From positions 1 through 39,798 of the forward strand of contig JAQGPA010000116.1 in assembly GCA_028293325.1 (NCBI GenBank): 39,798 bases of DNA, given 5' to 3'. The DNA is from Pedosphaera sp. Its GTDB lineage: Bacteria > Verrucomicrobiota > Verrucomicrobiia > Limisphaerales > Pedosphaeraceae. The translations under genes were made by a program, and so were the position numbers. Positions 1 through 39,798 of the stretch are shown piece after piece. The notes under the pieces were generated by a model, which saw only the letters and a program-made list of their open reading frames with translations, was not told the DNA's origin and made no database searches. Position 1 is the stretch's first letter. Every line of letters starts with the position of its first letter.

Positions 1-129
1 TTTGATCCCCACTACGGCCAAAACCAGCGAAATAAAACGAGCCGCCGGGCGGCGGCGAGCCCCCAGCTCGCGCCCGGGGGCGGTTAAAATTTTCGTTGAC
101 CTCCTACACTGTATCTCCGCGGTAAAACT

Positions 130-230
130 CCCCATCCGTGTCCATCCGTGAAATCCGTGGTTAAAAAGTCCCCATTCCCCTGCCCCGATTCCCATTAATC
201 TGCGTCCATCTGCGTTAATCTGCGGTAAAA
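130..230. repeat. Short intergenic repeat phrase
   Basis: Two adjacent degenerate tandem phrases are visible: ATCCGTG repeated at 134-140, 144-150 and 152-159, and ATCTGCG-type units repeated three times between 196 and 225. I remember similar phrases between genes in Verrucomicrobia and Planctomycetes, but cannot verify that here. No coding potential is seen from 1 to 272. Confidence 0.5.
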
Positions 231-272
231 AATCTTTCGCCCCTCCCCATCTTCGACTACCTTCCTGCCAAT

Positions 273-1814
273 ATGGCGGACATCGTCCTGACCACCCTGA
301 ACGCAAAATACATCCACGCCGCCTTCGGCCTGCGCTACCTCCTCGCCAACCTCGGCGAAATGCGACCCCGCGCCGCGCTGCTGGAATTCGACATCAACCA
401 GCGCCCCCTCGAAATCGTCGAGCGCCTCCTCGCCGAAAATCCCCGCATCATCGGCTTCGGCGTCTATATCTGGAACGTCGCCCCCACCACCGAAGTCATC
501 TCCGCCCTCAAACGCCTCCGCCCCGACATCACCATCATCCTCGGCGGACCCGAGGTCAGCTACGAATTTGACCACCAACCCATCGTCCAAATCGCCGACT
601 ACGTCATCACCGGCGAAGCCGATTTGAAATTCGCCGAAGTCTGCCGCACACTGCTCGCCGGCGAAAAGCCCTCCCTCAAAATCATCCCCGCCGAGCTGCC
701 CGATCTAAACCAACTCGCCGCACCCTACCCGCTTTACGAGGACCGCGATGTCGCGCACCGCATCATTTACGTCGAAGCCTCCCGCGGCTGCCCCTTCACC
801 TGCGAGTTCTGCCTCTCCTCACTCGATATTCCCGTGCGCCAATTCCCCCTGCCGCCCCTGTTGAAAAATCTCGAGGAACTCCTCCAGCGCGGCGTCCGCC
901 AATTCAAATTCGTGGACCGCACCTTCAACCTCAACCTCATCACCAGCAAAGCCCTGCTCCAATTTTTCCTCGACCGCTATCAACCCGGATTATTCGTCCA
1001 CTTCGAGATGATCCCCGACCGCCTCCCGGAAGCCCTGCGTGAAATCATCGCCCGCTTCCCGCCCGGCGTGCTGCAATTTGAAGTCGGCATCCAAACCTTC
1101 AACCCCCAGGTCGCCCAACTCATCAGCCGACGCCAGGACTACGACCGCCTGGCCGACAACTTCCACTTTCTCCGCGAACACACCGGCGTCCATGTCCACG
1201 CCGATTTAATCGTCGGCCTCCCCGGCGAAACCGTGGAAAGCTTCGGCCTCGGCTTCGACCGGCTCCTCGCCCTGCGCCCGCAGGAAATCCAGGTCGGCAT
1301 CCTCAAACGCCTCCGCGGCACACCCATCATCCGCCACGACGCCGATTGGCAAATGGTTTACAACGAAAATCCCCCTTACGAAATTCTGCAAACCAAGTCC
1401 ATCGACTTCGCCGCGCTGCAACGCATGCGCCGCTTCGCCCGCTTTTGGGACCTCATCGGCAACAGCGGCAACTTCATCACCACCGCCCCGCTCATCTGGC
1501 ACGACACCCCTTCACCTTTCGCGGAATTCATGCGCCTCTGCGATTGGCTTTACGAACGCCTCGGCCGCCAGCACAGCATCGCCCTCGCGCAACTCGGCGA
1601 ATCCCTCTTCCAATACCTGACCGAAATCAGAAAATTATCCGCCCCCACCGTCGCCGCCGCCCTCTGGAGCGACTACCAACGCGGCGGCCGCAGCGACATC
1701 CCCATCTACCTCCGCCCCCACCTCCCCCAAGTCACCCCGCAACGCCGCGACAGAGCCCGCCCCCGCTCCACCACCCCCAAACGCCAGGACCGCCACCTCG
1801 CCCCCGGCTTGTAA
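273..1814 (+). CDS. B12-binding radical SAM protein (DUF4080 type)
   Basis: 513-residue protein. The N-terminal ~130 residues look like a cobalamin-binding Rossmann domain (GGPEVS at 91-96). The central domain is a radical SAM barrel with the 4Fe-4S motif CPFTCEFC (C173, C177, C180). A C-terminal ~120-residue extension fits DUF4080. Such proteins cleave S-adenosylmethionine to a 5'-deoxyadenosyl radical and often use methylcobalamin; the substrate of this subfamily is unknown to me. The tail after residue ~490 is Arg/Pro-rich and probably disordered. The start is the first ATG of the frame, with no strong ribosome-binding site upstream. It appears to be a single-gene unit facing the restriction-modification operon. 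Confidence 0.88.
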
Positions 1815-1916
1815 AAGTCTCAGCGCACCTAACCGCTTCGCCCGAACTGGAGTGAAATCAAACGCGAGAACTGATTGGCTTCGAGCGATGCGCGGTTGAT
1901 GAAAATAATTATCTGG

Positions 1917-2717
1917 TCATTTACCAATTCTGGCTTTGGAACGTTTTTTCCTTAACTTCGCTTTGCCAGAATTATTGTTCTCAAGCCTCGATGCTTCGGC
2001 TGCAATGTGGCCCGCAAAGGTTGTAACAAATGTCTTCAGACTTGTGATCTCATCCATGCTCGTAAATCTCCCGTCATTCACAGCAGATCGAGGCGAGAGC
2101 AAAACAGTAGCCGACGTGTAAAGATTTTCCTTCACCATTTTATCGCACAAAATTTTGTAGCGATCTGCGTAGGAAGCATTTTGAAAATCCGGGAAAACAT
2201 GAAAGTTCGGCGATGCGTCACGAACGGGAGAACGCGATGCGGGTGCATCCTCTACCAGCATAAGCCAACCAAGGAAAGGCCGGGGGGCATTTCCAAAGGC
2301 TCCTTCGCGAAATGCAGTCCAGAAATCCAAGGCCGTTCCAAGAGCCTCTTCGGTTCGATTATTGAAATTGTTGCCAAACGACGGGCCCACCTGTGACTTG
2401 AATTCGAGAGCTCCAACAAGACGCCCTTGATTAAGAATTATTAAGTCCCAAAGCTTGGTTGGGCGAAAAAATCCCGGCAGCGTGAGTGCTTGGCGAACCC
2501 TCTTGATCTCTGCTTTGGGCAAGCCATTTGCTTTAATCAAGTCAAGAACGAGGGCGATAAATCCGTCCATGTTTTTGCCGCCGGTAACAGCCGCGCGCTC
2601 GCCTTGGTCGATATTTCCTGACTCTACTTGCTTTTGACGCGCAGCAGCGCGATTTCCCCAGAAAGCTTTGACGGAATCCCGAGCCTTCTTTTCGTAGTTC
2701 GATAGATTTAAAGCCAT
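1917..2717 (-). CDS. Type II restriction endonuclease, PaeR7I/XhoI family
   Basis: 266 residues, close to the length of the XhoI/PaeR7I family (about 245). The likely PD-(D/E)xK core is D91 in WDLII followed by E105-x-K107 in ALEFKSQ. The next stretch, [12 protein letters not shown], is characteristic of the family. Family members cut CTCGAG, so this specificity is inferred. It is the second gene of a two-gene minus-strand operon, starting 11 bases after the methyltransferase stop, so the methylase is made first. By eye CTCGAG occurs at 870, 15915 and 23530, which would need methylation. Base composition is more A/T-rich than neighbouring genes, consistent with horizontal transfer. Confidence 0.87.
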
Positions 2718-2728
2718 TGATTTACTTT

Positions 2729-4603
2729 CTAAACACCATTCCCACCGAGCGCTTCTCTTTCGCTTTTTGATAGGCCGTAAACTTTGAACGCAGCAGAATC
2801 ACAGGCCGACACGTCCCCTTTTTCCGCCGCATCGACTAAAATGCGCCGCAAAGCCAATGGAACCTCGTTCCATTGAGGAATGCGGATTCTGCGTAAGTAT
2901 TGTGCCTGGAATCTTAAAAAACCACCGTGCATTTTTGTCGAATAAGCAGAAACAAAGAGCCTTGCAATGCCTGACATTAAAAGTGCTCTGAGGGCCTTCA
3001 AATCCCAATCGCTGGAGGTAATAAAATACAAATTATGGTGGGGATAAAGCTCGCCCGCTTCATATACGACGTGTGCGGAGCCCTTTATGTCTGGAATTAG
3101 CAGTTTAGGAACTTTGGCAAGGCTCGGTGTAATGCGATCAATTGTCCGATACCATCCCTCGGGATTTCGCTTGGAAACATGCCTCGCCCGGAGTTTTTCT
3201 CCGTGAGCTTTTAGGTAGGCGGCAAACTTTGGATAGTTTTCTAGCTTCACTAATTTTCCATCCGCTTCGAACGGATTAAGGACGCCATATCCTCTCCATT
3301 TAACTATCCCGCTTTGAATGTCTGTCGTCATCGCTAAGGGCAGCTTGCGAGATTCCTCAACATCGAGCTTTTCCATCCGATCTATAAAAACGCTATCAGC
3401 GCCTGTTGCAACACCGATTCCAACTTTACAACCAGCTTCTTCAAGCGTTGGAAATGCTTTTTCCAGCCTTCGCAGAACCGCGGTTTGATCACTTGATTCC
3501 AGAATCCAAGGTTCAGCTCCGGCGACAACGCCGTCCATTTCTTTGATGTTCGGTCCCAATTCCTCTCGATTTGCGGTTAACGACCGCGATAACTGTCTTA
3601 GGCCCGTAGCATCAATCCGTGGTTTGTGGGCGATTCGCGTCGATCCCCCTTGCTCCCGCGAAATGATAGTAATGGCCGGATATGCCATCACATCGCTATG
3701 GAAGGCATCTGTGTCCACCATATCGATGTAGAACTTTAGACGGTAGCCATCTGCAATCATTTTGCGAAGTGGTCCTCCATAACGATTCTTCATCCAACGG
3801 TCGGCGCAAATAAAACCGAGACCGGCATTTGGCAACAATAAAGAAAGAGATCGCTCGATGAACGGAACATAAATATCGGCACGATCATAAATCGTTGCGT
3901 AACGTCTACGATATTCAGCAATTAAAATATCTGAAATGAGCTCCTGTCGCATGTATGGAGGGTTTCCGACCACAAAATGAAAACCAGGTTCAAGGGATTC
4001 GAGGAGGAAGTCCCCATTTCTGACCCATGCGTCCGTCAAATCGGTTGCCTCTGCAGCTGTAAAACTCTCCTCCCTCAGCTTCAGGATTACTTTCGCGCGA
4101 GTGCTGTTAAAAGACTCCTGATGAATCTCGATCGCACATAACGCATTTTTTAAGGCGTTGAAAGCGTTTGACGACTTGCTTTTTCTAAAAGAGCAGAGCA
4201 ATCGATCTACTATAGGGAAAAGGAAACTTCCTTCGCCAAAAGAAGGTTCAAGCATTCGCAATTTGTGCAGTGGCTGATCAATGGTATATCCGACAAGGTC
4301 CAAAATGAACTCAACCACTTCTTTTCGGGTGAAAATAGCACCCCTCGACTCGTTCCCGCTTTCCGACAGGCGCTTGACCTCTTTCCGAACATCATCGGAA
4401 ATCTCGAAAGCCGGCCTTGCAATGAGTTCAAGTTGACGTTCTGCCACTTTTCCATTTGTGGTTTTGCACCCCAGTCGACCAGATCGTCTGGGCTCGTGCA
4501 CAGATCGAGACGCCTCAATTTTGACCCGAGTTGAAACGCTGCTTGAATTGTCTGGGTGGTGAACCACAAAGGGAAAATACCTCCTTTTCTTTCCCTTTGT
4601 CAC
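2729..4603 (-). CDS. Type II N6-adenine DNA methyltransferase (PaeR7I-like)
   Basis: 624 residues from the first ATG. The SAM-binding motif I is [10 protein letters not shown] (118-127) and the catalytic motif IV is NPPY (214-217), typical of gamma-class N6-adenine methylases; the C-terminal half is probably the target-recognition region. It would methylate the adenine in the sequence cut by the neighbouring endonuclease, presumably CTCGAG. The first ~52 residues are low in recognisable similarity, and an in-frame GTG at codon 53 (about 4447) is an alternative start giving ~572 residues. Composition is A/T-rich relative to flanks. The downstream endonuclease is probably co-transcribed. Confidence 0.87.
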
Positions 4604-4705
4604 GTCGCAATCACTCTTGAATTGAGCCGAACACTAAACACCTTCGGAGAGAACCTCGTCTGACTCCTTCTCGCCTGCGAAAGCAGCATAAGCTTGAGGT
4701 TTGCT

Positions 4706-4885
4706 GGCTTTCACTGCCCAAGTCACCATCCCAACATAAAAGCAATTGAAGTTTGTTTTTTGATCAAGCCGGATGACCAACAGTGGCGTCCGTCCAACCT
4801 GATGAAGATTCCGAACGCGGATTATCTGGCGCGAACCCGGAACTAAAATCTCGGGACCAGACTCCGGCAGCTTCCGCCGAGGCGA
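4706..4885 (+). pseudogene. Decayed copy of the cupin gene at 8714
   Basis: The sequence aligns almost continuously with 8684-8865, the start of the intact cupin gene: both share GGCTTTCACTG, CAAGTCACCATCCC, GGTTTGTTTTTTGATCA-like and CCAACCTGATGAAGATTCC blocks in the same order and spacing. The start ATG of the intact copy (8714) is ATA here, and several indels break the frame, so it is not translated. Similarity fades after about 4885. The copy is in direct orientation to the intact gene about 4 kb away, bracketing the SDR/RidA/MarR block. Confidence 0.82.
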
Positions 4886-4961
4886 CGTTCACACAACGGG
4901 TGGAAACCCCATACCCAACGCGGGAGACCAACCTGTAACATCATCCAAATTGATCACAACT

Positions 4962-5114
4962 ATGAGAGCCAAGGCACAAATCAATCTCAACCCAATCCTC
5001 TTTCTCCGGCGAATCCTCACCGTGCGAGCCGCTATTGTATTGCTCGCCTTTGCCATCGCCATCATTCCAGCGCTTGCCGCCGAGATCCGCGCGGCGTTCA
5101 GACCACTGCGCTAA
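4962..5114 (+). CDS. Possible small membrane or secreted protein, 50 aa
   Basis: An ATG-initiated frame of 50 codons. Residues 1-20 are basic (RAKAQ, RRILTVR), followed by a continuous hydrophobic stretch (AAIVLLAFAIAIIPALAA) ending in an Ala-x-Ala-like signal-peptidase site, then a short charged tail. This resembles a tail-less signal peptide or single-span peptide. It precedes the SDR gene by 36 bases. It may also be the remnant of a larger secreted-protein gene. No clear ribosome-binding site. Confidence 0.35.
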   Translation: MRAKAQINLNPILFLRRILTVRAAIVLLAFAIAIIPALAAEIRAAFRPLR

Positions 5115-5150
5115 TACGCACCCAACTATCGAACGAAAGTAGATTCAAGT

Positions 5151-5888
5151 ATGAATGCGAATGCCAACCAAAGGCCGGTGGCCATTGTCACCGGCGCGTC
5201 AAGCGGCATGGGATTGGGCATAACCCGAGCGCTTCTTGAACACGGTTATCGTGTCGTCGCAACTTCGCGTACGATCAGCAAATCAAAGGATTTAGAACCC
5301 TCCGCGGACCTCGTCCTGGTGGACGGTGACATCGGCAAAAAGGAGACAGCCATAAAAGTGGTTGCTGCGGCCATGAAACACTTTGACCGCATCGATCTTC
5401 TTGTCAACGCCGCGGGTATCTATATTCCCAAGCCGTTCACGGAATACACGCCGGAGGATTTTGAAACGATGATCGGCACGAATGTCGCCGGATACTTTTT
5501 CGTGACGCAGCAGGTGGTTGTGCACATGCGCAAACAGAAGTCCGGCCACATCGTGAGCATTTCGACGGTTTTGGTCGATCAGCCGCTGGCCGGCGCGCCC
5601 ATTTCACTGCAGGTCATCACCAAGTCCACCATTCCGGCGTTCAGCCGCGCCTTAGCGATGGAATACGTGGCAGCCGGGATTCGGGTCAATACGATCTCGC
5701 CTGGCGTTGTTGACACGCCGATGCACGCCAACGACGACCACGAGTTGCTGAAAAAGCTCCACCCTATTCCCCGATTGGTTCAAATCTCCGAAATCGTGGA
5801 TGCATTGTTCTATTTGGAATCGGCGCCCATGGTGAATGGCGAAAACATTCGCATTGATGGAGGAGCACATGCCGGCGCCAAGTGGTAA
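5151..5888 (+). CDS. SDR-fold protein lacking the catalytic tyrosine
   Basis: 245-residue classical short-chain dehydrogenase/reductase fold. The nucleotide-binding motif TGASSGMG is at 15-22, the VNAAG motif at 85-89, structural Asn111 and catalytic-type Ser138 are present. The YxxxK catalytic motif is changed: Lys158 is kept but the position four residues before it is Gln154 instead of Tyr, so normal hydride-transfer chemistry is unlikely unless another residue substitutes. The C-terminal GGAHAG motif is typical. Its 3' end overlaps the RidA gene by 20 bases, indicating translational coupling. Function unknown; it may be a dinucleotide sensor or a substrate-specialised variant. Confidence 0.85.
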   Translation: MNANANQRPVAIVTGASSGMGLGITRALLEHGYRVVATSRTISKSKDLEPSADLVLVDGDIGKKETAIKVVAAAMKHFDRIDLLVNAAGIYIPKPFTEYTPEDFETMIGTNVAGYFFVTQQVVVHMRKQKSGHIVSISTVLVDQPLAGAPISLQVITKSTIPAFSRALAMEYVAAGIRVNTISPGVVDTPMHANDDHELLKKLHPIPRLVQISEIVDALFYLESAPMVNGENIRIDGGAHAGAKW

Positions 5889-6399
5889 TAAAACTTTTGC
5901 CGGCGGTCCCAGTTCGCGTATGAGCGAGCTCGGAATTGACCTGCCCCCGCCCCCGACACCGTTGGGGGCATACGTCGAGTCTTCGGACTCGGGAAATTTG
6001 CTCTTCCTAAGCGGAATGCTCCCGGTGGTGAATCGAAAACTCGCCATTTCTGGCCGGTTGGGTGAAAATCTTTCGGTCAAGGACGGTCAGGCAGCCGCGC
6101 GGATCGCTTCGCTCAACGCGTTGGCAGCCGCACAACAACATCTCGGCAATCTGGACCGGCTTAGGAAGCTCGTCAAACTGACGGTGCTGATGGCGACGAC
6201 TGAGCAGTTTACCGAGCATGCGCCAGTGGCAGATGGAGCATCAGATTTGTTTGTGCAGATTTTTGGGCCGGAGAATGGCCACGTTCGGCTGGTCTATGGC
6301 GTGCAAAGCTTGCCCATTGGCGCGCCCGTGATCGTGGACGTTATTTTCGAAATCGAGCCGCTGTCCCAAACAACTTCCAATCAGGCTCAACCGCCGTAG
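5869..6399 (+). CDS. RidA/YjgF-family protein
   Basis: 176 residues. I chose the ATG at 5869 because GGAGGA lies five bases upstream and the earlier ATG at 5836 lies inside the SDR gene without a ribosome-binding site. The C-terminal pattern VRLVYGVQSLPIGAPVIVDVIFE matches the RidA family, including the conserved Arg before the LP motif that binds the carboxylate in imine deaminases. Family members hydrolyse reactive enamine/imine intermediates made by PLP enzymes or act in catabolic pathways. Overlap with the upstream SDR implies co-translation and a joint role in degrading or detoxifying a small metabolite; the substrate cannot be read from sequence. Confidence 0.85.
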   Translation: MPAPSGNKTFAGGPSSRMSELGIDLPPPPTPLGAYVESSDSGNLLFLSGMLPVVNRKLAISGRLGENLSVKDGQAAARIASLNALAAAQQHLGNLDRLRKLVKLTVLMATTEQFTEHAPVADGASDLFVQIFGPENGHVRLVYGVQSLPIGAPVIVDVIFEIEPLSQTTSNQAQPP

Positions 6400-6481
6400 C
6401 TCTGTTTGCCCCTGAATAGGTCGGGCGGGGCTTTCTTCGCGCGAATTGCAAATATCGCCTTGGCGTCTTTCAACGCGCAAA

Positions 6482-7249
6482 TCAGCACATAACCACACCG
6501 CCAGCAACATCCAGGATAACGCCCGTTATCCAAGCTGCATTATCTGAAAGGAGAAACAAGGCTGCTTGGGCCACATCCTCCGGTGTTCCAAGACGACGAA
6601 TCGGGTGATGATCAACCAGCTTAATTTTCTGCGCATCGGGTATGCGCTGTTGGTTGCGCTCGGTCAGAATAGTTGCCGGGGCGAGACAATTGACGCGAAT
6701 GCCAAACGGCCCCGCTTGAGCGGCAACGCTTTGTGTTAACATTTGGACACCTGCCTTCGCTGCGGAATATGGAATCGGAGCTTGAGCATTCGCCATGCGG
6801 GCAGCGGATGAAGATAGGGTCAGAATGCTGCCTGACTTTCTTTTCTTCATGCCCGGAAGAAAACTTTTGATGGTCAGAAAAGTCGCCGTCAGATTGCCTT
6901 CCACCGATGCGTGCCAGCCATCCACCGGAATGTCTTCGATGGGAGCGGGCATGGTGTAACTACCACCCGCATTCGCAACCAGTATGTCAATCGAGCCAAA
7001 AGTCTGCTCGATTTTTGAACGCATCGCCTCGATCTCATCAAATTTGGTTACATCGCCCAGGACCACCATTGCTATACCGCCCTCTCCCTCGATCCTTGTC
7101 TGCATGGAGAATAAAGCAGCCACATCACGCCCGTGCAAAACGACCTTTGCGCCATTTCTTGCTAAACTTTGAGCGATGGCTGCGCCGATTCCCCGTGAAC
7201 TTCCGGTCACTAGAGCAACCTTATCTTTCAAATGATTTTGCATATACAT
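6482..7249 (-). CDS. SDR family NAD(P)-dependent oxidoreductase
   Basis: 255-residue FabG-like classical SDR. The cofactor motif TGSSRGIG is at 15-22, ANAGG at 92-96, Ser147/148, Tyr161 and Lys165 (YSAAK) complete the catalytic set, unlike the neighbouring SDR at 5151. The end GGVVMC fits the usual SDR C terminus. It is the last gene of a minus-strand operon with the DUF4386-like membrane protein (42-base gap) and MarR regulator, so it is probably repressed by MarR and induced by a small aromatic or oxidised compound. An alternative ATG is at 7243. Confidence 0.88.
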   Translation of the reverse strand: MYMQNHLKDKVALVTGSSRGIGAAIAQSLARNGAKVVLHGRDVAALFSMQTRIEGEGGIAMVVLGDVTKFDEIEAMRSKIEQTFGSIDILVANAGGSYTMPAPIEDIPVDGWHASVEGNLTATFLTIKSFLPGMKKRKSGSILTLSSSAARMANAQAPIPYSAAKAGVQMLTQSVAAQAGPFGIRVNCLAPATILTERNQQRIPDAQKIKLVDHHPIRRLGTPEDVAQAALFLLSDNAAWITGVILDVAGGVVMC

Positions 7250-7291
7250 TCAATTTTGGATTGTTGGAGCAGCCAGGAGAAAAAAGCTTGC

Positions 7292-7996
7292 TCATTGTCG
7301 TTGCCCGCCTTGAACCGATTTTGATTTGTTACTGTTTGGCAGCAGGATGCCGCACCAGACCAACCAGCCAAACCCCGGAAAGCGCGTCAATGGGACAAAA
7401 TATATCGCTGACGGCCAAATCAACGACAAAAGTGAAAGTTGCCCACAAATTCCAATTGCAACTCCGGCCAAACAGAACCAGCGGGGAAGCAACCGCATAA
7501 AGTAGGCAGGCACTGCAACGCCGGCAATCAACAACCCCAACATGGAGGAATAGCCTGGTCCACCCGTCACGTAGGCAAAATCCTGCCAGGCGAAGAGGCT
7601 ATCTCCGTGACTGCCGCTGCTGTGTTGCGAAAGAACCCATTGCGCCATCCCCGAAGAAGCGAGCAAAAATGACGCCCCCAATCCGCCGTAAAGTGCAATG
7701 GTGACCCCGGCAACGCGAATGCCGAGAAAATTTAACCGGCTAAATACAGTCGCCGCGTAAATTCCCAATGGCACCGCCGACGCTAAGAGGAAAAACGCCT
7801 GCATTCTGACGGCATCGGCGTGCAATCGGAAAAACTGCAATATGGTTTCCTCAGGCGCAAAGGGCGAAACATAAAAACCGCCGGCCATTCGTGAAGATAG
7901 CGCTATGCCGCCGATAAACAAGACGGCGGAAATGATTGCCAATAGCCCAAGCGGAGGGCCCCGGTGCTTGCCTTGTAATATTGTGTTTGTGTCCAT
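7292..7996 (-). CDS. DUF4386-like multi-pass membrane protein
   Basis: 234 residues with about six hydrophobic spans (roughly 17-35, 62-82, 92-113, 140-165, 168-190 and 200-222). A pattern of this size and spacing resembles the DUF4386 family of unknown function. It follows the MarR gene by 21 bases and precedes an SDR, so the three are probably one autoregulated unit. It may be a transport or membrane-integrity protein for the compound sensed by MarR; that is inference only. Confidence 0.72.
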   Translation of the reverse strand: MDTNTILQGKHRGPPLGLLAIISAVLFIGGIALSSRMAGGFYVSPFAPEETILQFFRLHADAVRMQAFFLLASAVPLGIYAATVFSRLNFLGIRVAGVTIALYGGLGASFLLASSGMAQWVLSQHSSGSHGDSLFAWQDFAYVTGGPGYSSMLGLLIAGVAVPAYFMRLLPRWFCLAGVAIGICGQLSLLSLIWPSAIYFVPLTRFPGFGWLVWCGILLPNSNKSKSVQGGQRQ

Positions 7997-8017
7997 GTTG
8001 TTTTCTTTCAGGTTGAA

Positions 8018-8488
8018 TTAATGTTTAAGCAGTCTCTGGTACGTTTCAAATATATGCCGATGGCTCTCAATAAGTAATTTGCGCTCCGGTGCGGTGAGCC
8101 GTTCGCAAATTTTGGCAAAAAAATCCTGCCGGTATTTCTTGATTTGCTCCACCATTGCATGGCCTTCCTTCGTCAGGGAAAGTTTGACTACCCGGTCGTC
8201 ATCGGGGCCGCGTTTTCGCTCCAACAATTTCAAGCGAATCAACCCGCCCGCCACTTGCGTCAAAGTCCCCGGCGTCACGCCAAGTTGGGCGGCAATTTTT
8301 GCCATTGGCGTTGCTTCGACAAGGTAATCCAGGGTGAAAAGGACTTTAAGTTGTTGCGGTGTCAGCGAGGTTGCCGACGCCGGCAGCGTGTGACCCAGCC
8401 GCAGCAATTGCTGCATCATCAATTCAAAGGCGCTTGCCAGCTCCCTGCCACTGTTTTCTTTTTTACCGTTCATACTCATTAGTTCCAT
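8018..8488 (-). CDS. MarR family transcriptional regulator
   Basis: About 156 residues with the MarR winged-helix fold: SLTPQQLKVLFTLDYL, then MAKIAAQLGVTPGTLTQVAGGLIRLKLLERKRGPDDDRVVKLSLTKEG split across helix-turn-helix and wing. The conserved DDR of the wing is present. I start at the ATG at 8488; ATGs at 8479 and 8473 and a TTG at 8494 are alternatives. A strong palindrome overlaps the start region, so the protein probably represses its own operon (DUF4386-like protein and SDR downstream). Confidence 0.88.
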   Translation of the reverse strand: MELMSMNGKKENSGRELASAFELMMQQLLRLGHTLPASATSLTPQQLKVLFTLDYLVEATPMAKIAAQLGVTPGTLTQVAGGLIRLKLLERKRGPDDDRVVKLSLTKEGHAMVEQIKKYRQDFFAKICERLTAPERKLLIESHRHIFETYQRLLKH

Positions 8489-8489
8489 T

Positions 8490-8512
8490 ATCAAATAGTT
8501 TGATCATCAAAC
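8490..8512. promoter_or_regulatory. Probable MarR operator
   Basis: GTTTGATCATCAAAC at 8498-8512 is a perfect inverted repeat with one central base. A third half-site, ATCAAA at 8490-8495, forms another palindrome with TTTGAT at 8499-8504. This arrangement, immediately at the marR start, is what is expected for an autoregulatory MarR dimer site, possibly bound by two dimers. Confidence 0.7.
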
Positions 8513-8713
8513 AATACATCACTTCAAATTCCGCGCAAGTATTTTAATTGATCCATAAAATTCAGAGTTTTGTTAAGAAAGGCTGTTTCCATCGCGTTTG
8601 TCCCGGCTCATGAATTCGCACATTTCGACTACGCGAGAACGGAATGGGCCGGGGCGTGCGACTGTTGCAAATATCGTCTTGTCGGCTTTCACTGCGCAAG
8701 TCACCATCCCGAC

Positions 8714-9175
8714 ATGAAAACGATTGAAGGTTGTTTTTTGATCAGGCCGGAAGACCTCCAGTGGCGGGTGTCCAACCTGATGAAGATTCCGAACGCGGAT
8801 TTTCTGGAGCGAACCAAGAGCGAAAATCTCGGGGCGAGACTCTGGCGGCTTCCGCCCAAAAGCGCAAACACGCTGCACAAACATGTCCGGGCCGAGGAAT
8901 TCTACTTCGTCCTCGAAGGCGTGGGACGCATCCGCGTAGGCGACCAGACGTTCACCGTGCCGAAGCATGGCGGACTGCTCGTCGGCCCCGGCGAGTTGCG
9001 ACAGGTGTTCAACGATACGGAAAGCGAAACGCTCTGGCTGATTGTGGGTGCGCCCGAAGAGCTTGAATTTCTCTCCAATCCACCCCCCGACATGTCCTTA
9101 ATTTACCCCGTTGACCCAAAGCAACTGCCTAAGGAACTGGCAGGCGTGGAGTGGCCCCCACCGGAACAGAAATAA
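8714..9175 (+). CDS. Cupin domain protein
   Basis: 153 residues from the ATG at 8714. The frame is open further upstream to 8570, but the upstream part has no cupin similarity and the decayed paralogue keeps recognisable similarity mainly from just before this ATG. The cupin barrel is seen as LHKHVRAEEFYFVLEGVGRIRVGD (motif 1, His-x-His...Glu) and a later GPGELRQVFN segment (motif 2, with Gln/Asn where His is usual). It may bind a metal or a sugar/organic acid. Transcribed divergently from the MarR operon, so the shared intergenic operator could also affect it. Confidence 0.82.
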   Translation: MKTIEGCFLIRPEDLQWRVSNLMKIPNADFLERTKSENLGARLWRLPPKSANTLHKHVRAEEFYFVLEGVGRIRVGDQTFTVPKHGGLLVGPGELRQVFNDTESETLWLIVGAPEELEFLSNPPPDMSLIYPVDPKQLPKELAGVEWPPPEQK

Positions 9176-9187
9176 TCGCCACCGATT

Positions 9188-10537
9188 TTAAGGACTGCGC
9201 GCCACCCTTCCGCGCATCTTAAGATCCATATTCATCAGGCTCAATCGCCGTTGCGCTGCGAACGCCTGTGGCGATTGCGGATACTCCCGGATCAATCGCT
9301 CCAACGAAGCCCGCGCCGCATCCCAATCCTTCCGTGCCAACTGCCACGATGCCGCCAGCGCGATCCACTCCGCCATTTTTTCCTCCGGCTGGTTCGGCAT
9401 CGCCAGCAGCAAATCAATTTGTTGAATGGCCGCCTCGGGCTGCTCCAACTGTTCCGCCAGCATCCGCGCCAGCTTTTCCCGCGTGACAATATCGCCCGGT
9501 TCCTTCGTCAGCTTATCCTTGTAACGCTTTGCTTCGAGCGAAGCTTCCCCCTTGCTGAGCGCCGTCACCTCCGTATGCGCGGGCGCATGCAAACTTTCAT
9601 TCAACGCCGGCATTCGGATCACCCGCCCATTCCGCCGCTCGACCATCTGCTCTGCACTCGTGGGCAGTTGTTTGATTGCCAATCGCGCCATATGCGCCAG
9701 GTGCGTCCCCGGCAGCCGCTTGCAAATTTCCTCCAGCGCTTCCCGGGCGCAATCCGGATCCTCGCGCAGTTTCATATACCAATCCGCCAGCCGATGAAAC
9801 GCCACGGATATTTGTGTCGGCGTGGTGTTCGGCTGGTTGACAATTTCACGCACCGTCCGCGCCGCCTCGCTGACATCGTGGAAATGATTCGCATACAAGT
9901 CCGCCAGCATCATCCACCCCTCAAAATCGTCCTCGCATTTCTCCAGTTCCTGGATCACTTCCTCTTCCGCCTCGCTGTACTTGCCCATCTTCATCTTCAC
10001 AATCGCCCGCGTATAAAACGGCGCGGCGGGCTTCTCCTCCTCCGTCATCGAGCTGCCATAATGGACAATCGGCACGAACAACAGCAACCCGGCCAACCCT
10101 GCCGATTCCCACCCGCCATGCCGGATGCTCGCCCAAATAAGTGGCGAACAAAGGATGCCCCACACGATGCCCGCCGCCACCAAATCCCGGCGTCGTTCCG
10201 TGTGGGCGATCACCATCGGCACCAACCAGCCGAACGTCAGCGCGGCCCAGTATGATCCGCTGATGATCATTGCCGGCGCCGTCAGCGCGATCATTTGCCC
10301 GAACCAGCCGCCCGCCAGGCCCATCGCCACTCGCGGCACCAGCGGCGGCAAAATCGGCGCTGTGCCCTGGATGCAAATAAAATAGATCAGCAGCGGTGCT
10401 CCCAGCCCTTTGATCGCCCACTCAATGAGCCATCGCCTGGCTTGCCTCTTCTCCTCCCGCGGCGCCAGCTCCTCCCAATAATGGAAGACCAGCCAGATAA
10501 TTCCCGCGAGAAAGATGATTGAACCCAACAAACTCAT
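9188..10537 (-). CDS. Membrane protein with C-terminal TPR repeats
   Basis: 449 residues. Four to five hydrophobic segments fill the first ~165 residues (for example LLGSIIFLAGIIWLVF, and GLAGLLLFVPIVHY near 150). The remainder contains TPR-like helical pairs, e.g. FYTRAIVKMKMGKYSEAEEE, LADWYMKLREDPDCA, and WQLARKDWDAARASLERLI near the C terminus. It probably anchors a cytoplasmic protein-protein interaction scaffold to the membrane. Single gene; partner unknown. Confidence 0.8.
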   Translation of the reverse strand: MSLLGSIIFLAGIIWLVFHYWEELAPREEKRQARRWLIEWAIKGLGAPLLIYFICIQGTAPILPPLVPRVAMGLAGGWFGQMIALTAPAMIISGSYWAALTFGWLVPMVIAHTERRRDLVAAGIVWGILCSPLIWASIRHGGWESAGLAGLLLFVPIVHYGSSMTEEEKPAAPFYTRAIVKMKMGKYSEAEEEVIQELEKCEDDFEGWMMLADLYANHFHDVSEAARTVREIVNQPNTTPTQISVAFHRLADWYMKLREDPDCAREALEEICKRLPGTHLAHMARLAIKQLPTSAEQMVERRNGRVIRMPALNESLHAPAHTEVTALSKGEASLEAKRYKDKLTKEPGDIVTREKLARMLAEQLEQPEAAIQQIDLLLAMPNQPEEKMAEWIALAASWQLARKDWDAARASLERLIREYPQSPQAFAAQRRLSLMNMDLKMRGRVARSP

Positions 10538-10774
10538 GATTACTTTTTGCCTGCGAACACTTGGCCAAACGCACTTGCATCCCCACCTCTAAAAACCGCC
10601 AACGACTTTCCTCGCCCTCGTCCCATTTGATTTACCGGTTAATCCGATTTGTGAGATGTTCCCAATACCGCCGGATTAATCTTGGTTCCAACTGCAGGTT
10701 AGTAAATCTCCCAGTGTTAAGCAAACCGAAATGAGTCGTTCGCCGCCACGACCAACGCTGGCTTGTCTCGCCCG
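10538..10774. other. Intergenic region
   Basis: No open reading frame, tRNA or clear terminator recognised between the TPR gene start and the end of the next minus-strand gene. It should hold the promoter of the TPR gene. Confidence 0.5.
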
Positions 10775-11761
10775 CTATGCGGCTTGCCGCCGGTTGAACC
10801 GGACATAATAAGCAGCCACACCCGCTACCGTCAGCAAGGCCGCCACCACCATCAATCTGCTCCGGCTTCGCCTCTGCGCTTTCAGCCAGCCCCCGCTCAC
10901 CCGGTTATACTGCGGCATGGAAATAAACATGTTTCCGGGAAATGCCCCCGTGGCCTGCCGCTTGAAATGTTGCCGCTCCACTTTCGCCGCCACCACACGC
11001 TCCGCCAGAGGCGTCGAAAACTTCTGCAGCATCGCCACCTGTTTGGCCGCCGCGCCCACATTCACCTCGCGTTTGGGATTCAGGATGCAGCTCACAATCG
11101 CCCGCGCCACCTTCTCCGGCCGGTAAACCGGCGGCAGCGCCTGTAGCGCGCGCCCGGTGAAGTTCGCCGCGTGTTGAAAGATCGGCGTGTCAATCGTCGC
11201 CGGCAAAATCGTGCATACATGGATCTCCGGCTCGTCCCGCAACTCCGCGCGCAGGCTTTCGGAAAATCCCGTGACGGCAAATTTGCTCGTCGCATACGCG
11301 CTCACATACGGCGCGCCCACTTTCCCGAACACCGAGGCAATGTTAATCAACATCCCCTGCCCTTGCCTGCGGAAAATCGGCAACGCCACCCTCGCGCCGT
11401 GGATATACCCGAACAAATTCGTCTCAATCACCCGCCGAAATGTATCCGCGGGCGCTTCCTCAAACTTCGCATACAACGCCACCGCCGCCGCATTCACCCA
11501 CACATCAATCCGCCCAAACCTTTCCACCGCCCGACGGCTCAATTCCTGCACCTGCCGCTCATCCGTCACATCCGTGCGCACCGCCAGGGCCTCACCTCCC
11601 CGCTCCACGCATTCGGCCGCCACCTCTTGCAAAACTTTCTCCTGCCGCGATGCCAACACCACACTCCCACGCTGCTCCGCAATCATCAGTGCGGTCGCGC
11701 GGGCAATCCCGCTCGACGCCCCGGTTATCACCACCACCGACCCCGCAATTCTCCTGCGCAT
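10775..11761 (-). CDS. SDR family oxidoreductase with C-terminal membrane anchor
   Basis: 328 residues from the ATG at 11761, preceded by AAAGGGA at a good distance; the longer frame to 11875 lacks a site. Cofactor motif TGASSGIA (13-20, last Gly changed to Ala), NAAA at 90-93 in place of NNAG, Ser143, Tyr156 and Lys160 (YATSK) are present. The C terminus carries a basic stretch and one hydrophobic helix (about 304-324) ending RRQAA, so the enzyme is probably tail-anchored with the active site in the cytoplasm. Such extended SDRs are common next to stress-type genes in soil bacteria; the substrate is not evident. Confidence 0.85.
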   Translation of the reverse strand: MRRRIAGSVVVITGASSGIARATALMIAEQRGSVVLASRQEKVLQEVAAECVERGGEALAVRTDVTDERQVQELSRRAVERFGRIDVWVNAAAVALYAKFEEAPADTFRRVIETNLFGYIHGARVALPIFRRQGQGMLINIASVFGKVGAPYVSAYATSKFAVTGFSESLRAELRDEPEIHVCTILPATIDTPIFQHAANFTGRALQALPPVYRPEKVARAIVSCILNPKREVNVGAAAKQVAMLQKFSTPLAERVVAAKVERQHFKRQATGAFPGNMFISMPQYNRVSGGWLKAQRRSRSRLMVVAALLTVAGVAAYYVRFNRRQAA

Positions 11762-11955
11762 GTAATTCCCTTTCGCTGCCTGATTTGGAAACGCAAAGTC
11801 CGCCAGCTGCAACCTAACCTTGGCAATTCCCGATGCGCATTGGGGCAAACTACGCCTCCGGCAATGGGCGGCCAACGGGTTTCACCCCATTGCGGCCCCT
11901 CTCCCACCGATGGACGTTTTCTTGGCGACAAGAACAAATTACGAAAAGGAAGTTT

Positions 11956-12561
11956 ATGAAGAAGTTATTTATGCTGTTATCAATCGGCTCCCTGCTGGCT
12001 GGCTGCGCCGGACACAACCAGGGCGGCACGGGATTGGAATACGGCAGCACCACTGAGAGCGCCATGCAGGGGAACCCCGTCACCATCCCGACCCCAACGG
12101 GCAATGCCCGGGTTTCGGACGCGGAGGCCAAATTTATTCGCGAGGCTTTCCAGCATGGGCAGGATGAAATCCAATTGGGCCAGCTCATCGTGCAAAAAGG
12201 CCAAAGTCAGGCCGTGAAGAATTTCGGCCAGCGTCTCATCGATGATCATACCACGATAAACCAGCGGCTTGCCCAAATTGCTGCGCAAAAAGGCGTGACT
12301 CTTCCCACCGGCCTCGATTCAGGCCATCAGAAGAGGGTCGATAAGCTGGCCAACCTGACCGGAGCGGACTTTGATCGCGCCGTCGAGCGCGATGCCGTTC
12401 GCGACCACGAAAAGGATATCCGAATGTACGAACACGCCGACAAGAATCTGCAAGACCCCGACATCAAGGCCTTCACCGAAAGAACAATTCCTGTCCTGCA
12501 GCAACATCTCGACCTCGCCAAACAATTGGAGAGCGCCGGCACAACTACCTTCCCAGGCTGA
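11956..12561 (+). CDS. DUF4142 domain lipoprotein
   Basis: 201 residues. The ATG at 11956 follows AAAGGA. A lipoprotein signal peptide ends in LLAGC (Cys17). The mature part is the DUF4142 four-helix, ferritin-like bundle (AKFIREAFQHGQDEIQLGQL, then VKNFGQRLIDDHTTINQRL). Family members are periplasmic, of unclear function, often stress-induced. An intrinsic terminator lies 70 bases downstream, so the gene is monocistronic. Confidence 0.87.
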   Translation: MKKLFMLLSIGSLLAGCAGHNQGGTGLEYGSTTESAMQGNPVTIPTPTGNARVSDAEAKFIREAFQHGQDEIQLGQLIVQKGQSQAVKNFGQRLIDDHTTINQRLAQIAAQKGVTLPTGLDSGHQKRVDKLANLTGADFDRAVERDAVRDHEKDIRMYEHADKNLQDPDIKAFTERTIPVLQQHLDLAKQLESAGTTTFPG

Positions 12562-12633
12562 ATATGATACGTGTTTTGCGCCTGAATAATTCAGGCAATT
12601 AATTCTTATCATTACTACCACACACACACAGAC

Positions 12634-12668
12634 AAAGAGACCGGATTAAATCCCGGTCTCTTTTAATT
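12634..12668 (+). terminator. Intrinsic terminator after DUF4142 gene
   Basis: AAAGAGACCGG pairs with CCGGTCTCTTT across the loop ATTAAATC, followed by a T-rich run. Confidence 0.88.
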
Positions 12669-13019
12669 TTTCTGGATGCTATCGCGTAACGATGAAATCC
12701 AAATTCTCTCTACTGGCTCCTCTCCTCAAATCCATCCATCCGGATATTAGTATTTAAAATAGGCCGCTCACGAAGTTATAAGTTGATATATTGCAGCCTC
12801 TGTTCTAATAGTAATGCGAAGTAAATGAAGACCTGCATCAACATAGCAACCTCGATTTGGCCGACGACGTCGGTCGCGCAAGCGACACGTCATAGCCGGT
12901 TTGAACTCGGTTGTGCGTTAACCCCCCGCCTGACCATGGCATATCCAGGATCAAAGCCCGGCGCCAATTTGGATGGAGCGGAGGTAAGCAGGTAATAGAA
13001 CCAGACTAAGGATTTCTTA
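12669..13019. other. Gene-free region upstream of an orphan terminator
   Basis: No convincing open reading frame. Because a strong plus-strand terminator follows at 13020, a small RNA may end there; I do not recognise a known RNA family. Confidence 0.35.
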
Positions 13020-13056
13020 AACCCCGCTTACCGAAACGTAAGCGGGGTTTTTTATT
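13020..13056 (+). terminator. Orphan intrinsic terminator
   Basis: AACCCCGCTTAC pairs with GTAAGCGGGGTT across CGAAAC, followed by six T residues. No plus-strand coding gene ends before it. Confidence 0.88.
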
Positions 13057-13360
13057 TCCCCATATGAATTGAAACGATGTAGCTAACGAAAGGTGAATGA
13101 ACTGTGAGTAAGAAATACGCGACGTCTTAATGATGTCCCCTGGCGCAAAACATAATTTAGCAAAGGCGAGCACTGACTCGTCCCCGGTGTGGTCTGCCCC
13201 GAGCAGGTCCACCGCGCTGCCAGGCAATCCAAAACCAATTTTAAATCTTAAGGGCTTCGGAGGAGGTGTGCCCCCAAACACCGAAACAACCGCCGTGAAA
13301 CCGCGGGTTGGGATCGAGTAGATCACCAAGAGGTGTTTGTTCTTTTTAGTGTAATGGCGC
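13057..13360. other. Gene-free region between two terminators
   Basis: A 63-codon plus-strand frame (13130-13321) and a 107-codon minus-strand frame (13006-13329) exist but neither has recognisable domains, and the minus frame runs through the terminator hairpin. Possibly a second small RNA transcript ending at 13392. Confidence 0.3.
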
Positions 13361-13392
13361 GGGCCTGGAGACCAATGTCTCCAGGCCCTTTT
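13361..13392 (+). terminator. Orphan intrinsic terminator
   Basis: A 12-bp perfect stem, GGGCCTGGAGAC with GTCTCCAGGCCC, loop CAAT, followed by TTTT on the plus strand. It abuts the stop of the minus-strand gene at 13391 and could block readthrough into it. Confidence 0.88.
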
Positions 13393-14350
13393 AATTTCGA
13401 TTCTCCAGCCTTTGGGTCAATGCTTGCACCACGCGGCCCCATATTCTGTTAATCACCCAGGCAAAGAGAATCCCGGCGAAGAGTCCAAGAATAATGCCGA
13501 TGATCCAATACGAAGGAGAATTCCACCGCGCCTTGGTTATCAGTGTTACAACACACGTTGCGATTGCGCCGCCGGCCATTCCCGCAACTGCGCCAAGCTG
13601 AATAATCAAAGCTCGAAATCCGGCGGATACACTCCGCCGTAGAATTCCGATAAGAACCGACGCGGAAACAATTCCGCCGGCCAGCATGACGGCGACAATA
13701 GCCACACACATCGCTCCAATTATCAACGCGAGACAACAACCAACCAGCAACGCCAGGAGCATAAACAACATGAACATCGCGGGAGCCGGATCGAAACCCG
13801 CTCCCGGAAGGTCAGGTGGTTGCGATTCAACTGGCGAAGTTTTCCACTTTTCCAGAATCGGGCGCACCTCCGCCAAAGTGAATTCGCGTCCCTCCAGATT
13901 CGTGTCACTGCCTTGATAACGGATGCTGAGTTGGTTGGTGGGGATGCCGTTTACGCGTTCGGTTTGGTATTCAATGATCATTTCCTCGCGGAATGTTCCA
14001 TCCATGGTCTGCCACCATTTTGGTCCTTGATAGATTTCCTGCTCTGCAGTCCAGCGATAACCGGTCGCGGTTTTACGAAAGGCAATCGTGCGCGACGTCG
14101 CGCCATAAACATGCAACATAGCGTCGTACGATCCAGCTAAAGAATGAGTCTCAAGCTTGATTTGTGCATTAGTCGTGACCGGAGTGAAACCAAGCGATGG
14201 CCGGTCAACCTGTTCCATTGCCTTGAGTAACGGTTGAACTCGGGAATCGGAGAGGGAAACATTCTCTGGCACCAGACCGCAGCCCGTCTGGGTCAAAACT
14301 GCCAGCAAGAACAGCAAGATAAAGCCAACGGATGTCCGTCTTTCAGTCAT
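13391..14350 (-). CDS. Putative lipoprotein with C-terminal membrane segments
   Basis: 319 residues from the ATG at 14350. A signal peptide (FILLFLLAVLTQTGC) ends at Cys24, a weak lipobox. Residues 25-175 form a soluble domain without recognised family. Residues ~185-305 contain four hydrophobic stretches rich in Gly/Ala, so the protein is membrane embedded. Its start lies only 17 bases from the first tRNA of the array, which is transcribed in the opposite direction; its promoter must therefore overlap the tRNA genes. Confidence 0.7.
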   Translation of the reverse strand: MTERRTSVGFILLFLLAVLTQTGCGLVPENVSLSDSRVQPLLKAMEQVDRPSLGFTPVTTNAQIKLETHSLAGSYDAMLHVYGATSRTIAFRKTATGYRWTAEQEIYQGPKWWQTMDGTFREEMIIEYQTERVNGIPTNQLSIRYQGSDTNLEGREFTLAEVRPILEKWKTSPVESQPPDLPGAGFDPAPAMFMLFMLLALLVGCCLALIIGAMCVAIVAVMLAGGIVSASVLIGILRRSVSAGFRALIIQLGAVAGMAGGAIATCVVTLITKARWNSPSYWIIGIILGLFAGILFAWVINRIWGRVVQALTQRLENRN

Positions 14351-14367
14351 TTTAGGATTATAAGTTT

Positions 14368-14441
14368 GCGGTTGTGATTTAACAGCAGAATGTCTCCCCG
14401 CCAAGGAGGACGTCCGGGTGTGACTCCCGGCAACCGCACCA
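14368..14441 (+). tRNA. tRNA-Gly(GCC), non-canonical elbow
   Basis: Acceptor GCGGTTG/CAACCGC, then A-CCA. Anticodon arm CTCC-CCGCCAA-GGAG gives anticodon GCC but with C instead of U at position 33. T arm CCGGG-TGTGACT-CCCGG lacks TTC; the D loop AACAGCA lacks GG. First gene of the array. Confidence 0.8.
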
Positions 14442-14450
14442 TTTTCGAAC

Positions 14451-14524
14451 AGGCCGCGCACCAGCCAGTGCAGCCGAGTCTCCAAAACTCAGCCTGCCTG
14501 GGGCAGCACCAGGGCGGCCTGCCA
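14451..14524 (+). tRNA. tRNA-Trp(CCA), non-canonical elbow
   Basis: Acceptor AGGCCGC/GCGGCCT, discriminator G as usual for bacterial Trp, CCA encoded. Anticodon loop CTCCAAA. T arm CCTGG-GGCAGCA-CCAGG; D loop CAGCCA. D-loop GCC is complementary to T-loop GGC, differing from the common GCA/TGC pairing. Confidence 0.82.
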
Positions 14525-14547
14525 GATCAATAATCAAAAATTCCTTG

Positions 14548-14622
14548 GGGGTCGTGGCAGACAAGCAATGCACTTGCTTTGCAAGCAAGCCAATGTGGGA
14601 GCGTTACCCACCGACTCCACCA
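14548..14622 (+). tRNA. tRNA-Ala(TGC), non-canonical elbow
   Basis: Acceptor GGGGTCG/CGACTCC (one G-T), A-CCA. Anticodon arm CTTGC-TTTGCAA-GCAAG is like an ordinary bacterial tRNA-Ala. T arm GTGGG-AGCGTTA-CCCAC; D loop contains AAGCAA, no GG. No G3-T70 pair in the exact position normally required is evident beyond the G-T at pair 3, which is present. Confidence 0.82.
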
Positions 14623-14630
14623 TAATTTAT

Positions 14631-14703
14631 TGCGGGGAGAATGAGATTCAGGAGAGCCTCATAAACTCTACCTCCGCGGGTGCAACTCCCGCCCCCGCTA
14701 CCA
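14631..14703 (+). tRNA. tRNA-Met(CAT)-like, degenerate D arm
   Basis: GCGGGG/CCCCGC acceptor with a T-T end pair, A-CCA encoded. Anticodon loop CTCATAA gives CAT (Met, or Ile2 if modified). T arm GCGGG-TGCAACT-CCCGC. The D arm (GAAT-GAG-ATTC) is shrunken and has no matching GCA, making this one of the more degraded members. Confidence 0.68.
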
Positions 14704-14709
14704 ATCTCA

Positions 14710-14799
14710 GGGAAGTGATCCGGCTGCCTGACTGTAAATCAGGTGTCATAAAAAAAATCCGGAAGCGACGACCTGGAGCGTTACCAGCGCTTCCCACCA
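14710..14799 (+). tRNA. tRNA-Tyr(GTA) with long variable arm
   Basis: Acceptor GGGAAGT/GCTTCCC, A-CCA. Anticodon arm CCTGA-CTGTAAA-TCAGG. A ~30-base variable region keeps the class II character of bacterial Tyr tRNA. The D arm is reduced to GATCCGGCTG; its GCT is complementary to the AGC of T loop AGCGTTA. Confidence 0.8.
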
Positions 14800-14803
14800 T
14801 TTT

Positions 14804-14878
14804 GGATCCGTAGCTCAATAGCAGAGCGCCCCGTTGTCTGCGGGAGGGTTGAGGGTGCGACTCCCTTCGGGTCCGCCA
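14804..14878 (+). tRNA. tRNA-Asp(GTC), non-canonical elbow
   Basis: Acceptor GGATCCG/CGGGTCC, discriminator G as expected for Asp, CCA encoded. D arm GCTC-AATAGCA-GAGC, anticodon loop TTGTCTG, T arm GAGGG-TGCGACT-CCCTT. D-loop GCA complements T-loop TGC. Confidence 0.83.
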
Positions 14879-14883
14879 TTTTT

Positions 14884-14958
14884 TGCTCGGTGGGATAATA
14901 GTAGTCCGTCCGCCTGTTACGCGGTGCGGTGCTGGTGCGAGTCCAGCCCGAGCAGCCA
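14884..14958 (+). tRNA. tRNA-Asn(GTT), non-canonical elbow
   Basis: Acceptor TGCTCGG/CCGAGCA, discriminator G, CCA. D arm GGA-TAATAGTAG-TCC, anticodon loop CTGTTAC, T arm GCTGG-TGCGAGT-CCAGC. D-loop GTA can pair with T-loop TGC through a G-T. Confidence 0.83.
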
Positions 14959-14977
14959 AATTTAATTCGCGCCACTT

Positions 14978-15052
14978 GCTCGCGTAGCTCAATCATAGAG
15001 CGCGGTTCTTCTAAAGCCGAAGATGAAGGTGTGATTCCTTCCGCGAGTACCA
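14978..15052 (+). tRNA. tRNA-Arg(TCT), non-canonical elbow
   Basis: Acceptor GCTCGCG/CGCGAGT, A-CCA. D arm GCTC-AATCATA-GAGC, anticodon arm CGGTT-CTTCTAA-AGCCG, T arm GAAGG-TGTGATT-CCTTC. D-loop ATA matches T-loop TGT with one wobble. Confidence 0.83.
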
Positions 15053-15059
15053 ATTTTTT

Positions 15060-15135
15060 CAGGGTGTAATGTCAGCAGCAGACGGCCTCGCTTGGAACGA
15101 GGAGGTCGCGAGTGCAACTCTCGCCACCCTGACCA
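15060..15135 (+). tRNA. tRNA-Pro(TGG), non-canonical elbow
   Basis: Acceptor CAGGGTG/CACCCTG, A-CCA. D arm GTC-AGCAGCA-GAC, anticodon arm CCTCG-CTTGGAA-CGAGG, T arm GCGAG-TGCAACT-CTCGC. D-loop GCA complements T-loop TGC. Confidence 0.84.
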
Positions 15136-15140
15136 CTTTC

Positions 15141-15178
15141 CGGTTGGGTGACAGAATCTGCTCCCGCCCCAACCGCCA
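15141..15178 (+). ncRNA. Truncated tRNA remnant (acceptor minihelix)
   Basis: CGGTTGG pairs with CCAACCG directly followed by CCA, but only ~20 bases lie between, so anticodon and T arms are missing. It sits in register between complete tRNAs, spaced like one of them; probably a deletion derivative. Confidence 0.55.
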
Positions 15179-15179
15179 T

Positions 15180-15253
15180 CGTCTCATAGCTCAAAAGCAG
15201 AGCGCCCGGCTGATAACCGGAAGACCGTGGAGCGTTACCACGTGGGACGACCA
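15180..15253 (+). tRNA. tRNA-Ile(GAT), non-canonical elbow
   Basis: Acceptor CGTCTCA/TGGGACG, A-CCA. D arm GCTC-AAAAGCA-GAGC, anticodon arm CCGG-CTGATAA-CCGG, T arm CGTGG-AGCGTTA-CCACG. The AGCGTTA T loop is shared with Ala and Tyr. Confidence 0.84.
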
Positions 15254-15289
15254 TTTTCTCTCCAAACCTCAACCAATGAAAGGCCGCCA

Positions 15290-15478
15290 ATGAAAACACC
15301 GATTCGTTTCCAAAGCCGTTTGCTCCTCCGCCGGAGCTACAAGCCCGCGCGCGTCAATCGCCGCGCCTTGGGCATCACCTTCCGCCCCGCATCACGCTTC
15401 GACGTGTCGATTGCGCCGCGCAAAAATGTTAATCCGTCTCCGCCCGACGACGCCGACTCCACGTCACTGTCGGGCTGA
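15290..15478 (+). CDS. Possible small basic protein, 62 aa, inside the tRNA array
   Basis: ATG with AAAGG about seven bases upstream; 62 codons. The N-terminal 40 residues are strongly basic (many Arg/Lys: RLLLRRSYKPARVNRR), and the end is Asp/Ser-rich. No family recognised; weakly reminiscent of ribosomal or RNA-binding peptides only in charge. It fills the 236-base gap between tRNA-Ile and tRNA-Phe, which otherwise holds no RNA gene that I can fold. Confidence 0.35.
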   Translation: MKTPIRFQSRLLLRRSYKPARVNRRALGITFRPASRFDVSIAPRKNVNPSPPDDADSTSLSG

Positions 15479-15489
15479 ACCGCCACTAT

Positions 15490-15565
15490 CGCTGGGTAGT
15501 GTAGATAGTCTGCACGCCTGTCTGAAGCACAGGAAGTGTCGGCGCAATTCCGACTCCAGCGGCCA
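15490..15565 (+). tRNA. tRNA-Phe(GAA), non-canonical elbow
   Basis: Acceptor CGCTGGG/TCCAGCG, G discriminator, CCA. Anticodon arm CCTGT-CTGAAGC-ACAGG, T arm GTCGG-CGCAATT-CCGAC. The D region is irregular (GTG...CAC with a long loop containing AGTC). Confidence 0.78.
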
Positions 15566-15580
15566 ATCTGTCCATCAACC

Positions 15581-15611
15581 GCGGCGCTCCCACGAGCGCC
15601 GCTCATTTTTT
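15581..15611 (+). terminator. Hairpin terminator or attenuator before rtcB
   Basis: GCGGCGCTC pairs perfectly with GAGCGCCGC across CCAC, followed by TCATTTTTT. It ends seven bases before the rtcB start at 15618, so it either terminates the tRNA transcript or controls expression of rtcB. Confidence 0.82.
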
Positions 15612-15617
15612 CATCAC

Positions 15618-16748
15618 ATGAACACAATAACCGAAACCAACGTCCGCCTCTTCGCCTCCGCCAAAAGCTGGATCGAAGGCGAAGCCGTGCGCCAACTCTA
15701 CGCCACCGCTCAACTCGACGGCATGCGACGCGCCGTCGGCCTCCCCGATCTCCACCCCGGCAAGGGTGCGCCGGTCGGCGCGGCGTTCTTGAGCGAAGGC
15801 CGAATCTACCCGTACCTGATCGGCAGCGACATCGGCTGCGGCATGGGCTTGTGGAAAACCAATCTGCTCCGCCGCAAAGCCAAATTGGATCGCTGGACCT
15901 CGCTCCGCTTCGATCTCGAGCATCCTTGGGAAGGCAATGTCCGCGAATATCTCGCGGCCGCCAGCGTGGATTCAACCGCATTCGATGCCGCGCTCGGCAC
16001 GATTGGCGGCGGCAACCACTTCGCCGAGTTGCAGGCGGTCGAGGAAATTTTTGACGCCAAGGGGTTCAAACAGTTGGGACTGGGGAAAGACCAACTCGTG
16101 GTGCTCGTTCACAGCGGTTCGCGCGGCTTGGGTGATGCCATCCTGCGCGAACATGTGGATGGGCACCACGCGGCCGGTGCGGAAACCGGCACCGCTGCCG
16201 CCGATGAATACCTGCGCCGTCATGATTCCGCCGTCCGTTGGGCTGCGACCAATCGCGCGCTCATCGCGGAACGCTTCGTCTCCGCTCTCGGTGGCGCGGC
16301 TGAACCGGTTTGGGATGGCTGTCACAATGCCATCACCCGCCTGGATAATGCGGGCGAAACACTCTGGCTCCATCGCAAAGGCGCAGTCCCGGCCAATGCC
16401 GGTCCGGTGATCATTCCAGGCACGCGCGGCACCCTGAGTTACCTGGTGTCGCCGCTCGGCGATGGCCACGCCAACCTCTGGTCACTCGCTCACGGTGCCG
16501 GCCGCAAATGGGCTCGCACCGCCAGCCGCGCCCGCATGCGCGAACGTTACCAGTTGTCCGAGTTGGTGCAGACTCCCTTGGGCGGCCGCGTTATCTGTGA
16601 AGAACGCGACCTCCTCTACGAGGAAGCCCCGGCCGCCTACAAAAACATTGAGGCCGTGATCCAGGATCTCGTCGCTGCCGGAATCGCTTCCGTCATCGCC
16701 ACCCTGCGTCCGCTCCTCACTTACAAGACACGCGCCACCCGGCGCTAA
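15618..16748 (+). CDS. RtcB-family RNA ligase, PrfH-associated (RtcB2) type
   Basis: 376 residues, the short form of RtcB usually coupled to release factor H (TIGR03073-like): LFASAKSWIEGEAVRQL near the N terminus and GLPDLHPGKG (41-50). Metal and active-site residues are visible: D71/C74 in DIGCGMG, GGGNHFAE (130-137), H165 in VHSGSRG, and H292 in AHGAGRKW, equivalent to the guanylylated histidine. It should join RNA 2',3'-cyclic phosphate or 3'-phosphate ends to 5'-OH ends in a GTP/Mn-dependent way. The start ATG at 15618 fits the family; the longer frame runs through tRNA-Phe. No prfH gene is visible; instead the gene is embedded between tRNA-Phe and tRNA-Glu. No clear Shine-Dalgarno sequence. 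Confidence 0.9.
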   Translation: MNTITETNVRLFASAKSWIEGEAVRQLYATAQLDGMRRAVGLPDLHPGKGAPVGAAFLSEGRIYPYLIGSDIGCGMGLWKTNLLRRKAKLDRWTSLRFDLEHPWEGNVREYLAAASVDSTAFDAALGTIGGGNHFAELQAVEEIFDAKGFKQLGLGKDQLVVLVHSGSRGLGDAILREHVDGHHAAGAETGTAAADEYLRRHDSAVRWAATNRALIAERFVSALGGAAEPVWDGCHNAITRLDNAGETLWLHRKGAVPANAGPVIIPGTRGTLSYLVSPLGDGHANLWSLAHGAGRKWARTASRARMRERYQLSELVQTPLGGRVICEERDLLYEEAPAAYKNIEAVIQDLVAAGIASVIATLRPLLTYKTRATRR

Positions 16749-16793
16749 CTTAGCATGCCGCCCGGCTTCACCTCCGTGGCGGCAACCCTTTTC

Positions 16794-16871
16794 GTCCGTG
16801 AATGCAAAGCAGCTCGCGCACCCTGCCCTTCAAGCAGACCCTAGCCGGTGCAAGTCCGGCCACGGACACCA
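16794..16871 (+). tRNA. tRNA-Glu(TTC), non-canonical elbow
   Basis: Acceptor GTCCGTG/CACGGAC, A-CCA. Anticodon arm CTGC-CCTTCAA-GCAG with C at position 33. T arm GCCGG-TGCAAGT-CCGGC; D region contains AAGCAG. D-loop GCA complements T-loop TGC. First tRNA after rtcB. Confidence 0.8.
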
Positions 16872-17224
16872 AGCCAAAAACCTCTGCCAAAACACAATTG
16901 CGCCCTAAGCCGATAATTTGCCAACCATTCTTTTCCTTCTCCCCGCGCAAGCGAGGAGAGCGGGAGCGCGGAATTTATTCCGCTTCACCTTAATCATGAC
17001 CGGCGATCAGAAAACTGCATGCCCTGCTTTACCAACCGACGCATTCCACTCCCTTGATGGCCCGTGCGGATGCACTCGGATGGGAGCGGGTACGGGGTGA
17101 GGGGTGCCAAACGCTCGTCCCATTTGTTTAATTATTTGTGTTTTAAATCAAGCCATGGAGTTTGGACCGCCTCAGTGCAATTCCGCACTCCACACTCCGC
17201 ATTCAAAAGGGCTCCATTTCAATT
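16872..17224. other. Intergenic region within the tRNA array
   Basis: No tRNA-like fold or credible gene seen. One hairpin, GCGGAAT-TT-ATTCCGC near 16966-16982, has no T tract. Confidence 0.4.
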
Positions 17225-17299
17225 CAGGATCGTGGTGTAATAGCAGCATCTCTCCCTGTGAAGGAGACGGTCCGGGTGCAAATCCCGGCTTCCTGACCA
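17225..17299 (+). tRNA. tRNA-His(GTG)-like
   Basis: Acceptor only five pairs (CAGGA/TCCTG), A-CCA. Anticodon arm TCTCC-CTGTGAA-GGAGA, T arm CCGGG-TGCAAAT-CCCGG, D loop TAATAGCAG. It lacks the extra G-1 and C73 that identify normal tRNA-His. D-loop GCA complements T-loop TGC. Confidence 0.76.
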
Positions 17300-17349
17300 A
17301 TCTTAGTCCATTCGATGGGCCGCCAGTTGCAGGTTATCTCACTGCCAAT

Positions 17350-17438
17350 GAAACAGAACGAGGCTGTAGCTCAAGCGCGACAGAGCAGCCGGACGAAAGT
17401 CCGGAAGTCGCAGGTTTGAGGCCTGCCTTCCTGTTTCG
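17350..17438 (+). ncRNA. tRNA-like RNA with GNRA loop in place of the anticodon
   Basis: Acceptor GAAACAG/CTGTTTC, D arm GCTC...GAGC, T arm GCAGG-TTTGAGG-CCTGC. The anticodon arm is CCGGAC-GAAA-GTCCGG, a perfect GNRA tetraloop hairpin, so no codon can be read. About ten extra bases (AACGAGGCT) separate acceptor and D arm. No standard CCA directly after the acceptor (GACTCCA follows). Confidence 0.65.
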
Positions 17439-17486
17439 ACTCCACAGCAATTCTTGTCCATCGAGTCTTTAGACGGGCCGTTGAGT

Positions 17487-17560
17487 TTGGCTTATCGTAA
17501 GCGGGCAACCGCAAGCGGGTGCAATTCCCGCGAAACCGGGCAACCGGTTGATGTCCCAGT
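17487..17560 (+). ncRNA. Second anticodon-less tRNA-like RNA
   Basis: A row of four hairpins: GCTTA-TCG-TAAGC (D-arm position), GCGG-GCAA-CCGC (anticodon position, GNRA loop), GCGGG-TGCAATT-CCCGC (T arm with the array's typical loop) and ACCGG-GCAA-CCGGT. The acceptor stem is poorly defined, so ends are approximate. Confidence 0.45.
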
Positions 17561-17622
17561 TCGTCCCTTTTCCGTCGGTTTTTCAGCGGGCCGTAGATTG
17601 TGGATCATCGGAACTTGCTCAG

Positions 17623-17698
17623 TGGCGATGGAAATCTGTCCTCTGCTCGTGAAGAGTAGCCCAGAAGAAAGAGGTGGCAGTAAACATCCACCATCGCT
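17623..17698 (+). ncRNA. Third tRNA-like structured RNA
   Basis: GGCGAT pairs with ATCGCT at the ends; inside are GGA...TCC, CTGCTC-GTGAA-GAGTAG and GGTGG...CCACC, laid out like D, anticodon and T arms. The middle loop GTGAA is GNRA-like rather than an anticodon loop. No CCA. Could also be an unrelated structured RNA. Confidence 0.35.
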
Positions 17699-17768
17699 CT
17701 TTGTCTGCCATGGAGAAACCGGGCTTTTGATTCATCTTTCGATCACCGCATTTTGCGCCGCGTTTTGT

Positions 17769-20700
17769 TTAATGCACGCCGATGCGATAGAAAGACGGCC
17801 CACCACTGCTGGCCGTGGCGTCGGAGTAAGTTTGCAACCCTCCAACTCCGGGAATGTTTGTGGCGATTATTTGGAACGGCGATACCGCCCCGAGATTGGT
17901 CGCCCGTTCAACCCAATAGCTTCGTGTGGCGACGCTTTGCCACGTCACGCTTGCGCTCGCGGCGCTGGTGGTGACACTTACGATGCGAAACGCCGACAGT
18001 GCGTTGGTTGGAACCGTATCCGCACGCCACTCGCTGTAGTTGTTCACGCCATCGCCGTCCGAGTCCGCGGATGCCCCAGAAGCCGTAGTCGGCAGTCCAA
18101 AGCCCTGCATCCATGAAAAATATCCGAGTAACGCCGGGGTCTGACATTCGTAAGCACCCATGTCCACTGTGGCGGCAACGATGCGCGGATCGCCATCCAA
18201 GTCGGCACCCGCTGGCGCGTAAACATTCGTGCCGGCATTGATACAAGGAGAATTGGTTTGCAACTGAAAGTTGCCACCAGACTGATCCACAAAGAGTGGA
18301 GCGTTGGTAATATTGCCCGCGCCGATGCCAGGCAAGGACGTCGAGCAGCAATAGTTTAGGGCTCCGCCGAACCAGTCCGGGGAGTCCGGCGAAACCACGA
18401 CGGTATTGGAAACGACTATCGAATTCCACACCGTGCAGGAATCAACTCCGCCACCCCGATAGTATGCCAAATTTCCAGCCACGGTGCAGTTGGCGAGCGT
18501 AGTACCCACACCGCTGGGATTGGCCGCCGCTCCGCCGCCCACCGAGCCTGTCGCGGAATTGCCCGTGAGCAGGCAATTATACAAGAATCCGCCGGTGGCA
18601 CCTCCGCCTTGATACCCGGAGCTGTTTTGTCGCAGCACGCAATTCGTGCCGATGCTGTTGTAACATCCTCCGCCCATCGCTGCCGAATTGCTGAGCATCA
18701 GGCAGCCGACCAAGGTGGACGCGGCCGCGCCACCACCGCTGTTTCCCGCGGTGTTGGCGACCAGAGTGCAGTTTCTCAGCGTGCTGTTGTTGGCTCCGCC
18801 ACCGTCCTTTCCCGAATTTCCTATCACCGCGCAGCTTATCAGTGTGCTGTCAACGGCCCCGCCCCCCGATGCCGGATGAGAGTTCGGGGTGTCTGTAATA
18901 TTGGATACGAGCGTGCAACTCACCAGCGTGCAACTGCTGGCTCCGCCGCCACTGACAGGCCCGTAGCCAACAATCGCCGTATTATTTGACAACAGGCAGC
19001 CGCTTATCATGCTCAAATAGGCGGCACCGCCGGAGCCAGTGGCGGAGTTGGCGATGAGCGAGCAGTTGCTCAAGGATGCGCCACGAATGCCACCGCCAAA
19101 AACATTGGCCCTATTGCTTATAAGCAAGCAGCTCGAAACAACAGCGTTGGTGGATTCGCACCAGGCGCCGCCACCGGATTGTTCCTTGTAGCCATCTCCG
19201 GCGGCCCGTGTGGCACCGTTCAGCAGGGTAAACCCGCTCAGCGTTGCCCCATTGGTCAGGTATACGCAACGCACCGCGCTGTCACCAATGATCGGGTTGC
19301 CCTGGATGACCGTCGTCGCAGGGCCGTTCACGCTCTGGACGACAACGGGTTTGTTGATGACCACCCGATTGGTCAGCGCACCGTACACGACTCGCCCGCC
19401 CGATTGGTAGGTTCCATTCGTAACTAGAATATGCGCGCCGTACACCACCGCATCCACCGCATCCTGAATGTTGGTCGCCGCCGTTTGCCACGAGTCGAAA
19501 GGCGGCACCGGATTAGACGAACCGGGATCCACATAAGAAAGCGGAGGAGGTATGACATGAATCACGTAGACACCGCTCACACCGCCGGGGTTGCTGCTGT
19601 CGAAGATCGTCAACGTCACCGGGTAATCGCCGGGTGCTGTCCAGGAGTGTGTTACAAACACCTGATTGGTGACCACCGTCCCGTCCCCAAAATCCCATGA
19701 ATCGGTTCTGCCCCGCGAAAACATTCCCTTGAAGCTTGCGGTGATGCCAACGACGACGGTGGTGTAGTCGCACTGGATGCTGACGGTGGCCGGGTTGGGC
19801 TGTTGATATTCATAAGCGCCCATGTCCGCAGTGCCATTGGCAATGCGCAGGTTGCCGTCCAAATCGGTGAGACTGCCCACGTAACCGTTGGTGCCGGCAT
19901 CTATCCCGCCAGAGCCAGCCTGGAGATGAAAGTCGCCGCCCGCCTGATTTACAAAAATCGGCGCGGTTGTGATGTTCCCCACCCCGCCGGCATCCGGCGT
20001 GCAGCAATAGCTGTACGTGCAGCCGTAAGTGTTCGGGCCGGTCGGGCCGGAGTTATAATAAATGATGCAGTTATACAGTGTGGCGCTGTAAGCTCCCCCG
20101 CCGTAACTCGCGGAATTGCCCACCAACGTGCAGTTGATCAAGGTCGTGGTCCAGTACACTCCTCCGCCGTAACCACCACTGCCGCTATTATTTCGCAGCA
20201 CGCAGTTTACCAGGGTGCCGCCGCTCACGCCCCCGCCGCCATAGCCCGCCTGATTGGCGACAATGGTGCAGTTTGTTAGGGTGGAATTGTACGCACCGCC
20301 AGCGTTTTGATCCGCCCGGTTATTGGAAAGCGTGCAATTGATGAGCGTGGAGGCGTTCGCACCGCCACCCGATGAACCGGCGCCGAGGACTTTGTTGCCT
20401 GACAGTGTGCAATTCGTGAGGACCGAGCCGGACACGCCACCGCCCACGGTTGCGCCCGAGCCATTGCAGACATTATTATTGATCGTGCAATTCGCCAGGA
20501 AGCCACCCACTGCCCCCGCACCGCTGCCGCCGTTGACCAAAGTCGAGTTGCCGGTGATCGTGCAGTTGAGAAGTGTCGAATTATACGCTCCGCCGCCGCT
20601 GCCCGCGAACACAACCGAGTTGCTGGAAACGGTGCAATTGCTCAACGTTCCCGAATAAACGCCGCCGCCGAATTTTCCCGAGTTGACGCTAACTTTGCAG

Positions 20701-21140
20701 TTGAACAGTTGGGCATTGGTCGATGTGCAATACGCCCCGCCGCCATTCACTGCTGTGCCGTTGGTCAGGGTAAATCCAGACAACACCGCACCATTAGTCA
20801 AATAAACGCACCTCATGGTCTTGGCTCCGTCGATCACAGTCGCCGCCGAACCATTGACGCTCTCAATGCTGACAGGCTTGGTCGCAGCCACTCGATTGGT
20901 CGTGCCATCGGCGGCAAGACCACTGCCGGACTGATAAACACCGTTCGTGACGAGAATCTGATCGCCGGGAACGGCGACATCAATCGCGTCCTGAATATTC
21001 GTCGCAGCCGTGGCCCAAGTGTTGTAAGGAACAGAAGGATTGGCGTTGTTGACACTCACGTAATAGACCGCGGCTGAAGACGTGATGGATTGGAAGGCGA
21101 AGAGGAGAATCGCTGACAAAGTCGTGTGACAAGGTTTCAT
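17769..21140 (-). CDS. Giant secreted beta-helix/PKD protein
   Basis: 1123 residues with an N-terminal signal peptide (about 1-24). Two long right-handed parallel beta-helix domains made of short GGGA-x-x-STL-NCT-type repeats occupy ~25-445 and ~532-1000. Each ends in a 'choice-of-anchor Q' motif: DLDGNLRIANGTADMGAYEY and DLDGDPRIVAATVDMGAYEC. A PKD domain (DSWDFGDGT, THSWTAPGDYPVTLTI) lies between (~448-530). Near 1027 is a calcium-binding thrombospondin-3-like DSDGDGVNNYSEW, followed by a beta-sandwich. Typical Verrucomicrobia surface or polysaccharide-binding protein. It is transcribed against the tRNA array and splits it into two parts. Confidence 0.87.
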   Translation of the reverse strand: MKPCHTTLSAILLFAFQSITSSAAVYYVSVNNANPSVPYNTWATAATNIQDAIDVAVPGDQILVTNGVYQSGSGLAADGTTNRVAATKPVSIESVNGSAATVIDGAKTMRCVYLTNGAVLSGFTLTNGTAVNGGGAYCTSTNAQLFNCKVSVNSGKFGGGVYSGTLSNCTVSSNSVVFAGSGGGAYNSTLLNCTITGNSTLVNGGSGAGAVGGFLANCTINNNVCNGSGATVGGGVSGSVLTNCTLSGNKVLGAGSSGGGANASTLINCTLSNNRADQNAGGAYNSTLTNCTIVANQAGYGGGGVSGGTLVNCVLRNNSGSGGYGGGVYWTTTLINCTLVGNSASYGGGAYSATLYNCIIYYNSGPTGPNTYGCTYSYCCTPDAGGVGNITTAPIFVNQAGGDFHLQAGSGGIDAGTNGYVGSLTDLDGNLRIANGTADMGAYEYQQPNPATVSIQCDYTTVVVGITASFKGMFSRGRTDSWDFGDGTVVTNQVFVTHSWTAPGDYPVTLTIFDSSNPGGVSGVYVIHVIPPPLSYVDPGSSNPVPPFDSWQTAATNIQDAVDAVVYGAHILVTNGTYQSGGRVVYGALTNRVVINKPVVVQSVNGPATTVIQGNPIIGDSAVRCVYLTNGATLSGFTLLNGATRAAGDGYKEQSGGGAWCESTNAVVSSCLLISNRANVFGGGIRGASLSNCSLIANSATGSGGAAYLSMISGCLLSNNTAIVGYGPVSGGGASSCTLVSCTLVSNITDTPNSHPASGGGAVDSTLISCAVIGNSGKDGGGANNSTLRNCTLVANTAGNSGGGAAASTLVGCLMLSNSAAMGGGCYNSIGTNCVLRQNSSGYQGGGATGGFLYNCLLTGNSATGSVGGGAAANPSGVGTTLANCTVAGNLAYYRGGGVDSCTVWNSIVVSNTVVVSPDSPDWFGGALNYCCSTSLPGIGAGNITNAPLFVDQSGGNFQLQTNSPCINAGTNVYAPAGADLDGDPRIVAATVDMGAYECQTPALLGYFSWMQGFGLPTTASGASADSDGDGVNNYSEWRADTVPTNALSAFRIVSVTTSAASASVTWQSVATRSYWVERATNLGAVSPFQIIATNIPGVGGLQTYSDATASSGGPSFYRIGVH

Positions 21141-21471
21141 GTGCTTCCTTTAGGGTGACGCTTTTTTACCATATCTTTTTTGACATTCAAGCGCGAAAAG
21201 CGGTTTGGAACGTGCAAGCTCACAACCCCGCAATTTTTCCGTGCAACTCCGGACGCAGGTTTCAAGAACTGTTGCCTGCGCTCAGGACGCTTTGACGGCG
21301 CGCTCCGGAACCACTTTTTTCCGCGAATAGTCGCGCGAAGCGCATTGGCCGTGCGCAAGCACTTTCTGCGGGCCGAATAACCTGGATTATCTATGAAACG
21401 ACCCCAGGCTAATTAACTTGCCCGCAGTTCAAACAACACAATCATTGCCGAAAGTTGACGGCACACTACTT
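21141..21471. other. Intergenic region between beta-helix gene and second tRNA cluster
   Basis: Should carry the promoter of the beta-helix gene. Small fold GTGC-GCAA-GCAC near 21352 and a T-arm-like TCCG-TGCAACTC-CGGA near 21238-21253 may be remnants of array tRNAs. No credible gene. Confidence 0.35.
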
Positions 21472-21483
21472 AAGGAGGTCACT

Positions 21484-21543
21484 ATGACCATTAATTATCC
21501 AAAGCTTTTCAACCGACGTAATCGCGGACTTTGTCCGCGGTGA
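21484..21543 (+). CDS. Leader-peptide-like micro-ORF (19 aa)
   Basis: The best Shine-Dalgarno in the region, AAGGAGG at 21472-21478, stands five bases before ATG. The peptide is MTINYPKLFNRRNRGLCPR. Its last codons lie in an inverted repeat (CGCGGAC-TTT-GTCCGCG inside TAATC...GATTA, about 21519-21546). A strong ribosome-binding site plus a terminal hairpin is the layout of a regulatory leader; it lies 57 bases before the second tRNA cluster. Too short for statistical support. Confidence 0.45.
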   Translation: MTINYPKLFNRRNRGLCPR

Positions 21544-21554
21544 TTAATCAACGC

Positions 21555-21576
21555 GGGCGGAAGTGTAAACTTCCGC
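21555..21576 (+). other. Perfect inverted repeat before second tRNA cluster
   Basis: GGCGGAAGT pairs with ACTTCCGCC across GTAA. No T tract follows, so it may be a processing or antitermination element rather than a terminator. Confidence 0.55.
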
Positions 21577-21599
21577 CGGCACCTTTCATGTATCCCGTT

Positions 21600-21651
21600 G
21601 GCCGAGCAGCCCATCCGCCCAACGGGAGTGCAAGTCTCTCCATCGGCTCCA
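21600..21651 (+). ncRNA. Truncated tRNA-like remnant
   Basis: GGCCGA pairs with TCGGCT directly before CCA. The T arm GAG-TGCAAGT-CTC has the array-type loop, but only ~50 bases remain and no proper anticodon arm is found. An alternative strong pairing is CCCGTTGG/CCAACGGG. Confidence 0.45.
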
Positions 21652-21655
21652 TTTT

Positions 21656-21731
21656 GCTCCCGTAGCTCAACCTATAGAGCGCCGCACTTCGAATGCGGAG
21701 GTTGCAGCCGAAATTCCTGCCGGGAGCACCA
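21656..21731 (+). tRNA. tRNA-Arg(TCG), altered T arm
   Basis: Acceptor GCTCCCG/CGGGAGC, A-CCA. D arm GCTC-AACCTATA-GAGC, anticodon arm CCGCA-CTTCGAA-TGCGG. T arm GCAG(C)-CGAAATT-(C)CTGC with one mismatch. No clear D/T triplet complementarity. Confidence 0.8.
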
Positions 21732-21737
21732 ATTCAT

Positions 21738-21814
21738 GCCGCGTTAGCCCAACTACCAGAGGCGCTCCGCTTAGAACGGAGAGGTTGAGGGTGGAAATCC
21801 CTCACGCGGCACCA
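21738..21814 (+). tRNA. tRNA-Leu(TAG) with short variable loop
   Basis: Acceptor GCCGCGT/ACGCGGC, A-CCA. Anticodon arm CTCCG-CTTAGAA-CGGAG. Variable loop only ~5 bases, against the long arm of normal bacterial Leu tRNAs. T arm GAGGG-TGGAAAT-CCCTC. D-loop CCA complements T-loop TGG, a compensated version of the usual GCA/TGC. Confidence 0.8.
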
Positions 21815-21819
21815 TTTCA

Positions 21820-21904
21820 CGGCGACTGGCTTTAGCGGGAATAGCAGACCCCGGCGACTTAAAATCGCCGAGCCTTCCGGGTGCGAGTCCCGGGTCGCCG
21901 ACCG
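21820..21904 (+). tRNA. tRNA-Leu(TAA), CCA not encoded
   Basis: Acceptor CGGCGAC/GTCGCCG, discriminator A, then CCG because the next tRNA begins at 21903. Anticodon arm GGCGA-CTTAAAA-TCGCC. Variable region ~7 bases. T arm CCGGG-TGCGAGT-CCCGG; D loop contains AATAGCAG. D-loop GCA complements TGC. Confidence 0.8.
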
Positions 21905-21986
21905 GCGTGTGGTTAATCGGGAACAGCAGACCGGTTCGACTCAAGATCGAACAGCCTTGGGAGTGCAAGTCTCCCCACGCCGACCA
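21903..21986 (+). tRNA. tRNA-Leu(CAA)
   Basis: Acceptor CGGCGTG/CACGCCG, A-CCA. Anticodon arm GTTCGA-CTCAAGA-TCGAAC, short variable region, T arm GGGAG-TGCAAGT-CTCCC. D loop contains AACAGCAG; GCA complements TGC. Starts one base after the body of the preceding tRNA. Confidence 0.82.
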
Positions 21987-22054
21987 ATAATCCCATGAAG
22001 GCTGGCCGCCATTAAAGTGATGCAACGAATCCTTAATCCGCGTCCCGGACGGGA

Positions 22055-22885
22055 CTACCCGGACCTTTTTTTCAAGAGCCGCGATGCAACCACCAGCAGG
22101 ATCAAGCCCCCGATGGCAACGGTGGCGTAAAGCGCACGCGTTTGTCTCGGGATTTTGCGGATGCTTTCAAATGACTGGCCTGGGATGATTTCCTCGGTTT
22201 GGCTCTCGGCCTTGGCCGGTTGAGCGGCCTCCATTGCGGGTGGCGCTTGCAGCCGGTCAATCTCCCCTTCGCACCGGCCAATGATGCGGTAGAGCCGGTT
22301 GATTTCGATCATTTGTGCCTCCGTGAGTTTCGCTTTTGGAAGCGTCCGGTTGGTGTAGAAATATTTGGTCATGGCATTGAATTCCAAATCCTGGCCGAGG
22401 AACACAATGCCCGGATTAAGGTCCGAAGTGACAAATTTATCCCCGGCGTAAGGGAACTCCTGGCTCTGGCGGACGTCAACGGTGTTGAAATCCGGCTTGC
22501 TGGCACCCGGGTGAAACCAGCCGGATTGGGACGTCGAGACAGATATATTGCCGCTCCGGACATAGGCCTTGACTGGCCGGTTCACGATTAGGAGCACGCG
22601 CTGCAAGGCGTTAGTCATCTCCAAATTGACCGCGGCCAACTGTTCCTTCGGAGTTGCAGCCGCAACTGAATTGGTCGAATCGGCCACGGCGGCGTTTTGC
22701 TGGGCATAAAGGTTTGATCCAATATCAAGCCTCGCCAGCATGAACACCGCCAGGAAGCCGCACAGCGGAAACAGACGCCACACGGCTTTGGCCGTTCGAT
22801 TATTTTCATTATCCGTGAGAGTCCTCCGGCCCGGAAGCACGTCGCATTCGCAGCGTATCAAGCGCATATGGCCGCATACTTCCAA
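22055..22885 (-). CDS. Hypothetical membrane-associated protein
   Basis: 276 residues from the first ATG; ATG at 22867 is an alternative. A hydrophobic segment near residues 38-54 (LFPLCGFLAVFMLA) followed by QQN suggests a signal anchor, and a second span lies near the C terminus (LYATVAIGGLILLVVASRLL) before KKRSG. The middle region (about 85-200) is soluble, with KLTEAQMIEINRLYRIIGRCEGEIDRL as a probable helix. No family recognised. Located on the opposite strand between two tRNA clusters. Confidence 0.62.
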   Translation of the reverse strand: MEVCGHMRLIRCECDVLPGRRTLTDNENNRTAKAVWRLFPLCGFLAVFMLARLDIGSNLYAQQNAAVADSTNSVAAATPKEQLAAVNLEMTNALQRVLLIVNRPVKAYVRSGNISVSTSQSGWFHPGASKPDFNTVDVRQSQEFPYAGDKFVTSDLNPGIVFLGQDLEFNAMTKYFYTNRTLPKAKLTEAQMIEINRLYRIIGRCEGEIDRLQAPPAMEAAQPAKAESQTEEIIPGQSFESIRKIPRQTRALYATVAIGGLILLVVASRLLKKRSG

Positions 22886-23022
22886 GCTTCCGCTGAAAGG
22901 TCAACCTTGCTCGAGGAAGAGTGGGGCTCGTCCGGGCCAATCGCAGAAGCAGCACCTCCGGGCGTCACGACTGCTGCCGACCAATTTGGAATGTCAATCG
23001 GCCAAGCGCCGCCGACTGCACT

Positions 23023-23430
23023 TCACTTAATCGGAGGCTTACGCGAACCGAAAAGCTTGGCCGCGACCGCGTGGGTCAGCACTACATCAGGGTCGCGCTG
23101 CAACGCCTCGAAATAATGGCGTGAAAATCCTTCACCTTCTTCCGTGGCAACCAGCAGTTGGCTGGCTTGTTTGATCAAGGCGTCCGCGTCTGCATCCGTC
23201 TTCGGCTCCTTGGCTTCCAACGTTTCATCCATCGCCACGATGAGCTGGGAGAGCGGTTGCAACCAGGCAAACCACGGATCAGTTGTCAGGAGTTGCAGGA
23301 AATGACTCGGCGATGGGATGGTGCCAACGGTTTTTTCGTAACTCACGCGCTCCGAATCCACCAATGCTTTGTGCAGATTCAAAAGCGCGTTTCGCAGATC
23401 CTGCAATCGTTGGCGGATGTCGTTTGTCAC
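23023..23430 (-). CDS. Conserved hypothetical protein, 135 aa
   Basis: A mostly helical protein beginning MTNDIRQRLQDLRNALLNLH, with an invariant-looking DPWFAWLQPLSQLIV segment in the middle. I recall similar short proteins in several phyla but no assigned function. No signal peptide. Opposite in orientation to the tRNA genes on both sides. Confidence 0.68.
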   Translation of the reverse strand: MTNDIRQRLQDLRNALLNLHKALVDSERVSYEKTVGTIPSPSHFLQLLTTDPWFAWLQPLSQLIVAMDETLEAKEPKTDADADALIKQASQLLVATEEGEGFSRHYFEALQRDPDVVLTHAVAAKLFGSRKPPIK

Positions 23431-23508
23431 TCAGCCATTAACGTGGCCTGCCTTTTCGTTTGAGTCAATATTCAACCGGAGTTGGTACCAACCCGCGCGG
23501 CAATTTTA

Positions 23509-23587
23509 ACGCCCCTGAACGCGAAGTAGCTCGAGCGACCTCATGCATGGAGGAATTAAGCCGGTGGAAGAGACCGGCCAGGGGCGT
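23509..23587 (+). ncRNA. Cys(GCA)-like tRNA with inserted bases, no CCA
   Basis: Long acceptor ACGCCCCTG/CAGGGGCGT (9 bp) followed by TTTCCTTTT. Anticodon arm CCTC-ATGCATG-GAGG would read GCA, but position 37 is T. T arm CCGGT-GGAAGAG-ACCGG. Extra AACGCGAA between acceptor and D region matches the layout of the anticodon-less RNA at 17350, so it may be a structural RNA or terminator rather than a tRNA. Confidence 0.5.
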
Positions 23588-23605
23588 TTCCTTTTATCAA
23601 CATTC

Positions 23606-23682
23606 GCTCGCGTAGCCCAACCAGTAGAGGCACGACGTTGAGAACGTCGCCAGTGCAGGTGCAACTCCTGCCGTGAGCACCA
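23606..23682 (+). tRNA. tRNA-Leu(GAG) with short variable loop
   Basis: Acceptor GCTCGCG/CGTGAGC, A-CCA. Anticodon arm CGACG-TTGAGAA-CGTCG, variable loop ~5 bases, T arm GCAGG-TGCAACT-CCTGC, D loop contains CCAGTAG. D-loop GTA pairs with TGC through a wobble. Confidence 0.82.
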
Positions 23683-23688
23683 ATTCAA

Positions 23689-23766
23689 GGAGCTGAAGCC
23701 ACAGCAGACCGGCACCCGACTTTTAATCGGACCACGGTGAGGTTGCAACTACCTCCAGCTCCACCA
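23689..23766 (+). tRNA. tRNA-Lys(TTT), non-canonical elbow
   Basis: Acceptor GGAGCTG/CAGCTCC, A-CCA. Anticodon arm CCGA-CTTTTAA-TCGG, T arm GAGGT-TGCAACT-ACCTC, D loop contains ACAGCAG. GCA complements TGC. Confidence 0.82.
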
Positions 23767-23771
23767 ATTTT

Positions 23772-23845
23772 TGCCTGGTCGGCTAATAGTAGGCCCGCGT
23801 CCTTTGAAGACGCTCGTGATGGTGCGACTCCATCCCCGGCAACCA
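23772..23845 (+). tRNA. tRNA-Gln(TTG), non-canonical elbow
   Basis: Acceptor TGCCTGG/CCCGGCA with one mismatch, A-CCA. D arm GGC-TAATAGTAG-GCC, anticodon arm GCGTC-CTTTGAA-GACGC, T arm GATGG-TGCGACT-CCATC. D-loop GTA pairs with TGC through a wobble. Confidence 0.82.
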
Positions 23846-23854
23846 TTCCTTATT

Positions 23855-23928
23855 CGCCCGGTGGTGAAATAGCATCGCGTCCGGCCTACACCCGGAAGTC
23901 GAGGGGGCAGAACCTTCCCGGGCGACCA
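23855..23928 (+). tRNA. tRNA-Val(TAC), C33 and altered T loop
   Basis: Acceptor CGCCCGG/CCGGGCG, A-CCA. Anticodon arm TCCGG-CCTACAC-CCGGA with C at position 33. T arm GAGGG-GGCAGAA-CCTTC; D region contains AAATAGCATC. Confidence 0.8.
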
Positions 23929-23929
23929 T

Positions 23930-24004
23930 TGCCTCGTTGCATAACCAGCAGTGCGCCGGTCTCTGACACCGGAAGTCCTGGAGCAAAGCCAGGCGAGGCA
24001 GCCA
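23930..24004 (+). tRNA. tRNA-Gln(CTG), last array member
   Basis: Acceptor TGCCTCG/CGAGGCA, discriminator G, CCA. D arm GCA-TAACCAGCAG-TGC, anticodon arm CCGGT-CTCTGAC-ACCGG, T arm CCTGG-AGCAAAG-CCAGG. Confidence 0.82.
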
Positions 24005-24048
24005 CTCTCGAATCAGCAATTGCAGGCTGGCGAGCAGTCGCGCCTGTT

Positions 24049-25806
24049 CTACAAACGTTCCACGAGTTTGATGAAATTGCGTTTCGCTTTGTAGGTCGCG
24101 CGGAGTGCAGTGAGAAAGGAGGCGAACTGTTCTGACTGTTGCAATCGGGCCATCAGTTGCCGGATCCGGCCCAGCAGCTTGACGGCTTCAGCGTAACTTG
24201 TGTTGTTGGTTTGGTTGATGAGGCTCTCAATTTCTCGTTTGTAGATAGGTATGACGTCGGCGGGAAATTCCTTCTCCCGTTTGGCGGCCAACTCCAGCCA
24301 GAGCGAGTTGTTGCAATCGCCCGTTTTCGCCTCCTGCCAGGCGGTTTCCACGTCGCCTTCCCAAAGAAAGATGCGCACAAGTTCAGAATGATCAGGATTT
24401 GGAGGGCGCCATCTCCATCGGGTTTCCGGTTTCTTGGGCACGCCCTGCTTTTGCTGCTCAATCTCAGCCCGGATGAGGTCCAGCGCCTTCTCGCGCCATC
24501 CCGGCCATTGACGGATCCGGTCCGCATGTTGCTTGAGTTTCTGGTAATTTTGCAGATAAGCGCCTTCGCTGAATTCAGCCCAGATCAAGTCCATGGCTGC
24601 GTCATGACGTCTGCGGCGATGGTATTCATCGGCGAGAAATTCACGCAACCGGGAGTCGGGTTCCTTGGGAAATGCCTTTATCCCGCGTTCAGCCCAAGCC
24701 AGCGCGTCGTCTGGTTGTTTTGCCTCGCGGTAAATTTCGGCAATCTCCAGAAAGTGGTACGCCGAAGACAGATCGCGCGCCTTGATGGCCACGAGCGCTT
24801 CGATGTCGCCGGACTGGCGGGCGATCGCTTCCATTATTTGCTTGATGCGGTAGCTCTTGCCAAAGACTTCCGGGTCTTTCCCGCCCGGCCCCACTGTTGG
24901 CACGCGCGCCCATGCGGCTTCGGCCAGACGACCGTAGGTGGCCAATCCGCGTTCGCCCAACACGTCCGCGTACGTGCCGGCCGCGCCGTAGAATGTGTCC
25001 CAGGGTGTCCGCATTTCCCAATCGAAAAGCCGAGCGGCCAACTTCTCCGGGTACGGCTTGGCCTCGCGACACGCGGCCAAATGCAGTTCCTGCAGACGTC
25101 CGAGGATGCCTCCAATGTTGCCGTCTGAGTCGTCCATCTGCGAAATCGCTGCCTCGACGCGCGCAAGAGCGTGCTCGGATAATTCGATTACTTCGGTGGC
25201 CCGGCGCTCTTCCAGCAATTCGGCGATGGAATCCACCACCTGATCAATGCCGCGTGCAAAGTCCCGGGCGGCCCGGTAATCGACGAATCCGCGGGTATTG
25301 GTCGCCCGATAAATCGCTTTGCGGATGGCGGCGACGTCCACTCCCGGGCCGGCGCTCTTGGCAGATTGCAAGAGCAACCGCTCGCGCAAATGCTCGTCTT
25401 TTGCGGCCTGCTCCATCACCAATTCGATCAAGGTTCCTTTTTCCTGCTTCGATAGCCAGGCGCGTGCGTCGTCCAGCGTAACGACCGGAGTGGTGGTGGC
25501 TTTTGGTCCTCCCGTTAAGTTGGCGAGCCAAGCCAAGCCCACGGCGACGCAGTGTTTGCAGAATACGCCGTCTGCGCCCATTGGACAGGAACATTCGTAA
25601 TCAAGCCCCCCTTCGCGGGCCATTAAGGTTACTTCATATTCCTCAGTGCCGATCACCTTCGCGGTGATGCTGTCCGCGTGCTCAACCAGGCTGACAACGT
25701 TGCCATTGGCGAAGTAGCTTTCTCCGCGCGCATAGGAAGCGCCACCGGCAAGCCGACGCATTGCCGATTGGGTCACTTCCCGTTTTAATTTGTTGTTTTT
25801 CGACAT
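24049..25806 (-). CDS. SWIM zinc-finger protein
   Basis: 585 residues. A SWIM zinc finger of the CxCx(n)CxH type is seen as C72, C74, C83, H85 (ECSCPMGADGVFCKHC). It is preceded by the usual ~70-residue SWIM leader (RLAGGASYARGESYFANGNV). The remaining ~480 residues are alpha-helical, TPR-like (e.g. ALAWAERGIKAFPKEPDSRLREF), similar in layout to DUF6880-type SWIM proteins. SWIM domains bind nucleic acid or protein. It ends only 45 bases from the last array tRNA, convergent to it. Whether it takes part in RNA repair is inference from position. Confidence 0.82.
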   Translation of the reverse strand: MSKNNKLKREVTQSAMRRLAGGASYARGESYFANGNVVSLVEHADSITAKVIGTEEYEVTLMAREGGLDYECSCPMGADGVFCKHCVAVGLAWLANLTGGPKATTTPVVTLDDARAWLSKQEKGTLIELVMEQAAKDEHLRERLLLQSAKSAGPGVDVAAIRKAIYRATNTRGFVDYRAARDFARGIDQVVDSIAELLEERRATEVIELSEHALARVEAAISQMDDSDGNIGGILGRLQELHLAACREAKPYPEKLAARLFDWEMRTPWDTFYGAAGTYADVLGERGLATYGRLAEAAWARVPTVGPGGKDPEVFGKSYRIKQIMEAIARQSGDIEALVAIKARDLSSAYHFLEIAEIYREAKQPDDALAWAERGIKAFPKEPDSRLREFLADEYHRRRRHDAAMDLIWAEFSEGAYLQNYQKLKQHADRIRQWPGWREKALDLIRAEIEQQKQGVPKKPETRWRWRPPNPDHSELVRIFLWEGDVETAWQEAKTGDCNNSLWLELAAKREKEFPADVIPIYKREIESLINQTNNTSYAEAVKLLGRIRQLMARLQQSEQFASFLTALRATYKAKRNFIKLVERL

Positions 25807-25936
25807 ACCTGAACCACACCCACACCTTGAGAAGAGCAGGATCGTCCCCGCTCAATATCAATTACGTACGACACAATAGAACGAACGTCAACGCACCATC
25901 AAACCCATTCCAATAAAGAACAAACACCCAATAATT

Positions 25937-25964
25937 ACGGCCATGCGCAGAGCGCCATGGCCGT
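25937..25964 (+). promoter_or_regulatory. Hairpin just upstream of the HNH gene
   Basis: ACGGCCAT-GCGC pairs with GCGC-ATGGCCGT (one bulged C) across AGA, a 12-bp stem ending eleven bases before the ATG at 25975. It covers the alternative ATG at 25957 and may limit translation or be a protein-binding site. Confidence 0.55.
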
Positions 25965-25974
25965 GTGCAAACAT

Positions 25975-26559
25975 ATGAACGACATACTGAACAAAGCGAC
26001 CGTCCTGGTCCTGAATCGTAATTGGCAGGCGATCAACATCCGCACGCCGGCGGACGCCTTTTGCCAGATGGCCACCAGCGTGGCGACCGCGCTGGAAATC
26101 GCGGGCGAAGATCACATCCGTCCTGTGCCCTGGGCGGAATGGGTGGGCCTGCCGATTCGTGCCCAGGACCAGTCTGTGCGTACCGTGCGCGGCGAGATCC
26201 GCGTGCCGACGGTCATCGTGCTCGTCAACTTCGCCAAGGTGCCGAAGAAGCGCCCGAAGCTCTGCGCGCGCACCATTCGCGAGCGCGACGGCAACCGTTG
26301 CCAATACACCGGTGCCACGCTGCGCCCGGAGGAAGGCAACATCGATCACGTATTGCCGCGTTCGCGCGGTGGCCGGGACTCTTGGGAAAACTGCGTTTGG
26401 TCCAGCAAGTCGGTCAACTCAAAGAAAGGCAACCGCCTGCCGCACGAAGCGGGATTGAAGCTGCTCAAGCAGCCCAAGGCCATTCCCGAGTTGCCCGTCA
26501 CGGCCTTGATCCGCAACCCGCACGGGATCGCGGACTGGAAATGGTTCGTCAACGAATAA
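25975..26559 (+). CDS. HNH endonuclease family protein
   Basis: 194 residues. The HNH core runs from RERDGNRCQYTG (103-113) through NIDHVLPRSRGGRDSWENCVWSSKSVNSKKGN (122-153): the IDH and N139 match the catalytic His/Asn pattern, although the zinc Cys pairs are incomplete. The N-terminal ~95 residues (VLVLNRNWQAINIRTPADAF) belong to the same family of stand-alone HNH proteins that I associate with phage-defence and RNA-repair neighbourhoods. I chose 25975 because the upstream ATG is buried in a hairpin. Upstream of a structured RNA and slipin on the same strand. Target (DNA or RNA) unknown. Confidence 0.84.
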   Translation: MNDILNKATVLVLNRNWQAINIRTPADAFCQMATSVATALEIAGEDHIRPVPWAEWVGLPIRAQDQSVRTVRGEIRVPTVIVLVNFAKVPKKRPKLCARTIRERDGNRCQYTGATLRPEEGNIDHVLPRSRGGRDSWENCVWSSKSVNSKKGNRLPHEAGLKLLKQPKAIPELPVTALIRNPHGIADWKWFVNE

Positions 26560-26633
26560 GCAAAAACGCATGCACACTTTGAATCCGTCAGCAGCCCTCG
26601 GGAAATCTTCCGGAGCGGTCCTGCGCATGGACG

Positions 26634-26690
26634 ATTCAAACCTGGTTGGAAACCAACGGCACCGCGGGTTCGATTCCCGCACCAACGCTT
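26634..26690 (+). ncRNA. tRNA 3'-half-like segment with canonical T loop
   Basis: T arm GCGGG-TTCGATT-CCCGC is fully canonical, unlike the array. Just upstream, GG-TTGGAAA-CC could be a Ser(GGA) anticodon loop but only three stem pairs form; the acceptor-like ACCAACGC has no 5' partner except GTTGG at 26644. Possibly part of the larger structured RNA that follows. Confidence 0.4.
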
Positions 26691-26692
26691 GT

Positions 26693-26802
26693 GGCGGGAG
26701 CCCGGCGCGAAAGCGCAGCCGGAAAGTGGCCAGCGGAAATGGCGCAGGTCATTTCCCCGCCATGGACCGGTGGTCTCCCGCCGCCGGCACCTCGGTGCTG
26801 GC
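26693..26802 (+). ncRNA. Structured intergenic RNA between HNH and slipin genes
   Basis: GGCGGGAG (26693-26700) pairs with CTCCCGCC (26775-26782). Inside are GCGC-GAAA-GCGC within CCGG...CCGG, and GGAAATG...CATTTCC. It is followed by GCCGGCAC-CTCG-GTGCTGGC (26783-26802), a stable tetraloop hairpin without a T tract. No known family recognised. Confidence 0.5.
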
Positions 26803-26879
26803 TGAATGAAGTTCGTAACACGGAATGAAATGTGAGTTGAAACAGATTGGTAATCAGAATCAGCAAATTGTAATAAACT

Positions 26880-27665
26880 ATGAAAATTGAAATCTTAATG
26901 GCCCTCAGCATTACAGCGCTGTTGGTCGCAATGGTGGTGGCGTCGCGCCGGAAGACTTTTATTGTATCGGAAGGATTCTGCGGACTCCTTTACCTCAACG
27001 GAAAATCGTTGCATCGCATCAGTCCGGGCAAACACCACTTCTGGAAGTCCGGCTATCAAGTGCAGATGGTGGATATGCGCCAGACGCTCTTGACCGTTGC
27101 CGGCCAGGAGGTGTTGAGCCAGGACAATGTCGGCCTGAAGGTCAGTGCGGTGCTGACCTACCAGATCGTCCAGGCGGAAAAGGCGACGCATGAAGTGCAG
27201 AATTACTTCACGCACCTGCACAACGCCGTGCAAATGGCCTTGCGCACCGTGGTTGGCGCGCTGCCGATTGAGACGTTGTTAAGCGAACGCCTCAACATCG
27301 GCAAACAGTTGTTCGCCCTCGTGCAGCCGGAAGCCGATCGCATCGGCATTGTCATTCACGCCTTGGAGGTAAAGGACGTGATGTTTTCCGGCGAACTGAA
27401 GAAAGTCTTCGCCGAAGTAATCAAGGCGCAGAAGGAAGGCCAGGCCGCGTTGGAACGCGCGCGCGGTGAAACCGCAGCCTTGCGCAATCTGGTCAATGCC
27501 GCTCGAATGCTGGAAGGCAATCCGGCTTTGATGAACCTGCGCTTGTTGCAAAGCATCGCCTCCGCCGGCAACGGCTCGGGCAACACGCTCGTGATGGGCA
27601 TGCCGGCGGGCTTCATGCCCGTCAAGAACGGCAAGCCTGAAAACGGTTCGCACACCGAAACATGA
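26880..27665 (+). CDS. Slipin (SPFH/band 7) family protein
   Basis: 261 residues. One N-terminal hydrophobic segment (about 4-21) then an SPFH domain: SEGFCGLLYLNGKSLHRISPG, VGLKVSAVLTYQIV, LRTVVGALPIETLLSERLNIG, and the Ala/Glu-rich helix EVIKAQKEGQAALERARGET. Membrane-anchored oligomeric scaffold; slipins are recurrent partners in RtcR-controlled RNA-repair clusters. It follows the HNH gene and structured RNA on the same strand and ends convergent to rtcR. Confidence 0.87.
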   Translation: MKIEILMALSITALLVAMVVASRRKTFIVSEGFCGLLYLNGKSLHRISPGKHHFWKSGYQVQMVDMRQTLLTVAGQEVLSQDNVGLKVSAVLTYQIVQAEKATHEVQNYFTHLHNAVQMALRTVVGALPIETLLSERLNIGKQLFALVQPEADRIGIVIHALEVKDVMFSGELKKVFAEVIKAQKEGQAALERARGETAALRNLVNAARMLEGNPALMNLRLLQSIASAGNGSGNTLVMGMPAGFMPVKNGKPENGSHTET

Positions 27666-27780
27666 ATCGCGGCTGGATTCGTAAGGAGTCAACCGCCGCA
27701 AATCAATGCGGTTAAAACTTACGTTTCCAGCCGCCAGCAAATATATTTTGATAACTGCTCGTTTCCTTTACGCCGTTTAG

Positions 27781-29388
27781 CTAGCGCTTGTGTTTCACGC
27801 TCTGCCAGTCCAGATCGAAACGGGCGAGATACTTGCGGAGCCGGTCGGCATCGTTCGCCGTTTTGCGATTTTCCCGCGTGGCCGCAAACAGCTTTCGTCC
27901 GGCGTCGGAGAGCGTCGCGGATTCGCGGCAAATTCGTATGACGAAAACCAGTTGAGCCTGGTCAAAGAGGTCGAGCTTTTCCCTGGCCCTCTCATTTAGT
28001 ACAGTTGCCAAAACGGCGTCCTGATCCTCGTCGGCCACTGGCGTGGACCATCCAGCTTTCAATCTCTCAATTTCATCGGCCAGCGCCGCCGAGGTGATAC
28101 GACCACCGGGTGAGAGCGTAGCCATGCGAATGATGCAGGCGTTCAAATCGCGAAAATTGGCGGACCACTTGGCCTCCGGCGATTGCGCAAACTTCAAGAA
28201 ATCTTTGCGCACTTCGGTGCTCAGGGTGACACGCAGGCTGCTTTTTCGTGCAAATTGTTCCAGTTCATAATCCAGGTTCGGTTCAATATCCTCCGGACGC
28301 TGGCGTAAGCCGGGCAAATGGAACGTCCACAGATTTGTCCGCGCCAGCAGGTCTTCGCGAAAGCGGCCATCACGGACGGCGGAGGGGAGTTCGCGGTTCG
28401 TGCCGGCGATCAATTGAAAATTGCTGCTGACTTCGCGGTCGCCGCCGAACGGCAAAAACTTTTTGTCTTCCAATGCCCGGAGCAGCATCGCTTGTTCGTC
28501 CAAGCCCAGTTCGCCAATTTCGTCCAGGAACAACAGGCCATTATCCGCCGCCCGCAACAGGCCGGGACGATCCTTGAGAGCCCCCGTAAACGCGCCTTTG
28601 ACGTGGCCAAATAGCGCCGACATGGCGGCGTCCCCGCGCAAGGTGGCGCAGTTTACCTCCACGAATGGGCCGGTGAGCTGGTGCCGGGATTTTTTAAGCT
28701 CGTAAATGCGCCGGGCGAGTTGTGATTTTCCCGCGCCCGTCGGGCCCGTCAGGAGGATCGGTTCCTTCGCGTGAATGGCGACATGTTCGATTTGCTCGAT
28801 CAACTGGTTGAAATGCTTATTGCGCGTCGCAATGCCTGACTTGAGAAATGTTCGCGCCTCCTTCTGTTCCGTCCCAAAGCGTGAAGCCAACCGGTCATAT
28901 TTGGAGAGGTCGAGATCAATGATGGCGAACCTCCCATCCGGCCCCCGACGTTTGATGTCCGCCGGTGATGTCTGCACCAACCTGGCAGGGAAGTGTCGTG
29001 ATTCGGTCAGTAGAAACAGACAGATTTGTTGCACATGCGAACCCGTGGTGATGTGGATGAGATAATCCTCCGTGTCCGGCTTAAATTCGTAGCCCCGCGC
29101 AAAGTCATGCAACGCGGCATAGACCTCCTCAAAATCCCACGGATCCTGCAACGCTTGCGCCGTGCCCCTGACTTCGGTCGATGCGGAAACTCGTGGGATG
29201 TCGGCCATGACGACATTGGCCATATCCTGGAACTTGGGGTCGAAGATTAGCTCAAAGCGATCTACTGGCAGTCCAGCATGTTTGCACAGGGAAATGGTCG
29301 GACGCCACTTGTTCCAGCGTTCCTGATGAAAACCGGAGTCCAAAACACTCCCCATCAACCCGATCACGACCTGTTTCTTGCCATTCAT
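27781..29388 (-). CDS. rtcR: RtcR, sigma-54-dependent regulator of RNA repair
   Basis: 535 residues. The N-terminal ~180 residues form the RtcR sensor (CARF-like) domain: VIGLMGSVLDSG and the YLIHITTGSHVQQICLFLL segment. The AAA+ domain has Walker A GPTGAGKS (215-222), the sigma-54 contact loop GAFTGA (265-270) and Walker B LLFLDE (285-290). The C terminus carries a helix-turn-helix (ATLSDAGRKLFA). In Salmonella RtcR is activated by damaged tRNA ends and drives the rsr-yrl-rtcBA operon. Here it is divergent from Ro60, whose promoter matches sigma-54. Confidence 0.93.
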   Translation of the reverse strand: MNGKKQVVIGLMGSVLDSGFHQERWNKWRPTISLCKHAGLPVDRFELIFDPKFQDMANVVMADIPRVSASTEVRGTAQALQDPWDFEEVYAALHDFARGYEFKPDTEDYLIHITTGSHVQQICLFLLTESRHFPARLVQTSPADIKRRGPDGRFAIIDLDLSKYDRLASRFGTEQKEARTFLKSGIATRNKHFNQLIEQIEHVAIHAKEPILLTGPTGAGKSQLARRIYELKKSRHQLTGPFVEVNCATLRGDAAMSALFGHVKGAFTGALKDRPGLLRAADNGLLFLDEIGELGLDEQAMLLRALEDKKFLPFGGDREVSSNFQLIAGTNRELPSAVRDGRFREDLLARTNLWTFHLPGLRQRPEDIEPNLDYELEQFARKSSLRVTLSTEVRKDFLKFAQSPEAKWSANFRDLNACIIRMATLSPGGRITSAALADEIERLKAGWSTPVADEDQDAVLATVLNERAREKLDLFDQAQLVFVIRICRESATLSDAGRKLFAATRENRKTANDADRLRKYLARFDLDWQSVKHKR

Positions 29389-29455
29389 AGCTTATATTCC
29401 TGTTGTTTATCCTACCCGCTCGTTTTACTTCGAAGCCAGCCTAATCTTTAAAAGC

Positions 29456-29470
29456 ATCGCAATCAGCGAT
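29456..29470. promoter_or_regulatory. Candidate RtcR upstream activator site
   Basis: ATCGC-AATCA-GCGAT inverted repeat, centred about 60 bases upstream of the sigma-54 promoter and between the divergent rtcR and Ro60 genes; suitable for an activator dimer. Confidence 0.4.
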
Positions 29471-29522
29471 TTTGCCCGTCTTTATTGGGGTTTATGCGAA
29501 TCGTGACCGCGCGCTTTTTGGT

Positions 29523-29538
29523 TGGCACGGCGGCTGCA
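29523..29538 (+). promoter_or_regulatory. Sigma-54 promoter of the Ro60 unit
   Basis: TGGCACGGCGGCTGCA matches the TGGCAC-N5-TTGCA consensus with GG (-24) and GC (-12) separated by exactly ten bases. It lies 36 bases before the Ro60 ATG and next to the gene for a sigma-54 activator. Confidence 0.85.
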
Positions 29539-29573
29539 ATAGGAGTTGGCAGAAGATAACGAAAGAAAAACTT

Positions 29574-31127
29574 ATGGCTAACAAAACCTTGTTCCAATCC
29601 TTGCGCGGCGCGCTCATCCCGAAGACCGATGTCGTGAACGAAGCCGGCGGCGTGGCTTACTCGCTTCCGCCGAAGCAGGCGCTCGCCCAATACGCCGCCA
29701 CCGGTTGCTTGAACTCGACCTACTACGCCTCCGCCGACGATCAGCTCCAAAAAGTGCTGGCACTCGCCAAGGAAGTGGACCCCGAGTTCCTCGCCAAGAC
29801 CGCGGTGTATTCGCGTGAAAAAGGTTTCATGAAGGACATGCCGGCGGTGTTGTGCGCTGCCCTGTCGGTGAAGGATACGCAGTTGCTCCGCGCGGTGTTC
29901 GACCGCGTGATTGACGACGGCAAGATGCTCCGCAATTTCGTCCAGGTGCTGCGCTCCGGCGTGGTTGGCCGCAAATCGCTCGGAACGGTGCCGAAGAAAC
30001 TCGTTCAACGCTGGCTCGAATCGCGGACCGACGAACAGTTGTTTCGTGCGTCCGTCGGAAATGCCCCGTCATTGGCGGACCTCGTCAAGATGGTTCACCC
30101 GAAGCCGGGTAATGCGTCCCGCGAAGCGTTCTACGGATATTTGCTCGGTCGCCCGCACAACGTCGAGGCGTTGCCAGCAATTGTGAAGCAGTTCGAGGCT
30201 TTCAAGGCCGGCAAGCGTGATGAAGTGCCGGACGTGGCTTTCCAGATGTTGACCGCCTTGGATCTCGGCAAAGCTGAATGGACGGCCATCGCCAAGAAAG
30301 CTCCATGGCAGATGACGCGCATGAACTTGAACACCTTTGCCCGTCACGGCGTGTTTGATGACCAGGCGATGGTGCAATTGATCGCCAATCGTTTGGCCAG
30401 CGCAGATGCCGTGAAGCGCGCCCGCGTGTTTCCCTATCAGTTGCTTGCGGCCTTCATGTCGACGGGTGCCGATGTCCCGAACCTGGTGCGCGACGCGCTC
30501 CAGGACGCGATGGAAGTGGCGACGCAAAACGTGCCGCGCATCACGGGCAAGGTCTATATCTGCCCGGACGTGTCCGGCTCCATGAGTTCGCCTGTGACCG
30601 GTCACCGCGAGGGCTCGACGACTGCCGTGCGGTGCATTGATGTGGCCGCGTTGGTGGCGGCTTCCATCCTGCGCCAGAATCCGCAGGCCGAAGTGCTGCC
30701 GTTCGAGTGCGATGTGGTGAGTGTGAGCTTGAATGGCCGTGACAGTGTGATGACCAACGCGCAGAAACTCGCCGACATTGGCGGTGGTGGAACCAACTGC
30801 AGCGCCCCGCTCGCCTTGCTGAACAAGCAGCAGGCCAAGGGCGACCTGGTGGTCTTCGTCTCCGACAACCAATCGTGGGTCGATGCCAACGGTGGCCGTG
30901 GCACCGAGACGATGCGCCAGTGGTCGGTGTTCAAGCAGCGCAACCCTCAGGCGCGGTTGGTGTGCATTGACATCCAGCCGTACGGCACGGTGCAGGCGGC
31001 TGAGCGCGAGGACATTTTGAACATTGGCGGATTTTCCGACCAGGTGTTCCAGGTCATCGCGGCATTTGCGGAAGGCCGGCTTGGTGCCGACCACTGGGTC
31101 GGTGAAATAGATTCGCTCACGTTGTGA
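29574..31127 (+). CDS. rsr: Ro60 orthologue (TROVE and vWA domains)
   Basis: 517 residues starting at the ATG at 29574 (the longer frame starts upstream of the sigma-54 promoter). Residues ~15-325 are the HEAT-like TROVE ring (LPPKQALAQYAATGCLNSTYYA, LAKEVDPEFLAKTAVYSREKG). The C-terminal vWA domain has the MIDAS motif DVSGS (332-336). Bacterial Ro60 binds Y RNAs and misfolded or damaged RNAs and can tether PNPase for decay. It is followed at once by six Y RNA genes. Function and cluster membership are well supported by both domains and context. Confidence 0.93.
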   Translation: MANKTLFQSLRGALIPKTDVVNEAGGVAYSLPPKQALAQYAATGCLNSTYYASADDQLQKVLALAKEVDPEFLAKTAVYSREKGFMKDMPAVLCAALSVKDTQLLRAVFDRVIDDGKMLRNFVQVLRSGVVGRKSLGTVPKKLVQRWLESRTDEQLFRASVGNAPSLADLVKMVHPKPGNASREAFYGYLLGRPHNVEALPAIVKQFEAFKAGKRDEVPDVAFQMLTALDLGKAEWTAIAKKAPWQMTRMNLNTFARHGVFDDQAMVQLIANRLASADAVKRARVFPYQLLAAFMSTGADVPNLVRDALQDAMEVATQNVPRITGKVYICPDVSGSMSSPVTGHREGSTTAVRCIDVAALVAASILRQNPQAEVLPFECDVVSVSLNGRDSVMTNAQKLADIGGGGTNCSAPLALLNKQQAKGDLVVFVSDNQSWVDANGGRGTETMRQWSVFKQRNPQARLVCIDIQPYGTVQAAEREDILNIGGFSDQVFQVIAAFAEGRLGADHWVGEIDSLTL

Positions 31128-31146
31128 GCAGACGCCAGGGAGTTTG

Positions 31147-31176
31147 CCCGGCCGCGTCAATTGGGACGCGGCCGGG
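31147..31176 (+). other. Strong hairpin between Ro60 stop and Y RNA 1
   Basis: CCCGGCCGCGTC pairs with GACGCGGCCGGG across AATTGG, 12 bp, with no T tract. Likely an mRNA 3'-end or processing element that separates the Ro60 message from the Y RNAs. Confidence 0.65.
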
Positions 31177-31195
31177 GCGGGATGGAAATAATTTT

Positions 31196-31262
31196 GCGGG
31201 CCGAATGCCGCCTGGGACTACATTATAACTGTAAAGTCTCGGCAAAAAGTTGTCGGCTCGCG
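31196..31262 (+). ncRNA. Y RNA 1 (minimal, without tRNA-like module)
   Basis: Ends pair as GCGGGCCGA with TCGGCTCGC; then TGCCG/CGGCA and GGACT/AGTCT stems, closed by TACA...TGTA. It has the array's conserved CGAATGCC...GGGACTACAT and TTGTCG strands, as the Ro60-binding stem of Y RNAs. Confidence 0.78.
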
Positions 31263-31301
31263 TTGAACGGTGAGTGTTGGCTTTTGATCTTTGAGATTTG
31301 A

Positions 31302-31432
31302 AGCGGCGGGAATGCCCGCAGGACTACAGGTAGAGCGTCCGGCCCCAAAAGCCGGAAGGCCCGGGTTCATCTCCCGGTTCCGTGCAAACGGAATAGCTCA
31401 GCAACCGTCTTGCTACTGATTGTCGCGCTGCT
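31302..31432 (+). ncRNA. Y RNA 2 (YrlA-like, permuted at the D loop)
   Basis: Outer stem AGCGGCG.../...CGCTGCT; GCAGGAC pairs with GTCTTGC. Inside is a circularly permuted tRNA: GAGC, anticodon-like CCGGC-CCCAAAA-GCCGG, T arm CCGGG-TTCATCT-CCCGG, acceptor TTCCGT-GCAA-ACGGAA, then TAGCTC. Here the tRNA is opened in the D loop and keeps an anticodon arm. Confidence 0.75.
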
Positions 31433-31446
31433 TCTTGAAATTTAAA

Positions 31447-31544
31447 TGGCGAATGCCGGTGGGAATACATTGGCAACCAGCGGATTCAAATTCCGCCCGG
31501 CTGGCCGCGAGGCCGGCTGAGAATTCTCATCAATCTTGTCGCCA
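31447..31544 (+). ncRNA. Y RNA 3 (reduced tRNA-like module)
   Basis: TGGCGA pairs with TCGCCA; GGTGGGAA with TTCTCATC. The module keeps T arm GCGGA-TTCAAAT-TCCGC and an acceptor hairpin GCTGGCC-GCGA-GGCCGGC, but no D arm. Followed by TTTT. Confidence 0.78.
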
Positions 31545-31561
31545 TTTTGCAGTCAGCTTTT

Positions 31562-31693
31562 GTGACGAATGCCGGTGGAACTACATCCTTAAAGAGGACG
31601 AGGTTCCGGGTTCGAATCCCGGTGGCTCCACCAGATGGGGCCATAGCTCAACGGTGGAGCGCGTTGAATACGTTTCATCAATTTTGTCGTCAC
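31562..31693 (+). ncRNA. Y RNA 4 (YrlA-like)
   Basis: GTGACGA pairs perfectly with TCGTCAC; GGTGGAAC with GTTTCATC. tRNA-like module in permuted order: T arm CCGGG-TTCGAAT-CCCGG, acceptor TGGCTCC-(ACCAGAT)-GGGGCCA, D arm GCTC-AACGGTG-GAGC with canonical GG. Confidence 0.85.
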
Positions 31694-31701
31694 GGTTATT
31701 T

Positions 31702-31834
31702 CGCGGCGAATGCCCGAGAAACTACATGTAATCCGACGGTCGCCGGTTCGAACCCGGCCTCCGACCCGTAAAACGATCGGAGTAGCTCAGTGGTAGAGCA
31801 GCGGAAAAGCGTTTCTCACAACCTTGTCGTCGCG
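31702..31834 (+). ncRNA. Y RNA 5 (YrlA-like)
   Basis: CGCGGCGA pairs with TCGTCGCG; GAGAAAC perfectly with GTTTCTC. T arm GCCGG-TTCGAAC-CCGGC, acceptor CTCCGA/TCGGAG joined by a loop, D arm GCTC-AGTGGTA-GAGC. Followed by seven T residues, an apparent terminator. Confidence 0.85.
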
Positions 31835-31869
31835 TTTTTTTGGTGAGAGGATCGCCGCAGGATGAATTT

Positions 31870-31984
31870 CGGCGCGAATGCCGTTGGAACTACATCGGTC
31901 GCGGGTTCGAGTCCCGCCGGCTCCAGCAGACGGGGCCGTAGCTCAGTGGTAGAGCGATTGTTTCGGCAAAAACTTGTCGCGCTG
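31870..31984 (+). ncRNA. Y RNA 6 (YrlA-like)
   Basis: CGGCGCGA pairs with TCGCGCTG; GCCG...GAAC with GTTT...CGGC. T arm GCGGG-TTCGAGT-CCCGC, acceptor CGGCTCC-(AGCAGAC)-GGGGCCG, D arm GCTC-AGTGGTA-GAGC. Ends 33 bases before the next coding region. Confidence 0.84.
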
Positions 31985-32017
31985 TTTGGTTTGAAACGCA
32001 ATTTGGAAAGCAAAACT

Positions 32018-32605
32018 ATGAATGACATCAACTCCGCCCAACACGAATGGGAAATCGGACTTTCGTCTTGAATTATACAAGATGGAAACTACAACGATTT
32101 CGAGGCGGGAATGCGTACGGAGTTTGCCTTGGAATTTTACTCCACCAGCTATCGAAAGAGTGAAAGCCAGGGGAAGTCTGTAAAAAGTCTCGGGGCCGCT
32201 AAATACGAGATTATCGGCGAGGTCATTTATTTGACGTCAGAAGTCTGGGTTCTCGATTTTGGCATTTGTGCGTTCCAGGAATCCAAACCTCCGGCAGGAT
32301 TTGGCGTTGGCAGTATTGTTGCTGCTGAAATTAACCTCGGCATCGATCCGTTCTTTTATTTCGAGGGGCTCCACGCCCTGCCGGGAATGCCACCACTCAT
32401 TTATTCGTGGGTAATTAATTCCATCGGTCAACAGACTGCGCCGTTTATTGAGACGCACGAACCTGTAGAGCACAAAGTGATGATTCGCGACGAGAATAAA
32501 CTTGGCTACAAGGGCATCAGTAAGACTGACGCGTGGAAAGACGACAATGAAAATGGGGCATACGTTTTAAACTGCACGCGCTTGGATGCCCCGCCAAAAT
32601 TTTAA
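32018..32605 (+). CDS. Hypothetical protein interrupted by an in-frame TGA
   Basis: ATG at 32018 with GGAAAG upstream begins MNDINSAQHEWEIGLSS, then TGA at 32069-32071, then the same frame continues IIQDGNYNDFEAG into a 164-residue open frame that has its own ATG at 32111 and ends at 32605. The stretch between TGA and 32111 looks protein-like. Either a nonsense mutation, a readthrough/selenocysteine codon, or re-initiation at 32111. The main part (e.g. YEIIGEVIYLTSEVWVLDFGICAF) has no recognised domain. It sits between the Y RNAs and rtcB and ends 27 bases before rtcB, so it is probably in the RtcR regulon. Confidence 0.65.
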
Positions 32606-32632
32606 ATAACACGATAGGAACCTAATTAACTT

Positions 32633-34144
32633 ATGAACACAGAATCTACAATGCCGGTTATCCAAGCCACGGGTGAAGCCACCGGCTTCATCCCGGCGCC
32701 GAACAACCAGGGCAAACCCATCACCGTCATCGGCACCGCGGCCATCCGCGATGCTTTTGATGCCAGATGCATTGAGCAAGCATTGAACTCGCGCGGCGCG
32801 CCAGGCGTGATCGATTTGGTGCTCAATCCTGACGCCCACGCCGGTTACGGCGCGCCCGTTGGCTGTGTGCTCGTGTCACCGACGCACGTTTATCCCGGCC
32901 CCGTTGGCGTGGACATCAAATGCTCCATGAGCTTGCTCCAACTCGACCTGCCGGTGGACGCCGTGGCCGACAAAACTGTCCGCCGCGCGCTCATCAATGC
33001 CATCGTCGAGCGCACGCCCACGGGCGCGGGTAAAGGCCAGCGCAGCGTGAAAAAAAGCCGCAATGTGAATGGTGAAATCGGCCGCCGCGTTGCCATTGAA
33101 GGCGCGTCGGAAGGTGTGTGCCGTGAACTGAGCATCCCGCCGGAGTGGGCGAAGCATTGCGAAGATGCCTTCCATCTCGGACACAGCAATCAGCAGGCTG
33201 ACCTTGCGGCCCGCCTTGACCTGCTCATCAGCACCGGCAAATTCCCGAGATTTGAGGACAAAATCCGCCAGCTTGGATCCTACGGTGGCGGAAATCATTT
33301 TGGAGAATGTGAAGCCGTGCAGATCGCGGACAACGACCGCGCCCGCCGCGCTGCCGAAGTTTTCGGCCTGCGCGATGGCTGCGTTGCGTTTCTCTCGCAC
33401 TGTGGTTCCCGTGGCTTCGGCTACCAACTGGCCCATGACCAGTTCCGCACCTTGCAAAACAAGTTTGCGGCCTGGAGCATTCCGTTGCCGGGTGAGGATC
33501 GTGAATTGGTTTACGCTCCGCTCGGCACACAAGAAGCCAACGATTACATCGACGACATGTCCCTCGGCGCAAACTTTGCGACCATGAACCACATGCTCAT
33601 CAACGCGCTGGTGCTCGAAGCATTTCAGGAAATCATTCCCGGCGCGCGCGGCTCGCTCGTCTATTTCATCAGCCACAACATCGCGCGCCGCGAAATCGTG
33701 GCGAATCAGGAATGCTGGGTGCATCGCAAGGGTGCGACGCGCGCTTTCCCGGCCAATCACTTCTCGCTCAAGGACACGCCGTTCTATGAAACCGGTCATC
33801 CAATTTTGCTGCCTGGGAATCCGACCGCTGGCTCCTGCGTCATGGTCGCGGATCCCGGCGCCGACAAAAGCTGCTACAGCGTGAACCACGGAGCGGGCCG
33901 CGCCAAGGGTCGCAAGGCGGCCATCCGCGAACTGGATCAGAAGACCGTGGACAATGAATTTGTTGCTCACGATATTCTGACCAACTGCCGCACGTATCCG
34001 AAGGACGAGGCCCCGGCCGCTTACAAGGATTTCAACGAAGTGTTGAACTCCGTCAAACTGGCCGGTCTCGCCAGCGAAGTCGCACGCCTCCGCGCCCGCT
34101 TTGTTATCAAGGATTCGGACGACAGTTTGAAAGGCGCGGCGTAA
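32633..34144 (+). CDS. rtcB: RtcB RNA-splicing/repair ligase
   Basis: 503 residues, full-length RtcB. Active-site features: D94/C97 in VDIKCSMS, GGGNHFGE (218-225), H256 in LSHCGSRG, H348 in SHNIARRE and the guanylylated H419 in VNHGAGR. Joins 3'-phosphate or 2',3'-cyclic-phosphate ends to 5'-OH ends using GTP and Mn2+. Downstream of Ro60, Y RNAs and the interrupted gene, matching the rsr-yrl-rtcB order of Salmonella; no archease or RtcA gene follows in the window. Quite different in length and N terminus from the other RtcB at 15618, so they are paralogous types, not recent duplicates. Confidence 0.94.
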   Translation: MNTESTMPVIQATGEATGFIPAPNNQGKPITVIGTAAIRDAFDARCIEQALNSRGAPGVIDLVLNPDAHAGYGAPVGCVLVSPTHVYPGPVGVDIKCSMSLLQLDLPVDAVADKTVRRALINAIVERTPTGAGKGQRSVKKSRNVNGEIGRRVAIEGASEGVCRELSIPPEWAKHCEDAFHLGHSNQQADLAARLDLLISTGKFPRFEDKIRQLGSYGGGNHFGECEAVQIADNDRARRAAEVFGLRDGCVAFLSHCGSRGFGYQLAHDQFRTLQNKFAAWSIPLPGEDRELVYAPLGTQEANDYIDDMSLGANFATMNHMLINALVLEAFQEIIPGARGSLVYFISHNIARREIVANQECWVHRKGATRAFPANHFSLKDTPFYETGHPILLPGNPTAGSCVMVADPGADKSCYSVNHGAGRAKGRKAAIRELDQKTVDNEFVAHDILTNCRTYPKDEAPAAYKDFNEVLNSVKLAGLASEVARLRARFVIKDSDDSLKGAA

Positions 34145-34249
34145 TCAATCAGCCGCGGGGCAAACCACCTTGTTACAAAATCCATCTGCTGGAGGATCCC
34201 AGCCGATGGTCCTGTTTCGAAAGCGTTTTCGTTTAAGACCAGGAAAAAC

Positions 34250-35050
34250 TCAGAACCAGAAGTAAATGTTCTTTCCGGTGTCCGCGTAATACCAATTCTG
34301 CATCTTCTTGCCAGCAAAGTTGCGCCAGCTGGCATGGCCGTCCAAAAACAGGATGTTGCCTCCCATGGGCGTCTTGGCGTTCATATGCGCGCTGCTCTGA
34401 TTAACCACAATCCCGCTGGTGCTCGGGCCTACTTGTACAAAGTCGGTAGTGCCTTTGGACAACACCGCATCCACTACCACTTCCGTTTCTGCCGCATTCG
34501 TTTCGTTGATTCTTTGCACAAAACGCTTGGGTAAGCTGATATTAGCGGTCATGGTCGCCTCGGGAGTTCCGCTGGAATTGAGTCGCATCGTCAGGAAGCC
34601 ATAACCTGCCACCCTGCGCTTCGAATTATAATCTGGCACGCCAGTAACGCCTTGATAATACCACCATCGGTCATCATCACTGACGGAAAGTCGCAAGCCC
34701 GGGCAATACATGATCGACCGCTTTGAACCAGCTTCGGTCAAGGCATCCGCCGTCGCCGCCGGTAAATCCCACAGCCATTTGCCTGTTACGGTGGCATCAT
34801 GTTGCGGCACCAACTCTTTATTGTCATTCGCATACATTATCAAACCCAGCGCAATTTGGTGCTCGTTGCTCATGCACTTCGCGCGCCGCGCCTTTTCCTT
34901 GGCCGTAGCCAGCGCTGGCAACAGCAGCCCGGCCAGAATGGCAATAACGGCAATGACAACCAGCAACTCAATCAAGGTAAAAGCTCCCCGATGCCCGAGA
35001 TTGGTTTTTGTTTGAGGGATAAGAGATTTCTTCGCGCCCATGGACTTCAT
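34250..35050 (-). CDS. Type II-secretion-like pseudopilin (DUF1559-like)
   Basis: About 266 residues from the ATG at 35050; starts at 35106 and 35164 would lengthen the leader. The prepilin cleavage/methylation segment [19 protein letters not shown] is followed by a hydrophobic helix and then a soluble domain. The motif near the C terminus ([11 protein letters not shown]) is the glycine/aspartate tail seen in the large pseudopilin families of Verrucomicrobia and Planctomycetes. Processed by prepilin peptidase; probably surface or periplasmic. Many such paralogues usually exist per genome. Confidence 0.85.
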
Positions 35051-35353
35051 CTGTACTGGGTAACCCGGATGCCTGGCTGCACGTTTCAGTTTAACTGGCT
35101 CAGGCATCTCCCTCTTAAGAGAACTCTTTTGCCCGTAAAAAAGAATCGCCAAGTCAAAACACATCTGGATTTAACCGGGATATTATACCAAAAACCCACG
35201 AATACCAGTTTTTTGGTCCGGAATTATTCCTCGGTATAAATGCCAGAAAATGAGCACGCAGCACGCAGTTTGCCGGAGGGGGCGTGGCCGTCACCCCCAA
35301 GTCGGAACGTTCCCGCACCGTGTTTAAGAATTTACGACCCGGACGCCGCTACT

Positions 35354-36631
35354 TCACGCCTTCTGCGCGAGGAACAGCGGCTTCAAATGGCGCTCATAAA
35401 GATTTTCCGTGACATTTTTGGCTACTGAAGCTTCGTGCGTTTCCAATGCCTGCAAATATCGCGAGCCCATCTTGGCGGCAATTTTATAACCCACATGCAA
35501 CAATTGCCGCAAATACGGGTTAAATGCCGGGTTCCGGGAATCATGCCGCAACGCCGAAACGTATTGCTCAGACGTCCAACCCTTCACCACGCCCGCGGAC
35601 GGCAGCTTGTCCGGGTCAATGTCGATCACCGTGGCGTACGGCGCGCAAAGTTCATCGAGATGGTCGAGTGCTTCCGTATAAATCTGCTTCGCCACCACCA
35701 ATCCATCCCCGCCGGCTTCCGCCAGGCCGATAACTTCTTCGAGCCACGTCGTCCCAGCGGTTTTGATGTGCAACCCGGCGCCAAACCTAGCCAATCCGCG
35801 GCGAATCGCCGGATAAATGGAAAACTTGTCACTGCCCGAGTGAACGCTGAGCTTGAGGTTGCCGGGCAGTCCATATTGCTTCACCGCAAACGCAATGACC
35901 GCCAGGTCCTCATTGAATTCCTTTTCGAATTGGCCCACGTCGCCAACGTAATCCACCCCTTTGTTGAAACGCCCCGTAAATTTTGGCGCGATGGTCTGCA
36001 CCGGGATTTTTTCGTCTGCAATGGCGATCAGGATGACCAGCAGTTCCGGCGGCGTCTGCGGGTTGTCCGTTTCGTCCATCGAAACTTCCGTGATGAAGCA
36101 ACCCTCGCCTTTCGCCTTTGCGATATGCCGGTAAATCTTCCCCGCTTCCTGCACCGCCAGCAGATATTTTGCGGCGATCTCCTCCACCTGCCCGCGCGCA
36201 ATTTCAAAAGGCTGCTCAATGCCCGGGATCACGATGCGCCCCACCAGTTCGGGATGCCGGTCCGTGAACGCCTTCGTCGCTGCTGCCGCGGCGGGTTTGC
36301 CAATCGCGTCCGCCACATCGAGGGTGTAGAAATCAGAGTGCGGGAGAAACCGGTCCACCGTCTCGATTCGCATATGATCGGCATCCACGTGATAGGCCTG
36401 TTTCCACCCCAATTCCTTTACCGCGGCATCCGCCGCCCGTCGCGTGCCGGAGGGCTCGGACCCAATGGTGGTGTGTTCCCGGTTGGATTTATTCCAAACC
36501 GGAATGACTTCGGCGCCCTTTTCCGTGGCCAGAATGCAGGCCCGCAATTGGGCCTTGGCCTGATGGGCGAACCGATCACCGATTCCAAATGAATACTTCC
36601 CGAGCACCAGTGATCTACTCATAGCTTGCAT
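35354..36631 (-). CDS. Tagaturonate epimerase-like sugar acid enzyme
   Basis: About 425 residues from the ATG at 36631 (36622 and 36667 are alternatives). It resembles UxaE-type tagaturonate/fructuronate epimerases, seen in HVDADHMRIETVDRFLPHSDFYTLDVAD and the LSVHSGSDKFSIYP segment, with His and Asp residues suited to metal binding. It would interconvert D-tagaturonate and D-fructuronate in galacturonate degradation. No other uronate genes are in the window. Family assignment is from memory of motifs only. Confidence 0.72.
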   Translation of the reverse strand: MQAMSRSLVLGKYSFGIGDRFAHQAKAQLRACILATEKGAEVIPVWNKSNREHTTIGSEPSGTRRAADAAVKELGWKQAYHVDADHMRIETVDRFLPHSDFYTLDVADAIGKPAAAAATKAFTDRHPELVGRIVIPGIEQPFEIARGQVEEIAAKYLLAVQEAGKIYRHIAKAKGEGCFITEVSMDETDNPQTPPELLVILIAIADEKIPVQTIAPKFTGRFNKGVDYVGDVGQFEKEFNEDLAVIAFAVKQYGLPGNLKLSVHSGSDKFSIYPAIRRGLARFGAGLHIKTAGTTWLEEVIGLAEAGGDGLVVAKQIYTEALDHLDELCAPYATVIDIDPDKLPSAGVVKGWTSEQYVSALRHDSRNPAFNPYLRQLLHVGYKIAAKMGSRYLQALETHEASVAKNVTENLYERHLKPLFLAQKA

Positions 36632-36923
36632 GTTTGATGGCACTAGCTTACCAAATTCCTCCTCCAAAAAAGCAGGAATATCTGCGAACTTGCATGAAAA
36701 TTCTGCACCGAAACCGAACCCTTGGCAAGTGATGGTTAGGACATAAACCGCCTGTTGACATCAAAATCCCTTTAAAAGCGCAACTTTCCACCAGCGCGGG
36801 CAGGATTTTCCGAGCCCGCAATGCCTGGAAAAAGGATCGTGGCCTGCCGACGCTCAAATTGGCAGCCGGCCAGCCCCACACATTCACTTTGCAACCCTTT
36901 GAAGTGCTGGTATTGGAAACCAT

Positions 36924-38609
36924 ATGAAGTATCGAATGAAATCCAAAAGTGCTGGAATCTTTCTATTTTTCCTGACAGCGACCGCGTTCGCGGGAGACAC
37001 CAATCTCCCCAGCATCATTCCACTTCCCCAAAAAATTGAGCGGCGTGAAGGCATTTTCAAGATTCGCCCCGAAAAACGAATCCTCGGCCTGCATGTGCGT
37101 TCCGGGACAAAAATCCTCACGGACGCCGCTTCGCTGGAAACCGGTCGGTATCTGGCCGGCCAACTTCGCAAATCCACCGGGTACCAACTTCCGGTCGGCT
37201 TAAAGGCCGAAGCGCGCGACACCAAAGGCAGCATTATTTTGACCACGGATAATTCCAAAACGACTTTGGGCGCCGAAGGTTACGAACTCACTGTCGCTTC
37301 GGATTCTGTCATCATCCGCGCGTCGGATGAGGCGGGCGTATTTTACGGCGTGCAATCGTTGCTGCAATTGCTGCCTCCCGAAGTTTTTGCGATGAAACCA
37401 ATCCAAGGCATCGCTTGGAACCTTCCCTGCGTGCGGATTGAAGACCAACCGCGGTTTCAATGGCGCGGTTTGATGTTGGATGTCAGCCGCCATTTCTCCA
37501 ACAAGGACGAGATTAAGCATCTGCTCGACCTCATGGCTTTGCACAAGCTGAACACCTTCCACTGGCATCTCGTGGATGATCAGGGCTGGCGTATCGAAAT
37601 TAAAAAATATCCACGTCTGACGGAAATTGGTGCCTGGCGAAAAAACGTTGGCTTCAAACTCGATCCAAAAGACACCATTGCTTACGGCCCTGACGGCCGG
37701 TACGGCGGCTTTTACACGCAGGCGGATGTTCGCGAGATCGTGGCCTATGCCCAGGCGCGGCACATTACCATTGTGCCGGAAATTGAAATGCCGGGCCACT
37801 CGACCGCGGCGCTGGCCGCCTATCCCCAGTTCAGTTGTACCGGCGGGCCTTACAACACCGACATCGGCGCGGGCGTTCACAACGGCGTCTATTGCGCGGG
37901 CAAGAATGAATCGTTCACGTTCGTGCAGGATGTGCTGACGGAAGTCTTCGCCCTTTTTCCCGGCAAATACATCCATATTGGCGGCGACGAAGTGCCGATG
38001 GATAACTGGAAAGCCTGCGCGCTCTGCCAGACCCGCATGCAGCAGGAAGGCTTGCAAAATGAGCATGAGTTGCAGGGCTATTTCATCCGGCGCATTGAGA
38101 AGTTCATCAATGCCAATGGGCGCAATCTGATTGGCTGGAGCGAAATCCGCGAAGGCAGCCTCACGCAAAACACCGCAGTGATGGACTGGATTGGCGGCGC
38201 CGTGGCAGCCGCCAGTGCGGGTCATGACGTCGTCATGTCGCCCATGTCCAACTGCTATTTTGACCATTATCAATCACAGGATCATTCCACGGAGCCGCAC
38301 GCCATCGGTGGCTATCTGCCGCTGGACAAGGTGTACTCCTTCGAGCCCATTCCCATGAATCTCCCGGCCAAATACCGCATCCATATCCTCGGCGCGCAAG
38401 CCAACCTCTGGACCGAATACATTCCCTCCATTGGCCGGGTGGAATACATGGCCTTTCCCCGCCTCTCGGCCATGGCCGAGGTCGTCTGGTCGTCCAAATC
38501 ATCCCGCAATTGGGATGATTTCATGTTGCGCATGCAAACTCAAACCCGGCGCTTCGATCAACTCGGGGTAAATTACCGTCGCAATACCCCCGTCAAAGTT
38601 GCATATTGA
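36924..38609 (+). CDS. Beta-N-acetylhexosaminidase, GH20
   Basis: 561 residues. N-terminal signal peptide (GIFLFFLTATAFAG). A GH20b-type alpha/beta domain (about 25-160), then the catalytic barrel from RFQWRGLMLDVSRHF, with the hallmark Asp-Glu pair at 355-356 in HIGGDEVPMDNW, where Glu is the acid/base and Asp orients the acetamido group. Removes terminal GlcNAc or GalNAc from glycans, in the periplasm or outside. It fits the polysaccharide-degrading lifestyle of Verrucomicrobia. An alternative ATG is at 36936. Confidence 0.92.
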   Translation: MKYRMKSKSAGIFLFFLTATAFAGDTNLPSIIPLPQKIERREGIFKIRPEKRILGLHVRSGTKILTDAASLETGRYLAGQLRKSTGYQLPVGLKAEARDTKGSIILTTDNSKTTLGAEGYELTVASDSVIIRASDEAGVFYGVQSLLQLLPPEVFAMKPIQGIAWNLPCVRIEDQPRFQWRGLMLDVSRHFSNKDEIKHLLDLMALHKLNTFHWHLVDDQGWRIEIKKYPRLTEIGAWRKNVGFKLDPKDTIAYGPDGRYGGFYTQADVREIVAYAQARHITIVPEIEMPGHSTAALAAYPQFSCTGGPYNTDIGAGVHNGVYCAGKNESFTFVQDVLTEVFALFPGKYIHIGGDEVPMDNWKACALCQTRMQQEGLQNEHELQGYFIRRIEKFINANGRNLIGWSEIREGSLTQNTAVMDWIGGAVAAASAGHDVVMSPMSNCYFDHYQSQDHSTEPHAIGGYLPLDKVYSFEPIPMNLPAKYRIHILGAQANLWTEYIPSIGRVEYMAFPRLSAMAEVVWSSKSSRNWDDFMLRMQTQTRRFDQLGVNYRRNTPVKVAY

Positions 38610-38671
38610 GTCTGCTCTGCCAGCATTAATTCCATGAAGCAGTTTCACAGCTTGAATGTTCGTTAAAAACG

Positions 38672-38776
38672 ATGAACGTAAAACCCCGCATGCCGGCGCC
38701 ACTTGATCCTGACGCGAAAAGCCAGCGCGTTGGCCAGGCCGTGGCTGCGGCCAGTTTGCCGGTCATCAAACGGTAA
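38672..38776 (+). CDS. Doubtful small ORF, 34 aa
   Basis: ATG-initiated 34-codon frame between the hexosaminidase and CBM9-like genes (MNVKPRMPAPLDPDAKSQRV...). It ends six bases before the ATG of the next gene. No ribosome-binding site or domain; listed only because of its position. Confidence 0.2.
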   Translation: MNVKPRMPAPLDPDAKSQRVGQAVAAASLPVIKR

Positions 38777-38781
38777 GCCAT

Positions 38782-39486
38782 ATGCAATCGATTCAACCGG
38801 ACATGAAGCCATCGCTAATTCACTGCCGCGAATTTCCGGCTTTTGCCGCGGACAACCTTGAGTCTGTTCGCCTCGCATTTCGTGGTGCCACACCTTGTTC
38901 TCTGCGTCAGGCTTGGCTGCAAAAGGAGGAGACTGATTTTGCTCCGGCGATGGTTCGAGTAGGCTGGCGTTCCGAATCGTTGCTCATCTTCGCTGAGTTG
39001 ACTGATGTAGATGTTTACAATCAGGCCACCAGCCTCAATCAGCGGATTTGGGAACTGGGAGACACTTTTGAGATTTTCCTGCGGCCAGTCACACAAGAGT
39101 CCTACGTCGAATTTCACGTTTCACCGAACAATCAGCGGCTGCAATTACGCTTCAAGGATGCCGGCGCGCTGGATCATGTGAGAAAAACTGGTTCCATCGA
39201 GAGCGTGGTGGTTGTCGGCGAGGCGTTTCGTTCCACCACCTGGGTGCGGCCCGAGACGCAGCAATGGTTTGCCTATGCGGAAATCCCGGCCAGTTCGGTC
39301 AGCGACCGAAGCGGTCCGCTCAATGGCTGTCAGTGGAGCTTTTCCTTCAGTCGTTATGACTACACGCGCGGCCGAAAGGAACCGGTCATTTCTTCCACCT
39401 CCGGCCATGCCCAACCCAATTTTCACCGGCAGCACGAGTGGGGCATGATGAATTTTTGTCGCGGCCCTCAGATGCAAGCGCAGTGA
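38782..39486 (+). CDS. CBM9-like carbohydrate-binding protein
   Basis: 234 residues. The beta-sandwich pattern of carbohydrate-binding family 9-like proteins is seen: VGWRSESLLIFAELTDVDVYN, then LGDTFEIFLRP and SYVEFHVSPNNQRLQLRF, then WSFSFSRYDY near the C terminus. No signal peptide. ATG at 38782 (MQSIQ) or 38803 are possible starts. May bind sugars for the neighbouring hexosaminidase or act in the cytoplasm. Confidence 0.8.
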   Translation: MQSIQPDMKPSLIHCREFPAFAADNLESVRLAFRGATPCSLRQAWLQKEETDFAPAMVRVGWRSESLLIFAELTDVDVYNQATSLNQRIWELGDTFEIFLRPVTQESYVEFHVSPNNQRLQLRFKDAGALDHVRKTGSIESVVVVGEAFRSTTWVRPETQQWFAYAEIPASSVSDRSGPLNGCQWSFSFSRYDYTRGRKEPVISSTSGHAQPNFHRQHEWGMMNFCRGPQMQAQ

Positions 39487-39798
39487 CGAACACACCTTCT
39501 TTTATGACTTGAGCGAGCAGAAGTCATTTACCGCCCTAGAGCCTGCAGCGTCAAATAAGGAGCGCAGAAGTCCCATTCCTCGTCACTGACATCACTCGGA
39601 TATGCATTTCGTTCATTGGCCATCCTCCAGCGTAATGCCAAAAAATAGCTGCTCCATCAGACTTTCCTCACAAAAGTTCATGACAGGCGCTAACTTCACT
39701 TTGCTCCGCGCAAGGTAGGACTATTGCTATCAAATCCTGCTCGCAACTCCGCCCACCATGCGCGATGTTCGCCGATTAAAGGAGCGATAACTAAAATC
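39487..39798. other. Right-end intergenic region
   Basis: No open reading frame, tRNA or terminator recognised up to the window edge. Confidence 0.5.

Follow-up and report, generated by a model that had tools for sequence, protein, structure and literature searches.

A verrucomicrobial tRNA array with a uniformly altered elbow beside RNA-repair genes

We analysed a 39,798-nt stretch of DNA (the window; contig JAQGPA010000116.1, assembly GCA_028293325.1) from Pedosphaera sp., a member of Verrucomicrobia subdivision 3. It carries 22 intact tRNA genes within 9.6 kb, a density that fits the definition of a tRNA array unit (at least 20 tRNAs close together). An earlier note had described about 23 tRNAs, with anticodons for 17 amino acids without duplication and CCA encoded in almost all of them. 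Our reading, from a covariance model and by eye, agrees: besides remnants, the 22 intact members serve 17 amino acids with no anticodon used twice, 21/22 encode CCA, and all 22 carry G55 in the T loop. The covariance model, R1, was built from 74 array tRNAs, including five of the window's own that match by construction, and at E<1e-4 it recovered 20 members, every one on the + strand; Tyr-GTA and Leu-TAA were added by eye. By comparison, ARAGORN recovered 11 tRNAs in the window, and Rfam model RF00005 gave 13 matches at E<=1, scoring 38-58 bits.

The first block, on the + strand like all array features here, comprises Gly-GCC (14368..14441; D loop AACAGCA, T loop TGTGACT; 67.6 bits with R1, which contains it), Trp-CCA (14451..14524; T loop GGCAGCA; 26.4 bits), Ala-TGC with G3-U70 retained (14548..14622), Met-CAT with a U1/U72 mismatch (14631..14703), Tyr-GTA without a D arm (14710..14799), a type seen again in relatives, Asp-GTC (14804..14878), Asn-GTT (14884..14958), Arg-TCT (14978..15052; in the model), Pro-TGG (15060..15135), Ile-GAT (15180..15253) and Phe-GAA (15490..15565). 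The array RtcB gene (15618..16748), which is intact, is followed by Glu-TTC (16794..16871) and His-GTG (17225..17299). A second block holds Arg-TCG (21656..21731; in the model), Leu-TAG (21738..21814), in which C19 faces G56, Leu-TAA (21820..21903), which ends in ACC, lacks a complete CCA and overlaps its neighbour by one base, and Leu-CAA (21903..21986). The last block consists of Leu-GAG (23606..23682), Lys-TTT (23689..23766), Gln-TTG (23772..23845; in the model), Val-TAC (23855..23928; in the model) and Gln-CTG (23930..24004).

Between these genes lie eroded copies of array tRNAs known from relatives, each scoring above five shuffled versions: Thr-TGT (21540..21651; 38.2 vs 20.0 shuffled), whose last 30 bases equal those of Thr-TGT at locus L062, Lys-TTT (22004..22048; 26.2 vs 18.0), Glu-TTC (23514..23582; 33.6 vs 22.2) and a tRNA nearest to Ile-GAT (17366..17440; 28.6 vs 22.0). 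A possible Ser-CGA remnant with an internal deletion (15142..15175) shares its first 16 bases with Ser-CGA of L062 and scores only weakly above its shuffles (20 vs 16.8 for the best of five). The window's own copy of the array is thus partly eroded. Ser, Thr and Cys have no intact member among its array tRNAs and, because the copy is itself eroded, their lack looks like local loss. The reported absence of Ser and Thr accordingly holds for intact genes and not for remnants, which match Thr and, weakly, Ser of relatives, and the proposed Cys-like member is not an intact tRNA; it is perhaps the eroded gene nearest to Ile-GAT.

As the earlier note claimed, RtcB lies inside the array and an RtcR/Ro60 locus adjoins it; Pfam searches identify both, and four YrlA Y RNAs can be added. 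The array RtcB (PF01139, 9.5e-74) is an RNA ligase of the TIGR03073 type (438 bits, cut-off 272), with relatives 58-80% identical within the order. RtcB2 of this kind is known from a ribosome-repair module whose partner is the PrfH release factor, yet the genome gave three matches to the partner model TIGR03072, all below cut-off (best 122.4 vs 166.65 bits). Downstream of the array are an HNH endonuclease (25957..26559, +; PF13395), a recurrent array neighbour, and a slipin/Band 7 protein (26880..27665, +; PF01145). These are followed by the RtcR regulator (27781..29388, -; PF06956, 2e-78, with a sigma-54 AAA domain), Ro60 with TROVE and vWA domains (29574..31127, +; Pfam), the YrlA RNAs (31446-31548, 31562-31696, 31703-31836 and 31871-31986, all +; scores from 39 to 85.6 bits, with a gathering score of 69 that one RNA exceeds) and a second RtcB belonging to the Ro60 locus (32633..34144, +; PF01139, 4.3e-98). 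A Pfam scan of 20 window ORFs detected no RtcA. A sigma-54 scan of the window returned 18 matches vs 19 expected, from which only a site upstream of Ro60 stands out (29522..29538, +; one mismatch); it is the sole window site with fewer than three mismatches, and none of that quality precedes the tRNA array. RtcR and a sigma-54-like site ahead of repair genes are the marks of an RtcR RNA-repair regulon.

The G18/pseudouridine-55 and G19-C56 contacts of the tRNA elbow are among the most conserved in biology, and we asked how the host's ordinary tRNAs compare with the array. Outside the window, RF00005 matched 46 sites in the same genome, 37 of them at 60 bits or more. R1 was dropped as a classifier of array against canonical tRNAs, as canonical tRNAs also reach 27-67 bits with it, and T-loop letters were used instead. 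A further 44 distinct tRNAs could be parsed in this genome, and D-loop GG is present in 44/44, U55 in 43/44 and G55 in none; a canonical Glu was also found by pattern, beyond these 44, and no canonical copy of Ile-GAT was found in the assembly, which is 93.8% complete. An apparent Opitutus terrae genome gave the same picture over the 30 of its 44 non-array matches that were read (G55 0/30, GG 29/30), so neither genome's ordinary tRNAs share the array's loops. The array isotypes are redundant with this scattered housekeeping set. They are not recent copies of it: the best match among the 44 host tRNAs, a set that contains no Ile or Glu, was of the same isotype for 59/165 array tRNAs vs 6% by chance, and on this count the array tRNAs are old and diverged.

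The array is conserved across relatives. Its T-arm pattern occurs at least five times in 51/320 genomes of the order, and likewise in some genomes from other orders of the class. Arrays reach a size of 39 tRNA genes on top of the ordinary ones. In two of them, L109 and L111, one apparently from O. terrae, all 20 amino acids are served by the 36 tRNAs that the scanner found in each (within 3.6 kb in L109), to which an Arg-TCT lacking CCA can be added. Gene families recur at 35 array loci, with RtcB at 30, HNH at 17, Ro60 at 13 and slipin at 10, and at six loci in the O. terrae group the same neighbours occur, LysR, a sigma factor and RtcB, joined at five of the six by HNH.

Sound stems, claimed for nearly all members, extend to the family as a whole. 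Across 23 pairs (21 in stems and two loop contacts), 94.5% of alignment cells pair vs 55.3% when shuffled, a figure that is partly by construction since the scanner demands paired stems; compensatory cells, which this does not affect, number 631 vs 184.5 shuffled. Charging signals are kept: G3-U70 occurs in 20/20 array Ala tRNAs and 1/617 others, C1-G72 with A73 in 34/35 Pro, and U73 in 21/21 Cys. CCA is encoded in 226/229 tRNAs from eight loci scanned without a CCA requirement. The family thus has what functional tRNAs have: pairing in the acceptor, anticodon and T arms, and CCA at the 3' end. Random decay in relatives, which the earlier note had raised, was not seen: over 41 loci, counting the window, the elbow covaries, and neither the stems nor the anticodons nor the charging signals have been lost. 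These patterns indicate that array members are tRNAs under selection whose elbow has been rebuilt, and not products of decay.

The elbow itself departs from the canon in one direction. Over 637 scanned array tRNAs from 41 loci including the window, G55 is present in 626 (611/622 distinct sequences), U55 in eight and D-loop GG in 54. The non-canonical, uniform D and T loops first described are thereby borne out, in a larger family, as far as G55 and the loss of GG are concerned. Under a rule using the D loop alone, positions 19 and 56 form standard pairs in 403/489 distinct members vs 325.8 +/- 4.9 shuffled and, where base 56 is not C, in 49/64 vs 14.7 +/- 2.6. The rule was devised after inspection of a first set of loci; at held-out loci, added once it was fixed, the corresponding count is 13/24 vs 4.2 +/- 1.3 (maximum 10 in 5000 shuffles). 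No standard pair was found in 15/64 non-C56 members overall and in 11/24 at held-out loci, eight of those 11 placing C opposite A. The rule replaced a test of 19-56 as a fixed MAFFT column pair, which is weak (66.2% vs 60.6% shuffled, with two slid versions covarying more) because D-loop lengths differ. An initial idea of an antiparallel two-pair kiss (19-56 with 20-55) was rejected, as the base after 19 varies between C, U and A and an A usually precedes 19. That A is present in 439/489 distinct members, but the count is circular and cannot give the frequency of A18, since the rule itself seeks a base preceded by A. Within the T loop, positions 54 and 58 covary as well: the pair belongs to one of four types in 597/622 distinct sequences vs 385.9 +/- 7.1 shuffled, the types having been chosen with the counts already seen. 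The elbow is thus not simply degenerate: contact 18-55 is changed, whereas covariation keeps the adjoining 19-56 and also 54-58. Position 18 would now be mostly A, contacting G55.

Together our results show a second tRNA set with a common elbow change in nearly every member. It is likely a stress-induced reserve that would sustain translation when ordinary tRNAs are cut or lost; the reading as a whole we rate at about even. Under stress that cuts or depletes ordinary tRNAs, the array would be switched on, and its RNAs expressed, charged and used in translation. The changed elbow may hide them from a putative enzyme that reads the normal elbow, either a nuclease that cuts tRNAs or one acting in TruB-type modification and quality control, while RtcB and Ro60 would repair or clear damaged ordinary tRNAs. 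We hold somewhat more tentatively to a specific form of this idea, in which Verrucomicrobiae possess a parallel translation apparatus where every isotype has moved from G18/pseudouridine-55 to A18/G55 in a concerted escape from an elbow-reading enzyme, with RNA-repair proteins alongside.

The strongest rival, unlikely in our judgement but worth weighing, is that the array is anti-defence cargo of mobile-element or phage origin, now resident: tRNAs that resist host tRNA-cutting defences, accompanied by a homing-type HNH nuclease and sometimes GOLLD RNA. Relatives of the window's HNH lie near tRNA arrays on Nostoc, Tolypothrix, Calothrix, Mycobacterium, Mycolicibacterium, Paenarthrobacter and Variovorax plasmids and in phages S-CBWM1 and S-CRM01, and 9/16 HNH-relative stretches fetched carry at least nine tRNAs; the other seven lack an array. 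GOLLD RNA occurs in 4/51 genomes with at least five T-arm matches vs 1/269 others, adjoining array tRNAs in four of the five cases and scoring above the family cut-off in two. Phage tRNAs have also been proposed to evade nucleases, there through anticodon-loop changes (PMC10264068). However, the array RtcB has no relative in viral contigs, the shared neighbours at the six O. terrae group loci fit a resident locus, and other plasmid and phage arrays mostly have U55 (G55 in 8/177), so arrays in general do not need the changed elbow to function.

Relaxed drift, in which silent spare tRNAs are freed from elbow constraint without selection for escape, seems to us improbable. Other core positions are indeed less strictly conserved than among the host's tRNAs (U8 67%, A14 75%, U33 84%; n=637), and G18, G19 and TPsiC are missing from tRNA-Pyl and from type II mitochondrial tRNAs (PMC7609411), but drift would not put the same base, G55, into 98% of members whatever their isotype, nor make 19-56 and 54-58 covary. 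We see very little room for decoys or signals, in which tRNA-like molecules would titrate a nuclease or act on RtcR instead of serving as adaptors: the array adjoins Ro60 and RtcR, and the tRNA-like domain of YrlA has been suggested to be an anticodon nuclease competitor (PMC7790460), yet a decoy has no need of CCA, of charging signals specific to each isotype or of a set covering all 20 amino acids. Decayed pseudogenes, as the window's remnants might suggest, are contradicted for the family as a whole by compensatory stem changes and by arrays of 36-38 genes in relatives, and are highly improbable.

The family offers a natural 20-amino-acid tRNA set, in dozens of genomes, with the first elbow contact changed and the second covarying. 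One array-bearing genome apparently comes from a cultured strain, which makes the elbow requirements of translation directly testable, along with the idea that toxins or defences that destroy tRNAs aim at the elbow. If the parallel apparatus is real, the elbow would be a target in bacterial conflicts, with one rule marking self from spare.

Neither tRNA arrays nor their association with HNH, RtcB and slipin genes are new; a uniform elbow change across an array was not described in the literature searched. Like type II mitochondrial tRNAs and tRNA-Pyl, the array lacks the usual G18/G19 and TPsiC features, but as described those cases concern single isotypes or organelles, whereas here a whole bacterial set shares one change and 19-56 covaries. 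Mycobacterium plasmid and phage array units have at least 20 clustered tRNAs, often with an HNH endonuclease, and a possible anti-defence role has been proposed (PMC5966550, PMC12803027). The window likewise has at least 20 clustered tRNAs and an HNH gene, but two Mycobacterium plasmid stretches have canonical elbows (UC at 55-56 in 53/53), and their annotation includes neither RtcB nor Ro60. In three cyanobacterial plasmid arrays besides that of Anabaena, 40/47 tRNAs have UC at 55-56; G55 occurs in the Glu-CTC and Ile-GAT of each array and in the Met of one. In Salmonella, RtcR responds to damaged tRNAs (PMC7790460), and the rsr-yrl-rtcB operon shares RtcR, a sigma-54-like site, Ro60, Y RNAs and RtcB with the window; the terms 'tRNA genes' and 'tRNA cluster' are absent from that paper, whereas in the window an array adjoins. 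A further likeness is to the trn operon of Anabaena sp. PCC 7120, 26 tRNAs on the delta plasmid that are silent until induced by translational stress; when its repressor TrcR is deleted, expression of an HNH gene, a slipin and an RtcB goes up too (PMC10272220). Both are large second tRNA sets beside a full housekeeping set with RtcB, slipin and HNH genes linked, there co-regulated through TrcR; an array beside an RNA-repair gene, though real as first noted, is therefore not without parallel. They differ in that Anabaena is described with TrcR and no RtcR, whereas the verrucomicrobial window has RtcR, bringing together in one locus two observations known separately: silent tRNA arrays and RtcR/Ro60 RNA repair.

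The DNA between 14368 and 24004 carries 22 intact tRNAs for 17 amino acids, all on the + strand; the array announced in the earlier note is thus present, at a count of 22 rather than about 23. A model of array tRNAs recovered 20 of these at E<1e-4, with Tyr-GTA and Leu-TAA identified by eye outside the model's 20, while on the window ARAGORN reported 11 tRNAs and the Rfam tRNA family 13 at E<=1. As that note also described, the array encloses an RtcB gene (15618-16748) and lies near an RtcR/Ro60 locus: HNH and slipin genes, RtcR, a sigma-54-like site, Ro60, four YrlA RNAs and a second RtcB follow on the 3' side. Two genes run on the - strand, one for a right-handed beta-helix/PKD protein of 1123 aa (17769-21140) within the array stretch and one for a SWIM/DUF6880 protein (24049-25806) that matches the PADLOC defence candidate PDC-S62 at 199 bits. 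The enclosed RtcB is of the TIGR03073 type, which is usually paired with PrfH; no PrfH scored above cut-off in the window's genome.

We find that the array is a second tRNA set, since ordinary tRNAs are canonical in both genomes inspected and its loops are therefore no general habit of these genomes. The window's genome (5.5 Mb in 218 contigs, the window being one) has as its closest named relatives Pedosphaera and further genomes of Verrucomicrobia subdivision 3. In it, the 44 other distinct tRNAs have D-loop GG in 44/44, U55 in 43/44, C56 in 44/44 and, as parsed, an encoded CCA in 44/44. One further weak match, a Glu with GTTCGATTCC, was found by pattern, and an ordinary Ile-GAT was not found in this assembly, which is 93.8% complete. 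The second genome, a single chromosome of 5,957,605 bases that we take to be Opitutus terrae PB90-1, gave 64 tRNA matches, 44 of them outside its array; with two chance scanner matches excluded, the best 30 of those 44 showed G55 in 0/30 and GG in 29/30.

Array tRNAs recur among relatives. Among the 320 genomes searched in the order, 51, the window's included, have by hand count at least five matches to the T-arm pattern GGTGCRANTCC followed by 11 bases and CCA; read backwards, this pattern gave at most three per genome. In a phylum sample of 387 genomes, seven of the same class had at least five matches and other classes never exceeded two; the backward control reached six in one genome, which has four forward matches and no array at the place fetched. 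All five fetched of those seven (G536 and G553 were not among them) contain array tRNAs, the presumed O. terrae being one. Relatives of the array RtcB, 58-80% identical, occur in 13 of 96 other genomes searched, with a fragment in a 14th, and none was found in the viral contigs searched. We fetched 35 stretches and 17 named loci (6 duplicates); 15 of the 17, some interrupted by contig ends, encode an array-RtcB relative at 62-81% identity, and the RtcB of the other two is near 30%. A scanner demanding CCA and paired stems yielded 637 array tRNAs (622 distinct) from 41 loci including the window, 35 of them with at least five. One genome has two separate arrays, of 36 (L065) and 32 tRNAs (L074).

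Of the 637, 626 carry G55 and eight U55. Six of these eight, judged by their canonical loops (GG and TTC), are probably ordinary tRNAs within the same stretch; they are kept in the counts. Positions 19 and 56, which form a G-C contact in ordinary tRNAs, are seen to covary in the array: base 19 is G opposite C56 in 354/425, C or U opposite G56 in 25/26, U (15) or C (10) opposite A56 (n=28), and A or G opposite U56 in 9/10. Standard pairs number 403/489 against 325.8 in shuffles, under a position-19 rule that reads the D loop alone but was devised after inspecting the first loci. In later-fetched loci, pairing is seen in 13/24 members lacking C56, where shuffling gives 4.2 (at most 10 in 5000 shuffles), or in 7/10 against 3.2 without Arg. 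Counting against the covariation, a fixed alignment column showed a weak signal. The reverse-Hoogsteen 54-58 contact is U-A, A-U, G-G or C-A in 597/622 against 385.9 shuffled, these four types having been chosen after the counts were known. The simplest reading is that A18/G55 replaces G18/pseudouridine-55 with 19-56 retained, where we infer A at position 18 in contact with G55. T arms that serve as TruB substrates read GUUYRANYC (PMC7912444), so array T arms should lack pseudouridine 55.

Random decay without conserved stems, which the earlier note had offered as a way to refute the array, is not what relatives show, as paired stems, two-sided changes and CCA are kept. Over 21 stem pairs and two loop contacts, 94.5% of cells pair, a figure partly imposed by the scanner, with two-sided changes in 631 cells against 184.5 shuffled, and eight loci scanned without the CCA rule have CCA in 226/229 tRNAs. 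Measured against known charging signals, G3-U70 marks 20/20 array Ala and 1/617 others, C1-G72 with A73 occurs in 34/35 Pro and U1-A72 in 23/29 Gln; the discriminator is A in 56/56 Leu, U in 21/21 Cys and G in 25/25 Trp, and mixed for Glu, Phe, Gly, His and Arg. A U1/U72 mismatch in 15/35 Met-CAT genes recalls initiator tRNA. Counting against full canonicity are U33 (84%, the scanner admitting U or C alone), U8 (67%) and A14 (75%). On these features the array tRNAs look usable.

The largest sets cover all 20 amino acids or nearly so; the majority of those fetched are reduced in size or truncated. L109 and L111 each hold 36 tRNAs in ~3.6 kb, in near-identical order and for all 20 amino acids. 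With an extra Arg-TCT lacking CCA, the L109 set is computed to decode 60 of 61 sense codons, CUA being uncovered, assuming simple wobble and four-box superwobble (58 codons, then AGA and AGG via Arg-TCT). By scanner, L083 (38 tRNAs) and L065 miss Tyr alone, and L083 has a D-armless Tyr at the usual place, making 39. Array tRNA-Tyr (window 14710-14799 and eight relatives) lacks the D arm; a helix reaching the variable region, TCCGG/CCGGA, takes its place and keeps pairing via TCCAG/CTGGA (44/45 cells). The window's own copy is, by its remnants, eroding: its gaps retain traces of relatives' Thr-TGT, Lys-TTT, Glu-TTC and one Ile (5 shuffles each) and a weaker match to Ser-CGA (5 shuffles), which accounts for the absence of Thr and perhaps that of Ser.

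Among 35 array loci, many interrupted by contig ends, an RtcB family occurs at 30, HNH at 17, Ro60 at 13 and slipin at 10; the RtcB family is one single-linkage cluster spanning several types, and an ORF filter dropped L065 despite its RtcB relative. In the O. terrae group, six loci have RtcB, a LysR gene and a sigma factor of FliA/WhiG-like type in common; the sigma factor of L109 (11464-12186, + strand), just 3' of the array and HNH, is a candidate regulator. Nine of 16 fetched HNH-family stretches from plasmids or phages hold at least nine tRNAs and seven do not, a link between HNH and tRNA arrays already published (PMC5966550, PMC12803027). G55 occurs in 8 of the 177 tRNAs of those nine arrays, seven in cyanobacterial plasmids and there always including Glu-CTC and Ile-GAT; in L129, L142 and L143 (Nostoc, Tolypothrix and Calothrix plasmids) the others keep U55, save Met in L129, which carries G55 as well. 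Of the 51 pattern-rich genomes, 4 carry GOLLD RNA (RF02032), as does 1 of the remaining 269, with two of the five above the family's cut-off; it lies inside relatives' arrays at L068 (2479-2917, - strand) and L146-L148, with array tRNA-Cys beside it in 3/4 cases.

The array is likely a reserve tRNA set, brought into play once ordinary tRNAs are cut, whose altered elbow would not be accepted by an elbow-reading enzyme. Toxins that cut tRNA in the T loop exist. For phage tRNAs, changes proposed as nuclease evasion lie in the anticodon loop (PMC10264068), whereas we propose the elbow. Among the top 5 to 20 matches of each search in a mostly open literature, none reports, in its title or the start of its abstract, a tRNA array of Verrucomicrobia or an elbow altered uniformly, and a term search of the available part of a review of non-canonical tRNAs (PMC7609411) returned no Verrucomicrobia, clusters or RtcB. 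The Anabaena trn operon is silent and induced by translational stress, and deletion of its repressor also raises RtcB, slipin and HNH genes (PMC10272220); in Salmonella, damaged tRNAs trigger an RtcR-controlled operon (PMC7790460). The verrucomicrobial locus unites parts of both operons.
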